Shown here one piece after another: positions 1 to 64,000 of a DNA stretch of 64,000 bases (positions within the stretch are counted from its first letter, which is position 1; every line of letters begins with the position of its first letter). A program made the position numbers and the translations under genes. This stretch comes from Chitinophagales bacterium. GTDB taxonomy: Bacteria > Bacteroidota > Bacteroidia > Chitinophagales > CAIODY01. The notes below the pieces were generated by a model. That model did not search any database. It saw nothing but the letters and a program-made list of their open reading frames with translations, and was not told where the DNA came from. The stretch spans positions 127,172-191,171 of the forward strand of contig CANGEV010000002.1 in the NCBI GenBank assembly GCA_947452995.1, given 5' to 3'.

Positions 1-3
1 TAT

Positions 4-11
4 TATCTTTG
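4..11 (+). promoter_or_regulatory. -7 promoter element of the GlgA-like/DUF4270/glmS operon
   Basis: TATCTTTG matches the Bacteroidota -7 consensus TAnnTTTG and lies 44 bases before the first start codon. The -33 element would lie outside the window, so only half of the promoter can be judged. Confidence 0.5.
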
Positions 12-55
12 CAGACCTTTTATAATAGGCTCTTAGGGCTCGTTAATTATTAATT

Positions 56-871
56 ATGCACAAAAAAAGAATGTTGATCATTTCTCAAGAGATTAATCCT
101 TATTTGGATTATTCGAACATGGGGAAAATTGTCAACGACCTTTGTAAAAATCTTCAAAATCAAGAGGCTGAGTTACGTATTCTTATGCCTCGTTTTGGTA
201 ATATTAACGAAAGACGCCATCGCTTACATGAAGTAGTTCGATTAAGTGGTATCAACATCACAATGGGTGATGACGATATGCCTTTATTGATCAAAGTAGC
301 TAGTATTCCCGGTGTACGAATTCAAGTTTATTTTTTAGATAACGAAGAGTTTTTCAAACGTAAAAATGATCTTCGCGACGATAAAGGTAAATTCTATGAT
401 GACAATGCAGAACGTATGATATTTTTCTGTAAAGGTGCCATGGAAATCGTTAAAAAATTCGCGTGGCCTCCTGATGTAGTGCACTGCCACGGTTGGATGA
501 CTAGTTTGATTCCGTTCTACTTGAAAACAGCCTACAAAAAAGAACCTGTTTTCGCAAAATCGAAAGTTGTTTATTCCTTGTATGACAATGAATTTAAGGA
601 AACACTCAACAAGTCTTTCGCTGAATTAGCGATGTTGGAGAATGTGAAACCAAGCGAGTTCGATTTGTTCAAAAAGGGAACGCATGATTCTTTAATGGAA
701 GGTGCAATCGCCTTTGCTGACGGTATTGTAGCTGGTTCTGCAAATGTAGAAACAAAATTATTGGAGTTTGCAAAGTCTAAGAAAAAGTCAGTGATTCCTT
801 TCAATGGTATGGAAGAAGGATACCTGGACGCCTACAATGAATTCTACAAGAAAATGTTGGGAGCTAAGTAA
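56..871 (+). CDS. GlgA-like glycogen/starch synthase N-terminal domain protein
   Basis: This 271-residue protein resembles only the N-terminal Rossmann half of glycogen synthase (GT5). The opening MLIISQEINPYLDYSNMGK lines up with the start of GlgA, but the ADP-glucose-binding KTGGL motif of true GlgA is replaced by SNMGK. The C-terminal nucleotide-binding half is absent (GlgA is usually about 470-500 residues). Stand-alone proteins of this size beside DUF4270 and glmS genes recur in Bacteroidota. It is 14 bases upstream of the DUF4270 gene, in one apparent operon. A catalytic role in glycogen synthesis is doubtful; a regulatory or sugar-binding role is possible but unproven. Confidence 0.75.
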   Translation: MHKKRMLIISQEINPYLDYSNMGKIVNDLCKNLQNQEAELRILMPRFGNINERRHRLHEVVRLSGINITMGDDDMPLLIKVASIPGVRIQVYFLDNEEFFKRKNDLRDDKGKFYDDNAERMIFFCKGAMEIVKKFAWPPDVVHCHGWMTSLIPFYLKTAYKKEPVFAKSKVVYSLYDNEFKETLNKSFAELAMLENVKPSEFDLFKKGTHDSLMEGAIAFADGIVAGSANVETKLLEFAKSKKKSVIPFNGMEEGYLDAYNEFYKKMLGAK

Positions 872-885
872 GCACATTAACCAAA

Positions 886-2187
886 ATGAGAAATAATATT
901 CGTCATATTACCTTGCTTGCGCTTGTCATTACAACTGCCTTTTTATCGGCCTGTAAAGACAATCCTTATCTGTCCACCAGTACGATTCATCCGCATTCGA
1001 TGTTAGGTGCGAATGAAACCGATACGTTTACCGTTCGAACGACTACACTTCGCAGTGATTCGGTACTCGCCTCTGGCTTGTCGGCCTATAGCTTCGGACA
1101 AATTTCTTCCACACAGTTCGGAACAACCAAAGCAAGCGTTTATGCGCAATTTGATTTAATTGCAGATCAAATGAGTAGTTTTGGAACAGTCGATTCTGTC
1201 TTTTTTGTAGCCCAATACGCTAGCCTAATTGGCGATACAGGTACTCAAATGAATATAACACTGCAAGCGATTAATCCTTCTGGAAAGAAAATTGTCGCAG
1301 GAAAAAGCTATTTCTCAAATGAGACGTTCGACTTGCAAGCAAATACACTAGCAAATCAAACCATAAGTTGTCGGCCTAAGGATAGTGTTATAATCAATGG
1401 AAAGAAATTAGTACCACACATTCGTGTGCAAATTACGGATCAAAGCTTCCTTGCCTTATTGCAGGCTCAAACAGCCGCAACAGGCTTTTATAATAACACA
1501 GCTTTTCATAATGTTTGTAATGGTATTTATGTAGATGTTACTTCCATAAACGGCAACGCCATTATAAAGATGAACAACAGCTCTGGTGCTTATACAGGAC
1601 TGCTCGTTTATCACCATACAGGAACTGGAAAAGATACCAGCTCCTTGCTTAAAATGGGATACGGTTCTGTTGCGCATTTTAACCATGACTATACGAATGC
1701 AACGGTTGCGCAACATATCAATCAATTAAACGATAGCGTTGCTTATCTAGCAGGTTTTGGCGGCTTAATTACAAAAATTGATTTTCCGTATTTGTCCAAA
1801 TTGAATCACGTCATTGTTAACAGAGCACGATTGGTTGTGGAAGACTTGAACCCTTCTAATACAAAGTTTCCTGCGCCTGCTAACCTATATTTATATCGTA
1901 AAGATTCGATAGCGCAAGCCTTAGAAGATGTTTTACTTGGTTCTCCGTTTGGGGACCTATCTAATAGCGCTTACTTTGGCGGAAATAGAGCGACAAGTGG
2001 TATCTATACCTTCAATATCGCTCGTTTTATGCAACGTGTGGTGGATGGAACGTACAATAACTCGTTTAACGGATTTTATTTGAATGTCTTAGGACAATCA
2101 GTATATGGCAACCAAATTATTATAGGTGGTGGTACACACGCAACACATCGCCTCAAACTTAAAATGATTACAACTACATTAAAATAA
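886..2187 (+). CDS. DUF4270 family lipoprotein
   Basis: A 433-residue exported protein. The N-terminus has a basic start, a hydrophobic stretch and a lipobox ending LSAC at about residues 20-23, so it should be a lipid-anchored envelope protein. The rest is Ser/Thr/Asn-rich with beta-strand-like alternation, as in the Bacteroidota DUF4270 family, whose function is unknown. It sits between the GlgA-like gene and glmS (6-base gap to glmS), an arrangement common in the phylum, which suggests a link to cell-envelope sugar metabolism. No enzyme motif is visible. Confidence 0.8.
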   Translation: MRNNIRHITLLALVITTAFLSACKDNPYLSTSTIHPHSMLGANETDTFTVRTTTLRSDSVLASGLSAYSFGQISSTQFGTTKASVYAQFDLIADQMSSFGTVDSVFFVAQYASLIGDTGTQMNITLQAINPSGKKIVAGKSYFSNETFDLQANTLANQTISCRPKDSVIINGKKLVPHIRVQITDQSFLALLQAQTAATGFYNNTAFHNVCNGIYVDVTSINGNAIIKMNNSSGAYTGLLVYHHTGTGKDTSSLLKMGYGSVAHFNHDYTNATVAQHINQLNDSVAYLAGFGGLITKIDFPYLSKLNHVIVNRARLVVEDLNPSNTKFPAPANLYLYRKDSIAQALEDVLLGSPFGDLSNSAYFGGNRATSGIYTFNIARFMQRVVDGTYNNSFNGFYLNVLGQSVYGNQIIIGGGTHATHRLKLKMITTTLK

Positions 2188-2193
2188 AGCATT

Positions 2194-4032
2194 ATGTGTG
2201 GAATTGTTGGTTACATCGGAAAAAAGGAAGCTTATCCTATTCTTATTAAAGGCTTACATCGCCTAGAATATCGCGGTTATGATAGTGCAGGTGTTGCCTT
2301 ATTAAGCGATGACTTACGCACCTATAAATGTGTAGGTAAAGTAAGCGACCTTGAAAAATTTACGGAAGGTAAGAATATTAAAGGCTCCATTGGAATCGGT
2401 CATACACGTTGGGCAACTCACGGAGAACCAAATGATACAAACGCACATCCGCATTATAGCGAAAGTAAAAACTTAGCAATCATCCATAATGGGATTATTG
2501 AAAACTATGCTCCGTTAAAAGAGGAGATGAAGTCGAGAGGCCATATCTTTTTAAGTGATACCGATACGGAAGTTTTAATTCATCTGATTGAAGATATTAT
2601 GATGAATGAGAAAATTGATTTGGAAGAAGCGGTCCGCGAAGCATTGCAAGAAGTGCACGGCGCTTATGCTATTGTAATCGTTTCTAAAAATCATCCGGAT
2701 CGTTTAATCTGTGCCCGTAAGGGAAGTCCTCTTGTAATCGGAATCGGGGAACAAGAATTTTATATAGCAAGTGATGCAACGCCGATTGTTGAATATACTA
2801 AAAATGTAATTTACTTAGATGACGAGGAAGTTGCAGTAGTTACAAATACGGGCGAATTAAGTATTAAAACAATTCGCAACCAAGAAAAAACGCCATATAT
2901 CCAAAAGCTCGAAATGCAGTTGGAAATGCTGGAGAAAGGGGGGTATGATCACTTTATGTTAAAGGAAATCTACGAACAACCTCGTTCTATCAAAGATACC
3001 ATGCGTGGACGTTTGCACGTAGATAAAGGGATTATCAAGTTGGGTGGTTTAGTGGATTATGAGAAAAAGCTTTCTCAAGCTGAACGTATCATTATCGTTG
3101 CTTGTGGAACTTCATGGCACGCTGGATTAGTCGGTGAGTACCTTTTTGAGGAGCTTTCTAGAATTCCTGTTGAAGTAGAATATGCTTCTGAATTCCGCTA
3201 TCGTAATCCTGTAATTTCTGAAAAAGATGTCGTAATTGCAATTTCACAATCTGGTGAAACTGCAGATACTTTAGCTGCCCTCGAATTGGCAAAATCAAAA
3301 GGAGCGACCATTCTTGGTATTTGTAATGTGATTGGTTCGTCTATCGCACGTATCACACATGCCGGTTCATACACACATGCCGGTCCAGAAATCGGTGTAG
3401 CCTCAACAAAAGCATTTACCTCGCAAGTAATGGTGCTTACGTTAATGGCTATCATGACAGGTCATAAACGTGGTGTTATCACCGAATCTCGCTATCACCA
3501 ACTGATTAATGAATTAGAAAATATCCCTGAAAAGGTAAAGCGTGTATTGGAAACAGATGAGAAGATAAAAGCCATTGCCGCTGAATTTAAGGACGCGCAT
3601 AATTTCTTATACTTAGGACGTGGTTACAACTTCCCAGTAGCGCTAGAAGGCGCATTGAAGCTGAAAGAAATTTCTTATATCCATGCGGAAGGTTATCCTG
3701 CAGCAGAAATGAAGCATGGTCCAATTGCCTTGATTGATGAAAAAATGCCGGTTGTTTTCTTGTGTAACAACCAGTCTGCCTACGAGAAAATCGTGAGCAA
3801 TATTCAAGAGGTAAAGGCACGTAAAGGTCGTGTAATTGGTATAGTAGAGGAGGGTGATCAAATTATTACCGACCTCAGTGAATTCGCCATTGCAATTCCT
3901 TCTACCGAAGAACCATTCTCACCATTACTTGCTTCGATTCCACTACAATTACTCGCGTATCATATCGCTGTAATGCGCGGATGTAATGTGGATCAACCGC
4001 GTAACCTCGCAAAATCTGTAACTGTAGAATAA
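2194..4032 (+). CDS. glmS: glutamine-fructose-6-phosphate aminotransferase (isomerizing)
   Basis: GlmS makes glucosamine-6-phosphate from fructose-6-phosphate and glutamine, the first committed step to UDP-GlcNAc for peptidoglycan and lipid A. The 612-residue length is normal. Cys2 of MCGIVGYIG is the glutaminase nucleophile; the class II amidotransferase domain covers about residues 1-220 and carries HTRWATHG. Two SIS domains follow (VACGTSWHAG near 305, LGRGYNFPVALEGALKLKE near 475), and the C-terminus ends LAKSVTVE as in the family. It is the last gene of its operon and is followed at once by a terminator. Confidence 0.98.
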   Translation: MCGIVGYIGKKEAYPILIKGLHRLEYRGYDSAGVALLSDDLRTYKCVGKVSDLEKFTEGKNIKGSIGIGHTRWATHGEPNDTNAHPHYSESKNLAIIHNGIIENYAPLKEEMKSRGHIFLSDTDTEVLIHLIEDIMMNEKIDLEEAVREALQEVHGAYAIVIVSKNHPDRLICARKGSPLVIGIGEQEFYIASDATPIVEYTKNVIYLDDEEVAVVTNTGELSIKTIRNQEKTPYIQKLEMQLEMLEKGGYDHFMLKEIYEQPRSIKDTMRGRLHVDKGIIKLGGLVDYEKKLSQAERIIIVACGTSWHAGLVGEYLFEELSRIPVEVEYASEFRYRNPVISEKDVVIAISQSGETADTLAALELAKSKGATILGICNVIGSSIARITHAGSYTHAGPEIGVASTKAFTSQVMVLTLMAIMTGHKRGVITESRYHQLINELENIPEKVKRVLETDEKIKAIAAEFKDAHNFLYLGRGYNFPVALEGALKLKEISYIHAEGYPAAEMKHGPIALIDEKMPVVFLCNNQSAYEKIVSNIQEVKARKGRVIGIVEEGDQIITDLSEFAIAIPSTEEPFSPLLASIPLQLLAYHIAVMRGCNVDQPRNLAKSVTVE

Positions 4033-4060
4033 AAAAAAGCAGGCTTGCCTGCTTTTTTTC
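4031..4060 (+). terminator. intrinsic terminator after glmS
   Basis: AGCAGG-CTTG-CCTGCT hairpin preceded by an A-run and followed by seven T. It begins at the glmS stop codon. It also argues that the next gene starts at the ATG at 4066 and not at a TTG inside the hairpin. Confidence 0.85.
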
Positions 4061-4065
4061 TATAT

Positions 4066-4935
4066 ATGATTTCTGTTGTAATACCTGTCTTTAATAATGC
4101 TGCCCAGCTCCCTAAATTAATACCGGAGCTACATATGGTATTTTCAGAACTAAACATCCCTTTCGAAGTTATTCTTGTGGACGACGCTTCTAAGGATACT
4201 TCGCTCGATGTTTGCAAACAACTCGCTCGCGAACTTAAATTCGTAAAAAGTATTGCACTATCGCATAACGTCGGACAACATAAGGCAATCTTCAAAGGGC
4301 TTCAGAAAACTAAAGGTGATAAGGTTTTAATCATGGATGCTGATGGACAAGATTCTCCTGCTGTAATTCATGAATTATATCAGAATGCAATAAATGATAT
4401 AGACGCTGTTTTGGTTGTGCGTCAAAACAGAAAATCAAAACTCGCTGATCGAATTTCATCCTTTCTTTTTTATTTTGTTTGGAGTCTATTGGGTCAGAAA
4501 AAAGCTAAGGCTCACGCATCAAATTTCGGACTTTATAGTAAGAGTCTAATTGATGCAATTCTGTCTACTAACTTGCCACCTTATAGTATGCAGTTGATTG
4601 CATTAAAGCTGAATGCCCCACTAAAATATATTAACGCCGAGCACAGAGAGTCTGCTACCAGTGCATATAATTTAAAAAAACGTTGGGAGCTAGCTGTCAA
4701 GATCTTTTACCTATATGCCTACAAATCGTTAAGACGTTTACTGCTAATTGGTATCGTGTTTATTTTAGTGGCAAATTCGATACTCGTACGTTTTCTTTTG
4801 AAAGGGTACGCTAATCTTAAATGGCCTATGGTAGACGCCTTCCTGATAAGCATTTTTATGCTTTTAGGCGCAATGTTTTTATTTTTATTCTTCTCCTGTT
4901 ATCGAGTTAAAAAACATAATTTACAAATTGATTAA
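4066..4935 (+). CDS. membrane-anchored family 2 glycosyltransferase
   Basis: A 289-residue GT2 enzyme. It opens with MISVVIPVFNN, followed by the nucleotide-sugar motif ILVDDASKDTS and a DADGQD metal-binding site. Two C-terminal membrane helices (about residues 225-250 and 258-282) resemble polyprenyl-phosphate glycosyltransferases of the ArnC/DPM type, so a lipid-linked sugar at the inner membrane is the likely product. The ATG at 4066 is chosen because the upstream in-frame TTG lies in the glmS terminator. The next gene follows after 4 bases. The sugar donor cannot be named. Confidence 0.85.
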   Translation: MISVVIPVFNNAAQLPKLIPELHMVFSELNIPFEVILVDDASKDTSLDVCKQLARELKFVKSIALSHNVGQHKAIFKGLQKTKGDKVLIMDADGQDSPAVIHELYQNAINDIDAVLVVRQNRKSKLADRISSFLFYFVWSLLGQKKAKAHASNFGLYSKSLIDAILSTNLPPYSMQLIALKLNAPLKYINAEHRESATSAYNLKKRWELAVKIFYLYAYKSLRRLLLIGIVFILVANSILVRFLLKGYANLKWPMVDAFLISIFMLLGAMFLFLFFSCYRVKKHNLQID

Positions 4936-4939
4936 TTAG

Positions 4940-6217
4940 ATGCTTCAAAAATTACTCTTCCTACTTTTATCCGTATTGGCGGCTACCAATCTATTAGTTG
5001 CACAACAAAAAAAATCTGCATTATTCATTGGCAACTCTTATGTAGGTGTTAATAACTTGCCGCAAACAACTGCATTCGTTGCTTTAAGTTTAGGCGATAC
5101 ATTACTGTCTAGTGCCTATACCCCTGGAGGGTATACCTTTCAGCAACATAGCAGTGATATAAACTGTATTAACGCCATTAATAGCATGCCTTGGGATTTT
5201 GTCGCCCTGCAAGAACAAAGTCAACGACCATCCTTTCCGCAAGCACAAGTTGAACAAGAAGTTTTTCCTTTCGCAAAATCCTTGGATAGCTTAATTCACT
5301 TGAATAATCCATGCACGAAGACTTTATTTTACATGACATGGGGACGAAAAAATGGGGATGCATCGAATTGCGCTGCCTGGCCGCCAATATGTTCTTATAC
5401 AGGGATGGATGATTTATTGCGTCAACGTTACGAGTTTATGGCCGATACGAACCATGCCGCCTGTGCTCCGGTAGGTGCTGTGTGGCGCTACATCCGAACA
5501 CATTACACAAGTTTAAATTTGTATCAAGCGGATGAAAGTCATCCTACGCTCGAAGGAACCTTTGCCGCTGCTTGTACCTTTAACACCTTGATTTTTCACC
5601 GTGATCCAATGCTAATATCCTATAATAATGGGATCGCAACTAATATAGTCGATAGCATTAAAATGGCCGTGAAAGCAGTTGCATTCGATAGCCTTTGGTA
5701 TTGGGAAAGAAATCCACGTGTTACAAAAGCAGGCTTTATCCCGACTATTAATGGTGCTAATGTGCAATTTCAAAATACTTCTACTTTCGCTTCTTCCTAT
5801 CAATGGAGTTTTGGTGATAATACTAGTGATACTGTAAATAGCCCTTCACATACGTATGCTACGCCTGGGACCTATTCTGTCACACTAATAGCAACTGGTT
5901 GTGGCCTTAATGATACAATCATTTCTGCTATTCAAATTGTGTCAGATTCTGCTACATCAAGCAACCTTTCTGTAATTGCAAAGTCCAAATTAAATACCTT
6001 TTGGAAAGACAATCAATTACACCTAAACGCTAGTGATCTTGCGGTAAACTTCATCATTAATCTTTACAATGTAAACGGACAATTACAAGAATCTTCATCT
6101 TGGAATCCTTCAAAAGGTGAGTGGGTAAGTCGCACTTATCCGTTACAGCAATTGATATATATCAAGCTAGAATCTCAAAATTGTAACGTAACTTTGAAAA
6201 CTTTATCTGCTGAATAA
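4940..6217 (+). CDS. secreted SGNH-type hydrolase-like protein with PKD domain
   Basis: A 425-residue exported protein with a signal peptide (about residues 1-21, ending LLVAQ). Residues about 27-235 look like an SGNH/DUF4886 hydrolase: FIGNSYVG supplies a Ser block, WDFVALQEQSQ follows, and DESHPTLEG gives a C-terminal D-x-x-H dyad. A PKD domain follows (SFGDNTSDTVNSPSHTY, about 285-325). The last 80 residues look like a degenerate type IX secretion C-terminal domain (INLYNVNGQL). It may act on surface glycans or esters. Substrate and export route are inferred. Confidence 0.7.
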   Translation: MLQKLLFLLLSVLAATNLLVAQQKKSALFIGNSYVGVNNLPQTTAFVALSLGDTLLSSAYTPGGYTFQQHSSDINCINAINSMPWDFVALQEQSQRPSFPQAQVEQEVFPFAKSLDSLIHLNNPCTKTLFYMTWGRKNGDASNCAAWPPICSYTGMDDLLRQRYEFMADTNHAACAPVGAVWRYIRTHYTSLNLYQADESHPTLEGTFAAACTFNTLIFHRDPMLISYNNGIATNIVDSIKMAVKAVAFDSLWYWERNPRVTKAGFIPTINGANVQFQNTSTFASSYQWSFGDNTSDTVNSPSHTYATPGTYSVTLIATGCGLNDTIISAIQIVSDSATSSNLSVIAKSKLNTFWKDNQLHLNASDLAVNFIINLYNVNGQLQESSSWNPSKGEWVSRTYPLQQLIYIKLESQNCNVTLKTLSAE

Positions 6218-6239
6218 TGTTCAGTATAAAACAAATTGT

Positions 6240-7370
6240 ATGTCAGCACACGTAGAAGAGTTGTTGCAAAAAGCATTGCGGTTCGAGTTTCTAACTGCAG
6301 AAGAAGGTATAGTTTTATTTAATGAAGCAAAAACTGCCGATCTTGCCTTTGTTGCAAATGAATTACGAAAGATCCAAAAGCCCGACGGGAAAGTAACTTG
6401 GCAAATTGATCGTAATGTCAATACGACCAATGTCTGTGTAGCAAATTGTAAATTCTGTAATTTCTTTCGCGTACCTGGTCATGCTGAGTCCTATGTAACT
6501 GATATCGAAACCTATAAGAGGAAAATTGAAGAAACGATCATGTATGGCGGCGACCAATTGCTTTTGCAAGGTGGCCATAATCCTGAACTAGGTTTGGCCT
6601 ATTATGTAGATCTGTTCTCTACTTTGAAAAAATTGTACCCAACGATAAAGTTACATGCACTCGGGCCTCCTGAAATTGTACATATTTCCTCTATTTCTGG
6701 TACGACCTATCGCCAAACATTACAAGCACTTAAAGACGCAGGTCTGGATAGTTTGCCAGGTGCCGGAGCCGAGATTTTGAATGATCGCGTTCGTCGACTA
6801 ATCTCCAATGGCAAATGTTCTGCACAAGAGTGGTTAGATGTGATGAAAGAAGCACACCAATTGGATATCACAACTTCGGGCACCATGATGTTCGGCCATA
6901 TTGAAACTATTGAAGAACGTTTCGAACATCTAGTCAAAATTCGTGAAGTTCAGGCAATGAAGCCTGCTCATGCAAAGGGGTTCCTTGCTTTCATCGCCTG
7001 GACCTTCCAAGATGTAGATACTTTGTTACAATCACTAAAAGGTGTACACAATCAAACGACGGATGAAGAGTACTTACGTATGGTTTCGTTGTGTCGTATC
7101 ATGCTTCCAAATATTATCAATATCCAAGCTTCATGGTTGACGGTAGGTAAAAAAACAGCACAGTTATCCTTGCATGCCGGAGCAAATGATTGGGGTAGTA
7201 TTATGATTGAAGAGAATGTTGTCTCTGCAGCAGGTGCTCCGCATCGCTTTACTTATAAAACGATTCAAGAAGGAATTAGAGAAGCAGGTTTCGAACCTCA
7301 ACTTCGCGACCAACAATACAACTATCGCGAGATACCTTCTACCATAAAAGAGCAAGTAATCGATTATTAA
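6240..7370 (+). CDS. mqnC: cyclic dehypoxanthinyl futalosine synthase (radical SAM)
   Basis: MqnC performs the radical cyclization in the futalosine route to menaquinone. Cys66, Cys70 and Cys73 of CVANCKFC bind the 4Fe-4S cluster. GGDQLLLQGGHNPELGL, LDSLPGAGAEILNDRVR and TMMFGHIETIEERFEHL are typical of MqnC; the latter and the GFLAFIAWTFQ block favour MqnC over the paralogue MqnE. The 376-residue length is normal. The start lies 22 bases after the SGNH gene. No other menaquinone gene is in the window, as expected for this scattered pathway. Confidence 0.93.
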   Translation: MSAHVEELLQKALRFEFLTAEEGIVLFNEAKTADLAFVANELRKIQKPDGKVTWQIDRNVNTTNVCVANCKFCNFFRVPGHAESYVTDIETYKRKIEETIMYGGDQLLLQGGHNPELGLAYYVDLFSTLKKLYPTIKLHALGPPEIVHISSISGTTYRQTLQALKDAGLDSLPGAGAEILNDRVRRLISNGKCSAQEWLDVMKEAHQLDITTSGTMMFGHIETIEERFEHLVKIREVQAMKPAHAKGFLAFIAWTFQDVDTLLQSLKGVHNQTTDEEYLRMVSLCRIMLPNIINIQASWLTVGKKTAQLSLHAGANDWGSIMIEENVVSAAGAPHRFTYKTIQEGIREAGFEPQLRDQQYNYREIPSTIKEQVIDY

Positions 7371-7382
7371 AATCGAATCTAT

Positions 7383-7420
7383 CAAAACAAAAGGCCTAGA
7401 ATATTCTAGGCCTTTTGTTT
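7383..7420. terminator. bidirectional terminator between convergent mqnC and RCC1 gene
   Basis: A perfect 38-base palindrome centred at 7401/7402 (core AAAAGGCCTAGAATATTC and its complement) with A- and T-rich flanks. It can form the same hairpin on both strands and serves both convergent genes. Confidence 0.9.
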
Positions 7421-7435
7421 TTTATGAACTAAAAT

Positions 7436-9658
7436 TTATCTCCCCCAATTAATCGCTGTTTTGCTGATCTGAGCTAAGTCCATGTTAGAGTTATAATTGC
7501 TAAGTACAAAGGCATGAGCGCCTGAATTACTTAACTCGCCAGTTGAATTTAACCATACCGTTGAACGGTAAGCGCCACAAATCATAGTTAAATCATTCAT
7601 GTTGCGTTGTTGAACCGGTATGCGAGAACTAATCAGTTGCCCATCTCCAAATTGACCTAAACCATTGTCTCCCCAAACCGCAACTGCTCCGCTAGCTAAT
7701 AATGCAATTGAATGAGCGCCGCCTGTTGAAATCTGCTTAACATCCTTCAGGCCGTTAATTATTTTCGGTGAATATGAATTAAGTGTACTCCCGTCAGCCA
7801 ATTGCCCCAAATCATTATATCCCCAAGTCTGTACCTGTCCATTTGATTGTAATGCTAATCCATGATTAAATGAACTGCTTAAGCTGATTATATTTTCTAG
7901 CTTTCCGATTTTTACGGGCTTATTACTCGCACTCATTTTCCCACATCCTAATTGTCCCAAATCGTTCGCGCCCCAAGCCCAAACACTTCCGTCTGCCGCT
8001 AAAGCCATTGAATGTTTTTCTCCCGCAACTATCGCAATAATATCTTCTAAGCCTGCGACCACTTTTGGTTGTAATGAATTTCTTGTATTGCCAATGCCTA
8101 ACTGACCAAACTTGTTCTGTCCCCAACTCCACACCGTACCATCTGCTTGTAAAGCCAAGGTATGATAGGTGCCCGCTGCTATCGCTTTTACATGTTCTAA
8201 ATTGCTAACTTCAATTGCTTGCTCAACTACTTTGCTGCTGTCAGTGCATTGACCATAGCCGTTCACACCCCAACACATGATATGCCCATTGCCTAATAAT
8301 GCAACACTATGAAAACTGCCTGCAGCAATTGCTTGAACGTTTTGTAAAATTACTGTACCAGCGTTAAATGGGTTGTTACTTTGGTTATAATCATTATTAC
8401 CCACAGCAACTACATCTCCCTTTCCATTCAATAATAGCAGATGCTCTGATTTTGTTGAAACAGCAATAATCTCACGGTAGTTTATTTTCGACTGTAGATA
8501 CATTGCCGATGATTGATGCGGAGTGATTAATCCCAATTGACCTTCTGTATGACTACCCCAAACCAATACTTTTCCATCGTCTCTAACTGCAATAGAATGG
8601 TTACTGCTGCTCGATAATGAACGAATCGAATGATTACGATTTATTATAATAGGATAACTAATGTGATTCACGTCTATGGCTAATTGATTTAATGTATTGT
8701 CTCCCCAACCATAGAGCTCTCCAGATGTATTAAGGGCCATTGAATGACGAATACCTGCCTGAATGCCAACAATATGTTCCACTTCCATTATCAATTGAGG
8801 AATAGCCTGATTGTTTATGTTGTTGATACCTAATTGCCCAAATGAATTATCACCAAAACTATATACTTGCCCCTTTGCACTTAATGCCATTGAATGTTCA
8901 CCGCCTGCACTTATGCGAATGATGTCATGTAATGATGGAATAATTTGTGGTGTTAATATACGTGAAAAATGACCCAAGCCTAATTGCCCATATGCATTAT
9001 TCCCCCAAGCATAAACATCTCCTTTTGCACTCAAGGCTAAATTATGCGCGACCCCAGCACTAATTGATTTAATATTGTCACCTAGGCTCATAATTTTAGT
9101 CGGTGCATTTCTTGAAATCAAATCGCCAATTCCTAATTCTCCGTTTTCATTGCCCCCCCAAACATAAATTTGACCAGCAGCACTTAAGGCTAAAACATGG
9201 TCCCCATTTGCACTGATTTCCTTAATAGCAGGAAGATTCTCGACTCTTGTTGCAGTAAATACGTCCTTATTATCTCCATTACCACATTGCCCAAATTGAT
9301 TATTGCCCCAACAAAACACCTCTCCATCCTGATTTAAAGCAACAGAAAAATATAATCCAGCACTAACCTGAGTGATATGCTGTAAGTTTGAAACTGCAAT
9401 GATATCTGAGCTTGACTTTGAACTGCTATTACCTATACCTAATTGACCATGCTCATTTGCACCACAACTTAATACCTTGCCGTTCTGAATAAAAAGAGAA
9501 TGATTATACCCGGTGGCTGTATTGCCTTGGGCCATACTAATACCATAAGTCATAACTAATACCAGTAGTATTAAAAGTAGGCCCAAAACAAAGAGTTCAA
9601 GTACATGCCCTAAGCGTTTGTGCAAGAACTGTAGACGAAAGGATGAAGTGCGTGCCAT
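7436..9658 (-). CDS. membrane-anchored RCC1-repeat double beta-propeller protein
   Basis: A 740-residue protein with a short basic N-terminus, one hydrophobic segment (about residues 22-46, could also be an uncleaved signal), then RCC1 repeats to the end. Fourteen repeat cores can be counted, such as CWGNNQFGQCGNGD, AWGNNAYGQLGLGH and SWGQNKFGQLGIGN; the last is degenerate. Fourteen blades suggest two seven-bladed propellers in tandem. In eukaryotes RCC1 is a Ran exchange factor; bacterial members are mostly of unknown role, probably protein binding outside the inner membrane. The ATG at 9658 is preferred over a TTG at 9676 because a TAAGTTTG -7 element lies at 9679-9686. Confidence 0.88.
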   Translation of the reverse strand: MARTSSFRLQFLHKRLGHVLELFVLGLLLILLVLVMTYGISMAQGNTATGYNHSLFIQNGKVLSCGANEHGQLGIGNSSSKSSSDIIAVSNLQHITQVSAGLYFSVALNQDGEVFCWGNNQFGQCGNGDNKDVFTATRVENLPAIKEISANGDHVLALSAAGQIYVWGGNENGELGIGDLISRNAPTKIMSLGDNIKSISAGVAHNLALSAKGDVYAWGNNAYGQLGLGHFSRILTPQIIPSLHDIIRISAGGEHSMALSAKGQVYSFGDNSFGQLGINNINNQAIPQLIMEVEHIVGIQAGIRHSMALNTSGELYGWGDNTLNQLAIDVNHISYPIIINRNHSIRSLSSSSNHSIAVRDDGKVLVWGSHTEGQLGLITPHQSSAMYLQSKINYREIIAVSTKSEHLLLLNGKGDVVAVGNNDYNQSNNPFNAGTVILQNVQAIAAGSFHSVALLGNGHIMCWGVNGYGQCTDSSKVVEQAIEVSNLEHVKAIAAGTYHTLALQADGTVWSWGQNKFGQLGIGNTRNSLQPKVVAGLEDIIAIVAGEKHSMALAADGSVWAWGANDLGQLGCGKMSASNKPVKIGKLENIISLSSSFNHGLALQSNGQVQTWGYNDLGQLADGSTLNSYSPKIINGLKDVKQISTGGAHSIALLASGAVAVWGDNGLGQFGDGQLISSRIPVQQRNMNDLTMICGAYRSTVWLNSTGELSNSGAHAFVLSNYNSNMDLAQISKTAINWGR

Positions 9659-9678
9659 AGGTTTGTTTTTTGTCAATT

Positions 9679-9686
9679 CAAACTTA
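9679..9686 (-). promoter_or_regulatory. -7 promoter element of the RCC1 gene
   Basis: Read on the minus strand the site is TAAGTTTG, a match to TAnnTTTG, 20 bases before the chosen ATG. A convincing -33 TTTG at the usual spacing is not seen. Confidence 0.5.
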
Positions 9687-9714
9687 CCCCATTTTCAAGC
9701 CTAATCTTATCCTA

Positions 9715-9743
9715 TGAATTACGTATTTTTCTGCTGAATTACG
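9715..9743. repeat. 9-bp direct repeat with 20-bp period between divergent genes
   Basis: TGAATTACG occurs at 9715-9723 and 9735-9743, and the following bases (TATTTTT and CACTTTTT) are also similar. Two copies on one helix face between divergent promoters are typical of an operator bound by a dimer. No regulator can be named. Confidence 0.4.
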
Positions 9744-9777
9744 CACTTTTTACCGCATCAAGACCTAATTTTACAAG

Positions 9778-10404
9778 ATGGAATTTTCAAATCCCGCCAT
9801 TGATGCGTATTGCGCAGCACATTCTAATGCTTTGCCCGCGTTTATGGGTGAATTGGAGCGTGAAACTCATTTAAGAGTCATTCTCTCTAATATGATTAGC
9901 TCTCCTTTACAAGGTGCGATGCTTCATTTCTTAGCTGCCTGTAATCAACCACATAACGTCCTTGAAATAGGCACATTTACAGGCTATAGCACCGTGGCAA
10001 TTGCCAGCGGACTTGCGACAGACGCTAATTTCCATACCTTAGAAAAAAATCAAGAACTAGAATATTTTCACAAGAAGTATTTTTTACAGTATCCATCTAT
10101 TAAAGTGCATTATGGAAAGGCCCTTGAATGGCTAGAACAGGATAATACCAAATGGGATTTTGTCTTCTTAGACGCAGATAAAAAAGTCTACGATACTTAT
10201 TACGATTGCATCATTCCTAAAATGAATCCTAACGCATTGCTGATCGCCGATAACGTCCTTTGGAAAGGGAAAGTCTTGAATGAGTCTCCAGACTCCGACA
10301 CGAAAGCCCTCGACGCGTTTAACAAAAAGGTCAATCAGGATAGTCGTGTGGACAATGTACTCCTTCCTATACGCGATGGACTTATGCTCATCCGCAAAAA
10401 ATAG
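9778..10404 (+). CDS. SAM-dependent O-methyltransferase (Methyltransf_3 family)
   Basis: A 208-residue class I methyltransferase of the caffeoyl-CoA/catechol O-methyltransferase type. The SAM-binding motif is VLEIGTFTGYSTVAIASGL (about residues 61-79); FLDADKKVYDTYYD and IADNVLWKGKV supply the divalent-metal and active-site regions. Such enzymes methylate catechol-like hydroxyls; the substrate here is unknown. It is divergent from the RCC1 gene across a 119-base gap that holds a direct repeat. Confidence 0.9.
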   Translation: MEFSNPAIDAYCAAHSNALPAFMGELERETHLRVILSNMISSPLQGAMLHFLAACNQPHNVLEIGTFTGYSTVAIASGLATDANFHTLEKNQELEYFHKKYFLQYPSIKVHYGKALEWLEQDNTKWDFVFLDADKKVYDTYYDCIIPKMNPNALLIADNVLWKGKVLNESPDSDTKALDAFNKKVNQDSRVDNVLLPIRDGLMLIRKK

Positions 10405-10406
10405 GG

Positions 10407-10414
10407 TAACTTTG
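10407..10414 (+). promoter_or_regulatory. -7 promoter element before the glucosaminidase gene
   Basis: TAACTTTG matches TAnnTTTG and begins 3 bases after the methyltransferase stop codon. It predicts a leader of about 45 bases. No clear -33 TTTG is seen. Confidence 0.5.
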
Positions 10415-10463
10415 GTAGTTCCACATCGTATCTATTAGTATAAACAATACTAAATCTCAGAAA

Positions 10464-11465
10464 ATGAAAAAAATCCTATTTCTTGCACTGATTTGCGTAG
10501 GCTTGCAATCCGCTGCTGTCCGTGCTGAAGACTCACTACAAATCGTACGTTACGTAAATGCTATGGCGCGTTATGCTGTATCAGAAATGCATCGTAGTGG
10601 TGTGCCTGCAAGCGTATCGCTTGCGCAAGGAATTTTGGAAACGGCAGCAGGTACTAGCCCACTTTATTCACGATCATATAATAACTTCGGAATCAAATGT
10701 AAGGCTAATTGGAACGGTCCTTATACCTTGCACGATGATGATGCTAAAGGAGAATGTTTCCGAGTATATGATAATGATTCTATGTCCTATGTTGATCATA
10801 GCAACTTCCTTCGTACTGCCCCTCGTTACGATTTCTTATTCCAAATGGATAAAACGGACTATCGCGGCTGGGCTATCGGCTTGAAAAAAGCAGGCTATGC
10901 AACCAACCCGAAATATTCCATGAAGTTAATCGAGTATATCGAAAAATATAACCTAGATGCTTACGATCATTTAAGTGTTTCTCAATTGAATAATACACCT
11001 AGACTAGCTAGAAACGCTAATCAAGCACTAACAGCCTCTCGTCAAGCATCTGTGATTAACATTGCAACATCAAACACAAATACTCCTGTAGAAACACCTA
11101 ATCCTGCTGTTAACACACCCACAACTGCAAGAACTTCCAATACACCAGTAAATGGTTTTGATCCAAATAACCTTCCTGAAGTGCATTGGAATGTAACCAA
11201 TATTCCTGATGGAGACGCATCTCATGTAGCTTATAAACCAAAGGCTAAGCCGCATTATAATGCTAAGACGACTAAGCGTACTACCTACAGTAAAAAGACA
11301 ACTACCGTAAAAAAGTCTTCACACGCCACTTACTCAAAGACTACCGCAAAAACGGTGTCGAAAGCTCCAGCCAAAAGTAACGCGAAAGCTCCTGCAAAGC
11401 CAGTAGCAAAAAGTACAGCAAAGAATAAACCTGTTGCTAAAAAGGCTCCAGCTAAGAAAAAATAA
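10464..11465 (+). CDS. secreted glucosaminidase-domain protein with Lys/Ala-rich tail
   Basis: A 333-residue exported protein: signal peptide (about residues 1-21, ending VRAED), then a glucosaminidase/FlgJ-type domain (about 25-165) with the catalytic Glu in AQGILETAAGTS and the family block YNNFGIKC. It should cleave GlcNAc linkages in peptidoglycan. After a Thr/Asn/Pro-rich linker, the last 75 residues are very rich in Lys, Ala and Thr (for example KKAPAKKK at the end) and could bind anionic wall polymers electrostatically. No LysM repeat is visible. The next gene starts 5 bases after the stop. Confidence 0.88.
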   Translation: MKKILFLALICVGLQSAAVRAEDSLQIVRYVNAMARYAVSEMHRSGVPASVSLAQGILETAAGTSPLYSRSYNNFGIKCKANWNGPYTLHDDDAKGECFRVYDNDSMSYVDHSNFLRTAPRYDFLFQMDKTDYRGWAIGLKKAGYATNPKYSMKLIEYIEKYNLDAYDHLSVSQLNNTPRLARNANQALTASRQASVINIATSNTNTPVETPNPAVNTPTTARTSNTPVNGFDPNNLPEVHWNVTNIPDGDASHVAYKPKAKPHYNAKTTKRTTYSKKTTTVKKSSHATYSKTTAKTVSKAPAKSNAKAPAKPVAKSTAKNKPVAKKAPAKKK

Positions 11466-11469
11466 ACGT

Positions 11470-12009
11470 ATGAAGCAAGTTCAGGTTCTCGACAAAACAT
11501 TCACAACTTATATCACTAAAGTTGAAATTTCCGAACGTATTAACGCGATTGCGAAAGAATTGAATGAACGATATTCGCATAAGAAACCTATGTTTATCGC
11601 TGTTTTAAACGGCGCTTTCTTGTTCGCCTCTGAAATATTCGCTCAATTCGAACACCCTGCTGAAATTAGTTTTGTTAAGGTGGCTTCCTATCATGGCACT
11701 GAAAGCTCTGGCGAACTAAAAACCTTGATCGGTCTGAATAGCGCTATTCATGGTCGTGATCTCATTATCATCGAAGATATTATCGATACTGGTAAAACGT
11801 TTCATGAATTACTTCCTAATATTCATGCGCAAAACCCCGCTTCGATAGCTATCGTCTCTCTACTTGTAAAACCCGAAGCCCTCAAGTATCCCGTTAAAGC
11901 TGATTATGTCGGCTTTGAAATACCAAACAAGTTCGTTGTAGGTTATGGACTTGATTACGATGGATACGGACGAAATCTTCCAGAAATTTATCAAATCGTT
12001 TCGGAATAA
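11470..12009 (+). CDS. hpt: hypoxanthine phosphoribosyltransferase
   Basis: A 179-residue purine-salvage enzyme that makes IMP or GMP from hypoxanthine or guanine and PRPP. The PRPP-binding motif is IIIEDIIDTGKTFHEL, and AVLNGAFLFASEI near residue 40 and FVVGYGLDYDGYGRNLP near the end are family blocks. The ATG at 11470 gives the usual length; an in-frame ATG at 11434 would run into the upstream gene. Confidence 0.95.
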   Translation: MKQVQVLDKTFTTYITKVEISERINAIAKELNERYSHKKPMFIAVLNGAFLFASEIFAQFEHPAEISFVKVASYHGTESSGELKTLIGLNSAIHGRDLIIIEDIIDTGKTFHELLPNIHAQNPASIAIVSLLVKPEALKYPVKADYVGFEIPNKFVVGYGLDYDGYGRNLPEIYQIVSE

Positions 12010-12036
12010 TCGCCTTTTCATTGCTACTTTCGTAGC

Positions 12037-14880
12037 ATGAAAAAACTTTTCCTGCTGGATGCCTTCGCATTGATTTTTCGTGCTTATTATGCACTAAGTA
12101 AAAATCCTCGAATGACCTCCACCGGCATTAATACCAATGCTCAATTCGGATTTACTACAACCTTACTCGACTTAATAAAAAAGGAAAAACCAACCCATAT
12201 AGCCGTTGCTTTTGATACGCAAGTCGCTACCACACGTCATGAAGTATTCGCAGAATATAAGGCTAACCGACAAGAAACGCCTGAAGATATCTTAACGGCA
12301 GTTCCGCATATCCAGCAAATTCTTACTGCCCTCAATATCCCCATTCTTGCGGTAGATGGCTATGAAGCAGATGATGTTATCGGTCACGTAGCCAAACAAG
12401 CCGAAAAAGATGGATTTGAAGTCTATATGGTAACACCAGATAAAGATTATGGTCAACTCGTCTCCGATCATATTTATATTTGGCGTCCTCCTGCTTTCGG
12501 AAATAAAGAAGAAATTTTAGGACCCAAAGAAGTATGCGAACGGTGGGGTATTCAAAACGTAAATCAAGTTATCGATATACTCGGACTAATGGGCGATGCA
12601 GTGGATAATATCCCTGGTGTGCCTAGTGTCGGTGAAAAAACTGCCGCAAAACTAATCGCGGAATATCATTCTGTGGAAGGTGCCCTCGAAGCCGCTAGCA
12701 AAGGACTTGTAAAAGGTAAGCTCGGAGAAAAATTAGTGGAGTTCAAGGAACAGGCTTTATTGTCAAAACATCTCGCTACCATTATAACCGATATCCCAGT
12801 TGAATTTGATTTGTCGCTCACGATTATTGAAGAACCAAATAAAGATGCTGTAAAAGATATCTTCTCCTTGCTGGAGTTTAGAACACTTGCTAAACGTGTA
12901 CTAGGAGAAGAACTAAATGCGAATACAAATACTAGCGTTGAAACTGTTATACAAACTTCGAATACAAATGGTGCAGATCTGTTCGGAAACCCATTACCTA
13001 CAACCAAAACATCGGCTCCGTCATTGTTTGACGATGCAGAAGAAACGAAATTTTTGCAAGGTAATGCCAATGCAACTAATACGCCACATCAATACTCCGC
13101 TGTTTTAACAGAAGAAGATTTAACCCAACTCTTAAATCAACTACTCACTCAAAAAGTCGTTTGCTTCGATACCGAAACTACTTCCCTAGACGCTAATCAA
13201 ACATCCTTAGTAGGACTTTCCTTTAGCGATGAAAAAGGGAAAGCCTTTTATGTTCCTTGTAATGCTAGTCTTGCAACAAAACATATACTTGAGATTTTAA
13301 AGCCATTCTTTTTATCAAACAATATTATTAAGGTCGGACATAATGTTAAGTTCGATATGCTCGTACTCAAGTGGCATGGAATCAATGTTGAAGGGCCTAT
13401 TTACGATACAATGCTCGCCCATTATTTAGTCGAGCCTGAAGCAAAACGTTCTATGGATATGCTGAGCGTTCAGTATCTAGACTATTCGCCGATATCGATT
13501 ACTGAACTAATTGGTAAAAAAGGTAAAACACAAGGTAATATGCGCGATGTAGCCTTGCCAATAATTACAGAGTACGCAGCAGAAGATGCCGATATCACGC
13601 TTCAACTAAAAGCTAAAATGGATGCGGAAATGTTGGAAAAAGAAGTCGTTGAATTAGCAAATGAAGTAGAGTTTCCATTGGTAGAAGTACTACGTGATAT
13701 GGAATTTGAAGGAATTCGAATTGATGAAAAATTCTTGAATGATTATGCAAAGGAATTGTCACGCTTAGCGCACGAACACGAAGAAAAAGTTTTCGCACAA
13801 GCAGGCCTACGCTTTAATCTAGCATCCCCAAAACAGTTAGGAGACGTGCTTTTCGAACATCTTAAATTAGACCCTAAAGCAAAAAAAACAAAAACTGGTC
13901 AATACGCAACAGGGGAGGAGGTCCTTTTGAAACTCGCGAAAGAACATCAAATTGTCGACGATATTCTCGCTTTTCGCGAATACACCAAGCTGAATAATAC
14001 CTATGTAGAAAAGCTCCCTTCATTGGTAAACCCCAAGTCCGGAAGAATTCATACATCTTACAGCCAGGCTGTCGCAGTGACAGGCCGTTTAAGTAGCAAT
14101 GATCCGAACCTACAGAATATTCCGGTTAGAACTGATCGCGGTAGAGAAATTCGTAAAGCATTTATAGCGCGTGATGAAAACCATGTATTGATGAGTGCCG
14201 ATTATTCACAAATCGAATTGCGTATCGTAGCTGCAATTAGCGGCGATCCTAATATGTGTCAGGCATTCCGTGATGGAATGGACATTCATACCGCCACTGC
14301 CGCAAAAGTCTTTAATGTAACACCTGAAGAAGTTACTAAGGAAATGCGCTACAAAGCAAAAAGCGTAAACTTCGGAATCATTTACGGTCAAGGTGCGTTC
14401 GGATTGGCAGAAAACTTAAAAATATCAAGAGCAGAAGCAAAAGAGATTATTGATAGCTACAAAAAAGAATTTAGCGGTATTCAAAAGTACATGACTGAAA
14501 TTGTGCAGTCTGCAGTTGAACATGGCTTTGTAAAAACCTTGAAAGGTCGGAAACGTTGGTTGCGTGATATCCATTCAGCGAACTTTACAGTTCGCGCCTT
14601 TGCAGAACGAAATGCAATTAACTCACCTATCCAAGGCACCGCAGCAGACATGATTAAATTGGCAATGATAAAAATTCATCATGCAATTAAAACTGCTGGT
14701 TTACGTAGCAAACTACTCTTGCAAGTGCATGACGAATTGATCTTTGATGTGCATGTGGACGAAGTGGAAATCATGAAACAATTAGTTTTAAATAATATGC
14801 GAACCGCATTGATACTCCCGAATGATGTCCCGGTGGAATGTGAAGTAGGGGTGGGGCAAAGTTGGTTAGAGGCACATTAA
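12037..14880 (+). CDS. polA: DNA polymerase I
   Basis: A full-length 947-residue repair and replication polymerase. The 5'-3' exonuclease domain (about 1-295) begins LFLLDAFALIFRAYYAL and holds the helix-hairpin-helix region VPSVGEKTAAKLI. The 3'-5' exonuclease domain (about 355-540) keeps the catalytic D-x-E in CFDTETTSLDANQ and YAAEDADITLQL, so proofreading is likely active. The polymerase domain (about 560-947) has motif A MSADYSQIELRI, motif B RYKAKSVNFGIIYG and motif C QVHDELIFDV. A Thr/Asn-rich linker joins the first two domains. Confidence 0.98.
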   Translation: MKKLFLLDAFALIFRAYYALSKNPRMTSTGINTNAQFGFTTTLLDLIKKEKPTHIAVAFDTQVATTRHEVFAEYKANRQETPEDILTAVPHIQQILTALNIPILAVDGYEADDVIGHVAKQAEKDGFEVYMVTPDKDYGQLVSDHIYIWRPPAFGNKEEILGPKEVCERWGIQNVNQVIDILGLMGDAVDNIPGVPSVGEKTAAKLIAEYHSVEGALEAASKGLVKGKLGEKLVEFKEQALLSKHLATIITDIPVEFDLSLTIIEEPNKDAVKDIFSLLEFRTLAKRVLGEELNANTNTSVETVIQTSNTNGADLFGNPLPTTKTSAPSLFDDAEETKFLQGNANATNTPHQYSAVLTEEDLTQLLNQLLTQKVVCFDTETTSLDANQTSLVGLSFSDEKGKAFYVPCNASLATKHILEILKPFFLSNNIIKVGHNVKFDMLVLKWHGINVEGPIYDTMLAHYLVEPEAKRSMDMLSVQYLDYSPISITELIGKKGKTQGNMRDVALPIITEYAAEDADITLQLKAKMDAEMLEKEVVELANEVEFPLVEVLRDMEFEGIRIDEKFLNDYAKELSRLAHEHEEKVFAQAGLRFNLASPKQLGDVLFEHLKLDPKAKKTKTGQYATGEEVLLKLAKEHQIVDDILAFREYTKLNNTYVEKLPSLVNPKSGRIHTSYSQAVAVTGRLSSNDPNLQNIPVRTDRGREIRKAFIARDENHVLMSADYSQIELRIVAAISGDPNMCQAFRDGMDIHTATAAKVFNVTPEEVTKEMRYKAKSVNFGIIYGQGAFGLAENLKISRAEAKEIIDSYKKEFSGIQKYMTEIVQSAVEHGFVKTLKGRKRWLRDIHSANFTVRAFAERNAINSPIQGTAADMIKLAMIKIHHAIKTAGLRSKLLLQVHDELIFDVHVDEVEIMKQLVLNNMRTALILPNDVPVECEVGVGQSWLEAH

Positions 14881-14931
14881 CAGCTCCATCTTGGGCGTAT
14901 GAAGATTATTCTGTTACTTCGCTTACTGATT

Positions 14932-15918
14932 ATGCGTATAAAACTCTTTTATTGCGGTTGCTTATTTGCATTCCTTCTTGCGTCAAAAGTAACGAAGGGG
15001 CAAAATGATGCGCAACTAGGGCATTCAACGCTATGGCCCAATTTGAATAATCCAGCAGCGCTGGAATGTTATAAAGCTCCTCTTGCCGGAGCAGATTTAA
15101 GAATTCAATGGCTTGGTATTGAAGGGCAGCCATTCACACAAACTGTTTTCGCACAAATGCCTATTCCAAGCACTAAGCTTTTTGGAGGAATTGTCATCGC
15201 TAACGAACTAGCCGGTGCGCATCAAGTACTACATACCGATTTTCAATTCGCCCTGCCGATAATGGTAAAAAAGCAACTAGTGCAAATTGGAGCAAGTGTA
15301 GGTTTTATTCAATATTCATTGGAAGGCGCCAAACTTCGTGCTGCTGACGGAGTTTATACCGATAATGCCCTTTTGCATAATGACCCCAATTTAGCTAGCA
15401 ATACGTTAGGGCGCTTTGTTCCGAACCTTAATGTCGGTATCAAATCAACCTGGAACGCGTTTTCGCTTAACGTAGGCATTGAACATCTATACGCTTCAAA
15501 AATTAAACTAATCGCGCCCTCAGGGAATGCATTAATACAATATACACCACTTTTTCACCTCGGATTAAATTATAACTGGCCACTACAAATCAATGATTGG
15601 CAATTCAAATCCGCAATTTGGTATAAATCAAACGTATCTAAAGCAATGCTTGATTGGCAAACTTTTGCAACCTATCAAGAAAAATGGCGCTTCGGCATGA
15701 TAATTCGCGGGTTTTCTCCTCGAAATTTGGATGCAGCGGGTGCTCTTTTTGGATATATCCTTAATGAACGAATGCAACTGAATTATTCTTTTGAATGGCC
15801 TATAAATAGCTTGTCACAAGTTTCTTACGGTACACAGGAATTAAGCCTCGTCTATAAATTGCAAGAACCACCGCCGCCTACAAGAGGTAAAATAATCTTC
15901 TCGCCGCGTTTCTTGTAA
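14932..15918 (+). CDS. porP: PorP/SprF family type IX secretion outer-membrane protein
   Basis: A 328-residue protein with a signal peptide (about 1-24, ending VTKGQ), then QLGHSTLWPNLNNPAALE, the typical opening of the PorP/SprF family. Alternating hydrophobic strands suit an outer-membrane beta-barrel. Its place just before gldKLMN is the classic porP-porKLMN order. The family helps assemble the type IX secretion machinery or anchors cargo at the surface. The ATG at 14932 is chosen over an in-frame ATG at 14899 because it gives a compact signal peptide. Confidence 0.85.
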   Translation: MRIKLFYCGCLFAFLLASKVTKGQNDAQLGHSTLWPNLNNPAALECYKAPLAGADLRIQWLGIEGQPFTQTVFAQMPIPSTKLFGGIVIANELAGAHQVLHTDFQFALPIMVKKQLVQIGASVGFIQYSLEGAKLRAADGVYTDNALLHNDPNLASNTLGRFVPNLNVGIKSTWNAFSLNVGIEHLYASKIKLIAPSGNALIQYTPLFHLGLNYNWPLQINDWQFKSAIWYKSNVSKAMLDWQTFATYQEKWRFGMIIRGFSPRNLDAAGALFGYILNERMQLNYSFEWPINSLSQVSYGTQELSLVYKLQEPPPPTRGKIIFSPRFL

Positions 15919-15967
15919 TTTTTTTTAGCCAAAACGAAACTTTTTATTTATCTTGCGTATAGGAGTT

Positions 15968-15982
15968 TTAACACATTGTTAA
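15968..15982. repeat. inverted repeat upstream of the gldK promoter
   Basis: TTAACA-CAT-TGTTAA is a perfect 6-bp inverted repeat. About 20 bases on, two similar tracts (CTTTAAGCCT and CCTTAAGCCT) form a direct repeat before the gldK promoter. A regulator-binding role is only inferred. Confidence 0.35.
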
Positions 15983-16036
15983 GACTTTAAGCCTAGAAAC
16001 AGAAAAACGAACCTTAAGCCTTAATTTTCCAAAGTG

Positions 16037-16067
16037 TTTGGAGAATTGGGGAAAATATATATCTTTG
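16037..16067 (+). promoter_or_regulatory. promoter of gldKLMN
   Basis: TTTG at 16037-16040, a 19-base spacer, then TATCTTTG at 16060-16067: a full match to the Bacteroidota -33/-7 consensus. Transcription should start near 16073, giving a leader of about 50 bases before gldK. Confidence 0.8.
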
Positions 16068-16122
16068 TCTTCCTTGCCTTAAATCTAAATAGGGTAGGGA
16101 AATTATTAAATCCAATTAGCGC

Positions 16123-17409
16123 ATGAAAAAGATGCTTAAACATGCTTGGTGGTTAGCGTTGGCTGTAATCGTGATCAGTTGTGGTCATGGTGGTTATGAA
16201 GGCCAATTGCTCGGTGTATTCGATCGCCCTGAATACATCCCAGAAATCCCTTATGGAATGGTTTATATCCATTCTGGAACATTGCACATTGGTCAAAATG
16301 ATGAGGACATGAACGGTACCTTGGTACAACGTCCAAAATCAGTTTCCGTGCAAGGGTTCTATATGGATAATACCGAAGTTACAAACAACGAGTATCGTCA
16401 GTTTGTATACTGGGTGCGTGATTCTATCGCTCGTCGTTTGATGGGTGGTGAATTTTTGTACGCTGAAGGTGAAGAAAATGAACGTATCAATTGGGATCTT
16501 GAATTGGATTGGAATTCAGAAGATGCAAAAGAAAAATTGGAGGAGTTATTTTATCCTGCTGAAGAACGTTTCTGGGGAAAGAAACAAATCGATCCATCTA
16601 AATTGGTTTATAACCCAGTTGAATTGGATTTGCAATTCGCTGCTAAAAAAGCGAATCGTCAAGAGTCTCGTAGCAAAATCATTTTGAACCGCGCTGTGAA
16701 CATCTATCCTGACACTATGTGCTGGATGCATGATTTCACCTATTCGTTCAACGACCCTATGACGCGTAATTATTTCAATCACCCAGCTTTCGATAACTAT
16801 CCAGTGGTTGGTGTTAATTGGCATCAAGCTCGCGCTTTCTGTTTGTGGCGCACGCGCTTATTGTATGATTTTAATATGTTGAATGGTAAAACTGAGCCGG
16901 AATTCTTCCGCTTACCTTCAGAAGTAGAGTGGGAATACGCTGCACGCGGTGGTCGTGAATTCGCACCTTACCCATGGGGTGGTCCATACTTACGTAATGC
17001 GAAAGGTTGTATTCTTGCTAACTTTAAACCTATGCGTGGTAACTATCCAGAAGATGGAGGTTTGTACACTGTAAAAGCGGATGCATACTTCCCGAATGAT
17101 TTCGGATTATATAATATGTCTGGTAACGTAGCCGAATGGTGCGAAGATGCATTCTTCGAAAATGCATATCAATTTATGCACGATTTGAACTCTTCAGTAC
17201 GCTACAACTCAACTGGTCCAGACGATGCAAACCAAGACCCAGACGCGATGAAACGTAAAGTTATTCGTGGTGGATCATGGAAAGATATCGGATACTACCT
17301 ACAATGCGGTACACGTAAGTGGGAGTTCCAAGACACTGCTAAATGTTATATCGGTTTCCGTACGGTTCAATCTTTCTTGGGTCGTTCAATGGCTGATTAT
17401 CAAAAATAA
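16123..17409 (+). CDS. gldK: gliding motility/type IX secretion lipoprotein GldK
   Basis: A 428-residue lipoprotein with a lipobox at VISC (Cys20). The body is a formylglycine-generating-enzyme (SUMF1) fold: YMDNTEVTNNEYRQFV near residue 85, RLPSEVEWEYAARGG near 265, GLYNMSGNVAEWCED near 330 and RGGSWKDIGYY near 385. With GldN it forms the periplasmic ring of the type IX secretion system beneath the outer membrane. It is the first gene of gldKLMN. Length and motifs are normal; a sulfatase-modifying activity is not expected. Confidence 0.97.
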   Translation: MKKMLKHAWWLALAVIVISCGHGGYEGQLLGVFDRPEYIPEIPYGMVYIHSGTLHIGQNDEDMNGTLVQRPKSVSVQGFYMDNTEVTNNEYRQFVYWVRDSIARRLMGGEFLYAEGEENERINWDLELDWNSEDAKEKLEELFYPAEERFWGKKQIDPSKLVYNPVELDLQFAAKKANRQESRSKIILNRAVNIYPDTMCWMHDFTYSFNDPMTRNYFNHPAFDNYPVVGVNWHQARAFCLWRTRLLYDFNMLNGKTEPEFFRLPSEVEWEYAARGGREFAPYPWGGPYLRNAKGCILANFKPMRGNYPEDGGLYTVKADAYFPNDFGLYNMSGNVAEWCEDAFFENAYQFMHDLNSSVRYNSTGPDDANQDPDAMKRKVIRGGSWKDIGYYLQCGTRKWEFQDTAKCYIGFRTVQSFLGRSMADYQK

Positions 17410-17464
17410 AAACCAAATCACACTTAATAACTAACCATCCTAACCAATTAAAACACCCTAAATT

Positions 17465-18307
17465 ATGTCAGGCTTAGTTCATTTCTTCGAGACGGATCGC
17501 GGTAAGCGTTTGAAAAACATGATCATCGGTTTCGGTGCATCTGTTGTTATCTTAGGGGCCCTATTTAAAATCTTGCACTGGCCTTTGGCAACAGAAATGT
17601 TGATGGCCGGTATGATCACTGAGGCTGTTCTATTCGCACTTTTGGGTTTCTTGCCGCCTCACAAAGATTACTATTGGGAACGTTTGTATCCAAATTTGGA
17701 TATCGCTCCTGAAGTGGATAAAACCTTCGTTCGTAAGGCAAATGCAGACGTTGCTGTAGGTGGCGGTTCTGGTTCTGGCGATGGCGGATTAGGAAGCTTG
17801 TTGAGCAAAGTAAATGTTCCTGAAGAAGTATTCGAGAAAATGGGCGAAGGCTTCAAGAAAATTGCCGACAACGCAGACAAAATGAGTCAAATTTCTGATG
17901 CTGTAGCTGCAACTAACGAGTACGCTACATCAGCACGTTCAGCCGCTTCTACTTTACAAGGTATGAACTCAGCATTTGCTGAAGCATCTGAAAATATCAA
18001 AACAATTGGTAACATCGGTTCTGAGTCAAAAGCATTCCACGAGCAAATCCAAGGAATGACGAAAAACTTATCTGCTTTGAATGCGATGTATGAAATGGAA
18101 TTGAAAGATACAAGTAATCATATTCAAGCGATGAACCGTTTCAACGCAAACTTAGTTGAAGCAATGAGCAATATGAGTAACTCGATCGAAGATACTGTGA
18201 AGTATAAAGAGCAAATGGCTTCTTTAGCACGTAACCTTTCTGCATTGAATAATGTATACGGAAACATGTTGAGCGCTATGAGCACTGCAGCTTCTGGCAA
18301 TCGTTAA
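17465..18307 (+). CDS. gldL: gliding motility/type IX secretion motor protein GldL
   Basis: A 280-residue inner-membrane protein. Two membrane helices lie at about residues 19-38 and 44-64, with Glu53 in the second as the likely proton-path residue by analogy with other GldL proteins. A Gly/Ser-rich linker and a long helical cytoplasmic region follow. With GldM it forms the proton-driven motor that powers secretion and gliding. The gap to gldK is 55 bases and to gldM 57 bases, with no terminator. Confidence 0.97.
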   Translation: MSGLVHFFETDRGKRLKNMIIGFGASVVILGALFKILHWPLATEMLMAGMITEAVLFALLGFLPPHKDYYWERLYPNLDIAPEVDKTFVRKANADVAVGGGSGSGDGGLGSLLSKVNVPEEVFEKMGEGFKKIADNADKMSQISDAVAATNEYATSARSAASTLQGMNSAFAEASENIKTIGNIGSESKAFHEQIQGMTKNLSALNAMYEMELKDTSNHIQAMNRFNANLVEAMSNMSNSIEDTVKYKEQMASLARNLSALNNVYGNMLSAMSTAASGNR

Positions 18308-18364
18308 TCTCGGACTTAAGTATTGATAGTAATCACTTATTCAAAAATTAAAGAGTAAAGCACT

Positions 18365-19936
18365 ATGGCAATTCCTAAGGAGCCGAGGCAGATGATGATC
18401 AACATGATGTATCTCGTGTTGACAGCCCTGTTGGCACTAAACGTGTCTGCAGAGATATTGAACGCATTTAAAATCGTGGATAAAGGTATCACAAAAGCCA
18501 AAGACGCGATTAAAACAAAAAATGCAATCACCTATAGTCAGTTAAAAAAGCAAAGCGAATTAAATCCTGGTAAAGCTAAAGAAGCGTATGATAACGCCCA
18601 AAAAGCAAAAGCCCTTTCTACTGCTTTAGATGCTGAAATCGAAAAATACAAAAAGAGCCTGATCGAAGTTTCAGGTGGCGTATTCCCTGATGGTCCTCAC
18701 AAAGGCGAATTGATGAATGATAAGGACTTGGAAGCAGGTCCACGTATCTTCATCGAAGAAGGGGAAGGAAAAAATGGTAAGGATTTGATGAATAAAATCA
18801 ACATGACACGTAAAAAGTTGTACGCGTTGATTCCTGCATCCCGTCGCCAAAAAGCGAAAGAACTGGAAGCTCGTTCTGCATTACGTGCCGAAGATTTCAA
18901 AGATCCTGAACATTCACCAGAAGAAAATAAATGGTATTTCGGTAACTTCCACATGGTACCCGTTGTAGCATGTTTGGCTATCCTAAATGGTATTCAACAA
19001 AATATCAAAACTGCTGAAGCAGACGTAATTAACGAATGTTTAATGTCTATCGGCGCTGATGATTTCAAGTTTGATACCTTGGTAGCTCGTGTTGTTCCAG
19101 AAAATACTATTATTACAGAAGGTGGTCAATTTAAAGCCCATATCTTCTTGTCAGCATTCGACTCTAAAGCGGATCCAGACATCTTCGTGGGTGGTAATGC
19201 GGTGAAGGTCGATGGAGGCGAAGGTCTTTATACAGCTTCTGCTTCAGGTGAAGGTGAAAAGAAATATGCTGGTGATATCCGCGTGAAAGATCCTAATGGT
19301 CGTGTAAAGTCTTATAAATTTGATGGCTCTTACCAAGTAATTAAGCCGTTCGCTTCGGTTTCTCCGGAAAAGATGAACGTGTTTTACATGGGGGTGGAGA
19401 ATCCTATACGTATCACGGCTGCTGGTTTTACCGCAGATAAAATTGCGGTAACAATCTCTCAAGGTACAATCGCAGGTTCGGCTGGTAAATATGTCGTTAC
19501 ACAAAATAAATTAGGTTCCGCAATCGTTTCAGTAAGTGGTACTACCATTAGCGGTAAAGAAAAACGCACTGTTAAAATCGGTGATTTTCCATTCCGTGTT
19601 AAAATGATTCCTTCCCCTTATGCAACTATCGCAAACCTACAAGGTGGTGCCATCGCTGCGGATCTTTTGAAGATTCAAAAAGGGATCTCTGCCGTCCTTG
19701 ATAACTTTGACTTCGATTATAAATATGCGGTAACCAAGTTTACAGTGTATTATCGTCCTCGTCGTGGTGATCCAGCTCCTCCTGTTGTTGTGAATGGTAA
19801 CATGTTTAACGACCAAGTAAGAGCTTTGTTGAACCAAGCTAAGCCGGGTGATTCGTTCTTCTTTGAAGATATCACGGTGCAAGGTCCTGGTAATCCTCCG
19901 CGTAAAATCGGTGCAATTTCTTTCCGTCTGAATTAA
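18365..19936 (+). CDS. gldM: gliding motility/type IX secretion motor protein GldM
   Basis: A 523-residue protein with one N-terminal membrane helix (about residues 12-32, MMYLVLTALLALNVSAEI) and a long periplasmic part of four domains ending in a beta-rich tip (KPGDSFFFEDITVQGPG). It spans the periplasm as a dimer, linking the GldL motor to the GldK/GldN ring. Arg8 before the helix matches a conserved basic site in the family. gldN starts 15 bases later. Confidence 0.97.
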   Translation: MAIPKEPRQMMINMMYLVLTALLALNVSAEILNAFKIVDKGITKAKDAIKTKNAITYSQLKKQSELNPGKAKEAYDNAQKAKALSTALDAEIEKYKKSLIEVSGGVFPDGPHKGELMNDKDLEAGPRIFIEEGEGKNGKDLMNKINMTRKKLYALIPASRRQKAKELEARSALRAEDFKDPEHSPEENKWYFGNFHMVPVVACLAILNGIQQNIKTAEADVINECLMSIGADDFKFDTLVARVVPENTIITEGGQFKAHIFLSAFDSKADPDIFVGGNAVKVDGGEGLYTASASGEGEKKYAGDIRVKDPNGRVKSYKFDGSYQVIKPFASVSPEKMNVFYMGVENPIRITAAGFTADKIAVTISQGTIAGSAGKYVVTQNKLGSAIVSVSGTTISGKEKRTVKIGDFPFRVKMIPSPYATIANLQGGAIAADLLKIQKGISAVLDNFDFDYKYAVTKFTVYYRPRRGDPAPPVVVNGNMFNDQVRALLNQAKPGDSFFFEDITVQGPGNPPRKIGAISFRLN

Positions 19937-19951
19937 TAAATCTATAGAGCT

Positions 19952-20899
19952 ATGCAAAAAAGATTTTTAACATTATTGGCATTCTTCACTTTGAGCACAG
20001 CTAGCGTTTGGGCTCAAAATGATGGCGATCAAACAGGTGATCCTGCAAATGATGCAACAACTGCTTCAACTGGACCTGCAAGTGATGATCGTTTCCTTGG
20101 TGGAATGGGCGTTTACAAACGCGCTTTGCATGGTACTATTGATCAGAATGGTGCTGCTACAACTGGTGTACGTACTTTGGAATATGATTTTGTTCGTCAA
20201 TCAGATATCTACTGGCAAAAAAGAATTTGGCGCGTTATCGATTTTCGTGAGAAAATGAACTTGCCATTCATCTACCCGAAGCCAGGAGCCAAATTTTTCG
20301 AAATCATTCATCGTGCAGCGATGACTAGCGAGGAAGGTTTGAGAATGTATTCTACTGGTGAGAACGATGATCAATTCTTATCTAAAGGGATTTATATGGA
20401 TACTACGGCTTTCAAAACAGCCTTCAATGGTTCTGATACATCGTATATTCCCGATCCTAATACAGGTGAAATCGATACTGCTGTCATTGTTCGTAAAATT
20501 GATGCAGAAAAAGTAACAAAAATGCGTGTCATCGAAGACTGGTTCTTTGATGACGAATCTTCAACAATGCAAGTACGTATCTTAGGTATTTGTCCGTTGT
20601 ATCCAATGTACACTTCTTCAGGACAATTCGTTGGAGAAATTCCAATGTATTGGTTGTATTATCCTGACTTGCGTAAGGTATTGACTAAATACGAAGTATA
20701 TAACTCTCGTAACGATGCAAAACCAATGAGTTGGGATGATGTTATGGAGAATCGTTTCTTCAGCAGCTATATCTACAAAGAATCTAACGTATACGATCGT
20801 CGTATTTCTGACTATGCAAACGGTTTGGATGCATTGTTAGAAGGTGAACGTATTAAGCAAGATATCATGGATAAGGAACAATTCTTGTGGTCATATTAA
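19952..20899 (+). CDS. gldN: gliding motility/type IX secretion ring protein GldN
   Basis: A 315-residue periplasmic protein with a signal peptide (about 1-21, ending SVWAQ). Family blocks include QSDIYWQKRIWRVIDFREKM near residue 90, RVIEDWFFDDESSTM near 192 and MYWLYYPDLRKVL near 230. It partners GldK in the ring complex. It is the last gene of the operon and is followed by a terminator. Confidence 0.97.
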   Translation: MQKRFLTLLAFFTLSTASVWAQNDGDQTGDPANDATTASTGPASDDRFLGGMGVYKRALHGTIDQNGAATTGVRTLEYDFVRQSDIYWQKRIWRVIDFREKMNLPFIYPKPGAKFFEIIHRAAMTSEEGLRMYSTGENDDQFLSKGIYMDTTAFKTAFNGSDTSYIPDPNTGEIDTAVIVRKIDAEKVTKMRVIEDWFFDDESSTMQVRILGICPLYPMYTSSGQFVGEIPMYWLYYPDLRKVLTKYEVYNSRNDAKPMSWDDVMENRFFSSYIYKESNVYDRRISDYANGLDALLEGERIKQDIMDKEQFLWSY

Positions 20900-20925
20900 T
20901 TGACGATTTAATTGCCTTTAACTTT

Positions 20926-20954
20926 AAAACCCTTCTTTCAAAGAAGGGTTTTTT
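20926..20954 (+). terminator. terminator after gldN
   Basis: AAAACCCTTCTTT and its complement form a hairpin with a very short loop, followed by TTTTTT. Confidence 0.85.
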
Positions 20955-20992
20955 ATTGCCATACCGGACATAAATTTTAGAAAGTAATACTC

Positions 20993-21027
20993 ATAAAAAA
21001 AGCCCATTCGTAGAATGGGCTTTTTTA
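20993..21027 (-). terminator. terminator after clpC
   Basis: GCCCATTC-GTAG-AATGGGC hairpin flanked by an A-run and a T-run, 15 bases after the clpC stop on the minus strand. It could also work in the plus direction. Confidence 0.85.
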
Positions 21028-21041
21028 TGGGAAGTAGCGTT

Positions 21042-23558
21042 TTAAGCGCCTTTAATACTTATTTCAAGGTGATCTTCACTTGCGTGTTTATCAACCATCA
21101 AAGTGTCTCCTTCCTTCGGCTGTAGCGTTAATAAAGCCTCCGCCATAGGATCTTCTAACCATTTTTGAATCGCGCGATAGAGTGGTCGTGCACCAAAGTC
21201 AGGATCAAAGCCTTTGTCTGTTAAGAAATCTTTTGCAGCATCCGTAATTTCGAAGTGATATTTTAATTGTTCTACACGTTTTAATAAACCGCGTAAAGCA
21301 ATATCAATAATCTTGTGCATGTTCTCCTTGTTCAATGAATTGAATACGATGGTTTCATCGATACGATTCAAAAACTCAGGTGAAAAGGCCTTGGATAAAG
21401 CTTTTTCAATAACACCTTTGGTATGTTCTTCTTTCTGAGATTCGCGAGCACCAGTAGCAAAACCGACTCCTTGTCCGAAGTCCTTCACCTGACGAGCTCC
21501 AATATTGGAAGTCATGATGATAATAGTGTTTTTAAAGTCAATTTTACGACCTAAACCATCTGTTAACATACCTTCGTCAAATACTTGCAGTAATACGTTG
21601 AAGATATCCGGATGCGCTTTTTCTACTTCATCCAACAAAATAATTGAATAAGGTTTGCGACGAACTTTTTCAGTTAATTGACCACCTTCTTCGTAACCAA
21701 CATAACCCGGAGGCGCTCCAACCATGCGGCTTACATTGAATTTCTCCATGTATTCACTCATGTCTACACGAATCAATGCGTCTTCGCTATCGAACATATG
21801 ACGCGCAAGGGCCTTCGCTAACTCCGTTTTACCAACACCTGTAGGACCTAAGAAAATGAAGGTCCCGATAGGCTTTTTAGGGTCTTTCAATCCTACACGG
21901 TTACGTTGTATTGCTTTTACGATCTTCTTTACGGCTTCATCTTGGCCAATAACTTCTTGCTCAAGAGCCGAAGTCATTTGTAATAACTTCTCCGTTTCAG
22001 TCTGTGCAATACGCTTAACAGGAATACCGGTACTCATTGCAATTACTTCAGCAATATCGTCTTCCGTAATAGGGTAGCGCATTGATTTGCTATCTTCTTC
22101 CCATTTCTGACGCGCACTTTCTAGTTGAGCTTCTAATTGCTTTTCGCTATCACGTAGTTGAGCCGCTTTTTCGTATTGCTGACTCTTTACTACAACATTC
22201 TTCTCTTCCTTAATTGCATCGATTTGTTTTTCTAAATCGATTACAGCGGCAGGGACATGTATATTTTTCAAATGCACGCGTGCACCTACTTCATCTAATA
22301 CGTCGATTGCTTTATCAGGTAGTAAACGATCTGTGATGTAGCGTACGCTCATGTTTACACAAGATTCGATCGCCGCATCATCGTAAGAGACATTATGGAA
22401 CTCTTCGTAGGTTGCGCGAAGGTTTTTCAAAATTTCGACAGATTCTTCTGCTGATGGTGGGTCTACGATTACCTTTTGGAAACGACGATCTAAGGCACCA
22501 TCTTTTTCAATATATTGACGATACTCATCTAAAGTGGAAGCGCCGATACATTGGAGTTCTCCGCGGGCTAGAGCTGGCTTAAAGATATTGCTAGCATCTA
22601 ATGAACCGCTCGCTCCTCCAGCACCAACAATGGTATGTATTTCATCAATGAATAGAATAACATCTTTGTTTTTCTCTAATTCATTCATGATGGCTTTGAT
22701 ACGTTCTTCAAATTGTCCGCGATATTTTGTCCCTGCTACTAAGGCAGCGAGATCAAGCATCACAATACGTTTGTTGAATAACACACGTGAAACTTTGCGT
22801 TGAACAATAAGACGAGCTAATCCTTCAATTATAGCTGTTTTACCCACCCCCGGTTCTCCAATTAAAACAGGGTTGTTCTTTTTACGGCGAGATAAAATTT
22901 GTGATACACGTTCGATTTCTGCTTCTCGTCCAACGATAGGATCGAGGCGATCCTCTTCAGCCATCTTTGTAATATCGCGACCGAAATTGTCAAGAACAGG
23001 TGTTTTCGACTTGCTATTGGCAGCCGATTTCTTAGCGGCGCTACCACTAGGCGTTCTAGGTGCGTCAAAATCATCACTGTCTTCGTCATTACCACCACTT
23101 TCAGGTGTTTCATTACGGGGTTCTCCGTTCATCAAAGCAAGTTCTGCTTTGAATAATTCGTAGTCAATGTCGTGATGGTTCAAGATTTGCGTGGCAATAT
23201 TGTCACGATTTTTTAAAATGCTCATAAGTAAGTGTTCAGTTCCAATCATCTCACTTTTCATAGCTGTTGCCTCTAATTGTGCCCAACGCATGATGCGTTC
23301 AGCCTGCTTAGTTAAAGGTAAGTTGCCTCCAGTGCTTATGCTTGATGTTTTATCTTTGATAGAATTTTCGATTTCTTTACGCAAATCGACTAATTCAATT
23401 TTCATTGCTTTTAAAATTTTTATTGCAATGCTATCGCCTTCACGAATTAATCCAAGTAGGATATGTTCGGTACCGATATAATCTTGCCCTAATCGTATAG
23501 CCTCTTCACGGCTATAGCTAATGACCTCCTTGGCTTTGGGTGATAATTTTGTTTCCAT
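21042..23558 (-). CDS. clpC: ATP-dependent Clp protease ATP-binding subunit ClpC
   Basis: An 838-residue Hsp100 unfoldase. Two Clp N-domain repeats (about 1-145) open with [21 protein letters not shown]1 has Walker [11 protein letters not shown] near 225; a UVR motif (about 425-460) identifies ClpC rather than ClpA or ClpB; D2 has Walker [15 protein letters not shown] near 560 and the sensor block [13 protein letters not shown]. An acidic Ser/Asp-rich linker separates the N-domain and D1. It feeds substrates to ClpP. Confidence 0.97.
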
Positions 23559-23589
23559 AATTCAATTCGTTACCTCTCTTTAGATGATT

Positions 23590-23597
23590 CAAAGGTA
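23590..23597 (-). promoter_or_regulatory. -7 promoter element of clpC
   Basis: TACCTTTG on the minus strand, 31 bases before the clpC ATG. Further upstream, GTGCA-N6-TGCAC (23660-23675) is an inverted repeat between clpC and the divergent STAS gene that may bind a regulator. Confidence 0.5.
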
Positions 23598-23701
23598 CGT
23601 GTAGTATTATACGAAAATAGCATGAATTTGTTATTTGTTTTTGAAATAGGCGGATAAATGTGCATATTTGTGCACAAGTTAAACGTGCATAATACAATCC
23701 T

Positions 23702-24085
23702 ATGAAATTTACCATCGACCGTCAAGAGAAATACACTTCAATAAGTTTGCAAGTAGAGAAATTGAACTCCGTTAATGCGGCTGAGCTGAAGTCGGAAATG
23801 GTGATTTTGAATGCAGAAGGGGTTCGAAATATTATCTTGGATTTGACGCAAGTTACGTTTGTAGATTCAAGTGGATTAAGTGCTATTTTAGTTGGTTATC
23901 GTTTGTGTAATCAAGCCAATGGCTCTTATGTTGTTTGTCAGGTGGGCGACCAAGTAGCAAAACTTTTGAAAATCGCTCAGTTGGAAGAAATTTTAACAAT
24001 GGTACCTACTTTATCTGAAGCAATTGATATGGTGATGATGGATGAGATTGAACGCGAATTAGGTAGCGAAGACGATTCAGAATAA
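23702..24085 (+). CDS. STAS-domain anti-sigma factor antagonist-like protein
   Basis: A 127-residue single STAS domain of the SpoIIAA/RsbV type. VTFVDSSGLSAILVGYR holds the phospho-acceptor block, with Ser57 the likely target of a partner kinase. The C-terminus is acidic (ELGSEDDSE). No anti-sigma kinase or sigma factor is adjacent. It precedes RNase Z by 4 bases, and the pairing of a STAS gene with rnz recurs in Bacteroidota. The partner-switching role is inferred from the fold. Confidence 0.85.
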   Translation: MKFTIDRQEKYTSISLQVEKLNSVNAAELKSEMVILNAEGVRNIILDLTQVTFVDSSGLSAILVGYRLCNQANGSYVVCQVGDQVAKLLKIAQLEEILTMVPTLSEAIDMVMMDEIERELGSEDDSE

Positions 24086-24089
24086 TTTT

Positions 24090-25007
24090 ATGATTCCATT
24101 CGAGTTAACAATACTCGGTTGTGGGTCGGCATCTCCTGCAAAAGAACGAAACCCTACTGCTCAATATTTGAAATGGGGAGATCGCTCTTTTTTGTTGGAT
24201 TGTGGCGAAGGAACTCAAATGCGTATGTTGCATTACGGGTTGAAGTCGTCACGGATTGAACATATCTATATCACACATTTACACGGGGATCATTTCTTTG
24301 GGTTGATTGGCTTATTGACTACCTATGGTATGTTGAAGCGGACGTCCCCTTTGAAAATTTTTGGTCCTCCTGGTTTGGCTGCTATCATTGAGTTGCAATT
24401 AGAGCTTACAGGAAGTGTTTTGTCGTATATATTGGAATTTATTACATGGGAATCTTCCTTTGCAAAGATTTATGAAGATGAGCAATTAGAGGTGTTTACG
24501 ATTCCATTATCGCATCGAACGCCTACCTGTGGATATTTGTTTCAAGAAAAACCAGGACTACGCAAAATAGTTCGTCATTTGGTAGAATCATTGAAAATAC
24601 CAGTTGAGCAGCTTACTGCGATAAAGGAAGGTGCTGATTTTGCAGGCAGTGATGGTGTTGTTCATTTGAATGAAACAATCACTGAAGCGCCTCGTGCTAT
24701 AAAACGATTTGCATTTATTACAGATACCGTTTATCTTCCATCCATTGCTCCAATGATAGGAGAAGTTGATTTGCTATACCATGAATCAACGTTTAATAAT
24801 GAAAATGCGGACAAAGCAATCAGTACATTTCATAGTACTGCTGAGCAGGCGGCTATGATTGCGCAGGCTGCAGGAGCAAAGCGCCTTTTAATAGGGCATT
24901 TTTCAGCTAAAATAAAGAAAGATGATTTAGGTGCTTTGCTTTCGGAAGCCACCAATGTTTTCAATAATACAATCCTGGCTGAAGAGGGATTGAAAGTTGA
25001 ATTTTAG
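24090..25007 (+). CDS. rnz: ribonuclease Z
   Basis: A 305-residue metallo-beta-lactamase-fold endonuclease that trims tRNA 3' ends. The zinc motif HLHGDHFFG is near residue 64, LGCGSASPAKERNPTAQYL opens the protein, and AFITDTVY, ESTFNN and LIGHFSAK complete the metal and active-site loops. Its presence fits the tRNAs in this window, which carry no encoded CCA. It converges on rdgB with a 6-base gap and no terminator. Confidence 0.96.
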   Translation: MIPFELTILGCGSASPAKERNPTAQYLKWGDRSFLLDCGEGTQMRMLHYGLKSSRIEHIYITHLHGDHFFGLIGLLTTYGMLKRTSPLKIFGPPGLAAIIELQLELTGSVLSYILEFITWESSFAKIYEDEQLEVFTIPLSHRTPTCGYLFQEKPGLRKIVRHLVESLKIPVEQLTAIKEGADFAGSDGVVHLNETITEAPRAIKRFAFITDTVYLPSIAPMIGEVDLLYHESTFNNENADKAISTFHSTAEQAAMIAQAAGAKRLLIGHFSAKIKKDDLGALLSEATNVFNNTILAEEGLKVEF

Positions 25008-25013
25008 AAACGG

Positions 25014-25613
25014 TTAATCATGATCAGGCTTGAACTGGTTAAGTTCATTTAGAAATTCAATCATTTTTGAAGTAGCGATACTTCTATGACTCAGTTTGAT
25101 TTTTTCTTCCATGGTTAATTCGGCAAAGGAGCAATTAAAACCTTCTGGCTTAAAAATTGGGTCATACCCAAAACCGTTTGAACCAACAGGGGCTGTCAAA
25201 ATTTCACCCTTTACTTCTCCTTCAAATAGATAAGTAGTATAGTCAATAACTAGTGCAATAACAGTCATGAATTTAGCTTGGCGATTCGCTTTGCCTTTCA
25301 TCTCCTGTAAAACTTTCTCTATGTTTTTTTGATCATTTTTATCTGACCCAGCATAACGCGCACTATAAACTCCTGGTGCCCCATTCAGTGCATCGACAAT
25401 TAAGCCGGAGTCTTCGGCAAAGCAATTTCTGCCGAAGTTTTCGTACACGAACATAGCTTTCTCCTTTGCATTTTCCCAGAGCGTTTCATGCGTTTCCGGT
25501 AGCTCTCCTCTAAAAGGTAAGGTAGAAAGATCATTTATTTGATATGCTGCACCAAGTTTGGCACGCACTTCATTTACTTTATTATTATTGCCTGTAGCGA
25601 AAAGTAGTTGCAT
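25014..25613 (-). CDS. rdgB: XTP/dITP diphosphatase (HAM1 family)
   Basis: A 199-residue house-cleaning pyrophosphatase that removes ITP, XTP and dITP. MQLLFATGNNNKVNEVR opens with the family signature; AEDSGLIVDALNGAPGVYSARY and FGYDPIF complete it (the last two in different thirds of the protein). The ATG at 25613 gives the exact family start; a longer reading would overlap the upstream gene. It lies 8 bases downstream of the next gene, in one operon. Confidence 0.96.
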   Translation of the reverse strand: MQLLFATGNNNKVNEVRAKLGAAYQINDLSTLPFRGELPETHETLWENAKEKAMFVYENFGRNCFAEDSGLIVDALNGAPGVYSARYAGSDKNDQKNIEKVLQEMKGKANRQAKFMTVIALVIDYTTYLFEGEVKGEILTAPVGSNGFGYDPIFKPEGFNCSFAELTMEEKIKLSHRSIATSKMIEFLNELNQFKPDHD

Positions 25614-25621
25614 AGCACTGA

Positions 25622-26089
25622 TTAAGGTTGAGTGATTTTTTTCCAAGCTTCCCAAAAAGCTAATTTAAGTTCTTTTTGAGCATCTAACGAAATAGGATGT
25701 TGGGTAAAAAGGCAATTGGTGTTTTGATAAAGGATATTATGGTTAAATCGCATATCAATCCACCATTTTAATTGGGCAGGTGTAATGCCAAAACATACTA
25801 GTTGTGCAGGGTTAAAACTCTCGAGCAATGCTAAGAGTGTGGTGGATTGACTAGTTTCCAAGCCAAGGTAATAAACATCGTTATCTGTCCATTTTCCTGC
25901 TGCGACGATGCGTTTAAGGATTGCCAAACATTGTACTTTTTCTGCTTCATTATCAAAAGTATACATTAGGATAACGCGCTTTAGAAATCCACCTTCAACA
26001 CTCGGTTTACCCAGGAATAGTGGTTCATTTGGCAATGAAACCATTAAGTTGGATTTCCCCTCCCATAAAGCATAAGCTTCTGCATTCAT
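25622..26089 (-). CDS. conserved hypothetical protein, possibly HolD (psi)-like
   Basis: A 155-residue soluble protein with no certain family. It alternates hydrophobic strands and helices: RVILMYTF, ALLESFNPAQLVCFGITPAQL and a tail with HPISLDAQKELKLAFWEAWK. The order of strand, helix, a G-I-T-P loop, then a short HP motif and a Trp-rich last helix is reminiscent of the DNA polymerase III psi subunit, but this is only a pattern impression. It is co-transcribed with rdgB. Confidence 0.6.
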   Translation of the reverse strand: MNAEAYALWEGKSNLMVSLPNEPLFLGKPSVEGGFLKRVILMYTFDNEAEKVQCLAILKRIVAAGKWTDNDVYYLGLETSQSTTLLALLESFNPAQLVCFGITPAQLKWWIDMRFNHNILYQNTNCLFTQHPISLDAQKELKLAFWEAWKKITQP

Positions 26090-26162
26090 AACAAGGTAAA
26101 GCTAAAAAGAAAAATTGAGATTAAATGAGATGAGGAGAGTGATAATTCTGATTCTTGATTTG

Positions 26163-26170
26163 TACCTTTG
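26163..26170 (+). promoter_or_regulatory. -7 promoter element of purC
   Basis: TACCTTTG ends 4 bases before the purC ATG, so transcription would start at or within a few bases of the start codon. It supports the ATG at 26175 over one at 26115. Confidence 0.5.
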
Positions 26171-26174
26171 CAGT

Positions 26175-27092
26175 ATGGCAACGTATCAATTTAAACAACA
26201 AACAGGTTTTTATAAAGGGAAAGTACGTGATGTATATTCTATTGCCGATGATAAATTGGTAATGGTGGTATCTGATCGGATATCAGCTTTTGATGTAATT
26301 TTACCTCGTCCGATACCATTCAAGGGTCAAGTATTGAATCAAACTGCGGCCTACTTCTTGAATGCAACAAAAGATATTGTTTCCAATTGGCTATTGGCAA
26401 GTCCTTTACCAAACGTTAGTTTGGGCATAAAATGTACGACCTATCCTATTGAAGTGGTGGTAAGAGGTTATTTAGCTGGTCATGCTTGGCGTACCTATAA
26501 TAACGGCTTGCGAGAGTTATGTGGTGTTGCGCTGCCTGAAGGTCTGAAAGAAAATGACCCATTACCAACCCCAATCATTACCCCTACCACTAAGGCGCAT
26601 GAAGGGCATGACGAGGATATATCACGGGAGCAAATCATTACGAGGGGCTTATTGACTGCGGAAGATTACGATAAATTATGCGCGATCGCATTAGCCTTGT
26701 TTGCACGTGGTCAGAAAATGGCAAATGAACGAGGCTTGATTTTAGTGGATACAAAATACGAGTTCGGTCATTTGAATGGAGAAGTTATTTTAATTGATGA
26801 AATCCACACGCCCGACAGTAGTAGATATTTTTATTTGGAAGGGTATGAGTCACGTCAGAATAATGGAGAGGCCCAATTGCAGCTGTCTAAGGAGTTTGTT
26901 CGTCAGTGGCTTATAGAAAATGGTTTTCAAGGAAAGGATGATCAAGTGGTGCCAGAGATGTCTGATGCTTGGGTGAATGAAATTTCAGCTCGTTATATTA
27001 AATTGTACGAAGAGGTAACTCGACTTAAATTTGAAGCAAAGGAAATGCCTTCGAAGGAAGAAGTTGAAGCAATTGTGAATGCCTTGTATTAA
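26175..27092 (+). CDS. purC: phosphoribosylaminoimidazole-succinocarboxamide synthase
   Basis: SAICAR synthase, which joins aspartate to CAIR in purine synthesis using ATP. The 305-residue length is that of the long form. Signatures: YKGKVRDVYSIADDKLVMVV near 12, VSDRISAFDVILP near 32, EVVVRGYLAGHAWRTY near 98 and LILVDTKYEFG near 196. The stop codon overlaps that of the convergent lipoprotein gene. No other pur gene is near. Confidence 0.97.
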   Translation: MATYQFKQQTGFYKGKVRDVYSIADDKLVMVVSDRISAFDVILPRPIPFKGQVLNQTAAYFLNATKDIVSNWLLASPLPNVSLGIKCTTYPIEVVVRGYLAGHAWRTYNNGLRELCGVALPEGLKENDPLPTPIITPTTKAHEGHDEDISREQIITRGLLTAEDYDKLCAIALALFARGQKMANERGLILVDTKYEFGHLNGEVILIDEIHTPDSSRYFYLEGYESRQNNGEAQLQLSKEFVRQWLIENGFQGKDDQVVPEMSDAWVNEISARYIKLYEEVTRLKFEAKEMPSKEEVEAIVNALY

Positions 27093-27559
27093 TTACAAAG
27101 GAAGATGATGGGCGGCGTGGTAATGATATTACTTTTGTTACCGGCTTTATCTTTTACATAAATAGAATAGCTGACAGTGTCTCGTGTATCACGACCTGGT
27201 CTGCAAGAGTTATTGCTATACATATTGATGCTAATATTACCAGTGATTTGTTTATAGCTGCCTTTTGAAGGGATGTTGGGCAAATTGAAGGTATAAGTAA
27301 AAGGCTTGTTGATACTATTAGGTCGTATATCTGTCACATAGATGGATGTATCGGCCTCTCCTAAATCACCATCGCCATCTGTAAAAGCAAATTTGAGTAC
27401 TAGGCTATCTGTGCCTATTTTTACGGGATTAGGCGTCGCGTTCAACCAAGTAAGCGCTGGTGTTGCGGGGTAGCTTGGGGCCTTTTTGCAGCAATACAAA
27501 GCTGACATTCCTCCTAAAAGGACAAATAAAGCAATATATTGACGCAAGCGGGGTTTCAT
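27089..27559 (-). CDS. hypothetical lipoprotein
   Basis: A 156-residue exported protein with a hydrophobic N-terminus ending YCCKK (lipobox-like, Cys23 or Cys24). The rest is beta-rich with an acidic loop DGDGDLGE that could bind calcium, followed by SYSIYVKDKAGNKSN, an Ig-like pattern. Such small lipoproteins are common in Bacteroidota and have no assigned role. It is 6 bases downstream of comA in the same operon. Confidence 0.7.
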   Translation of the reverse strand: MKPRLRQYIALFVLLGGMSALYCCKKAPSYPATPALTWLNATPNPVKIGTDSLVLKFAFTDGDGDLGEADTSIYVTDIRPNSINKPFTYTFNLPNIPSKGSYKQITGNISINMYSNNSCRPGRDTRDTVSYSIYVKDKAGNKSNIITTPPIIFLCN

Positions 27560-27565
27560 AAGGGC

Positions 27566-28348
27566 TTACTTCAAAAAGTGATGAAAGGTGTCGCTGCGAA
27601 GACCTAAACGGAGTGTTTCAACCGCTATAATTTCATTAGGAGCGATGTTGCCTAAATTAACATTAGAACCGATAAGTTTGATGAACCAAGTTTGTTGTGC
27701 TTTTTGCGGCGCTTCCCAAATAATCTGGTCTTTTTTAATTTTTGTAAGAATCTCTTGTACTAGGCCTTCACGAACTTCTCCAGATCCACGATAAATGCCT
27801 ACGTTACCAGCTTCGCGGGCTTCTGCAATTACTTTCCAAGCACCCGCATTCAGCTCCGCATTCATCAGTTCAATCCATTGATAAGGAGGGAATATCTTTT
27901 CTGCGTCTTTACTTCCGACTTCACTTAATACCTTGTAACCTTTCTTTGCGAGGGCTTCTACGTATTTTAATTTTTGCTTATGTGGTATTTCAAGAGAGCC
28001 GTCTGAAACTTCTACAAATTCCATCTCATACTTCTCTAAAGCAGCGATATAGTCGTTGAATTGGTTTCTAGCTATAAAGGCTTCGAAAAGTGTTCCGCCA
28101 AAATAGCAAGGAATATTGTGTGCTTTGTAAAGCGCAATTTTGTCTTTTAAATTCGGAGAAACGTAGGCTGTGCCAAAACCTAATTTTACAATATCTGTAT
28201 AAGGACCAGCAATTTCTAAGAAAGAATTGACCTCGTAGGTGCTTAGACCTTTATCCATTACCATGGTAAGACCATTATTGCGAGGTTTTACAGTACGTTT
28301 TGGTAAACCATTCAAACTAAAGTTCTTCTCTTTGGTACTTTTAGGCAT
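27566..28348 (-). CDS. comA: phosphosulfolactate synthase (ComA family)
   Basis: A 260-residue TIM-barrel protein. ComA adds sulfite to phosphoenolpyruvate to give phosphosulfolactate, known from coenzyme M synthesis in methanogens. The family blocks are GLTMVMDKGLS near 22, DIVKLGFGTAYVSP near 45, CYFGGTLFEAF near 80, FVEVSDGSLEIPHKQK near 110 and EARESG-like EAREAGNVGIYRGSGEVR near 175. Bacteroidota do not make coenzyme M, so the product may enter sulfonolipid or another sulfonate route, or the protein may have another job. The ATG at 28348 follows a TAACTTTG promoter element. Confidence 0.87.
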   Translation of the reverse strand: MPKSTKEKNFSLNGLPKRTVKPRNNGLTMVMDKGLSTYEVNSFLEIAGPYTDIVKLGFGTAYVSPNLKDKIALYKAHNIPCYFGGTLFEAFIARNQFNDYIAALEKYEMEFVEVSDGSLEIPHKQKLKYVEALAKKGYKVLSEVGSKDAEKIFPPYQWIELMNAELNAGAWKVIAEAREAGNVGIYRGSGEVREGLVQEILTKIKKDQIIWEAPQKAQQTWFIKLIGSNVNLGNIAPNEIIAVETLRLGLRSDTFHHFLK

Positions 28349-28372
28349 TCTACAGGTATTTGAATTAATAAT

Positions 28373-28380
28373 CAAAGTTA
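28373..28380 (-). promoter_or_regulatory. -7 promoter element of comA
   Basis: TAACTTTG on the minus strand, 24 bases before the comA ATG. It would exclude the longer reading that begins at 28375. Confidence 0.5.
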
Positions 28381-28540
28381 CTAAAGGAATTTGACATGGC
28401 GAAGTATTAAAAGTTTAATGCACGAGTTAACAAATTGGCTATTTAGGGGGAGGGGCCTAATTTTTTAAATAGATATTGACTTTTCATTAGGTGTTACACA
28501 CTATTGCGACGATCGATTTTTTTTGTCATCTGCTTATTCG

Positions 28541-28548
28541 TATCTTTG
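28541..28548 (+). promoter_or_regulatory. -7 promoter element of rocD
   Basis: TATCTTTG ends 2 bases before an ATG at 28551 and 17 before the next in-frame ATG at 28566. Since transcription normally starts about 6 bases after this element, the second ATG is preferred. Confidence 0.5.
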
Positions 28549-28565
28549 GAATGAAACAATATTTT

Positions 28566-29804
28566 ATGATTAGTCAGAATAGTCTTACGCAAGCGTTTAT
28601 TGAAAAAGAGGAAACTTTTAATGCGCATAATTATCATCCATTACCTGTTGTCATTGAGTCGGCAAAAGGAGTTATGATGCATGATGTGGAGGGGAAAGAT
28701 TATTATGACTTTTTATCAGCCTATTCGGCGGTGAATCAAGGGCATTGTCATCCTCGTTTGGTGAATGTAATGATTGATCAGTTGCAACGTTTGACCTTAA
28801 CATCAAGAGCGTTTCATAATGATCGCTTAGGTGCTTTTGCGCAATATATCACTGATTTTTTTGGCTACGATAAAGTATTGCCGATGAACACGGGTGTAGA
28901 GGCTGTAGAAACAGCCTTGAAGCTTTGTCGTCGTTGGGCTTATCGTGTAAAAGGCTTAGCGGATAATACCGCAAAAATTATTGTTTGTGAAGGGAATTTT
29001 CACGGACGTACTACGGGTGTTATTTCCTTTAGCTCAGATCCAGATTCTTTTGGTGGATTTGGTCCTTATATGCCGAATTATATTTTAGTTCCTTATGGCG
29101 ATATCAACGCTTTGAAAGAAGCGTTAAAGGATCCGAGTGTTGCAGGTTTTATGTTCGAGCCTATTCAAGGTGAAGCGGGGGTGGTAGTTCCTCCGGCGGG
29201 TTATATAAACGCTGCATATGATGCTTGTAAGGCCGCGAATGTCTTGTTTATCGCTGATGAAGTGCAAACAGGATTAGCACGTACGGGTAAAATACTTTGT
29301 TGTGATCATTTTGATATCCGTCCAGATATTGTGATTTTAGGTAAGGCCTTGAGTGGTGGTATGATGCCAGTGAGTGCTGTACTAGCAGATGATGAAATAA
29401 TGTTATTGATTAAGCCAGGTGAACATGGTTCTACTTTTGGTGGGAATCCGTTGGCCTGTGCTGTAGCTATGGAGGCTTTAGCAATCTTGAAGGATGAAGA
29501 GATGGTTTTGAATGCGAGTATTATGGGAGAATTGTTTAGAGATGAGATAAAATCATGGAGACATCCGCTAATAAAAGAAGTTAGAGGAATGGGATTGTTA
29601 AATGCGATTGAACTAAATGCAATTGACGCGAATACCGGTTGGGATATTTGTATGTTGATGATGGAGGAAGGGTTGCTTGCCAAGCCAACGCACGGCGACA
29701 AAATACGTTTCGCTCCGCCATTATGCATCAATAGGGCAGAAATGTTGAACGCGTTAAAGCTAATTAGAAAGGGCTTTGATACGTATTGGGATCGTAAACA
29801 CTAA
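28566..29804 (+). CDS. rocD: ornithine aminotransferase
   Basis: A 412-residue PLP enzyme that converts ornithine and 2-oxoglutarate to glutamate semialdehyde and glutamate. Signatures: NTGVEAVETALKLCRRW near 105, EGNFHGRTTGVISFSSDP near 140, FIADEVQTGLARTGK near 230 and ILGKALSGGMMPVSAVLADD with the PLP lysine near 258. EHGSTFGGNPLACAVAMEA is also typical. The start is uncertain by five codons. The stop overlaps the convergent lipoprotein gene by 4 bases. Confidence 0.95.
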   Translation: MISQNSLTQAFIEKEETFNAHNYHPLPVVIESAKGVMMHDVEGKDYYDFLSAYSAVNQGHCHPRLVNVMIDQLQRLTLTSRAFHNDRLGAFAQYITDFFGYDKVLPMNTGVEAVETALKLCRRWAYRVKGLADNTAKIIVCEGNFHGRTTGVISFSSDPDSFGGFGPYMPNYILVPYGDINALKEALKDPSVAGFMFEPIQGEAGVVVPPAGYINAAYDACKAANVLFIADEVQTGLARTGKILCCDHFDIRPDIVILGKALSGGMMPVSAVLADDEIMLLIKPGEHGSTFGGNPLACAVAMEALAILKDEEMVLNASIMGELFRDEIKSWRHPLIKEVRGMGLLNAIELNAIDANTGWDICMLMMEEGLLAKPTHGDKIRFAPPLCINRAEMLNALKLIRKGFDTYWDRKH

Positions 29805-30295
29805 AATAACTTAGGGACTTCTATTGGAATGTTTTCAGTGTCCTCAATAGGAATATTTAGTGTTAGACCAGCCTTCTGGATTTTACAATTCCCTTTTACA
29901 TGCATTTTAACACGGCCTGATTTCAAACTGCCAATCATAGATTTTAAAAATGAGAGCGAGAGTTTTGAAGAAGGAACTTGAATGATAAGCGGTATTTTAA
30001 ATTCACTGTATTTGTTTATTTGCACCATTTTGCTTTGGGCTGAAGAGCCTACAAGTAGGTCGTTCAAATAAATTTGCGTAGTTGATTCTAAAAGAAGAAT
30101 TCCGATAGGATTGGGGTTGTACATGAACATATCAGCTTGCAACGTTACATTGCTTAACGTGAAAGAAGTGAAACGTACATTATTTGTTCGTTTGTATTCA
30201 GGGATTTTGAAGGTGTTTGAAAGGTTGAAATATTGACAAGCGGAAAGGCTGATCGCAAATAGGCTTAACAGTATAATTGAATAATATCGTTTCAT
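29801..30295 (-). CDS. LEA type 2-like lipoprotein
   Basis: A 164-residue lipoprotein with a lipobox at LSAC (Cys20). The body shows a single LEA14/WHy-type beta-sandwich pattern: FTSFTLSNVTLQADMFMYNP, the N-P-N-P motif, then IPLIIQVP and a final KMHVKGNCKIQKAGLTLNIP strand pair. In bacteria such proteins are envelope proteins of unknown role, sometimes linked to stress. It is monocistronic and convergent with rocD. Confidence 0.75.
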   Translation of the reverse strand: MKRYYSIILLSLFAISLSACQYFNLSNTFKIPEYKRTNNVRFTSFTLSNVTLQADMFMYNPNPIGILLLESTTQIYLNDLLVGSSAQSKMVQINKYSEFKIPLIIQVPSSKLSLSFLKSMIGSLKSGRVKMHVKGNCKIQKAGLTLNIPIEDTENIPIEVPKLF

Positions 30296-30353
30296 ATTGG
30301 ATGAATTACAACGTAAAAGTGCGTATTTTTAAGAAATCATACAAAAGAAAATT

Positions 30354-31526
30354 GTGGAAGAAATTATTAAGGAAAAGGCGGTCTTAGTTGCTGTGATTGC
30401 GCAAGGCCAATCAGAGGAGCAGGTACGTGAATATTTAGATGAACTAGATTTTCTAACGGAGACGGCTGGTGCGCAAGTTGTGAAGCGTTTTACACAGCGT
30501 ATGCAAAAGTTGGATTCCAATACATTCATTGGCGCAGGTAAGTTGGAGGAGATCAGCCGTTATGTTGAAGACAATCAGATTTCATTGGTAATATTCGATG
30601 ATGAATTGTCGGGGCGTCAGCAGACAAATATCCAAAAGGAAGTAAAGTGTAAGGTGCTTGATAGAACAGGATTGATTTTAGATATTTTCGCTTCTCGCGC
30701 TCGGACAGCTCATGCGAAGACGCAGGTGGAATTAGCTCAAATGCAGTATCTATTGCCTCGATTAAAAGGATTGTGGACGCATCTTGAACGTCAGAAAGGG
30801 GGTATTGGTATGCGTGGACCAGGGGAGAAGGAGATTGAAACCGATCGTCGATTGGTAAAACACAAAATCAGTTTGTTAAAGGAAGATCTCGCGACGATTG
30901 ATCGTCAGTTCAGTACACAACGAAAGAATAGAGGAGAAGTTATACGCGTTGCTTTGGTAGGATATACCAATGTTGGAAAAAGCACCATTATGAATTTACT
31001 GAGTAAATCAGAGGTGTTTGCTGAAAATAAATTGTTTGCCACCTTGGATACTACAGTTCGAAAGGTTGTTTTGGATCGAGTTCCATTTTTGTTGAGTGAT
31101 ACCGTAGGGTTTATTCGAAAGCTGCCGCATACCTTGGTAGAGAGTTTTAAATCTACCTTGGATGAAGTGCGTGAGTCGGATGTATTATTGCATGTAGTGG
31201 ATATTTCACATCCTTCGTTTGAAGATCATATGAAAACAGTCAATGAGACATTACAAGAGATCAAAGCATTCGATAAGCCAATCATTGTTGTATTCAATAA
31301 AATGGATTTGTATGCTGAAAAGTATTTTGACGAGTTGTTACCCGACAAAGTAAGAAAGGAGGTCTTGAAGGAGTTGCGAGAAACATGGGAGGAGAAAACG
31401 GAAGGTAATTGCGTTTTCATTAGTGCCTTAGAACGCGAAAATATTGATGCTTTCCGAGATAAAATGTTGGAGAAAATAAGACACCTTTATGAGGTAAGAT
31501 ATCCTTTTATAGCTGAAAAATTTTAA
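30354..31526 (+). CDS. hflX: GTPase HflX
   Basis: A 390-residue ribosome-associated GTPase that splits stalled ribosomes. The N-terminal HflX domain (about 1-190) carries GAGKLEEISRYVE and the glycine-rich GGIGMRGPGEKEIETDRR. The G domain (about 200-360) has G1 LVGYTNVGKST, G3 DTVGF and G4 NKMD. Translation starts at GTG 30354; there is no better in-frame ATG upstream. The next gene follows after 1 base. Confidence 0.96.
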   Translation: MEEIIKEKAVLVAVIAQGQSEEQVREYLDELDFLTETAGAQVVKRFTQRMQKLDSNTFIGAGKLEEISRYVEDNQISLVIFDDELSGRQQTNIQKEVKCKVLDRTGLILDIFASRARTAHAKTQVELAQMQYLLPRLKGLWTHLERQKGGIGMRGPGEKEIETDRRLVKHKISLLKEDLATIDRQFSTQRKNRGEVIRVALVGYTNVGKSTIMNLLSKSEVFAENKLFATLDTTVRKVVLDRVPFLLSDTVGFIRKLPHTLVESFKSTLDEVRESDVLLHVVDISHPSFEDHMKTVNETLQEIKAFDKPIIVVFNKMDLYAEKYFDELLPDKVRKEVLKELRETWEEKTEGNCVFISALERENIDAFRDKMLEKIRHLYEVRYPFIAEKF

Positions 31527-31527
31527 G

Positions 31528-31929
31528 ATGAGAACTTTTTTAATTTCATATGGTGTCCTATCTATTTTAGGGCTTATTGGCGCTTTAGTTTTGTTTTTAC
31601 TAAAAGGGACTTCGATAGCCTTTGTTGACTTTTCTTCGAGTTTAGCTTTTTATTTAATCATTATACCATTGGTGTATTTCTTTGTTTATAGTGGACTAAA
31701 AGGTGGGACTAACTATAAGTTTTTTAATTATTTCTATGCAGCTTTTGGAATTAAAATGTTTCTTTCGTTAGCTTTTGCCTTAATATATATTATTGCAAGC
31801 GGACATAGAGGCCTCACGTTTGGTTTGTCATTCGGAGGTCTTTATATTGCATATACGGGTATTGAAACATTCTCCTTAGTGGTGGCCTCGCAAAGGGCAA
31901 CAGAGGTGGAGAAGACTAAACAAATCTAG
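31528..31929 (+). CDS. hypothetical four-helix membrane protein
   Basis: A 133-residue protein of no recognised family with four predicted membrane helices (about residues 5-27, 35-54, 65-90 and 97-118) and a charged cytoplasmic tail. It follows hflX by 1 base and overlaps the convergent dioxygenase gene by 14 bases. The topology resembles small ATP-synthase-accessory or YIP-like proteins, but no motif supports a function. Confidence 0.65.
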   Translation: MRTFLISYGVLSILGLIGALVLFLLKGTSIAFVDFSSSLAFYLIIIPLVYFFVYSGLKGGTNYKFFNYFYAAFGIKMFLSLAFALIYIIASGHRGLTFGLSFGGLYIAYTGIETFSLVVASQRATEVEKTKQI

Positions 31930-32440
31930 GATCCGTTTCCATGACGTGACCGCATTGTTTGCAGGTCCTTAATTCTTCAGAGCCATAATACTCTTTGAAC
32001 TTCGAAAGAAAATCTGTTTCGATATTGTCTGATGGAAAATATGTTTCATGTAATTTGTTATTGCATTTTTCACAAAACCACAAAAGGCCATCTTTCATGT
32101 TAGTGCCTTTGCGGACGCGTTCAATAACTAATCCAATGGAGCCTTCAGAACGACCCGGGCTATGCGGAGTTTTAGCAGGTAACAAGAACATTTCACCGGC
32201 TTGAATTGGAACCTCTACACATTTTCCGTCTTGCTGTGTTTTTACTGTAATATTTCCTTCAAGTTGATAGAACAATTCTTCTGTTTCATTGTAGTGATAG
32301 TCTTTACGTGCATTAGGACCGCCCACTATCATTACAATATAATCTCCACTTTCGTGATAGAGGTTTTTATTGCCAACTGGAGGTTTTAATAAATGACGAT
32401 TTTCTTCAATCCATTTATTTAAATTAAAAGGTGCGCGCAT
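31916..32440 (-). CDS. nbaC: 3-hydroxyanthranilate 3,4-dioxygenase
   Basis: A 174-residue cupin iron enzyme that opens the ring of 3-hydroxyanthranilate on the way to quinolinate and NAD in the kynurenine route. It opens with FNLNKWIEENRHLLKPPVGN. GGPNARKDYHYNETEELFYQ supplies the His and Glu iron ligands and LLPAKTPHSP the second His. The C-terminus keeps the rubredoxin-like CEKC and CKQC iron site (about residues 122-165). It is 18 bases downstream of an SDR gene, as an operon. Other kynurenine genes are not in the window. Confidence 0.95.
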   Translation of the reverse strand: MRAPFNLNKWIEENRHLLKPPVGNKNLYHESGDYIVMIVGGPNARKDYHYNETEELFYQLEGNITVKTQQDGKCVEVPIQAGEMFLLPAKTPHSPGRSEGSIGLVIERVRKGTNMKDGLLWFCEKCNNKLHETYFPSDNIETDFLSKFKEYYGSEELRTCKQCGHVMETDPRFV

Positions 32441-32458
32441 ATAATGATGTTTTTAGAT

Positions 32459-33244
32459 TTAAATTGCAGCGGTTCTTCCGCCATCTACTGGGATGCTGGT
32501 TCCATTGATATAAGCTGCTGCAGGGCTTGCTAAAAATGCCGCTAAAGAAGCAATTTCAGAAGGTTCGCCAAAACGGCCTGCAGGAATTTCGTGAAGCATT
32601 TCCGCCTCAACGGCATCAATGCTATTGTTAGTTTTTCCTGATTTAATTTCTATAAGTGTCTTTAGGCGGTTGGTAGCTGTTGCGCCAGGAAGTACATTGT
32701 TAACGGTAATGCCAAAAGGGGCTACTTCGAAGCTCCATGTTTTTGCCCAGCTGGCTACCGCACCACGAATAGTGTTGGACACGCCGAGATTTTTCAATGG
32801 CTGTTTTACAGAAGTTGAAATAACATTAATAATTCTTCCATAAGCATCCGCTTTCATTCCATTTAAAACTGCTTGCGCTAAGATTTGATTACAAATCAAA
32901 TGCTGGTTAAAAATGGCGATAAATTTATCTGAATTTTCAGTCGTAATAGGAGCAGCACTTGGTCCACCACTATTGTTCACTAGTATATGAATGTTCCGCT
33001 GCTGCGTGATTTTTGTAGCGGCGTTGCTTACACTTTGGGTGTCAGCAAAATCGGCCACTTCAACATGATGTATTTGGCCTCTACTTGTATCAAGGTCTTT
33101 CAAGCTTTCTAACAATGCAGTTTCATTGCGCGCAAGTAATGTTACATTTGCTCCTAATAATGCCAATTCGATAGCAATTGCTTTTCCAATGCCTTGCGTG
33201 CTTCCACTAACTAAGGCGTTTTTACCAATCAAAGAAAGATTCAT
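32459..33244 (-). CDS. SDR family oxidoreductase with atypical active site
   Basis: A 261-residue short-chain dehydrogenase fold. The coenzyme motif is ALVSGSTQGIGKAIAIELA (about 10-28), then LVNNSGGPS near 89 and a C-terminal VDGGRTAAI. Where classical SDRs have Tyr-x-x-x-Lys, this protein reads KNLGVSNTIRGAV, without Tyr or Lys; its active Ser region STSVKQP is present. This subfamily is widespread but its chemistry is unclear. It is the first gene before the dioxygenase, so a role in tryptophan or aromatic metabolism is possible. Confidence 0.85.
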   Translation of the reverse strand: MNLSLIGKNALVSGSTQGIGKAIAIELALLGANVTLLARNETALLESLKDLDTSRGQIHHVEVADFADTQSVSNAATKITQQRNIHILVNNSGGPSAAPITTENSDKFIAIFNQHLICNQILAQAVLNGMKADAYGRIINVISTSVKQPLKNLGVSNTIRGAVASWAKTWSFEVAPFGITVNNVLPGATATNRLKTLIEIKSGKTNNSIDAVEAEMLHEIPAGRFGEPSEIASLAAFLASPAAAYINGTSIPVDGGRTAAI

Positions 33245-33246
33245 GC

Positions 33247-33296
33247 CCTAAATTTAGGAAACAAGTTGCGTATATGTGGAATTTTAGGCCTAAAAT
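33247..33296. promoter_or_regulatory. two palindromes between divergent SDR and fabH genes
   Basis: CCTAAATTTAGG (33247-33258) and ATTTTAGGCCTAAAAT (33281-33296) are perfect palindromes sharing a CCTAAAWT half-site, with centres 36 bp apart. They may be operators for one of the two divergent genes. Confidence 0.4.
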
Positions 33297-33310
33297 CCAT
33301 CATCTTTTGT

Positions 33311-33318
33311 TAAATTTG
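33311..33318 (+). promoter_or_regulatory. -7 promoter element of fabH
   Basis: TAAATTTG, 18 bases before the fabH ATG. It lies within a tandem copy of the 9-mer TTTGTTAAA (33306-33323). Confidence 0.45.
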
Positions 33319-33336
33319 TTAAACAAAATTAACGAA

Positions 33337-34326
33337 ATGAGTAAAGTTAAAGCCGCCATCACTGCTGTTGCAGGTTATTTACCTGATTTTGTATTAAGTA
33401 ATGCAGAATTAGAAAAGATGGTCGATACAACAGATGAGTGGATTACTTCACGTACAGGGATTAAGGAGCGCCGTATATTAAAGGGCGAAGGTATGGGTAC
33501 ATCGGTTATGGGAGCTGCAGCAGTTGAAAAGTTGTGCCAAAAACGCGGGATAGATCCGAAGGAAATAGAGTTGTTGATATGTGCAACCGTAACGGGTGAT
33601 ATGGTTTTTCCGGCAACAGCGAACGTGATTTGTGATAAAGTAGGGGCTACCAATGCTTGGTCATATGATATCAATGCTGCTTGTAGTGGCTTCTTATATG
33701 CTTTGAGTACAGCGTCTAAGTTTATTGAAGCAGGTACGCATAAAAAAGTGGTGGTAGTTGGAGCAGATAAAATGAGTTCTATCATTGACTATACGGATCG
33801 TGCAACGTGTGTAATCTTTGGAGATGGCGCCGGAGCTGTTTTACTAGAGCCAAATGAAGAGGGTTTTGGAATTCAAGATTCTTTGTTGAAAAGTGATGGA
33901 AGTGGTAGGAAATATTTGTTCCAAAAGTCAGGGGGCTCTAATTATCCTCCTACGATTGAATCTGTAACGAATCGTGAGCATTATGTACATCAGGAAGGGC
34001 AAGCTGTTTTTAAATTTGCTGTGGTTGGTATGGCTGACGTTGCGGAGGAAATCATGAAACGTAATAATTTAACGGCAGATGACATTTCATGGTTAGTACC
34101 CCATCAAGCTAATAAGCGTATCATTGATGCTACTGCAAAGCGCTGTGGCTTGGATGATGAAAAAGTTATGTTGAATATCCATCGGTATGGAAATACGACA
34201 AGTGGTACATTGCCACTCTGTTTGATGGATTATGAGGGACAATTAAAGAAGGGGGATAATATTCTATTAGCAGCCTTTGGCGGAGGATTCACTTGGGGAA
34301 GCATTTGGTTGAAATGGGCTTATTAA
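33337..34326 (+). CDS. fabH: 3-oxoacyl-ACP synthase III
   Basis: A 329-residue thiolase-fold enzyme that condenses acyl-CoA with malonyl-ACP to start fatty acid synthesis. The catalytic Cys is in DINAACSGFLYAL (about residue 113), His in WLVPHQANKRI and Asn in HRYGNTTSGTLPL; the opening DEWITSRTGIKERRI is typical. The ATG at 33337 gives the normal length. No other fab or plsX gene is adjacent, and the next gene, an HD hydrolase, follows after 8 bases. Confidence 0.96.
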   Translation: MSKVKAAITAVAGYLPDFVLSNAELEKMVDTTDEWITSRTGIKERRILKGEGMGTSVMGAAAVEKLCQKRGIDPKEIELLICATVTGDMVFPATANVICDKVGATNAWSYDINAACSGFLYALSTASKFIEAGTHKKVVVVGADKMSSIIDYTDRATCVIFGDGAGAVLLEPNEEGFGIQDSLLKSDGSGRKYLFQKSGGSNYPPTIESVTNREHYVHQEGQAVFKFAVVGMADVAEEIMKRNNLTADDISWLVPHQANKRIIDATAKRCGLDDEKVMLNIHRYGNTTSGTLPLCLMDYEGQLKKGDNILLAAFGGGFTWGSIWLKWAY

Positions 34327-34334
34327 AATAGCTT

Positions 34335-35585
34335 ATGGACCCAAAACGTTTTTCACCTAAAATTATTAATGATCCGGTTTATGGTTTTGTGACCATACAA
34401 CATTCATTAATTTATCAATTACTGGAACATCCATCCTTTCAGCGCCTGCGTCATATAAAGCAGTTGGGCTTATCCTATCTAGTTTATCCTGGAGCTAATC
34501 ATACACGTTTTCATCATGCCTTAGGTGCAATGCACTTGATGCAAGAGAGTATTCGTACTTTGAAAATGAAAGGGGTAGATATTGCTCCCGAAGAAGAGGT
34601 CGCTGTTTTGGCAGCAATCTTATTACACGATATTGGTCATGGTCCATTTTCGCACGCACTAGAACATGTTTTAATCGAAGGAGTAAGTCATGAAGAGATT
34701 TCATTAACTGTAATGCAAACTATTAACGCGGAGTTGAATGGGGCATTGCAGTTGGCGATTTCTATTTTTACGAATAAATACGAAAAGCCGTTTTTACATC
34801 AATTGGTGAGTAGTCAATTAGACATGGACCGCCTCGACTATCTGACGCGAGACAGTTTTTTTACGGGTGTAGCAGAAGGTGTTGTGAGTTATGATAGGAT
34901 TATTAACATGCTTACCGTGGTAGATGGGCAGTTGATGGTAGAGGAAAAAGGGGTTAATTCAATAGAGAAGTTTTTAATAAGTCGCCGCTTGATGTATTGG
35001 CAAGTTTATTTGCATAAAACAGTTTTAGCGGCCGAACAGTTATTAATTAAGGTTTTAGAACGCGCCAAATTTTTATTCAATGCTGGCGAAGAAATTTTCT
35101 TGACACATTCCTTAAAAGAAATTTTTGGACAGACATTAAACTTTCACGATAAATCCTTGTCTAAAGAGTTAACAGCTCTTTATTTACGACTTGATGATGC
35201 GGAAATGATGACTCATTTTAAGTACTGGCAAGAATCTTCAGACCTAACCTTAAGTAATCTTAGTAAAGGTTTGTTTAATCGCCAATTGCCAAAGACGATC
35301 ATACAAAATGAACCGTTTGATCCGAGAGAAATAGAAGCGTTGCAAGCTGCTTGTGCAAAGTCATTAGGACTAAGTATGGCAGATGCGGCCTATTTTGTTT
35401 ACTCGGATAAGATTTCCAACTATGCCTACCGTTTGGACAAAGGACAAATAAAAATAAAAATGAAGAATGGTGAGGTAAAGGATGTGTTGGAACTATTGAC
35501 GCATTTGGATCGGTCGGTTTTTACAGAGTTGTCGACTAAATATTACATTTGTTATCCTAAACAGTTGGCTTGGCCGACAAAATAA
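34335..35585 (+). CDS. HD superfamily phosphohydrolase
   Basis: A 416-residue dGTPase-like hydrolase. The metal site is [18 protein letters not shown] near residue 55, then [16 protein letters not shown] near 95 and [15 protein letters not shown] near 160. Homologues next to lpxD are frequent in Bacteroidota. It may hydrolyse nucleoside triphosphates, but its substrate is not known. It ends 5 bases before the lpxD start. Confidence 0.88.
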
Positions 35586-35590
35586 AGCGT

Positions 35591-36619
35591 ATGGTTGTTC
35601 GTGCAAAAGAGCTTGCACATTTGTTGCAAGGAACGGTAGATGGCAATCCTGAAGAGCAGGTTAGCCAATTTGCCAAGATAGAAGAAGCACAGAAAGGTTC
35701 ATTGAGCTTTTTTGCCAATCCGAAATATGAGTCGTTTGTGTATACCACAAAGGCTAGTATTTTATTGGTGGCGAATGATTTTAAATTGGCTCAACCGATC
35801 GAGGCGACTTTAATACGTGTTGCGGATCCTTATAGTGCTTTGGCAATGTTATTAGATGAGTTTGGAAAAGCGCAAATGACAAAGAAAAGTGGCGTTTCTA
35901 AATGGGCTGCAATACCTGATGATGCGAAGATTGGGAATAATTCATTTATTGGTGATTTTGTAAGTTTAGGTAAGGGGGTTACGATCGGGGAAGATGTTTG
36001 TATCGAGTCGAATGTTAGCATAGGTGATAATGTCAATATAGGTGATGGAACCATTTTGATGGCAGGGGTTAAGATAGGTCATGGCTGTTCGCTTGGGCAG
36101 CATTGTTTATTACACGCTGGGGTGGTTATTGGTAGTGATGGTTTTGGATTTGCACCACAAGCAGATGGAAGTTACAAAAAGGTAAGTCAGGTAGGTAAAG
36201 TACTTATAGAAGATGAAGTGGAGATTGGCGCAAATGCCACAATCGACAGAGGAAGTATCGGTGATACGGTGATTCGTAAAGGTGTTAAGTTGGATAATTT
36301 GGTTCATTTGGCACATAATGTAGAAGTGGGCGAGAATACGGTGATAGCGGCGCAAACTGGTGTTGCAGGAAGTACGAAGATTGGGAAGAATTGTATGATA
36401 GGCGGACAGGTGGGCATTGTTGGTCATATCCGTATTGCGGATGGAACGAAGATAAATGCGCAGAGTGGCGTTTCTAAATCTATTGAAGAGCCAAATATGG
36501 TTGTGACGGGGTCGCCTGCATTTTCTTATGCTAGCGCATTGCGTGCGCAGGCAGTATTCAGAAGATTGCCGGATATTGAAAAGCAAATTGCGGAGTTGAG
36601 TTCGATTTTGAAAAAATAA
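35591..36619 (+). CDS. lpxD: UDP-3-O-(3-hydroxyacyl)glucosamine N-acyltransferase
   Basis: A 342-residue left-handed beta-helix enzyme that adds the second acyl chain in lipid A synthesis, showing a Gram-negative outer membrane with [22 protein letters not shown] is the LpxD start; hexapeptide repeats run from about residue 105 to 320 ([20 protein letters not shown]). The catalytic His is in [13 protein letters not shown]. The ATG at 35591 is preferred over a TTG at 35570. LpxC/FabZ and LpxA, often next in Bacteroidota, do not follow here. Confidence 0.97.
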
Positions 36620-36651
36620 TTTTGAATTGAATATTGGACATTCCCGTTTAT

Positions 36652-36684
36652 ATCCCCCAGTTTCTGTGTAAGAAATTGGGGGAT
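36652..36684 (+). terminator. hairpin after lpxD, likely terminator
   Basis: ATCCCCCAGTTTCT pairs across a short loop with AGAAATTGGGGGAT (one G-T pair). The following T-tract is weak, so attenuation or RNA stabilization is also possible. Confidence 0.6.
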
Positions 36685-36741
36685 TTAACTTTTAGGAAAG
36701 GTCGGATTTCGTGATTTTATTCTTATTTTAGCAACATCAGT

Positions 36742-37620
36742 ATGGCATTACAATTCGGATTAACTTACAGCACCAAGAAAGCAAGACCAAGTTATATTTA
36801 TAGTATAATTGGTGTAGCCTTAGTTTTATTTTTACTCGGTCTTTTAGGGATCATTGTGATCAATGCTAAAAAGCTGAGTGACTTCTTTAAGGAAAACGTT
36901 GAAGTGAGTGTTATTCTCATGAATAATGTTACTCCGGAAAGTGCTATGGATTTGAAACATAGACTGGATGCTTCCGCTTGGGTGAAGAGCTCTGAATATG
37001 TGTCTAAAGAAATTGCCTTGCAGCGCTTCAAACAACAGTCGGGTGAAGATTTTATGGAGCTTTTAGAGTATAATCCTTTATATGCTTCTGTAAATTATCA
37101 TTTAAATTCGGAGGCAGTGAATATGGAAAGCCTACGATTGATTGAGCAACAAATTTTAAAAGATAAACGTGTAAAGGAAGTTTATTATCAAAAGCCAGTG
37201 GTGGAGATGATGAACCAAAACGCAAGAAAGGTATCCTTAGTTTTGTTAGCGGTTATTGTGTTCCTTTTCTTAGTGGCGCTCGCGTTAATAGATAATACCA
37301 TTCGCTTGGTAATGTATAGTAATCGTTTTCTGATCAAGAGTATGCAAATGGTAGGGGCTACGCGGTGGTTTATTGCCCGTCCATTTATTATCCGATCTGT
37401 TATTAATGGATTGGTGAGTGGTTTTGTCGCAGTTGTATTGCTCTCATTTATTGGAGTTTATGCTAATAGCATTATACCTGAGTTAGCTTCCTTAGCTGAT
37501 ACAGGTTCTCTCTTTTTATTGTTATTTTTCGTTTTGATTGTAGGGATAATCATTTCAGGATTATCTACCTATCGTTCCGTACGAAAATATTTGAAATTGA
37601 AACTAGACGAATTGTATTAA
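36742..37620 (+). CDS. ftsX: cell division protein FtsX
   Basis: A 292-residue permease-type protein with four membrane helices (about residues 21-42, 168-190, 222-245 and 258-280) and a periplasmic loop of about 120 residues after the first. SMQMVGATRWFIARPF is the FtsX coupling block. With FtsE it links septal wall hydrolases to division. ftsE is not adjacent. It heads the run ftsX-DUF3098-uppP-M23. Confidence 0.93.
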   Translation: MALQFGLTYSTKKARPSYIYSIIGVALVLFLLGLLGIIVINAKKLSDFFKENVEVSVILMNNVTPESAMDLKHRLDASAWVKSSEYVSKEIALQRFKQQSGEDFMELLEYNPLYASVNYHLNSEAVNMESLRLIEQQILKDKRVKEVYYQKPVVEMMNQNARKVSLVLLAVIVFLFLVALALIDNTIRLVMYSNRFLIKSMQMVGATRWFIARPFIIRSVINGLVSGFVAVVLLSFIGVYANSIIPELASLADTGSLFLLLFFVLIVGIIISGLSTYRSVRKYLKLKLDELY

Positions 37621-37630
37621 AAATAATATT

Positions 37631-37927
37631 ATGGCAAAGACCAAACAAACAGACAGTGTTAAAAGTGCAATGATTTCAAATCATTATCCAGGTGTTGCAT
37701 TTGGTAAAATGAACTATTTATTAATGGGAGCGGGCATCGTGTTAGTGTTATTAGGCTTTCTAATGATGATAGGCGGAAAGTCTGCTAATCCTAATGAATT
37801 TCATCCTGAAGAGCTTTACAGTAGTACGCGTATAACGATAGCACCTGCTTTTGTTTTACTAGGCTTCATCGTTGAGATTGTAGCAATTATGTACCGTCCA
37901 AAAGGTGAAAACAGCGATAAAGAGTAA
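37631..37927 (+). CDS. DUF3098 small membrane protein
   Basis: A 98-residue protein with two membrane helices (about residues 27-45 and 65-85), typical of DUF3098, a Bacteroidota family of unknown role that nearly always sits between ftsX and upp[21 protein letters not shown] is the linking loop. It overlaps uppP by one base, so the two are translated together. Confidence 0.88.
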
Positions 37928-38733
37928 TGAATATTATTGATACCGTAGTTCTCGCAATTGTTGAAGGATTAACCGAGTTTTTACCCGTTTCTTCTACTGG
38001 GCATATGAGTATTGCAGCTGCATTATTGCAGATGAAGCAAGATGACTTTTTAAAGACGTTTACAGTTTCGATTCAATTTGGCGCTATACTTTCTGTTGTT
38101 GTACTTTATTTTAAGCGCTTCTTTCAGTCTATTAAGTTTTATACCTACTTGTTAGCGGCATTTATACCGGCAGCAGTGGTTGGTGTTCTCTTTAATGATA
38201 AGATTGATGCCTTATTGGAGAATATTCCAGTAATAGGTTGCACGCTTTTAATAGGAGGTGTTGTAATGCTGTTTGTTGATCGTTTATTTGCGTCGAATGA
38301 GTTTCGTAGCAATCAGGAGGAGGCAGAGAAAATGAGCTATAAGAAATCGTTTATTATAGGCTTATTTCAATGTATAGCCATGGTGCCCGGCGTAAGTAGA
38401 AGTGCTTCAACTATTGTGGGCGGACTTACACAAAAATTGAATCGGAAAACTGCTGCTGAATTCTCTTTCTTCCTAGCTGTACCGACTATGTTTGCAGCTA
38501 CTGCTAAGAAGTTATGGGACTCCAAAGAGATTTTGCAATCGCATATGTCGGAATATGCTACAAGTTTACTAATAGGTAATATTGTTGCTTTTATAGTTGC
38601 ACTGTTTGCGATTAAATTTTTTATTGGTTTGGTTTCGAGATCAGGCTTTAAATGGTTTGGTGTTTATAGAATTTTAGTTGGGGCTTTTATATTGTATTGG
38701 TACTATACAAATCACGCAATGACCATTTTGTAG
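37927..38733 (+). CDS. uppP: undecaprenyl-diphosphatase
   Basis: A 268-residue integral membrane enzyme (BacA family) that recycles undecaprenyl pyrophosphate for wall and O-antigen synthesis. The active site is [14 protein letters not shown] (about 13-26) and [13 protein letters not shown] near 158. Around eight membrane helices are expected. It is followed by an M23 peptidase gene after 1 base. Confidence 0.96.
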
Positions 38734-38734
38734 T

Positions 38735-40369
38735 ATGCAGATATTGGGCATCTTGTTTGAATTGTATTTAGCAAGCTTTGCTCATTTTTCAGGCTACGAC
38801 CCTGGGCAGTTTATTCTTCAAGAGAACGCCTCCTATGATGCTCCATTAAAAGGTAGTATTGAATTAATTGGAAATTGTGGTGAGTTGCGTGCTAATCATT
38901 TTCACACGGGATGGGATTTGAGTACGCAAGGGAAAGAAGGGGCAGCCGTTAATGCTATCGAAGATGGGTTTATTTCTAGAATTCGTATAAGTTCGTCAGG
39001 ATATGGCAAGGCAATTTATATCACGCATTCAAATGGCTTAACCTCTGTATATGCGCATTTAAGTCGCTTTGGTCGTGTGTTGGATTCGGTCGTGTTGGAA
39101 GAGATGAAATTGCATAAGCAAAACGAATTTGATTGGTATTGGCCGCCTTCGAAATTTAAAATAAAGAAAGGGGCTGTTTTTGCTTTTTCAGGAAACACTG
39201 GTTCAAGCACAGGACCTCATTTACATTTTGAGCTCCGAGATGCATTCACGGAGGTGGTTTATAATCCGGCAATGTTATTTGAAGATTTAGTTAAGGATGA
39301 TTTCGTACCATTCATGACTCAAATTGCATTAAGTTATTTAGATGAAAATGGAGTGAGGGTTTTGCAGGAAATAAGTAAGGTGCGGGATACGCAAGTGGTC
39401 ATTTCAAGTGCACATAATTCAGTTAGTCTTAGTGTTGCTGCCGAAGATAAGGCGGGTAAAGGAGCCCATCATTTAGGGATTTATTCCATGTATTTGCGTG
39501 ACGAAAAAGGTTTAATTATTTATTCTTTTAAACAAGATAAATTAAATTTTGCCAAAGGTCGTTTTGCGAATGCTGTCAATGATTACACGTGTGCTCAAAA
39601 TTCAACTAAACATAATTGGTATACCTTGTTTCAAACTATAAACAATGATTGGCCTAGTCTTAAGCATTTTGATTCGAATATTGATTTAAGTAATGGAGAA
39701 AGGAAATTGTTATTGCAATTGTCTGATGAGAAAGGTATAAAAAGGAGTTATACAATTATCATCAAGAAGGACTTGAAATCAACAAGTAAAAAGATAGTTG
39801 ATAAGAAAAAGGGAAGAGGTATTTGTTTAAATGCAAGCACCCCTCTAGTATTTTCACCAGCCGAAAAAACGATTGTTTCATTGCCTGCTAAGAGCCTATA
39901 TGAAAATGTTTATTGGCCAATAAATGGCGCTAAGCGTGTATATCCTTCGGCATTACACAAAGCAGGTAAAGTGAAGATTGAAATCAAGAGCGTCCCATTA
40001 TCACACAAATTAGGGAGTTATATTTTAGTGAAGCAAAATGGGCAAGTGGTAGAAAAATCTAAAATTTTATGGAAGGGGGATACGGCAGTTTTTGAAATAA
40101 AGCAATGTGGAGAATTTGAATATCAGTATGCTGAAAAACTTCCTATTGCTAAGGTTCGCAAAGAAATAATAGTGCTTGAAAATATCGAATTCTTGTCTAG
40201 TTATAATGTTTTGGATGCGGCTACAGGAGAATGGTTGCCTGTTGCCTTTCAGGCGAAGTCGGCCCGATTACAATTTTTAGAAAAGAGAACTCATCCTAAA
40301 AAAGTTAAAATTTACTGTAAGGATATTTTCGGTCGTGAGACCATTCAGGAGCTTGTCCTTAGTCGATAA
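38735..40369 (+). CDS. M23 family metallopeptidase
   Basis: A 544-residue secreted LytM-type peptidase. The N-terminus is hydrophobic but a classic signal is weak. The zinc site is HFHTGWDLSTQGK (about 54-66) and GPHLHFELRD (about 160-169), with the block GYGKAIYITHSNGLTSVYAH between. A long C-terminal part (about 190-544) is beta-rich and of no known family. It probably cuts peptidoglycan cross-links. It takes the slot that truB often fills after uppP in this phylum, and overlaps panC by 11 bases. Confidence 0.85.
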   Translation: MQILGILFELYLASFAHFSGYDPGQFILQENASYDAPLKGSIELIGNCGELRANHFHTGWDLSTQGKEGAAVNAIEDGFISRIRISSSGYGKAIYITHSNGLTSVYAHLSRFGRVLDSVVLEEMKLHKQNEFDWYWPPSKFKIKKGAVFAFSGNTGSSTGPHLHFELRDAFTEVVYNPAMLFEDLVKDDFVPFMTQIALSYLDENGVRVLQEISKVRDTQVVISSAHNSVSLSVAAEDKAGKGAHHLGIYSMYLRDEKGLIIYSFKQDKLNFAKGRFANAVNDYTCAQNSTKHNWYTLFQTINNDWPSLKHFDSNIDLSNGERKLLLQLSDEKGIKRSYTIIIKKDLKSTSKKIVDKKKGRGICLNASTPLVFSPAEKTIVSLPAKSLYENVYWPINGAKRVYPSALHKAGKVKIEIKSVPLSHKLGSYILVKQNGQVVEKSKILWKGDTAVFEIKQCGEFEYQYAEKLPIAKVRKEIIVLENIEFLSSYNVLDAATGEWLPVAFQAKSARLQFLEKRTHPKKVKIYCKDIFGRETIQELVLSR

Positions 40370-41198
40370 AAATATTATCGATTAATCTAATTGGACCTAA
40401 TTGTACCGCTACGCAAACAGCTTTTTCAGACGTATCATTCCAATTTTTAATTGGTAGTAGGGTTTTTCTGTCAACCACCTCCACATATTCCACCTTCATA
40501 TAGGCGTGTTCTAATTGAGTAATGGCGAAATCACAATAAATTTGAGGGTCCTTAAAGGTGTTTGAATTTGCTGCGGTTAGTGTTTTATAGATTAGTGGCG
40601 CGATTGCTCTTTCGTCCTCATTAAGGCGTACATTTCTGGAGCTCATAGCTAGTCCATCTTCTTCACGCACAATAGGTGCACATACAAGTTCAATGTCTAA
40701 CCCAAACTGCGGAATTAGATGTTTAATTATGGTGAATTGCTGAAGGTCCTTTTGCCCCATATAAAGCCTGTTAGGACACACTAAACACAATAATCGGTAG
40801 ACTACCTGCGCCATTCCTTTAAAATGGCCAGGGCGCATTTTCCCTTCCATAATAGAATCGAAATGTCCTAAGTTGAAATCAGGCGACTTCCAGCTAACAG
40901 GGTATACTTCATCTACACTTGGTAAGTATAGAATGTCACACATAACTTCTTCGAGTTGCTTAATATCTGATTCTTCGGTACGAGGGTATTTAGCAAGATC
41001 TGCGGCGTCATTAAATTGAGTGGGGTTAACAAAAATGCTGCAGACGGTCAGTGTGTTTTCATTTTTAGATTGTTCGATAAGCGCTAAGTGACCAGCATGC
41101 AGCGCTCCCATTGTAGGAACAAATCCGATTGTAGCCTTATTTTTTTTAGCCTCAACCAATAGGGCTGACAACTGTTCGTTCGTTCGTGCAATTTTCAT
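40359..41198 (-). CDS. panC: pantothenate synthetase
   Basis: A 279-residue enzyme that joins pantoate and beta-alanine with ATP to give pantothenate. It has GFVPTMGALHAGHLALI (HIGH motif) near residue 21, FVNPTQFNDAADLAKYPRT near 57, YMGQKDLQQFTIIKHL near 145 and MSSRNVRL near 186. The gene is 3 bases downstream of thiH. In many Bacteroidota it lies next to the GlgA-like gene, which here is 40 kb away. Confidence 0.97.
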   Translation of the reverse strand: MKIARTNEQLSALLVEAKKNKATIGFVPTMGALHAGHLALIEQSKNENTLTVCSIFVNPTQFNDAADLAKYPRTEESDIKQLEEVMCDILYLPSVDEVYPVSWKSPDFNLGHFDSIMEGKMRPGHFKGMAQVVYRLLCLVCPNRLYMGQKDLQQFTIIKHLIPQFGLDIELVCAPIVREEDGLAMSSRNVRLNEDERAIAPLIYKTLTAANSNTFKDPQIYCDFAITQLEHAYMKVEYVEVVDRKTLLPIKNWNDTSEKAVCVAVQLGPIRLIDNIFID

Positions 41199-41201
41199 AG
41201 C

Positions 41202-42308
41202 TTATTGTTGAAACCAATCTTTCCAAACTGCCTCATATCCGGCATTTTTTATAACTCGTGCAAATTGTTGTGGCGTGCGTTGGTCGTCGATCGTGAATTG
41301 TTCGAGTGCTTCTGAATGTAAGGCATAACCTCCTGGTTCAGTTTTTGATCCAGCACTCATGCTTGTGGCTCCGAATTTAAAGGCGTTATCTCTAAAAGCC
41401 GCGGATTCTCGCGTGCTTATACTAAGTTCAACGTTTTCATTATAGATTCGATAAGCGCAAATTAGTTGTACAAGCTCTTTATCACTCACATGGACATTCG
41501 GTTCAAAACAGCTTTCATTCGGACGAATTCGCGGGAAGCTAATGGAGAATTTAGTTTGCCAATATTTTTTTTCTAAATATTCTAAATGCAATGCAGTGAA
41601 AAAAGAGTCGGTACGCCAATCTTCTAATCCAAGTAGTACTCCTAGTCCAATTTTGTGAAATCCTGCACGACCAATTCTGTCTGGGGTGTCGAGGCGATAG
41701 AAAAAATTGGATTTTTTACCTTTTGGATGATAGTTGGGGTAGTTTTCTTTATGGTAAGTTTCTTGATAAACAAGGATTGCATATGCACCATGTTCGTGCA
41801 TTGATTTGTAATCCTCTTCCTCTAATGGTTGTACTTCAATAGAGATGTTGGAGAAATACTGATTCGCTATATTGATTGCATTATTGAAATATTCGGTATG
41901 AACAGTTGCATTTGCTTCGCCTGTTACCAAGAGTATGTGGTCGAAGCCGAGTGTTTTAATCGCTTCAAATTCACGATGCATTTGTTCCTCATTTAGGGTT
42001 AAGCGCGCAATTTTATTGTCGAAGCTAAAGCCACAGTAGGTGCAAATATTATGACATTCATTACTTAAATAAGCTGGCGCATACATCTGAACGGTATTGC
42101 CAAATCGGCGAAGTGTAATCTCCTGGCTGATTTGAGCCATTTGTTCTAGGTAGGGAAGTGCTGCAGGCGAAATTAAGGCAGCGAAATCATCGAGGTTACG
42201 TTTGCCTTTTTTAAATAGCGCATATTCTACATCTTGTGATGAGAAATCATGAAATCTAGCACTTACTTGATTCCATTCATATTGATCAAAAACACTTTTA
42301 AAAGCCAT
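41202..42308 (-). CDS. thiH: 2-iminoacetate synthase (tyrosine lyase)
   Basis: A 368-residue radical SAM enzyme that makes dehydroglycine for the thiazole ring of thiamine. The cluster motif is CHNICTYCGFS (C-x3-C-x2-C, near residue 84); LLVTGEANATVHTEYF and MSAGSKTEPGGY are family blocks. The ATG at 42308 follows the promoter at 42337-42344; a longer in-frame start at 42380 would overlap the divergent tRNA promoter. Other thi genes are elsewhere. Confidence 0.93.
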   Translation of the reverse strand: MAFKSVFDQYEWNQVSARFHDFSSQDVEYALFKKGKRNLDDFAALISPAALPYLEQMAQISQEITLRRFGNTVQMYAPAYLSNECHNICTYCGFSFDNKIARLTLNEEQMHREFEAIKTLGFDHILLVTGEANATVHTEYFNNAINIANQYFSNISIEVQPLEEEDYKSMHEHGAYAILVYQETYHKENYPNYHPKGKKSNFFYRLDTPDRIGRAGFHKIGLGVLLGLEDWRTDSFFTALHLEYLEKKYWQTKFSISFPRIRPNESCFEPNVHVSDKELVQLICAYRIYNENVELSISTRESAAFRDNAFKFGATSMSAGSKTEPGGYALHSEALEQFTIDDQRTPQQFARVIKNAGYEAVWKDWFQQ

Positions 42309-42336
42309 CTCAAAATATTTTTCCGCAGAAGTTCTA

Positions 42337-42344
42337 CAAAAATA
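42337..42344 (-). promoter_or_regulatory. -7 promoter element of thiH
   Basis: TATTTTTG on the minus strand, 28 bases before the ATG. It is back to back with the tRNA-Phe element 11 bases away. Confidence 0.45.
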
Positions 42345-42355
42345 GATTTTATTAC

Positions 42356-42363
42356 TACATTTG
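42356..42363 (+). promoter_or_regulatory. -7 promoter element of tRNA-Phe
   Basis: TACATTTG matches TAnnTTTG about 70 bases before the tRNA. No standard -33 element is seen at the right distance. Confidence 0.4.
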
Positions 42364-42432
42364 CATTCCTTTCGAGGCAATTATACAACAAATTGTTTTA
42401 GTAAAGGTTGTTTCACAAGCGTAAAAAATGAT

Positions 42433-42505
42433 GGTGCGGTAGCTCAGTTGGTAGAGCAAAGGACTGAAAATCCTTGTGTCGCCGGTTCGATTCCGGCCCA
42501 CACCA
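42433..42505 (+). tRNA. tRNA-Phe (GAA)
   Basis: Cloverleaf folds by eye: acceptor GGTGCGG, D-arm GCTC/GAGC, anticodon stem AAGGA/TCCTT around CTGAAAA with anticodon GAA, T-arm GCCGG-TTCGATT-CCGGC, acceptor CCACACC and discriminator A at 42505. There is a C-A mismatch at position 5-68. CCA is not encoded. Confidence 0.95.
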
Positions 42506-42507
42506 CG

Positions 42508-42543
42508 AAAAGAGCCTTCGTCTTGGACGGAGGCTCTTTTTTT
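42508..42543 (+). terminator. terminator after tRNA-Phe
   Basis: GAGCCTTCGT pairs with ACGGAGGCTC around a short loop (one G-T pair), followed by seven T. Confidence 0.85.
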
Positions 42544-42618
42544 ATTTACACAGGCCAGCAGATGAAATTGTGATTATGGTTACCTTTCTTTCCCTACTTT
42601 TCTTTTATCTTGCACTTG

Positions 42619-43131
42619 ATGCGTGTTAAAACCTATTGGCTTTTTGGAATTTCAGGAGCAGGCAAGACTACAATTGCGCAAGCTTGGGTTCAACAATGGA
42701 AATCATTGGGGGAGCCAGTTGTATTATTAGATGAAGAAGCCTTAAAGATTGGGCTCAATAGTGATTTGAATGCAGCCGCTATTTTAAAGGAAGAACCAAC
42801 TAGGCGAATTGCTGAATTAGCCAAACTTTTAAATCAAAGAGGTATTACAGTGATTGTTTCTGCTATTACCCCATTGAATGCGCAGCGACAGCTTGCGTCA
42901 CAAATTGTTGGTCCGAAATTGTATACGCCAATTTGGATTGATTCACCTGTACAGATTTGTCAGCGAAGAGATCCTAAAGGATTATATGTGAAAGCACTTT
43001 CGAACAGATTGAAATTTTTTCCTGGTGTAAACGCTCCTTTTGAAAATCCCGATACTTCTTTAATTAAGGTGAGTACGGATCAGTTTTCAGTCAGTCAATG
43101 CGTAGAACTTATTTTTAAAAGTATAAAATAA
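42619..43131 (+). CDS. adenylylsulfate (APS) kinase-like protein
   Basis: A 170-residue P-loop protein. GISGAGKTTIAQ is Walker A; CQRRDPKGLYVKAL matches the APS-binding block of CysC, and FPGVNAPFENP its last loop. The CysC DGD motif is changed to LDEEALKIGLNSDL, and the F-I-S-P block reads SAITPLNAQRQ. It is shorter than typical CysC (about 200). It may phosphorylate APS or act as a relative with another substrate. CysDN are not adjacent. TauE/SafE follows after 11 bases. Confidence 0.75.
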   Translation: MRVKTYWLFGISGAGKTTIAQAWVQQWKSLGEPVVLLDEEALKIGLNSDLNAAAILKEEPTRRIAELAKLLNQRGITVIVSAITPLNAQRQLASQIVGPKLYTPIWIDSPVQICQRRDPKGLYVKALSNRLKFFPGVNAPFENPDTSLIKVSTDQFSVSQCVELIFKSIK

Positions 43132-43142
43132 AAAATTAATTT

Positions 43143-43958
43143 ATGTTGCTTGTCTTATCTTATATTTTAGCATTACTGATTGGCCTAAGTATCGGTATAA
43201 TGGGCAGTGGGGGTGCTATTTTAGCTGTTCCAATTCTGTATTATGTGGCAGGATATACTATGCAGGAAGCAAGTGTTTATTCTTTATTTGTTGTAGGAGC
43301 GAGTTCATTAGTTGGTGCCGTTAGAAGTTGGATGAATCACTTAGTCAATTGGCGAGCTGTTTTGTTTTTTGGCATTCCTTCCGTTTTTGCGGTTTATTTA
43401 ACTCGCTTAATACTTGTTCCTATTCTTCCGGATCCATTAATCGCCAGTTCTGTAATAACTGTACCCTTGGATATGGCGTTATTGCTTTTGTTTGCAACCT
43501 TAATGGTTTTGGCTGCTCGTTCTATGTTGTTAAGTAAGGAAGGCTCAACACAAGGTGAATTGAATTTTCAGTCTTCAAATTCCTTTTTACAAGTAATTAC
43601 ATTTGGGTTGCTCGTTGGAACCTTAACAGCAATTCTTGGTGCCGGAGGCGGTTTTCTAATTATTCCTGCACTCGTAATTTTTTTAAGAATGCCTATGAAA
43701 GAAGCCGTTGGTACCTCCATGTTTATTGTTGCAATGAATGCGCTTAATGGATTTGTGGGAAGTATTTATAAAGGAGACATACTAATCGATTATTCATTTT
43801 TATTATTGTTCACGGCAATGGCATTTATTGGCTTATTTGTAGGGATGTTTTGGGCAAAGCATTTAAAGCCGGAAAAGTTAAAACGGTATTTTGCTTTTTT
43901 TGTATTTGGTATGGGCTTGTTTATTATTGTACAACAATTAATAAAACATTTTCAGTAA
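43143..43958 (+). CDS. TauE/SafE family sulfite/anion exporter
   Basis: A 271-residue integral membrane protein with about eight helices. GLSIGIMGSGGAILAVP near residue 15 and LTAILGAGGGFLIIPAL near 163 are the twin family repeats. Members export sulfite, sulfoacetate or related anions. Co-location with an APS-kinase-like gene and a persulfide dioxygenase suits a sulfite-export role. A terminator follows. Confidence 0.9.
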   Translation: MLLVLSYILALLIGLSIGIMGSGGAILAVPILYYVAGYTMQEASVYSLFVVGASSLVGAVRSWMNHLVNWRAVLFFGIPSVFAVYLTRLILVPILPDPLIASSVITVPLDMALLLLFATLMVLAARSMLLSKEGSTQGELNFQSSNSFLQVITFGLLVGTLTAILGAGGGFLIIPALVIFLRMPMKEAVGTSMFIVAMNALNGFVGSIYKGDILIDYSFLLLFTAMAFIGLFVGMFWAKHLKPEKLKRYFAFFVFGMGLFIIVQQLIKHFQ

Positions 43959-43980
43959 TTGAATGACTCAGATCAGTGGA

Positions 43981-44005
43981 AAAGGTAACTTATGTTACCT
44001 TTTTT
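43981..44005 (+). terminator. terminator after the TauE/SafE gene
   Basis: AAAGGTAAC-TTAT-GTTACCTTT hairpin continued by a T-run. Confidence 0.85.
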
Positions 44006-44020
44006 CGTTTTATCTCAGTG

Positions 44021-44028
44021 CATCTTTG
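44021..44028 (+). promoter_or_regulatory. -7-like element before the persulfide dioxygenase gene
   Basis: CATCTTTG differs from TAnnTTTG only in its first base, and lies 20 bases before the ATG at 44049, after the upstream terminator. Confidence 0.35.
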
Positions 44029-44048
44029 TTGAATAAAATTTCATCCTT

Positions 44049-45431
44049 ATGCACGTACAACAACTTTATACAAAATGCCTTGCACATGGGGCTTATTATA
44101 TCGAAAGTGAAGGAGAGGCGGCCATTGTCGATCCATTAAGGGAGCCTACTTCTTATTTGTCTATATTGAAGGAAAGAGGCGCTGTGCTAAAATATATTTT
44201 TGAAACGCACTTTCATGCCGACTTCGTAAGTGGTCATATTGATTTGCAAAAAGCAACAGGTGCAAAAATAGTGTACGGACCTACTGCGCATGCTTGTTTC
44301 GAGTGTGAAGTTGCTCAGGATGGAGAGATTTATCCATTAGGTAAATTGAGTATGCAAGTTTTACATACGCCAGGGCATACGATGGAAAGCGCTTGCTTTC
44401 TTTTGAAGGATGAAGCAGGAATAGATAAGGCTATTTTTACCGGGGATACTCTGTTTTTGGGAGATGTAGGTCGTCCAGATCTTGCGCAAAAGGCAGCCAA
44501 CTTAAGCAAAGAGCAATTGGCAGGATTGCTTTATGATAGTATTCACGCTAAGTTGATGCCTTTGTCTAATGATTTAATTATTTATCCCGGACATGGTGCA
44601 GGAAGTGCTTGCGGTAAAAACATGATGGATGTTACTACCGATACTTTAGGCCGCCAGAAACAATTGAATTATGCTTTAAATCAACCCACTAAAGAAGCGT
44701 TTATTCATGCTGTTTTGGATGGGATTACTCCGCCTCCCGGTTATTTTGGCTTTAATGTTGCGATGAATAAGGGTGGATATGATTCGTTTGAAACTGTTAT
44801 GGAAAGAGGGTTTAAAGGCTTAAGTGTAGCAGAATTTGAGACTGCAATGAAGGAGGAGGACGTTTTTGTTTTAGATATTCGAAGTGAACACGACTTTGCC
44901 AATGGCTTTGTTCCTGGTTCAATTAATATAGGACTTGGGGGAGATTTTGCGCCATGGGTCGGAGCTATTATACAAGATGTTAAAACACCGATTTTATTGG
45001 TTGGTGATGAAGATAAAATTGCGGAGACGATTATGCGATTGAGTCGGGTTGGTTTTGATTCAGTGAAGGGTTATTTGAATGATGGATTTAGAGCATGGAT
45101 GGCATCTGGCAATAAAATTGATTTGATAGATCGTATATCTGCGGAGCAGTTCTTATATGAAGTGGATACGAACCAAGATCCTGTCGTGGATGTTCGTCGC
45201 AAAGGGGAGTTTGATGTATTTCACTTGGATGAAGCACTGCATTTTTCATTAGATCAAATTAATAACTGGTATAACATTATTGATAAAAGTCAACATTATT
45301 ATATTCATTGTGCTGCGGGTTATCGTTCGATTATTGCAACTTCTTTTTTACAATCAAAAGGATTTCGTAACTTTACGGAAATAAAAGGTGGATTTAATGC
45401 TATCAAAACATTATTAAATCCATCACATTAA
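44049..45431 (+). CDS. persulfide dioxygenase-like MBL protein fused to two rhodanese domains
   Basis: A 460-residue fusion. The metallo-beta-lactamase part (about 1-245) has HFHADFVSGHIDL, HTPGHTMES and FTGDTLFLGDVGRPDLA, as in ETHE1 persulfide dioxygenases, which oxidize glutathione persulfide to sulfite. The first rhodanese domain (about 265-355) has no catalytic Cys (VGDEDK in its loop). The second (about 365-460) has HCAAGYRS with an active Cys. It should turn persulfides into sulfite and thiosulfate in the cytoplasm. Confidence 0.92.
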   Translation: MHVQQLYTKCLAHGAYYIESEGEAAIVDPLREPTSYLSILKERGAVLKYIFETHFHADFVSGHIDLQKATGAKIVYGPTAHACFECEVAQDGEIYPLGKLSMQVLHTPGHTMESACFLLKDEAGIDKAIFTGDTLFLGDVGRPDLAQKAANLSKEQLAGLLYDSIHAKLMPLSNDLIIYPGHGAGSACGKNMMDVTTDTLGRQKQLNYALNQPTKEAFIHAVLDGITPPPGYFGFNVAMNKGGYDSFETVMERGFKGLSVAEFETAMKEEDVFVLDIRSEHDFANGFVPGSINIGLGGDFAPWVGAIIQDVKTPILLVGDEDKIAETIMRLSRVGFDSVKGYLNDGFRAWMASGNKIDLIDRISAEQFLYEVDTNQDPVVDVRRKGEFDVFHLDEALHFSLDQINNWYNIIDKSQHYYIHCAAGYRSIIATSFLQSKGFRNFTEIKGGFNAIKTLLNPSH

Positions 45432-45633
45432 GGTTTAAGGTATTTTTACCAGATAAGCTGATCGATGCGGTTCTTTTGCTGAGGAAGGAGTTTAAAGGTG
45501 ATTCAAAGAATGACTTCTGAGAAAGGGCCGCACGATCTACTATTTCAATTTTTTTGTAACTTTCAAATAACGAATATACTTCTGATTGGTATCCATTCTG
45601 AACAGAATAGGCATTTAATAAAGAATATTCAAT
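45403..45633 (-). pseudogene. possible gene remnant in the gap before the Crp/Fnr gene
   Basis: The 211-base gap after the persulfide dioxygenase holds a minus-strand frame open for 76 codons with a balanced composition (it includes YSVQNGYQSEVYSLF and VDRAALSQKSFFESPLNS). It has no usable start codon and runs into the end of the previous gene. It may be a decayed gene or chance. Confidence 0.2.
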
Positions 45634-45642
45634 CTATGTAAA

Positions 45643-46284
45643 ATGACGTATGAATTACAAGAGGCAGAGGCAATCTTGAAGCCTTTATTTGAGGAACGCT
45701 TGCTCCGTGAGATGTTACAATATGGCGAATTAAAGCGGTTTTCTGAAGGTGACTTGATTATGGATTATGGTAAATATGTTCGTTCTATGCCATTGATTTT
45801 AAAAGGAACGATTAAAGTCTTTCGTCAAGAACAAGATAAAGAAATTTTATTATATTATTTGAGCGATCAAGAGACGTGTTCTATGGCCTATTCCTGCTGT
45901 ATGGAAGCTCGGAAAAGTGAAGTGAAAGCCATCGCTGACGAAGACGTTTTTTTAGTCACGATACCGCATCAAAAATTGGATGAGTGGCTTTGTACTTATC
46001 CTAGTTGGAAGAATTATATTATGCGTAGTTTTAATGTTCGATTTATCGAATTATTGAAATCCTTAGAGCAAATTGCCTTTCATCGATTGGATGAACGTTT
46101 GGAGAATTATCTGCGTGAAAAGTCGACACGCAGTGGTTCAGCCTTAGTACATTTATCTCATCAGCAAATCGCGGATGAATTGGGCTCTTCTCGCGTTGTT
46201 ATTTCTCGCTTATTGAAACATCTAGAAAATGAAGGCCGTTTATTGATTTACCGCAATGAAATAAAGTTGTTGCCTAGTTTTTAG
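45643..46284 (+). CDS. Crp/Fnr family transcriptional regulator
   Basis: A 213-residue regulator: cyclic-nucleotide-type effector domain (about 20-140) and a C-terminal winged helix-turn-helix (LSHQQIADELGSSRVVISRL, about 166-185). It has three cysteines at 79, 85 and 86 (ETCSMAYSCCM). It lacks the Fnr N-terminal cysteine set. It probably controls the persulfide dioxygenase upstream; the Cys cluster might sense thiols. It overlaps the convergent SRPBCC gene by 11 bases. Confidence 0.88.
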   Translation: MTYELQEAEAILKPLFEERLLREMLQYGELKRFSEGDLIMDYGKYVRSMPLILKGTIKVFRQEQDKEILLYYLSDQETCSMAYSCCMEARKSEVKAIADEDVFLVTIPHQKLDEWLCTYPSWKNYIMRSFNVRFIELLKSLEQIAFHRLDERLENYLREKSTRSGSALVHLSHQQIADELGSSRVVISRLLKHLENEGRLLIYRNEIKLLPSF

Positions 46285-46732
46285 CAAAGTAGTTTTCTAA
46301 TGTCGTATAACGGTAATCAAAAATACGATTCAATTTTTTTTCGATAAACATAGGGTGCGCCAATTGTCCTAAAATACCAAATGGAAGCGCATAATGTACG
46401 ATGTCTGTCATGAGTACGCCTCCGTCACACGCCTCAAAGTGATGTTCGTGGTGCCATAATTTGTAGGGGCCAATACGTTGTTCATCCACAAAGTAATGCG
46501 GAGCTTTTACATGTGTTATTTCTGTAAGCCAGTCGAAGGATACGAGTGGAAATGGTTTTACTTTGTAGGCGATCATTAATCCTTCATAAACATTGCCAGG
46601 AACTTTAGTGATAATCTTAAAGGAAAGTTCGTCAGGTGTAATTTCATTAAGGTTTTCTGGACGACTGAAGAATTCCCAAGCCTTTTCAAGGGAAATAGGG
46701 AGAATTTGCGAGCGCTCTAATTTGTAAATCAT
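46274..46732 (-). CDS. SRPBCC-fold ligand-binding protein
   Basis: A 152-residue START/Bet v1-like protein (cyclase/coenzyme Q-binding type). It begins LERSQILPISLEKAWEFFSRPEN, has FDWLTEITHVKAPHYFVDEQ and ends with a C-terminal helix. Such proteins bind lipids or hydrophobic ligands. Its ligand is unknown. It is monocistronic and convergent with the Crp/Fnr gene. Confidence 0.8.
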   Translation of the reverse strand: MIYKLERSQILPISLEKAWEFFSRPENLNEITPDELSFKIITKVPGNVYEGLMIAYKVKPFPLVSFDWLTEITHVKAPHYFVDEQRIGPYKLWHHEHHFEACDGGVLMTDIVHYALPFGILGQLAHPMFIEKKLNRIFDYRYTTLENYFAKN

Positions 46733-46778
46733 AAGAACATAACACGTGTTTTGCTCTTATTGTTTGAAAATAGACAAC

Positions 46779-46808
46779 AAAAAACCCCGCTTCTAAGAAG
46801 CGGGGTTT
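46779..46808 (-). terminator. terminator after tRNA-His
   Basis: AAACCCCGCTTC pairs with GAAGCGGGGTTT around a three-base loop; the A-run at 46779-46784 becomes a T-tract on the minus strand. Confidence 0.8.
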
Positions 46809-46814
46809 AAGACG

Positions 46815-46889
46815 GGAGGATGAGGGGGTTCGAACCCCCGACCCTCGGAACCACAATCCGATGCTCTAACCAGCTGAGCTACACCCTCC
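46815..46889 (-). tRNA. tRNA-His (GTG)
   Basis: The cloverleaf has the extra G at position -1 (base 46889) opposite C73, typical of tRNA-His. Acceptor GAGGGTG/CATCCTC, anticodon stem TCGGA/TCCGA around TTGTGGT with anticodon GTG, and T-loop TTCGAAC are all clear. CCA is not encoded. Confidence 0.97.
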
Positions 46890-46900
46890 GTATGAGGGCG

Positions 46901-46931
46901 CAAATTTAAGTTTTTTAATTCATTTGGCAAA
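46901..46931 (-). promoter_or_regulatory. promoter of tRNA-His
   Basis: On the minus strand TTTG (46928-46931), a 19-base spacer and TAAATTTG (46901-46908) give the same spacing as the gldK promoter. Transcription should begin a few bases before the tRNA at 46889. Confidence 0.75.
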
Positions 46932-47059
46932 ATAAAACTTCCATATTTGCGTACAATTTCGTCAGGAAGCCGAAAAAGACGAAAAAAAATATCTTTTTCT
47001 GTTTCTTATTGTGCTGAAAAAAAATCACTTTTGTAGACGAATAATTATTATACCCGAAA

Positions 47060-48082
47060 ATGGCGCTATTTAACTTTCTTACGCACGAAATCGCTATGGA
47101 TTTGGGCACCGCTAACACCTTGATCATTCACAATGATAAAGTCGTGGTAGACGAGCCTTCAATCGTTGCAATCAATAAATTAACAGGCAAAGTAATTGCT
47201 GTTGGCAAACGAGCGATGCAGATGCATGAGCGCACGCACGAAGATTTGAAAACGATTCGTCCTTTGCGTGACGGTGTAATTGCCGATTTTAACGCGGCAG
47301 AAAGTATGATTCGCGAGATGATTAAATTGATTCATCCGAATCGTCCGTTCATCACACCGTCTTGGAAAATGGTTATTTGTATTCCAAGTGCTATTACAGA
47401 AGTAGAGAAGCGCGCTGTAAAGGATAGTGCAGAGCAAGCAGGTGGTAAAGAAGTTTATTTGATACATGAGCCAATGGCTGCTGCTATCGGTATTGGTATC
47501 GATGTTGAAGAGCCAGTTGGAAATATGATTATTGATATCGGCGGAGGAACAACAGACATTGCTGTCATCGCATTAGCGGGTATCGTTTGCGATCAATCCA
47601 TTCGTGTTGCTGGGGATGAATTTACAGGTGATATCATCGAGTATCTTCGTAAAGCGCATAATATGCTCATTGGTGAACGTACAGCTGAATCCATAAAGAT
47701 TCATGTTGGTTCTGCCTTGAAAGAATTAGATAATCCACCAGACGACTATCGTGTAAGTGGTCGCGATCTTATGACGGGTATTCCGAAAGAAATCACTGTT
47801 TCATACAGCGAAATTGCGAGCGCCTTAGATAAATCGATTTCTAAAATTGAAGAAGCTGTATTGAAGGCCTTAGAAACAACGCCTCCGGAATTAGCTTCTG
47901 ATATTTATCGTAATGGACTTTACCTAACAGGTGGTGGTGCCTTATTGCGTGGATTGGATAAGCGTATTCAAAACAAAACGAAGTTACCTGTTCACGTTGC
48001 TGACGACCCATTACGTGCCGTAGTTCGTGGTACTGGAATCGCATTGAAAAATATTCATAAGTATCCATTCTTAATGAGCTAA
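47060..48082 (+). CDS. mreB: rod shape-determining protein MreB
   Basis: A 340-residue actin homologue that positions wall synthesis along the cell. Phosphate-1 DLGTANTLI (about 13-21), connector and phosphate-2 MIIDIGGGTTDIAVI (about 157-171) and the adenosine motif LTGGGALLRGLDKRI (about 292-306) are present. It starts the mreBCD operon, so the cell is probably rod-shaped. Confidence 0.98.
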   Translation: MALFNFLTHEIAMDLGTANTLIIHNDKVVVDEPSIVAINKLTGKVIAVGKRAMQMHERTHEDLKTIRPLRDGVIADFNAAESMIREMIKLIHPNRPFITPSWKMVICIPSAITEVEKRAVKDSAEQAGGKEVYLIHEPMAAAIGIGIDVEEPVGNMIIDIGGGTTDIAVIALAGIVCDQSIRVAGDEFTGDIIEYLRKAHNMLIGERTAESIKIHVGSALKELDNPPDDYRVSGRDLMTGIPKEITVSYSEIASALDKSISKIEEAVLKALETTPPELASDIYRNGLYLTGGGALLRGLDKRIQNKTKLPVHVADDPLRAVVRGTGIALKNIHKYPFLMS

Positions 48083-48099
48083 TAGATTGACTCATTCGC

Positions 48100-48930
48100 A
48101 TGCGCAATCTATTTCAATTTATTACTAAATATTTCGCTGTCATTCTCTTTGTTCTCTTAGAGATTTGGTCGGGTTGGTTGATCGTTAATGAAAGTGATTA
48201 TCATAATTCATCTTTCAACAATACAGCTTTAACCATGCGCGGTTCTGTTGAAGAATGGTATTCCGACATGCGCTTATATTTTCGATTGCGTCGTGTGAAT
48301 GATAGTTTGGCCTCTGAAAATGCGCGTTTAAGAGCCTTGTTGCCTGACGCCTATATGATTCAGAGTGATTCAGCAAAACTTATTTTGGATAGTCTTCAAC
48401 ATCCTGCCTTTAAGTTTATGATGGCTCGTGTAGTTGGTAATACGTTTACCAATCAAAATAATTATCTAATTATCAATAAGGGTAAAGACTTTGGTATTAA
48501 GAGTGGTTGGGGCGTTGTGGTTAATAATGGAATCGTGGGTGTTGTAAAAGATGTGAGTGATCATTACTCGACTGTATTGTCTTTGCTGCATAACAAAACA
48601 AAAGTGAGTGTTCGTGTAAACAAAAGTAATTTCGTCAGCCTTACATGGAAGGGTATGAATGCTTCCTATGCTGAGATTGATGATATCGCTAAGCATGTTC
48701 CATTGAAAAAAGGAGATACTGTATTTACAAGCAGTGAAACGTGGTTTTATCCACCAGGATATATGGTTGGACGCGTGGAAAAGTTTGAGTTGAATGAAGG
48801 GTCTAATTTCTATAGTGTGAAAGTGAAATTGAGTACGGATTTTGCCAATATGAATTATGTGTATGTGGTAAATCCGCTAATGCGTGCGGAAGTGGATTCG
48901 TTAAAAGCTAAAACAAAGTCGGATGAATAG
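48100..48930 (+). CDS. mreC: rod shape-determining protein MreC
   Basis: A 276-residue protein with one N-terminal membrane helix (about 10-28), a coiled-coil region (about 55-80) and a periplasmic double beta-barrel part: NNYLIINKGKDFGIKSGWGV, GVVKDVSDHYSTVLSLLH and KKGDTVFTSS. It bridges MreB and the wall synthases. It overlaps mreD by 8 bases. Confidence 0.95.
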   Translation: MRNLFQFITKYFAVILFVLLEIWSGWLIVNESDYHNSSFNNTALTMRGSVEEWYSDMRLYFRLRRVNDSLASENARLRALLPDAYMIQSDSAKLILDSLQHPAFKFMMARVVGNTFTNQNNYLIINKGKDFGIKSGWGVVVNNGIVGVVKDVSDHYSTVLSLLHNKTKVSVRVNKSNFVSLTWKGMNASYAEIDDIAKHVPLKKGDTVFTSSETWFYPPGYMVGRVEKFELNEGSNFYSVKVKLSTDFANMNYVYVVNPLMRAEVDSLKAKTKSDE

Positions 48931-49438
48931 TCAGCTTTATATACGCTTGACCCTACGCTTTGCACTCTATGTGTTATTGCAAGTACTGGTATTGAACCAT
49001 GTGGAGTTGCACGGATTGATGAATCCCTATATTTATCCGCTTTTAATCATTTTATTACCACTTGGCGTACCAAGATGGGGAGGATTGTTGATCGCCTTTG
49101 TTATGGGTTATATTGTGGGTTATTTCACCAATGCTTCCGGCTTACATGCTGCCGCGTTGTTGGCTATCACTTTTATACGCCCTACCTTATTAAGATTGTT
49201 TTTTCCAGGTTTGAATGAAGAAGAGTTTGGTGAATTAAATCTTACCCGTACAGGTACTTTCAACTTCGTTATATATGTCGTCTCCATGGTATTAATCCAT
49301 CATTTTATCTTATTTATGCTTCAGGTATGGAGCTTACAGTTATTTGGTTGGGCCTTAATGAAAATTGTTTTCAGTACTATTATCTCATCTATTCTAATTT
49401 TATTGGCAGAATATCTGATGCGAAGTAAGAAAGCTTAA
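48923..49438 (+). CDS. mreD: rod shape-determining protein MreD
   Basis: A 171-residue protein with about five or six membrane helices, in the expected position and overlapping mreC. Pfam-type features are weak as is usual for MreD; the call rests on context and topology. The mrdA (PBP2) and rodA genes that often follow in Bacteroidota are absent; a terminator comes next. Confidence 0.88.
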   Translation: MNSQLYIRLTLRFALYVLLQVLVLNHVELHGLMNPYIYPLLIILLPLGVPRWGGLLIAFVMGYIVGYFTNASGLHAAALLAITFIRPTLLRLFFPGLNEEEFGELNLTRTGTFNFVIYVVSMVLIHHFILFMLQVWSLQLFGWALMKIVFSTIISSILILLAEYLMRSKKA

Positions 49439-49470
49439 TTAATTAAGAATTAAGAATTATGAATTGGGTT

Positions 49471-49509
49471 CATAAAAAAAGCCGCTTCTAGGAAGCGGCT
49501 TTTTTTATG
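49471..49509. terminator. bidirectional terminator between mreD and tig
   Basis: GCCGCTTC-TAG-GAAGCGGC hairpin with seven A before and seven T after, a 39-base palindrome symmetric about 49490. It serves convergent mreD and tig. Confidence 0.9.
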
Positions 49510-49523
49510 TGTTAATCGTAAGA

Positions 49524-50852
49524 TTAGTGAGTGTGTGCTGTTAGGCTTTCGAATTCTTTCAAGCTAACTTGGCGTTTAGTAGGGTTTGCTAAGCCGCGAA
49601 GGAATTCCATAACACGCTTATTGATCATATTGTCAACCATGTATTCACGCTCTTTTTCATTAGCGAGGATACGATGACAAAGATCGTGTAAGAAAGTTGG
49701 TTCCATTTCACCATATGATTCTTGCAAATAGCCCATTACCTCATCATGCAAGTCTTTTTCTTGTACTTGCATATTGTTATCAGTAACGATTTTGTTTTTG
49801 ATTAATGTCCAACGAGTATCGTTCATTACCAATGGGAATTCACGTTCCATTTGTTCGTCAGAGATATCCGTTTTAGCAACTGACTTCAACCAACGACGAA
49901 GGAAGGTTTCTGGTAGTTCGAATGTGGTATTCTTAACTAAATAGTCTTGTAAATCATGGAATAATTTACGTTCGCCTTCTTTAGCATAAACTTTTTGCAA
50001 TTCTTCTTTCATGGCAGATTTGAAGCCGTCGATATCTACGACGCCACGGCCAGGGAATACCTTTTCAAACAATTCTGCATTTAATTCTGCCTTTTCTAAA
50101 CGATAGATTTGTTTCAATGTAACGTTCATGGCAGACATATCTAAAGCATCGCCAGTTGCATGATCGATATTCAATACACGGTGCAAGATAAATTCTTTGT
50201 CGCCCTCATATGCTGCAGCAAGATCGAAAGCAATGCTTTCGTCTTTTTTCATCGCAATGATTTGTTTGCGCGCAGCTTCCGACTTAATCGTTGAAACAAG
50301 GATGTTGACTGTTTTAGAGAAATTGCTAGCAGCGTTTTCGATTTGAACACTTACCACATCATTTTCTTCGGCAGACTCAGCGGGTTCGCTTTTGCCATGA
50401 CGTGTTTGTTCGTATCCGATTTCTTTGTCGAGTACTTCAGCATCCACGGTTAATTCCAATTCTTCGATTCCAGAGAAAGTAGGCAATTGAAATTCAGGTT
50501 GAATACCGATTTCAAAAGCCATCGTATAATCAGCAGGAGCGTTGATATCCAAGGATTGGCCTGTAACAGGAAGTGCCAAAGGGTTGCCAAGGAAATGAAT
50601 ATTATTTTCACGGATGAATTTGTCTAATTCTTCGTTCGCCATTTTGCCGATTTCGTCAGCCATCACTTCTAAACCATATTTTGATTTAATGAAGCTAGCA
50701 GGGGTTTTGCCTGGGCGGAAACCTGGCATCGCTACTTGCTTAGAAAGCTTTTTTAGTCCTGCTTCCACGCGAGGCATGAATTCAGTTGTGGTGATTGTCA
50801 ATTCAACGCGGTCGTGTAATAGACCAAGATTAGTACGATTTATTGTAGCCAT
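49524..50852 (-). CDS. tig: trigger factor
   Basis: A 442-residue ribosome-bound chaperone. The ribosome-docking motif is GFRPGK (about 43-48). The middle (about 150-240), where E. coli has the FKBP prolyl isomerase domain, aligns poorly, as in most Bacteroidota, so isomerase activity is uncertain. The C-terminal helical arms are present (about 260-430). A TATCTTTG promoter element lies 41 bases upstream. Confidence 0.93.
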   Translation of the reverse strand: MATINRTNLGLLHDRVELTITTTEFMPRVEAGLKKLSKQVAMPGFRPGKTPASFIKSKYGLEVMADEIGKMANEELDKFIRENNIHFLGNPLALPVTGQSLDINAPADYTMAFEIGIQPEFQLPTFSGIEELELTVDAEVLDKEIGYEQTRHGKSEPAESAEENDVVSVQIENAASNFSKTVNILVSTIKSEAARKQIIAMKKDESIAFDLAAAYEGDKEFILHRVLNIDHATGDALDMSAMNVTLKQIYRLEKAELNAELFEKVFPGRGVVDIDGFKSAMKEELQKVYAKEGERKLFHDLQDYLVKNTTFELPETFLRRWLKSVAKTDISDEQMEREFPLVMNDTRWTLIKNKIVTDNNMQVQEKDLHDEVMGYLQESYGEMEPTFLHDLCHRILANEKEREYMVDNMINKRVMEFLRGLANPTKRQVSLKEFESLTAHTH

Positions 50853-50892
50853 AATAATTGTTTAGCCTTTTTCAGTAGGCTGATTAAGGGCG

Positions 50893-50900
50893 CAAAGATA
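50893..50900 (-). promoter_or_regulatory. -7 promoter element of tig
   Basis: TATCTTTG on the minus strand, 41 bases before the tig ATG. No clear -33 TTTG is seen. Confidence 0.5.
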
Positions 50901-50906
50901 ACTAAC

Positions 50907-50943
50907 AATTAATAATTAAGAATTAAAAATTAAGAATTAAAAA
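50907..50943. repeat. AATTAAGAATTAA-type AT-rich intergenic repeat
   Basis: Successive units of AATTAAGAATTAA and variants fill this stretch. A related run (AATTAAGAATTAAGAATTAT) lies at 49441-49460, on the other side of tig. Confidence 0.5.
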
Positions 50944-50961
50944 TGGGGAAGGGGGATAACG

Positions 50962-50995
50962 AAAAAACCCCGCACCAAAAATTGGAACGGGGTTT
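50962..50995 (-). terminator. terminator after tRNA-Leu
   Basis: On the minus strand AAACCCCG pairs with CGGGGTTT, with further TTCCAA/TTGG pairing inside, followed by a T-run. Confidence 0.75.
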
Positions 50996-50999
50996 ACAG

Positions 51000-51082
51000 T
51001 GCAGGTGAAGGGACTCGAACCCCCACGCCCGTAAGGCATCAGATCCTAAGTCTGACGCGGCTGCCAATTACGCCACACCTGC
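51000..51082 (-). tRNA. tRNA-Leu (TAG)
   Basis: Acceptor GCAGGTG/CACCTGC, anticodon stem TCAGA/TCTGA around CTTAGGA with anticodon TAG, a long variable arm typical of class II tRNAs, and discriminator A at 51000. The T-stem contains two adjacent G-T pairs. CCA is not encoded. Confidence 0.95.
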
Positions 51083-51092
51083 AAAGGGAGTG

Positions 51093-51100
51093 CAAAGGTA
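51093..51100 (-). promoter_or_regulatory. -7 promoter element of tRNA-Leu
   Basis: TACCTTTG on the minus strand, ending about 10 bases before the tRNA 5' end. No clear -33 element is seen. Confidence 0.5.
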
Positions 51101-51234
51101 GGGATTTACTTGATATTTTATATAAAAAGTTAAAATTATCAGCATTACAACTTATCTATCTGCTTGTCATTTTAAACTTTATCTTTTAAGATTGATTAAA
51201 GTGGGTTGTATGTCCATTTATCGGATTTTGGGAT

Positions 51235-51876
51235 TTATATTATGTTTTGCTTCACAGCTTTAGCGACAGCCTCTTGCGCAGAATGCACATGAAGTTTTTC
51301 ATAGATTTTTTTAGTGTGTGCATTTACGGTATGCCACGAAATACTGAAGCGTTCGGCAATGGCTTTATAATTTAAGCCTTCGACCATTAAGCTTAAAATT
51401 TCAATTTCTCTCTCCGTAAGATTAAAGAGGGCTTTACCTCTCTCATTATTTGGTGTAATAGTTTGGAAAATATTTAAAACCTTCATTGCAATAGACGGCG
51501 TCATATAAGCCCCGCCTTGCGCCACCTCTCGGATTCCTTCTATTAATTTTTCAGGGGCGGTTTTCTTTAAGTAATAGCCACTGGCACCTGCTTGTAAGGC
51601 GGCAAAAATTTTATCGTCATCGTCAAACACTGTTTGCATGATAACGGGTAATGCAGGAACCGTTTTCTTAATTAGTTTTAAAGCTTCGATACCATTTATT
51701 TTAGGCATGTCAATATCCATTAAAACTACGGTCGGTTTTAAATTTATTACTTGTTGCGTGATTTTAGTGCAGTCTTCAAATGCACCAATGCAATGCATGT
51801 CAGGTGATTGATTGATCAGAAGCTCAATGCCTTCCAGACGCGCTATATTATCGTCATATGCTAGTATAAAAATCAT
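51235..51876 (-). CDS. LuxR/NarL-family response regulator
   Basis: A 213-residue regulator. The receiver domain (about 1-120) has the acidic pair Asp8-Asp9 and the phospho-acceptor Asp54 in VVLMDIDMP. The C-terminal LuxR-type helix-turn-helix (about 145-205) reads LTEREIEILSLMVEGLNYKA. It is 43 bases downstream of the sensor kinase in one operon and should be its partner. The operon is divergent from the giant adhesin gene, a possible target. Confidence 0.94.
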   Translation of the reverse strand: MIFILAYDDNIARLEGIELLINQSPDMHCIGAFEDCTKITQQVINLKPTVVLMDIDMPKINGIEALKLIKKTVPALPVIMQTVFDDDDKIFAALQAGASGYYLKKTAPEKLIEGIREVAQGGAYMTPSIAMKVLNIFQTITPNNERGKALFNLTEREIEILSLMVEGLNYKAIAERFSISWHTVNAHTKKIYEKLHVHSAQEAVAKAVKQNII

Positions 51877-51919
51877 GTCTCAATATACAATAAAGAATTA
51901 GAGCGTAGTGTCACTAATG

Positions 51920-54900
51920 TTAGTGATTTGAACATGGACAAATCAAAGTGATTGAAGTGCCTTCACTTATTTTACTGCGGATATTTACTTTACCATTCAA
52001 TTGCTCTGCCCGTTTACGCATATTTTTCAGTCCATTGCCTTGTTTTATGGTTGATTCATCAAACCCTATTCCATTATCTCTTATTTCTAAGTAAAGCATC
52101 TTCTGTTTATAATTTGCCTGTATTTCAAGTTTCGAGGCATTCGCATATTTCAAGGCATTATTGATTGCTTCCTTGTAGAATAAATAGATGTTTTTACGTT
52201 GTATCATTCCCATTTTTTGTCTACTTAAGGCAGGATCAACATGGAAACTAATGTTAACAGGAATATCTTCACTGAGCGAACTTGCATAATCTTTCATTTT
52301 AATAGAAAGATTGTCAAATTCATCGTTTTTAACATTGATCATCCACACGATGTCACTCATTGCATCTTGAGATGATTGAGTAAAGTTGCTGATTTTAGAT
52401 AGTAGCCTTTTTGCCTCCGTATTTTCGCTGTCTAGTTTTTGATTTATTATAGCTAAAAATAATGTGATGTTGCTAAGGTTCGCACCAACTTCATCATGTA
52501 AATCTTTTGCAATGCTATTTCTCATTTCCTCCATTTCTTTGTATTGGCCAAGCTTGGATCGAATGATTAATGTTATTATTAACGCAACTAGAATAATTAT
52601 GATAAGATAAAACCACCACGTTTTGAACCATGGCGTTTTGATATTAATTAGAAGTGGTGTGGCAAGGTAAGTCCAATTACCATAGCAGTCAGCAACTTTT
52701 ACCCTGAAAACATATTCACCTGGAGGGATTTTTAAAAAGTTAGCCTCGCGTTGCGTTCCGCATGTAATCCATTCAGAACTTAAACCTTCCAATTGGTAGG
52801 CATATTGATATTCATTATTTCTTAAATAGCCGAGCGCCGCGAATTCTATTTTTAAATTATTGTCAAAATAATTAAGGTCTAATTTATTTAGATTGCTAGG
52901 AATCTCTTTTCCATTATTCCAAATGGAGGTAATATAGATTGGATTGTTGAATGACGGGAATAAAGTCGTGTTTGGGTTGAAATAGTTGATTCCGCTTACT
53001 CCTCCAAAAACTAAAAAATTATTACTTGTTTTTAAAGATGCATTTGTATTGAATTCTGCACTTTGTAAACCATCAATACTTGAGTAACGTTGAAATTTAT
53101 TTGTTACACAATTATAGATATTCAATCCATTGTTAGTTCCCATCCAAATTTCGTTTTTCTTACCATATTGTATGGAATAGATATAATTGTCTCCCAGTCC
53201 GTCACTCGCGTTCGTTATTTTCAACGAATCAGTAAGATAATTATAATGAATTAACCCCATTCCATTAGAACCTAACCACAGCCAACCATTACCTTCATTC
53301 AGTATGCATCGGATGTTGGTGATTTTAATACTGTTATTTTTAGGTTTAAGCTTCTTGCTTAATTTTTTTTGTAAGTAGTTATATTCTATTAACCCGTTTT
53401 CACAGGCGATAAGCAAACGTAAAGGATCTGGCTGACTAAAATTAAATGTAATTCCAAAGTTTGGAATATCCCCATTGTTTGGTTTGAATCCTAAAATGGC
53501 TTCTGCCGGGTTTGCAATACCTTTTTTTAATTTATGCCAATCACACTTGTAAATTTTATTATCAGGAGTCCCTAACCATAAATTATTTTGATTATCAAAA
53601 AACATCGATCGAATCGTGCCTTCAATGATGCTTGCATCCTTTTGAGCGAAAATCACTTGCCCTTTTTTGGTTGTAGAGGATATACAGATAAGTTTTAACT
53701 CATGCCATCCAGAGATCCACAAATCACCTTCTGGATCTTTTAAAATAGCGCTTATGGGTAAATTACTCAGTTCTTTTTTAATCTCAGTTGGGAAGTTTGG
53801 TTCTACGAATTTTCTTTTTAAATTATCAAAGGCTAGTAATCCGTCAAGCGAGCCTATTAGCATATTATTAGCTTGCCATTCGCAAATGGTGCGAATATTT
53901 AATTTGTAAGGGGATTTATCGCTTATGCTTTTAAAATCTTGATATGGATTGTAGGGCGTAAACATCGAAGCACGATATTCCATTTTAATTAAGCCATTGC
54001 CAGGAGATGTTAGCCAAGTTACTTCCCCATCTGTATAAATGCTCTCCAAATTATTCGTGATGGATAGTCCGCTACCTGCCAAAGGTAGGTCGACTGTGAT
54101 GATTTTGTTTAGGCGGTGATCATATTCTAGCATTTTCTCATCTTCGCAAATCACCCAGAGGTTGCCGTGCATTCCTTTTGCAATCAGCTTAATTCCTTTG
54201 TAGTGGGAATTGTCCGTTATCAAATTTATGGGATGCGGCAATCCTCTTTTAAATAGTATAATCGAGTTTTTGTTTCGTAAATAATAAATACTGTCTCCTG
54301 AAGCTATTATTTGAGAAGCTGCACGAATTTGTGCTTGAATGTCTTCAGCTTGTTGAGATTCCGAAAATTGATTGTTTTTTAGGTTATAATCATAGATCTC
54401 CTCATTGAGAACAATGCATTTTGATAAGTTTTTATATGTGCTTGGGAATATTTTAGGAATTTTATCCAAAGGAGATTCACTTTTAACAGGGTAAATTGTT
54501 TTTTTATTCGTGCGATAATTATAAAAAACAACTTGTTTCTTTTGTTGAATTACAAGCTGTTCATTGATGGTTTCTTTTCCGATTTTGGAAGGTGGCCATT
54601 GACTTATATCTATCGTGTTTATGAGGGTTCCAAGGCTGTTAAATACAATTATTTTTTTTGCATTTGTATTGTGAATGATAAAGTTGTTTTCATCTTCAAT
54701 GAAATAGCAACTTGAGCCAACAGGATCTAATTTTTGAGTGATGGCGAATTTGGTTTTACCTGGTAAAATGCTAGCAATATAATCTTGAGTGATAAAAAGA
54801 ATTGTATTCGTTTCTTTTGATTGGGCATATGCCTTTAATCGAATAGGCGAGGGGGGCGGAGAGGTAATCTCGGAGCTAATATTCTTAAAACTATAGCCAT

Positions 54901-55102
54901 CAAATCTTCCGATCCCGTTTTCACTAAAAAGCCAGATGAATCCTTGCTTGTCCTTCAAGACACCCGAGATCGTGGATGAAACGAGCCGTTGCTCTTGGTT
55001 ATAATACGAAAAAATATAATTTTTATTTTGTGCAAAAACAGTGTTTAAGTACAAAAATTGACACCAAATGAGTAAATTTAGGACAAGCAGTTTACGGGGC
55101 AT
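51920..55102 (-). CDS. propeller-type sensor histidine kinase (Y_Y_Y domain)
   Basis: A 1060-residue sensor kinase. A signal or anchor (about 1-24) is followed by a large periplasmic part with two-component propeller repeats (for example GFIWLFSENGIGRFDGYSF and GWLWLGSNGMGLIHYNY), a Y_Y_Y domain (about 740-820, PPGEYVFRVKVAD), a membrane helix (about 825-848), then a HisKA_3 domain with phospho-acceptor His869 (AKDLHDEVGANLSNI) and an ATPase domain (DNGIGFD, GNGLKNM). It lacks the fused receiver and AraC domains of hybrid SusR-like sensors. The ligand is unknown, perhaps a glycan. Confidence 0.93.
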   Translation of the reverse strand: MPRKLLVLNLLIWCQFLYLNTVFAQNKNYIFSYYNQEQRLVSSTISGVLKDKQGFIWLFSENGIGRFDGYSFKNISSEITSPPPSPIRLKAYAQSKETNTILFITQDYIASILPGKTKFAITQKLDPVGSSCYFIEDENNFIIHNTNAKKIIVFNSLGTLINTIDISQWPPSKIGKETINEQLVIQQKKQVVFYNYRTNKKTIYPVKSESPLDKIPKIFPSTYKNLSKCIVLNEEIYDYNLKNNQFSESQQAEDIQAQIRAASQIIASGDSIYYLRNKNSIILFKRGLPHPINLITDNSHYKGIKLIAKGMHGNLWVICEDEKMLEYDHRLNKIITVDLPLAGSGLSITNNLESIYTDGEVTWLTSPGNGLIKMEYRASMFTPYNPYQDFKSISDKSPYKLNIRTICEWQANNMLIGSLDGLLAFDNLKRKFVEPNFPTEIKKELSNLPISAILKDPEGDLWISGWHELKLICISSTTKKGQVIFAQKDASIIEGTIRSMFFDNQNNLWLGTPDNKIYKCDWHKLKKGIANPAEAILGFKPNNGDIPNFGITFNFSQPDPLRLLIACENGLIEYNYLQKKLSKKLKPKNNSIKITNIRCILNEGNGWLWLGSNGMGLIHYNYLTDSLKITNASDGLGDNYIYSIQYGKKNEIWMGTNNGLNIYNCVTNKFQRYSSIDGLQSAEFNTNASLKTSNNFLVFGGVSGINYFNPNTTLFPSFNNPIYITSIWNNGKEIPSNLNKLDLNYFDNNLKIEFAALGYLRNNEYQYAYQLEGLSSEWITCGTQREANFLKIPPGEYVFRVKVADCYGNWTYLATPLLINIKTPWFKTWWFYLIIIILVALIITLIIRSKLGQYKEMEEMRNSIAKDLHDEVGANLSNITLFLAIINQKLDSENTEAKRLLSKISNFTQSSQDAMSDIVWMINVKNDEFDNLSIKMKDYASSLSEDIPVNISFHVDPALSRQKMGMIQRKNIYLFYKEAINNALKYANASKLEIQANYKQKMLYLEIRDNGIGFDESTIKQGNGLKNMRKRAEQLNGKVNIRSKISEGTSITLICPCSNH

Positions 55103-55222
55103 AGTTGGCTAAATTACAAAAAGATAAATTTTATTAGCTTCTAAAAGATATGAACATTTACAAGACCATTAAATAGTTGTAAATCAATTATATGTGAAAA
55201 TTCTAGGCAAAGATGTGATAAA

Positions 55223-55240
55223 ATACCTAGAAATAGGTAT
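55223..55240. promoter_or_regulatory. perfect inverted repeat between sensor kinase and adhesin genes
   Basis: ATACCTA-GAAA-TAGGTAT is a perfect 7-4-7 inverted repeat. It lies just upstream of a TTTG at 55253-55256 that is spaced 20 bases from a weak TAAATGAG, before the adhesin start at 55336. This is the layout of an activator site. NarL-family regulators bind paired heptamers, so the neighbouring response regulator is a candidate; this is inference. Confidence 0.45.
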
Positions 55241-55335
55241 AGTGAATTCGCATTTGGTTCTATATTTTGCGCATCCTAAATGAGCACAAAGTTCATTTTT
55301 AGTTCATGAAAATTTTACAAACACCAATAAACAAC

Positions 55336-58300
55336 ATGAAACAAACAAACCACAAATTCTCCTGGAGATTGCGTCGTTTGGGTATTTTGGCGATTGCGCT
55401 CATTGCAGCGTTTTCGTTGAGTACGCAAGTGCGAGCGCAGGTCACAGGAACGAAAACGGTTGCTGCTAGTGGTGGGGATTACACCTCAATCGCTGCTGCG
55501 ATCACTGACTTAAACACCAATGGTGTCGGCATCGGCGGTGCTGTGATTAATGTACCTGCGGGTTGGACGGAAACTGCTCCTTCCGGCGGTTATAAGTTAG
55601 GTTCAACTACCTTGAATGCCTCGCTTAGCGCAACCAAGACCTTGACTTTCCAAAAGTCGGGTGCTGGTACCAATCCATTGTTAACTGCTTTCGTTGGGAC
55701 AATTGCAGGTGCCGGTGTAAGCACAGCCGCAACTGGTTACTCAGGTATCGGTGAAGGAATTTTTTCTTTGTCTGGAACGGACTACGTTACAATAGACGGC
55801 ATCGATTTGATAGATCCTTCAACCAACGCAACTGCGACGACGCAAATGGAATGGGGCTATGGGTTCTTCAAATTGAACTCTGCTGCTCCTTTTGATGGTT
55901 GTCAGTACAATACCATTAAGAATTGTACCATTACCATGATGGGAGGTGTGCAATCTGCGGGTATCGTATTTCAAAACTTTCAGGTTGGGGGTAGTACTGC
56001 TTTCACACCAACTGCTGTAACGGATGCGAATAGCTATAATAGATGTTATTCTAATACGATTCAAAAAATTGGTTCCGGTATTTATATTAAAGGCTATTTC
56101 AATAGTTCTGTGCTTACATATTGGGACACTAATAATGATTTCGGTGGTAGTTCTGTTGCTACGGGTAACACTATTAAATCATTCGGACCTGCTGCCACAA
56201 CAAATATTTGTAACGGTATTTACTCATTGAATCAATTGAATCTAAATGCATCTTACAATACGCTAAACAACTATAATGCTGGTGCGACTATCAATGGTAG
56301 TGCTACTGTAGCTCCCACAGCAGGATCATGCTATCAAATTTACAATGCAAATCAAACTGCCACCTCAGGTCTTCTTGAAAACGCAACTATCAAGGGTAAT
56401 ACGATTACCATGACTGGTGGTGCTGGTTCAACTGCCATGTACGGTATTTACAATTACTACAAAGGTGGTAATATGGATATCAGTAATAATGCATTTACTT
56501 GGGCTACAACTGGTACTACTACGGGTACATGGTATGCTATGTATGCTTACTACGCAACTGTGGGTGCTACAGGGTACTTCAAGAACAATTCACTGACAGG
56601 TACATTTGCAAATAGCACAGGTTCTTGTTATGGTTTTTATATGTACGCCCAATGTCAAACAAACACTGAATTTAGTGGTAATACCTTAAACAACATCACA
56701 CGTAATGCAGTAACCACAGGTACAACGTATTTATTTGCGCCTTATTACTCTACAAACTATAATACAGTAGGAACTACAACCAATATCTTTAACAATGTAA
56801 TTAACAATATTACCCTCGCTTCTACAGCAACTTCTGCTACCCTATATGCGACCTATTATATGGGGGGGAATTATAATTGTAATATTTACAATAATACCAT
56901 TTCTAACATCACCAATGCTGGTACTGCTGCGTCGGGTACTTTCTATGGTTTCTATGACTACTACTATGGAACCAATTGGAATGTATATGGTAACAACCTG
57001 AACACTGTTAACTGGGGCACTTCTACAGGAACTATCTATGGGACTTATCTATATGCATATTACGGTAATATCGTAAATTACTATAATAATAGCACCACAG
57101 GCTTAACTTCTAGTGGATCTATTTATGGCTTCTACGATTACTATCAATACAATGCAGCTACAAGTAACTATTACAACAATACCATCGCTGATTTAACAAG
57201 TAATGGAGCTACATCCATAATTTATTCGTGGTATAAATATGTTGAAACAGGAGATATCTTTATTCATCATAATACCATCAAGAATATTAAAAATGGAGCT
57301 GCAACCGCGGGAGCCTCTACTATCTATGGATTCTATGACTATGGTTATTGCCCAGTCAATGTGGGCAATATGGTTTTATATGACAATATCATCTCTGTTG
57401 GTAACAGTTCTGCAGGTGCAAATGCTTCTTCTAACTCTTCAGGTGGTTGTTATGCTTATTATAGTGCGGGTACTTCAACTGCACACCCTGTTAAATTGTA
57501 TTATAATACCTTGTCTGTTTTCGGAACTTCTGCGCAAGCAGCTTTCGGGGCGCATGGTATTTTTAATGCAAGTACAACCTATCCTGCCAAATTGGATGTA
57601 CGTAATAACCTAATTATGAACTATGCAGCTAATACGAATGCTACGCCATCAAGTAAAATGACTTGTATGCGTATTGGTGGTGCTGTGGGTACTTATTTGA
57701 ATACGGAGTATGATGCCAATTCAAACAACAATAACTATTTCCTAGCGAATGGTAGTGGTTCTTCAACCGTATATTATTATTTCTATGATGGTACAACAGG
57801 CTATAATACATTTGCTGGTATGAAGGGTGCAATTGGCGCTCGTGAATCTGCTTCATTTTCTGAAAACACTTCATTCTTAAGCAAGACTTCTTCCAATGCA
57901 AACTTCTTTAAGCCAGATCCTGCGGTTGCAACGCAAATTGAAAGTGCTGCACAACAAATCGGTACTGCATTAGTTGCTGGTGGTATCACTACCGATTATG
58001 CTGGTACGGTACGTCAAGGTAATGTGGGTTATTTAGGTAGTTCTCCTGCGGGTCCGGATATGGGTGCATATGAGGGTAACTATACAGCTCTTGACTTGGC
58101 TGCTCCAATTATTACGCATACGGCAGCTGGCTTCACTTGTAATACAGGTGACAGAACAATTACTGCGACTATCGCAGACTATACTGGGGTGGATACAACC
58201 TTAGCACCAACCATCTATTTCAAAAAGAATTCAGGTACTTGGTACAGCGCTGCTGGTACACGTACTGCGGGTTCGTATAAGTCAGGTACTTGGTCGTTTG

Positions 58301-61300
58301 TAATTGGAGCTGCTGCTATGGGTGGCTTAGTGCCTAATGATGTTGTTTCTTACTATATCGTTGCACAAGACTTAGCGACTCCATCTGCAAATATGGGTTC
58401 TTTGCCTGTCGGTGCTGTAATGACAAATGTTAATACAGTTACCACTCCTCCAACAACACCGTATTCTTATTCAATAGGTAATCAATTGTCTGGTACCTAT
58501 CCAGTAGGTGCTGGTCAGGCTGCCAATGGTGGTTTCAATACCCTTACAGCAGCCGCTGCCGCATACAATGTAAATTGCTTAAGTGGAAATATCGTTTTCT
58601 TATTGACAGATACCTTGTACAATGCAACAACAGAAACATTCCCTGTAACTTTTGGTGTGAATCCATTTGCAAGTTCATCGAATACCTTGACTATTAAGCC
58701 TGCTTCTTCTAATACGGTATATTTCCGTTCTTCAACGGCAACAGGTTTTATTAAGTTGAATGGTGCAGACTATATCACAATCGATGGTTCAAATAATGGA
58801 TCTACTTCTCGCGATTTGAATTTTGTTAATACCTCTACTGCTGCGAATGCTGCAATTTGGTTAGCTTCATTAGGTGGTGCGAATAGTGGTGCTACTTATA
58901 ATACCGTGAAGAATTGTAATATTTGGGCGAATGCTGCACAATCTTCTTCTACGAATATTTATGGTATCGTTTCTTCAACTACAGGTGCACAAACCTCAGC
59001 TGGTGAAAACAATGATAACAATACGTTCCAAAATAACAACATTCGTAAAGTATGGATTGGTATTTCATGTCTAAATAGTGCAACAAATAAATCCTCTAAC
59101 GTTGTAATTAAGAATAACGTGATTGGTGCACAATCAGCTCCATATACACAAAGTACTTCTGTTGCGCCTTATTATGCCGTAACTGATTTTGGTGTGGAAG
59201 TTGATAATGCGTTGAACTTTAATATCCAAGGGAATGACATTGATGGAGTATTCTCTACAGGTACGAACTATTATCCAACGGGTATTCGTGTTGGTGTAAA
59301 TGCTACTGGTAATATCGATGGTAATAAAATACACGGTATGTATATCAATACAGGTGGTTGGGGTGCTTATGGTATCCACATAAATGGCGCTTCAGCTGGT
59401 GTTACGATTAAAAATAACATGATTTATGATATCATGACTGAAAACTATTCGTCATCATCTACAACGTATAATGCTTTTGGTATCCGCTTGTCTGTGGCTA
59501 CAACGAATACTAAAATCTATAATAATTCTATTTATTTAGCAGGTACAGTTTCTTTGAATACTTCTTCAGCAATGTCGGCGTGTTTATTGTCTGTAACAGC
59601 TCAAACCGGCTTAGAAGTAAAGAATAACATCTTTGTAAACGAGATGAAGTCTACTGTAGCAGGTTCTCAATTCTACTCAGTATGGTGGGCTGTAGCTCCA
59701 ACCTTTACTTCATGGGATTATAATGATTATTATGGAACAACATCTGCAAGTACTCCTTATGGTGCATACAATGTTGGTTATGTAAATGGTGTTTCAACAT
59801 CAACTATGACTGCATTTAAAGCTGCTATGGGTGCTGGTGTAGATGCGAATTCTTTGAATTTGCCTGTACCATTTGTTTCTGCAACCGACTTGCATTTGAA
59901 TTTTGGTACGACTCCTACATTATTTGAATCAGGTGGACAAACATTAGCTGCTGTAACAACTGACTTTGATGGTCAAAGCCGTCCTGGTCCTGCTGGTTCT
60001 GTGAATGGCGGTGCTACTGCAAGTGATATTGGAGCGGATGAGTTTGATGGTTTCCCATTACCACACTGTTCTACTATTACACCTGGAACAACAGTTTCTT
60101 CTGCTAATCCAATCTGTTCTGGATGGCCTTTCACGCTTTCATTGAGCGGTGCAAGTAATCCTACGTTGATTGGTGGTTTGAACTTCCAATGGATGAAATC
60201 TACCAATGGTGGTACTACATGGAGCGTAATTCCAGGTGCTACTAACCCTACATACAATAACCCTGGTATTACAGTTGCGACCATGTACCATTGCGTAATC
60301 GGTTGTAACTATAACCCTGGTGTTTATGATTCTTCAGCTAACGTCAGCGTTACCTTAAATACGTATGTAAACTGTTATTGTCAGTCTACACACTATACGG
60401 ATTATAACTATCCTGCTTCTAACTATACCGTGTATGGTAAGATTTTACAAGTTCAATTGGGTACGATTAACTATACAAACCCTGCTACACAATTCGTTGC
60501 TCCTTACTATACTGCAGTACCGAATACAGTTAACACCAATATCATTGCTGGTCAAACCTATACTTTAAGTGTTCGTTGTGATTATGGTTATTTTGGTATT
60601 TTAGCATGGATTGACTGGAATGCAAATGGTGTATTTGACGCTTCTGAATATTATAATTTAGGATCTACGAGTACCGGTACTACAGGTTCATCTCAGACTT
60701 TATCAATGCAAATTGTTGCTCCGGTAACGATTCCTACGGCAGCAGCAAAGATTCGTCTTCGTACTAACTATTATAGTTATATTGGTTATGCAGGACCTGG
60801 TGATGCATGTACGAATGGTACGAGTAGTTCTACAGCACCATTCTATTATGGTGAAACGATGGATTATTTCTTGAATTTGATTGGTTTGCCGGCAACACCT
60901 GCTAACCCAACTTTAAGTGCAGTTCCTGTTAGTTGTATTGCAGGTACTACAATTGTACCTACAGGTACTCCTGCTACTGGTGTTGATTGGTACTGGCAAA
61001 ATTCTGCTACAGATACTTTCCATACTTCTGCAAATCTTGTTAGCGGTCCTTTAAGTATTTATGCAAATGGAACATATTATATCCGTGCATATAATTCAGC
61101 TTTCAATATTTGGTCAACAGGTGCTGGTTCTATCACAGTAAACAGTTTCCCTGCAGGTCCTAATGCACCAACAACTCCAGTTGCTGCAGCTAATCCTGCA
61201 TGTTCGTCTGGTACTACAGTAACAGTTGCTTCTGCTCCAGCAGGTGAAACCTACTATTGGCAAACAAGTACTGGTACATTCAGTCAAAGTAATAATGCAA

Positions 61301-64000
61301 GTAATCCATTAACGGTTACAACAAACTCTACTGTTGTAGTTCGTTCATTGGATAATACTTCAGGTTGTTGGTCGAATCCATCAAGTTTAAACGTTACAAT
61401 TTTACCTACAATTACAGGTGCTTCATTCAATGTGACGAGTTCTGCAACGTGTGCTAACGTTGGTGATGGAACGATTTTGGTTGTTCCTGGTTCAAACCCT
61501 CCATTATTACCTTGGTATTATAATGACTTCAATGCTGCATTTACAAACAATGCGTCTGCTCAAGTCTTTGGTACAGGTACAGTAAGTAGTGGTAAGTTGA
61601 TTATGACACAGAATGCTGCAAGCCAAGCGGGTGGCGGTATTCAAGTGTTTAATCCGTCTGCGCTTAATGCAAATGCATTTGACATTAATTTCGATATCGT
61701 TACATTATATGGTAACGGTTATGCTGATGGTATTTCGTATAGCTTCGGTGACGACGTTGTGCAAATTCCTAGCCCAGCTACCAACGGTACTAATCCTGAA
61801 AATGGTTCTGGTACGAAGTTGAAATTAGCTTTTGATGAATATGCAAATGGTAGTAATGCCCCTGGTATTTATTTGATGTACAATTGTAATGTGTTGAACC
61901 AAACGTCTACAACTCCTGGTGTTTTAGCTTATAATGCATCAACTTCATGGACTAACTCAAGTTCTACTACGTATAAAACAACGCATATTCAGATTACTAT
62001 TAACACAGCTGGTCAAGTAACAGTTAAGGTAAATGGGACTCCTGTTTTTACGAACATTCAATTACCGAATGGTTATTTAGCAACCAATAAATCTAACTGG
62101 TCGCATGTATTTGTTTCTCGTACGGGAGCTGTATATGATGAACACTCGATTGATAATTTCGATGTGAAATATTATGATGTAAACTATTATGCATATAGCG
62201 TTAATTCGGGTTCTACTTGGCAAACTGCTAATAACTTCAACTTGAATGCTGGTACATATCCTGTTTGGATCACGTATAATTCAAACCAAGCATGTTCAGT
62301 TAATTTGGGTAATGGTACTATAACAGCGCCTATCTTCAATTTAACTTCAACAAGTGATAGTATGTGTACGTATTATTCAATGGTTCCTACTTTGAATTTA
62401 TCGCCAACTTTCGCTGCTGACTCATTCAAATGGGAGAGTTCTCCTCTAGGTACTAATACCTGGTCAGTAATTACTGGTGCACGTTCTGGCTCATATACTC
62501 CTGCAACTTATACAAGTTCGTTGGATTATAGATTGAGTTTGAATTGTGGTACAGGTGTTGCGTCAACAACTAAATATCAAACTGGTGTTAAGTCAACTTA
62601 TGCAGTTACACCAACTATTACATCGACTTCTCAAACAGTTACGCCTTGTGGTATTGGTACAGCTACCTTGAATGCAACTGCCTCTAGTGGTGCAACACCT
62701 CAATGGTTGCAAACTAGTTCAATGTCGGTTCCATTAGCTCTTGGAGGGACGTATACTACTCCAACATTATCAAGTACTACGAATTATTATGTTTCGGCAT
62801 CACAAGGTGGTACAATGTTTAACTTAGGTTTGGCTAACTATGTGGTTAACTCAACAAACTCCGGTTTCTCTGATATCGGTTTGATGTTTGATGCTACAGT
62901 TCCATTCTTATTACAGTCTGTTGCCGTATATCCAATAAACACTACTGCTGGTCCTGCTACCATTACTGTAGCAGTGAAGAATGCAGCTGGTACTGTATTG
63001 CAAAGCACTACACTCAACATTACATCTTGTCTTTCTTCAAGCCCTGTTAAAACGGTGCTTCCATTAAACTTTAACGTTCCTGCAGGAACCGGAAATAGAT
63101 TAGTGGTAACTGCAGTTACAGGTTTGACTGGTTTAATTCGTGAGGTGACCACTGGTTATACTTACCCTTATACTATACCAGGTATTGCAAGTATCACATC
63201 AGCTTATACTAGTGGTGCTTCTACAAGCTACTACTACTATTTCTATGATTGGAAATTGTCTACTGGTTGTGCGTCTACGCCGCAAGCTGTTCCTGCTGTT
63301 GTTATTACGGCTCCGTCTATTACGGCTTCTGTGACACCTGCTACAGATACGGTATGTGCTGGAGGAAGTTCAAGCTTGAACGTAACTTCATCGAATTCTA
63401 ATTATACGTATACTTGGACTCCAGGTTCTTTGAGTGGTGCAGCGCAAACTGTAACACCAACTCCGACGACTACAGTTCAAACTAAAAATTACTATCGTGT
63501 TAATGCAATTGATGCTGGAACAGGTTGTAAAAACAAGGATTCAGTATTGGTGGTAGTAAACCCTAACCCTTCTGCTGTTACTGTTACACCAGTATCACCG
63601 CATATGCTCGTTGGTTCACCTGCACAGTTAACTGCGACAGGAGGTACGAATGGATCTACAGGTTTGGCTATTATTGGAACTGGTACGACTCAAAATTCAA
63701 GCTCAGTATATCCTTCTCCTTATGGGTTGTATTATGGTTCTTCTCATGAACAATATATTATCACTGCTGCAGAATTGACGGCTGCTGGTATTCCTGCTGG
63801 TCAGATTACTTCTTTGGCCTTTAACTTAGCGTCAGTAGCTAATACTACATACAATTATCAGTATTTCAATATCCAAATGGGTAATACAAGTACTGCTAAT
63901 TTCTCTACTGCAGCTTTGGTAACCACTGGTCTAACACAAGTATATACAAATACTGCCGGGTTTATGTTAACAGGTTCAGGTTGGAAGACTTACACATTTA
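55336..64000 (+). CDS. giant secreted adhesin-like protein, probable type IX cargo (3' end beyond window)
   Basis: One frame stays open for at least 2888 codons, from the ATG at 55336 to the window edge. Residues 1-35 are a signal peptide (cleavage after VRAQ). A first beta-helix-like part covers about 110-350; about twelve tyrosine-rich repeats of 30-38 residues (about 354-760) follow, then an Ig-like region (about 924-1035), a second beta-helix part (about 1136-1435), an Ig-like domain, a GEVED domain (about 1690-1850, WIDWNANGVFD and FYYGETMDYF), two Ig-like repeats, a ConA-like lectin domain (about 2056-2285) and further beta domains. Type IX C-terminal signals would lie outside the window. 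It probably acts in surface adhesion or glycan binding. Confidence 0.92.
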   Translation, partial: MKQTNHKFSWRLRRLGILAIALIAAFSLSTQVRAQVTGTKTVAASGGDYTSIAAAITDLNTNGVGIGGAVINVPAGWTETAPSGGYKLGSTTLNASLSATKTLTFQKSGAGTNPLLTAFVGTIAGAGVSTAATGYSGIGEGIFSLSGTDYVTIDGIDLIDPSTNATATTQMEWGYGFFKLNSAAPFDGCQYNTIKNCTITMMGGVQSAGIVFQNFQVGGSTAFTPTAVTDANSYNRCYSNTIQKIGSGIYIKGYFNSSVLTYWDTNNDFGGSSVATGNTIKSFGPAATTNICNGIYSLNQLNLNASYNTLNNYNAGATINGSATVAPTAGSCYQIYNANQTATSGLLENATIKGNTITMTGGAGSTAMYGIYNYYKGGNMDISNNAFTWATTGTTTGTWYAMYAYYATVGATGYFKNNSLTGTFANSTGSCYGFYMYAQCQTNTEFSGNTLNNITRNAVTTGTTYLFAPYYSTNYNTVGTTTNIFNNVINNITLASTATSATLYATYYMGGNYNCNIYNNTISNITNAGTAASGTFYGFYDYYYGTNWNVYGNNLNTVNWGTSTGTIYGTYLYAYYGNIVNYYNNSTTGLTSSGSIYGFYDYYQYNAATSNYYNNTIADLTSNGATSIIYSWYKYVETGDIFIHHNTIKNIKNGAATAGASTIYGFYDYGYCPVNVGNMVLYDNIISVGNSSAGANASSNSSGGCYAYYSAGTSTAHPVKLYYNTLSVFGTSAQAAFGAHGIFNASTTYPAKLDVRNNLIMNYAANTNATPSSKMTCMRIGGAVGTYLNTEYDANSNNNNYFLANGSGSSTVYYYFYDGTTGYNTFAGMKGAIGARESASFSENTSFLSKTSSNANFFKPDPAVATQIESAAQQIGTALVAGGITTDYAGTVRQGNVGYLGSSPAGPDMGAYEGNYTALDLAAPIITHTAAGFTCNTGDRTITATIADYTGVDTTLAPTIYFKKNSGTWYSAAGTRTAGSYKSGTWSFVIGAAAMGGLVPNDVVSYYIVAQDLATPSANMGSLPVGAVMTNVNTVTTPPTTPYSYSIGNQLSGTYPVGAGQAANGGFNTLTAAAAAYNVNCLSGNIVFLLTDTLYNATTETFPVTFGVNPFASSSNTLTIKPASSNTVYFRSSTATGFIKLNGADYITIDGSNNGSTSRDLNFVNTSTAANAAIWLASLGGANSGATYNTVKNCNIWANAAQSSSTNIYGIVSSTTGAQTSAGENNDNNTFQNNNIRKVWIGISCLNSATNKSSNVVIKNNVIGAQSAPYTQSTSVAPYYAVTDFGVEVDNALNFNIQGNDIDGVFSTGTNYYPTGIRVGVNATGNIDGNKIHGMYINTGGWGAYGIHINGASAGVTIKNNMIYDIMTENYSSSSTTYNAFGIRLSVATTNTKIYNNSIYLAGTVSLNTSSAMSACLLSVTAQTGLEVKNNIFVNEMKSTVAGSQFYSVWWAVAPTFTSWDYNDYYGTTSASTPYGAYNVGYVNGVSTSTMTAFKAAMGAGVDANSLNLPVPFVSATDLHLNFGTTPTLFESGGQTLAAVTTDFDGQSRPGPAGSVNGGATASDIGADEFDGFPLPHCSTITPGTTVSSANPICSGWPFTLSLSGASNPTLIGGLNFQWMKSTNGGTTWSVIPGATNPTYNNPGITVATMYHCVIGCNYNPGVYDSSANVSVTLNTYVNCYCQSTHYTDYNYPASNYTVYGKILQVQLGTINYTNPATQFVAPYYTAVPNTVNTNIIAGQTYTLSVRCDYGYFGILAWIDWNANGVFDASEYYNLGSTSTGTTGSSQTLSMQIVAPVTIPTAAAKIRLRTNYYSYIGYAGPGDACTNGTSSSTAPFYYGETMDYFLNLIGLPATPANPTLSAVPVSCIAGTTIVPTGTPATGVDWYWQNSATDTFHTSANLVSGPLSIYANGTYYIRAYNSAFNIWSTGAGSITVNSFPAGPNAPTTPVAAANPACSSGTTVTVASAPAGETYYWQTSTGTFSQSNNASNPLTVTTNSTVVVRSLDNTSGCWSNPSSLNVTILPTITGASFNVTSSATCANVGDGTILVVPGSNPPLLPWYYNDFNAAFTNNASAQVFGTGTVSSGKLIMTQNAASQAGGGIQVFNPSALNANAFDINFDIVTLYGNGYADGISYSFGDDVVQIPSPATNGTNPENGSGTKLKLAFDEYANGSNAPGIYLMYNCNVLNQTSTTPGVLAYNASTSWTNSSSTTYKTTHIQITINTAGQVTVKVNGTPVFTNIQLPNGYLATNKSNWSHVFVSRTGAVYDEHSIDNFDVKYYDVNYYAYSVNSGSTWQTANNFNLNAGTYPVWITYNSNQACSVNLGNGTITAPIFNLTSTSDSMCTYYSMVPTLNLSPTFAADSFKWESSPLGTNTWSVITGARSGSYTPATYTSSLDYRLSLNCGTGVASTTKYQTGVKSTYAVTPTITSTSQTVTPCGIGTATLNATASSGATPQWLQTSSMSVPLALGGTYTTPTLSSTTNYYVSASQGGTMFNLGLANYVVNSTNSGFSDIGLMFDATVPFLLQSVAVYPINTTAGPATITVAVKNAAGTVLQSTTLNITSCLSSSPVKTVLPLNFNVPAGTGNRLVVTAVTGLTGLIREVTTGYTYPYTIPGIASITSAYTSGASTSYYYYFYDWKLSTGCASTPQAVPAVVITAPSITASVTPATDTVCAGGSSSLNVTSSNSNYTYTWTPGSLSGAAQTVTPTPTTTVQTKNYYRVNAIDAGTGCKNKDSVLVVVNPNPSAVTVTPVSPHMLVGSPAQLTATGGTNGSTGLAIIGTGTTQNSSSVYPSPYGLYYGSSHEQYIITAAELTAAGIPAGQITSLAFNLASVANTTYNYQYFNIQMGNTSTANFSTAALVTTGLTQVYTNTAGFMLTGSGWKTYTF

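Follow-up and report, generated by a model that had tools for sequence, protein, structure and literature searches.

A giant, probably adhesive surface protein with an L-type lectin-like fold beside a sensor-regulator pair in a Chitinophagales genome

Extent and integrity of the giant gene

What is encoded by a frame that stays open to the very edge of the DNA under study, and is it one gene at all? This question is raised by a stretch of 64,000 nucleotides from a Chitinophagales bacterium, referred to here as the window (bases 127172-191171 of contig C2 of genome G000, which comprises 2.54 Mb in 36 contigs). The part of the giant surface protein gene that lies in the window occupies positions 55306-64000 of the plus strand, and its assignment draws on the open frame, its continuation and a complete gene in another genus. 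An earlier note had claimed a frame from 55336 to 64000, at least 2888 residues long, that leaves the window, and this is borne out: a single frame without any stop codon runs from ATG 55306, or from a second ATG at 55336, to position 64000 and on to the contig end. Since near-identity with the sister species (G002; MAG22, Chitinophagales) sets in abruptly at ATG 55306, this codon may be the true start rather than 55336. A check for an early stop just past 64000, before any C-terminal domain, showed instead that the frame continues for 2,264 bases (755 codons) and is still open at the end of the contig (G000:C2:193435), giving 3,643 aa on this contig when counted from 55336. The final residues read FELIPNPT, a sequence with which type IX type A sorting domains usually begin, and the contig thus ends inside the start of that domain.

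A run of 2,888 stop-free codons is far beyond chance expectation, and an error joining separate genes was checked against a member of another genus of the same family (G005). This genome has the homologous regions in equal order in one frame of 4,664 aa, uninterrupted on a single contig and colinear with giant residues 49-3643 at 34-43% identity, with a GEVED domain and a C-terminal Por_Secre_tail (43.1 bits, cut-off 27). Because the match is colinear and the second gene is independent and complete, neither chance nor joined genes accounts for the frame, and the giant is confirmed as a real single gene. An assembly artefact, whether a fusion of separate genes or a misjoining of the 3' module among paralogues, could draw on the breakage of contigs of both G000 and the sister species within that shared module. 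It is nevertheless scarcely credible, as the G005 gene is complete and uninterrupted, and the modules of C2 and of contig C32 of G000 differ by about 5-20% of bases, which marks them as distinct copies and not as collapsed sequence. A tandem-repeat search of the giant gene found none, the repeats being diverged. A phage protein was also considered and set aside, since a PHROGs search gave no match and no sign of phage origin.

The 3' end of the gene can be sought in other contigs. The break in C2 falls within a 3' module of which the genome has near-repeats, and the C2 end resembles two other G000 contig ends, C1 and C32. The C2 end and the C1 tail share 257 of 263 bases (6 mismatches), while C32 fits C1 slightly better, with 1 mismatch in 129. 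The C1 tail encodes 160 residues, is open at its 5' side, and contains a type A sorting domain (TIGR04183, 48.6 bits, cut-off 23) followed by a stop; it would add 73 residues to the giant beyond the end of C2. After it comes a convergent kinase gene that we take to be BadF-like, for which Pfam gave no match at 0.001. In the sister species, the orthologue is divided between two contigs. Its N-terminus on C69 adjoins the equivalent divergent kinase, regulator and trigger-factor-like gene, and the remainder on C48 covers 3,131 residues with 59% identity over about 3,100 columns and ends in KRLVVTK and a stop. The last 99 bases of that C48 are identical to the first 99 bases of contig C32 of the same genome, an exact overlap beyond which lies a gene with 68% identity to the BadF-like one beside the C1 tail. 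The neighbours of the orthologue therefore match on both sides, with kinase and regulator on the left and the BadF-like kinase on the right. Given this synteny, the C1 tail most likely belongs to the window giant, through a join that has no exact overlap of its own. With its 73 residues added, the full protein would most likely comprise about 3,716 aa from 55336, or 3,726 from 55306. A further sorting domain at a contig end (C20) was tried as the end of the giant and rejected, as it belongs to another protein.

Predicted export and surface anchoring

The giant begins with a putative Sec signal peptide at 55336-55440 on the plus strand (MKQTNHKFSWRLRRLGILAIALIAAFSLSTQVRA-Q), recognised by sequence inspection from its n-region, hydrophobic stretch and VRA-Q site; a start at ATG 55306 would add a possible 10-residue N-terminal extension. 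Type IX machinery about 35 kb upstream had been reported in the earlier note, and it is genuine: genes for a PorP/SprF family protein, GldK, GldL, GldM and GldN lie at 14899-20896 of the plus strand, 34 kb away, all above their NCBIfam cut-offs. Elsewhere in the genome, PorU is encoded on C11 (1211 bits) and SprA on C5 (2508 bits). The corresponding C-terminal signal, a type A sorting domain, closes the C1 tail, the sister-species orthologue (C48) and the complete G005 gene.

The sorting domain and the core genes support the assignment of the giant as a predicted type A cargo of the type IX secretion system (T9SS), with C2 linked to C1 as proposed above. It would leave the cytoplasm by its Sec signal, and the type A sorting domain would then direct it through the type IX translocon. 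In the known pathway, the PorU sortase links cargo to surface polysaccharide (PMC10202324), so PorU probably cuts off the sorting domain of the giant and joins the protein to the cell surface in this manner. The protein resembles other type IX type A cargo (Por_Secre_tail, TIGR04183/PF18962) in its putative signal peptide, its type A C-terminal domain, as seen in the proposed tail and in relatives, and the accompanying T9SS core genes. It differs in that it is very large and in that the sorting domain ends a module of ~500-600 residues common to several giants, and it adds a new giant to such cargo. Over the whole 2.54 Mb of G000, 116 loci pass the cut-off for the type A sorting domain, a very dense set of type IX cargo. 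For an uncultured Chitinophagales lineage with a small genome (2.5 Mb), this is a heavy investment in surface proteins of the type IX route, some of them giants of around 4,000-5,000 residues.

Beta-helix parts and the question of an enzyme

Two beta-helix parts had been claimed for the giant. The first, residues 36-930 (55441-58125, plus strand), stands on an AlphaFold2 model and on Foldseek matches, with usable model confidence only at residues ~350-760. In that range, where local pLDDT is ~65-88, the model has three strands per coil of ~31-34 residues. Of the 50 top-ranking structural matches in the PDB, almost all are parallel beta-helices, with weak scores (best E 0.018). The second part, residues ~1085-1600 (58588-60135, plus strand), is proposed because relatives have beta-helix-like parts of similar sequence. 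Pfam and NCBIfam gave no beta-helix family match in the giant.

Within the first part, coils rich in tyrosine extend over 56422-57495 of the plus strand, as seen in a motif listing, in composition and in the strands of the model. A strand motif such as IYGFYDYY recurs at residues 368, 399, 431, 464, 503, 536, 567, 596, 629 and 663, mostly 29-34 residues apart, and tyrosine reaches 13.3% of these coils. The motifs are present also in G005 and G003 and are hardly found in the G000 paralogue on C32. The Tyr-rich strands could form an aromatic binding face.

A beta-helix may also be catalytic, and the giant could then be an enzyme that processes polysaccharides, either secreted or bound to the surface, as a lyase or epimerase whose substrate is held by the lectin, Ig-like and GEVED domains. 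Among the best structural matches of the first beta-helix there are indeed lyases (RbmB and PL6 enzymes, for instance), and the gene adjoins a Reg_prop/Y_Y_Y sensor kinase, a type linked to glycan sensing in Bacteroidota. These matches are weak, however (the best E value being that given above), and reflect the common coil; the giant matches no enzyme family profile, and two beta-helices together with a lectin fold suit binding better. An enzymatic role is therefore considered unlikely.

Lectin-like, GEVED and Ig-like domains

The ConA-like lectin domain that had been proposed is upheld at the level of fold. Its core, residues ~2055-2290 (61498-62205, plus strand), was modelled as an L-type (ConA-like) lectin, and Foldseek relates the model to YwfG, Emp46/47, VIP36 and legume lectins with a probability of 1.00. 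There are 211 matches at E <= 0.001, and the best-ranked are L-type lectins. The mean pLDDT of the lectin model is 59, with most of the core at 60-90; the structure models of the giant were built from 2-5 sequences and have mean pLDDT values of 49-59. Because no curated profile matches (Pfam found no lectin family in the giant, and a profile search of solved structures returned nothing for the lectin part), the domain is filed as lectin-like by fold and assigned to no named lectin family. Across five relatives, A2130-D-G (2130-2132), F2166-D (2166-2167) and N2171 are invariant, and these ADG, FD and N residues presumably correspond to the sugar- and metal-binding site of legume lectins.

The GEVED domain and the Ig-like repeats were recovered by Pfam. 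GEVED lies at residues 1757-1847 (60604-60876, plus strand; PF20009, 40.2 bits, cut-off 24.4). Ig_7, an Ig-like family associated with CHU_C, was given in two stretches, one of them placed at residues 2426-2490 (62611-62805, plus strand; PF19081, 35.9 bits).

YwfG of Lactococcus lactis (PDB 7YL4-7YL6) ranks first among the structural matches to the lectin part; this surface lectin binds mannose and causes yeast to aggregate (PMC9815576). The identity between the two is about 14%, and YwfG differs in having a Gram-positive LPxTG anchor and a different set of companion domains.

From its size, lectin fold and export signal, the giant is probably a glycan-binding cell-surface adhesin; its gene is most likely controlled by a sensor-regulator pair of its own. 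The two beta-helices, Ig-like modules and GEVED domain would form a long stalk outside the cell, displaying the L-type lectin and the Tyr-rich face, and these two parts, to judge from their folds, would attach to glycans carried by particles, cells or surfaces. By contrast, the giant might have a structural role, in an S-layer-like coat or a biofilm scaffold built with other giants and not sticky to any target. Several giants per genome with a common C-terminal module would suit such a role, as would the S-layer proteins of Tannerella, which are exported by the T9SS (PMC10202324). The conserved lectin fold, with its invariant ADG, FD and N residues, suggests ligand binding instead and makes a purely structural role improbable.

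A special case of the adhesin reading would replace the fixed anchor by movement, with the giant carried by the GldLM motor as a gliding-motility adhesin like RemA or SprB. GldK-N and SprA are present in G000, although a T9SS without gliding is common. The giant is comparable to RemA and SprB of Flavobacterium johnsoniae, which are giant or lectin-bearing T9SS adhesins; it has a type A sorting domain in common with RemA, a mobile lectin (PMC10202324). SprB, however, has a type B sorting domain whereas that of the giant is type A, and the lectin of the giant has an L-type fold. A gliding function is considered rather unlikely.

A shared C-terminal module evolving in concert

Several giants in each genome carry a common C-terminal module, composed of a galactose-binding-like domain (PF23759; weak in the copy of the giant, clear in relatives) and fn3, then the sorting domain. 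In a profile search of this module against solved structures, fn3 domains were the only matches. Along the protein, relationships change abruptly. Upstream of residue ~3030, the giant is far nearer to its orthologue than to its own paralogue on C32 (at 2680-2739, for example, 77% against 24%), whereas from ~3100 onward the order is reversed (at 3220-3279, 97% to the paralogue and 83% to the orthologue). A tree of the 319-residue module groups the C2 and C32 copies of G000 together with support of 100/100 when built without distant outgroups, and of 61-74 with them. Pairing the C2 module with its orthologue was rejected (delta logL 79, p-AU 3e-5), and the copies of the sister species likewise group among themselves.

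Phylogeny shows the last ~500 residues to be evolving in concert among the giant paralogues of each genome, and gene conversion, or a similar recombination within the genome, is the simplest reading of their uniformity. These residues would then act as a shared export cassette (galactose-binding-like, fn3, sorting) that is kept alike by recombination while the heads diverge. A homogenised module of this kind explains the breakage of such genes in metagenome assemblies, and it offers a testable case in which recombination holds an export end uniform as binding heads diverge. A known parallel is provided by the gingipains and HagA of Porphyromonas gingivalis, T9SS surface paralogues with identical or nearly identical adhesin modules that recombine and break short-read assemblies (PMC5266723). 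Their domains are unrelated, being cleaved adhesin domains, while the giant shares a C-terminal export module and has beta-helix and lectin heads.

Further giants were observed in both genomes. A second complete one of 3,966 aa lies on the minus strand of G000 (L055:2915-14815; G000:C1:450914-462814); besides a type A sorting domain, it has seven PKD_6 stretches and a repeated module of ~100 residues. Another giant (L054:2-6856, minus strand), a paralogue at least 2,285 aa long, has two GEVED domains, fn3 and an N-terminal half that resembles beta-helix 1; its 3' end is cut within the C-terminal module shared with the window giant. In the sister species, frames of 5,327+ and 3,097 aa stand in tandem on G002:C147 (L086/L087), with the tail of a third giant further along.

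A neighbouring regulator pair and a palindrome

On the minus strand, divergent from the giant gene, lie a sensor histidine kinase with Reg_prop, Y_Y_Y, HisKA_3 and HATPase_c domains (51920-55102; Pfam) and a NarL/FixJ-type response regulator with a receiver and a LuxR/GerE HTH domain (51235-51876; Pfam and NCBIfam). An equivalent kinase, 50% identical, adjoins the orthologue in the sister species. Between kinase and giant, 66 bp before ATG 55306, is a perfect palindrome, TACCTAGAAATAGGTA (TACCTA-N4-TAGGTA; 55224-55239), with one copy in the whole of G000. Its position is conserved: the single copy in the sister species (L134:1737-1752) precedes the orthologue by 65 bp. G001 has two copies (L140:4159-4174 and L095:1042-1057), 34 bp ahead of the regulator gene and 138 bp ahead of a gene with a secreted-looking N-terminus. 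Base composition predicts about 0.27 occurrences per genome, and the reversed pattern, used as a control, was counted 0, 3 and 0 times in the three genomes. A search for the classic Bacteroidetes promoter motif ahead of the giant gene was negative.

Because all four sites lie at the regulator-pair promoter, a regulator gene or a secreted-protein gene, this distribution strongly suggests that the palindrome is a candidate operator of the neighbouring regulator. The kinase and the NarL-type regulator would switch the giant gene, probably through TACCTA-N4-TAGGTA in the shared promoter region, as its uniqueness and position indicate. A regulator with one operator beside a giant adhesin would make a clear and testable switch.

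Taken together, these features allow a broader proposal, put forward tentatively and with somewhat less than even confidence. A set of giants in this lineage may be divergent, separately regulated heads, here a lectin and a Tyr-laddered beta-helix that bind glycans, on a common C-terminal export-and-display cassette. Gene conversion would keep this cassette uniform within each genome and any new head thereby suited to type IX export, and the head described here would be switched by a dedicated pair at one genomic operator.

Elsewhere in the window, an RCC1-like repeat protein of 746 aa is encoded at 7436-9676 on the minus strand and was recognised by eye ('ALAADGSVWAWGANDLGQLG').

Follow-up and report, generated by a model that had tools for sequence, protein, structure and literature searches.

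Tyrosine-decorated coils on the N-terminal beta-helix of a giant Chitinophagales surface protein, a probable type IX secretion cargo

A stretch of 64,000 nucleotides from a Chitinophagales bacterium (the window) holds the 5' part of a gene for a giant surface protein, the N-terminal part of which repeats a tyrosine cluster again and again. What structure do these repeats build, how does it reach the outside of the cell, and what could so many tyrosines be doing on it? The open reading frame starts at 55306 and runs on to the end of the genome contig C2, where the gene is broken off after the residues ...GAFELIPNPT; it encodes at least 3653 amino acids, 3653 being the last codon. The layout is as follows.

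51235-55102: divergent two-component pair directly upstream of the giant gene, a NarL-type response regulator and a large NarX/UhpB-type sensor kinase
55306..63999, + strand: open reading frame for the giant surface protein, continuing past the window end
55306..55440, + strand: putative signal peptide region, residues 1-45, ending ...VRAQ (read from the translation)
55441..56325, + strand: N-terminal cap and first beta-helix coils, residues 46-340 (AlphaFold model and alignments)
56326..57546, + strand: twelve tyrosine-rich beta-helix coils, residues 341-747 (strand assignment), with A-strand cuts at residues 375, 406, 438, 471, 510, 543, 574, 603, 636, 670 and 712
57547..58020, + strand: end of the first beta-helix, with its final coils and C-terminal cap, residues 748-905 (AlphaFold model)
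58663..60045, + strand: second beta-helix-like region, residues about 1120-1580, without tyrosine triads (from sequence)
60604..60876, + strand: GEVED domain, residues 1767-1857 (Pfam/NCBIfam-type domain search)
62611..62805, + strand: Ig_7 domain, residues 2436-2500, one of several (domain search)

The repeats are divergent, with a period near 33 residues. Over residues 336-790 the autocorrelation has a peak at a lag of 33 residues (z 5.6 relative to 500 shuffled sequences) and additional maxima at 29-40 and 69. When the region is cut by hand before each tyrosine cluster, it falls into 11 units of 29-42 residues, and one degenerate unit precedes them. An earlier sequence-only reading of the window had counted about twelve tyrosine-rich repeats at 56395-57640, which agrees with our count and lies close to the span given by strand assignment. 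The unit consensus reads S/T-G-T-h-Y-G-h-Y-x-Y-Y, a turn, N-x-I-Y-N-N-T-I-x-N-I-T and then a Ser/Thr/Gly loop. In residues 354-760 we count 9 copies of the pattern Y..Y.Y, where 5000 shuffles gave 0.9 on average and never more than 6. With the second beta-helix-like region of the same protein as an internal control, tyrosine makes up 13.5% of the coil region, 5.0% of the second helix and 6.3% of the remaining protein. AT-rich codon bias was rejected as the source of the tyrosines, as the GC content of the coils (0.37) is near that of the window (0.39) and the same gene encodes a second helix that is not rich in tyrosine. TRF detects no DNA tandem array over the repeats; the units therefore diverged long ago, and a recent DNA tandem duplication is ruled out.

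We modelled residues 46-905 with AlphaFold2 (pLDDT 85.7, pTM 0.89) and, separately, the coils alone (residues 332-770; pLDDT 88.3, pTM 0.91), where regular coils were found. In both models nearly every repeat gives three strands: A (YGFYDYY), which is long at 8-9 residues, B (N-x-I-Y) and C (T-I-x-N-I-T). Three strands per repeat mean one coil per repeat, and the two turns per repeat previously proposed must be given up. Foldseek by itself gave weak matches (best E 1.2e-3), and the fold was settled by VIA together with the coil-only model. VIA superposed 323 of the 439 residues on AlgE6 (5lw3; Z 27.1, rmsd 3.7), and its other matches included the Sf6 tailspike (Z 26.4), RbmB (25.5) and Vag8 (24.8). 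The parallel beta-helix suggested from the sequence is borne out, as a pectin-lyase-like right-handed beta-helix, a fold that is ordinary and well described. AlgE epimerase modules, Sf6/HK620 tailspikes, PL6 lyases and the Vag8 passenger have the same fold over the coil region (Z 22-27) and share three strands per coil and an Asn ladder with the giant protein, whereas identity is only about 7-15% and the coils here are larger (mean about 33), bear tyrosine columns and lack conserved catalytic residues. A phage origin was considered and rejected: no phage record codes for a coil relative, and the viral fold matches are generic beta-helices.

The genome encodes SprA (2508 bits) and contains 119 type A sorting-tail matches. 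An orthologue from the same genus (contig G002:C48) reads ...GAFELIPNPTSDNVFVEY... and closes with a full type A sorting domain (TIGR04183 / PF18962; E 6e-14 and 2e-12), which begins exactly where contig C2 stops, at FELIPNPT. Because the orthologue has a complete domain there, the missing C-terminal end very probably holds one as well, and the giant protein is very likely a cargo of the type IX system that would be anchored at the surface. The contig end (L002:13436) cuts the gene where this presumed domain starts and probably reflects an assembly break within sequence common to the gene and a paralogue on contig C32, the tails of the two being nearly identical. We are highly confident both that the first 860 residues fold into a right-handed parallel beta-helix and that the protein leaves the cell by the type IX system.

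C-terminal of the first helix the protein carries GEVED, Ig_7 and fn3 domains, which are common in Bacteroidota surface proteins. The second beta-helix-like region includes a weak choice_anch_Q match at residues 1544-1580. Residues about 2102-2401 (window 61609-62508) look lectin-like by eye (GYADGISYSFGDD); a lectin domain was dismissed there, Pfam and PDB searches having returned no match.

The repeats had also been thought to belong to no named family. This stands as regards curated models, since the coils match none of the beta-helix models of Pfam or NCBIfam even at E up to 10, and literature searches yielded no description of a YGxYxY coil repeat. It fails as regards the protein type, as the fold is well described and the YGxY...N-I-x-N-N-T-I coil is common to many Bacteroidota surface proteins, a type that is widespread though without a curated model. 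Relatives were taken from named genomes and the coil regions of 50 sequences aligned; they occur across Bacteroidota, among Chitinophagales, Flavobacteriales, Bacteroidales, Ignavibacteria and others. Against PDB sequences the family profile gave one match only, 9rx2 (Parallel beta-helix repeat protein; E 1.3e-4), which is short, gapped and rests on the generic N-x-I-x-N-N pattern. Residues 46-340 are the best conserved part of the family in the alignments, and Bacteroidota type A cargo proteins with N-terminal beta-helices (relatives L023-L101) share the N-terminal cap and the YGxY...NIxNNTIxN coil with the giant protein, at 31-60% identity.

The difference from these relatives lies in the third tyrosine of strand A (82% vs 2%) and in later tyrosines, which are particular to the clade of the giant protein. 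At positions 5, 8 and 10 of strand A, tyrosine stands in 49%, 47% and only 2% of cases in 47 relatives, and in 100%, 91% and 82% in the giant protein; in this tally the Asn anchor for the last coil stood one residue too far on (735 instead of 734), which slightly lowers the giant protein's value at N0. Two kin sequences resemble it in their strand A tyrosines. Judged by these alignments, YGxY, with two tyrosines per coil, is a family-wide preference, and the third tyrosine of YGxYxY, with the later ones, is special to the clade. Among the 298 genomes searched from the order and 395 from the class, only members of the family carry clear homologues with the triad. They are present in 3 of the family's 6 genomes, a lower bound given that 2 of the 6 are fragmented and below 90% completeness; a search for the repeat in other genomes thus finds the coil widespread in Bacteroidota and the triad confined. 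A paralogue in the same genome (L104) belongs to the same helix family without the triad, so that both types occur side by side. The fold is known and the surface-protein type widespread; what sets the giant protein apart is a tyrosine decoration that is conserved and specific to its clade.

Is this decoration exposed, and is it maintained? In the same-genus orthologue, where overall coil identity is 54%, coil tyrosines are kept at 20 of 22 positions against 101 of 188 for all coil residues (Fisher p = 1.5e-4), and in a homologue from another genus at 34 of 52 against 147 of 387 (p = 2.3e-5), counts that may be raised if tyrosines steer the aligner. No such preference for tyrosines is seen in the N-terminal domain of these sequences (9 of 16 kept, p = 0.6, and 5 of 16), and the hydrophobic positions A4 and A7 of the coils drift (1 of 6 and 1 of 5 kept). 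The dN/dS ratio of about 0.3 to 0.5 is indicative at most, dS being near-saturated. Charged residues take up 0-1% of the relatives' residues at A4, A7, N-3 and N+2 and 8-16% at A5, A8 and N-2, from which we infer that the former point inward and the latter outward. A8 appears the most firmly outward and A10 next, by parity, although its low charged share in relatives (3%) speaks against this. A5 is the least certain: two-residue parity would set it on the face of A7 unless G6 is a bulge, as we read it. The sequence-only reading had pictured tyrosine ladders as a surface stripe. They are indeed stacked in register, and these substitution patterns suggest that the stripe is probably exposed and under selection.

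Our best reading, offered tentatively, is a giant surface adhesin delivered by the type IX secretion system, with an aromatic stripe on its first helix that binds an extended ligand. The tyrosines at strand A positions 5, 8 and 10 (YGxYxY) in the twelve coils, often joined by a strand B tyrosine ahead of the Asn ladder (I-Y-N-N), would be stacked about 4.8 A apart into a multi-column stripe down one face, and an extended ligand, most likely a polysaccharide, could be gripped along the helix. The proteins with the nearest folds, the group of AlgE6, Sf6 tailspike, RbmB and Vag8, for the most part process or bind long polysaccharides. Taken by itself, binding of an extended ligand by the stripe is a possibility to be held with some reserve.

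The same stacked rings might instead stiffen and stabilise a polar helix rich in Thr, Asn and Ser, with no ligand at all. The family-wide preference for YGxY (about 48% tyrosine at A5 and A8 in relatives) may mark a stability motif, and the length of strand A in the model fits this; the relatives, however, share the coil pattern nearly without the third tyrosine, and core positions vary while the tyrosines stay, which leaves a purely structural role unlikely. Less probable still is self-association, in which two helices of the same cell or of neighbouring cells would pair along their ladders to give fibres or cell-cell contact. Its precedent comes from models of bacterial ice nucleation proteins, where tyrosines stacked on the outside of beta-solenoids form a proposed pairing surface (PMC9247515, PMC10727499) similar to the stripe inferred here, and the ladder of the giant protein is likewise continuous and conserved. 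Those proteins, however, have 16-residue coils with one tyrosine column and TxT and YGS motifs, as against 29-42 residues, YGxYxY and N-I-x-N-N-T-I here; we saw no sequence relation between the two, and many other domains of the giant protein could do the adhering.

The top structural matches, AlgE epimerases, PL6, GH28 and tailspike enzymes, would also allow a polysaccharide lyase, epimerase or hydrolase whose tyrosines line a substrate groove. Yet the invariant or nearly invariant coil columns of the 50 aligned sequences are all N, G, I, S or F, and no enzyme family matches the coils in family searches. This reading is weak because no acidic or basic column, and hence no catalytic cluster, is conserved in the alignment, and we regard an enzyme as very improbable. 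Finally, a stripe for binding ice or ordering water, in the manner of the tyrosine-rich site of a midge antifreeze protein or bacterial ice nucleation arrays, has parallels in outward Tyr and Thr arrays on other solenoids (PMC9418140 and its reference 66) but is the most remote of these readings, because the coils lack a regular TxT array and their varying length (29 to 42 residues) makes a flat regular lattice unlikely.

One could go further and propose that this clade made a common secreted beta-helix into an exposed, multi-column tyrosine binding rail, kept more strictly than the core and gripping a long polymer or zipping two helices together; in this full form the proposal is doubtful. 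The locus nonetheless brings out a widespread type of Bacteroidota surface-protein helix that has had no curated sequence model. Its clade points to where selection would act on the coil, at the outward-looking tyrosines and not the core. This allows a specific guess, open to experiment, as to which face of such proteins does the binding, and the coils of the clade can be set beside ice nucleation proteins and their tyrosine ladders.
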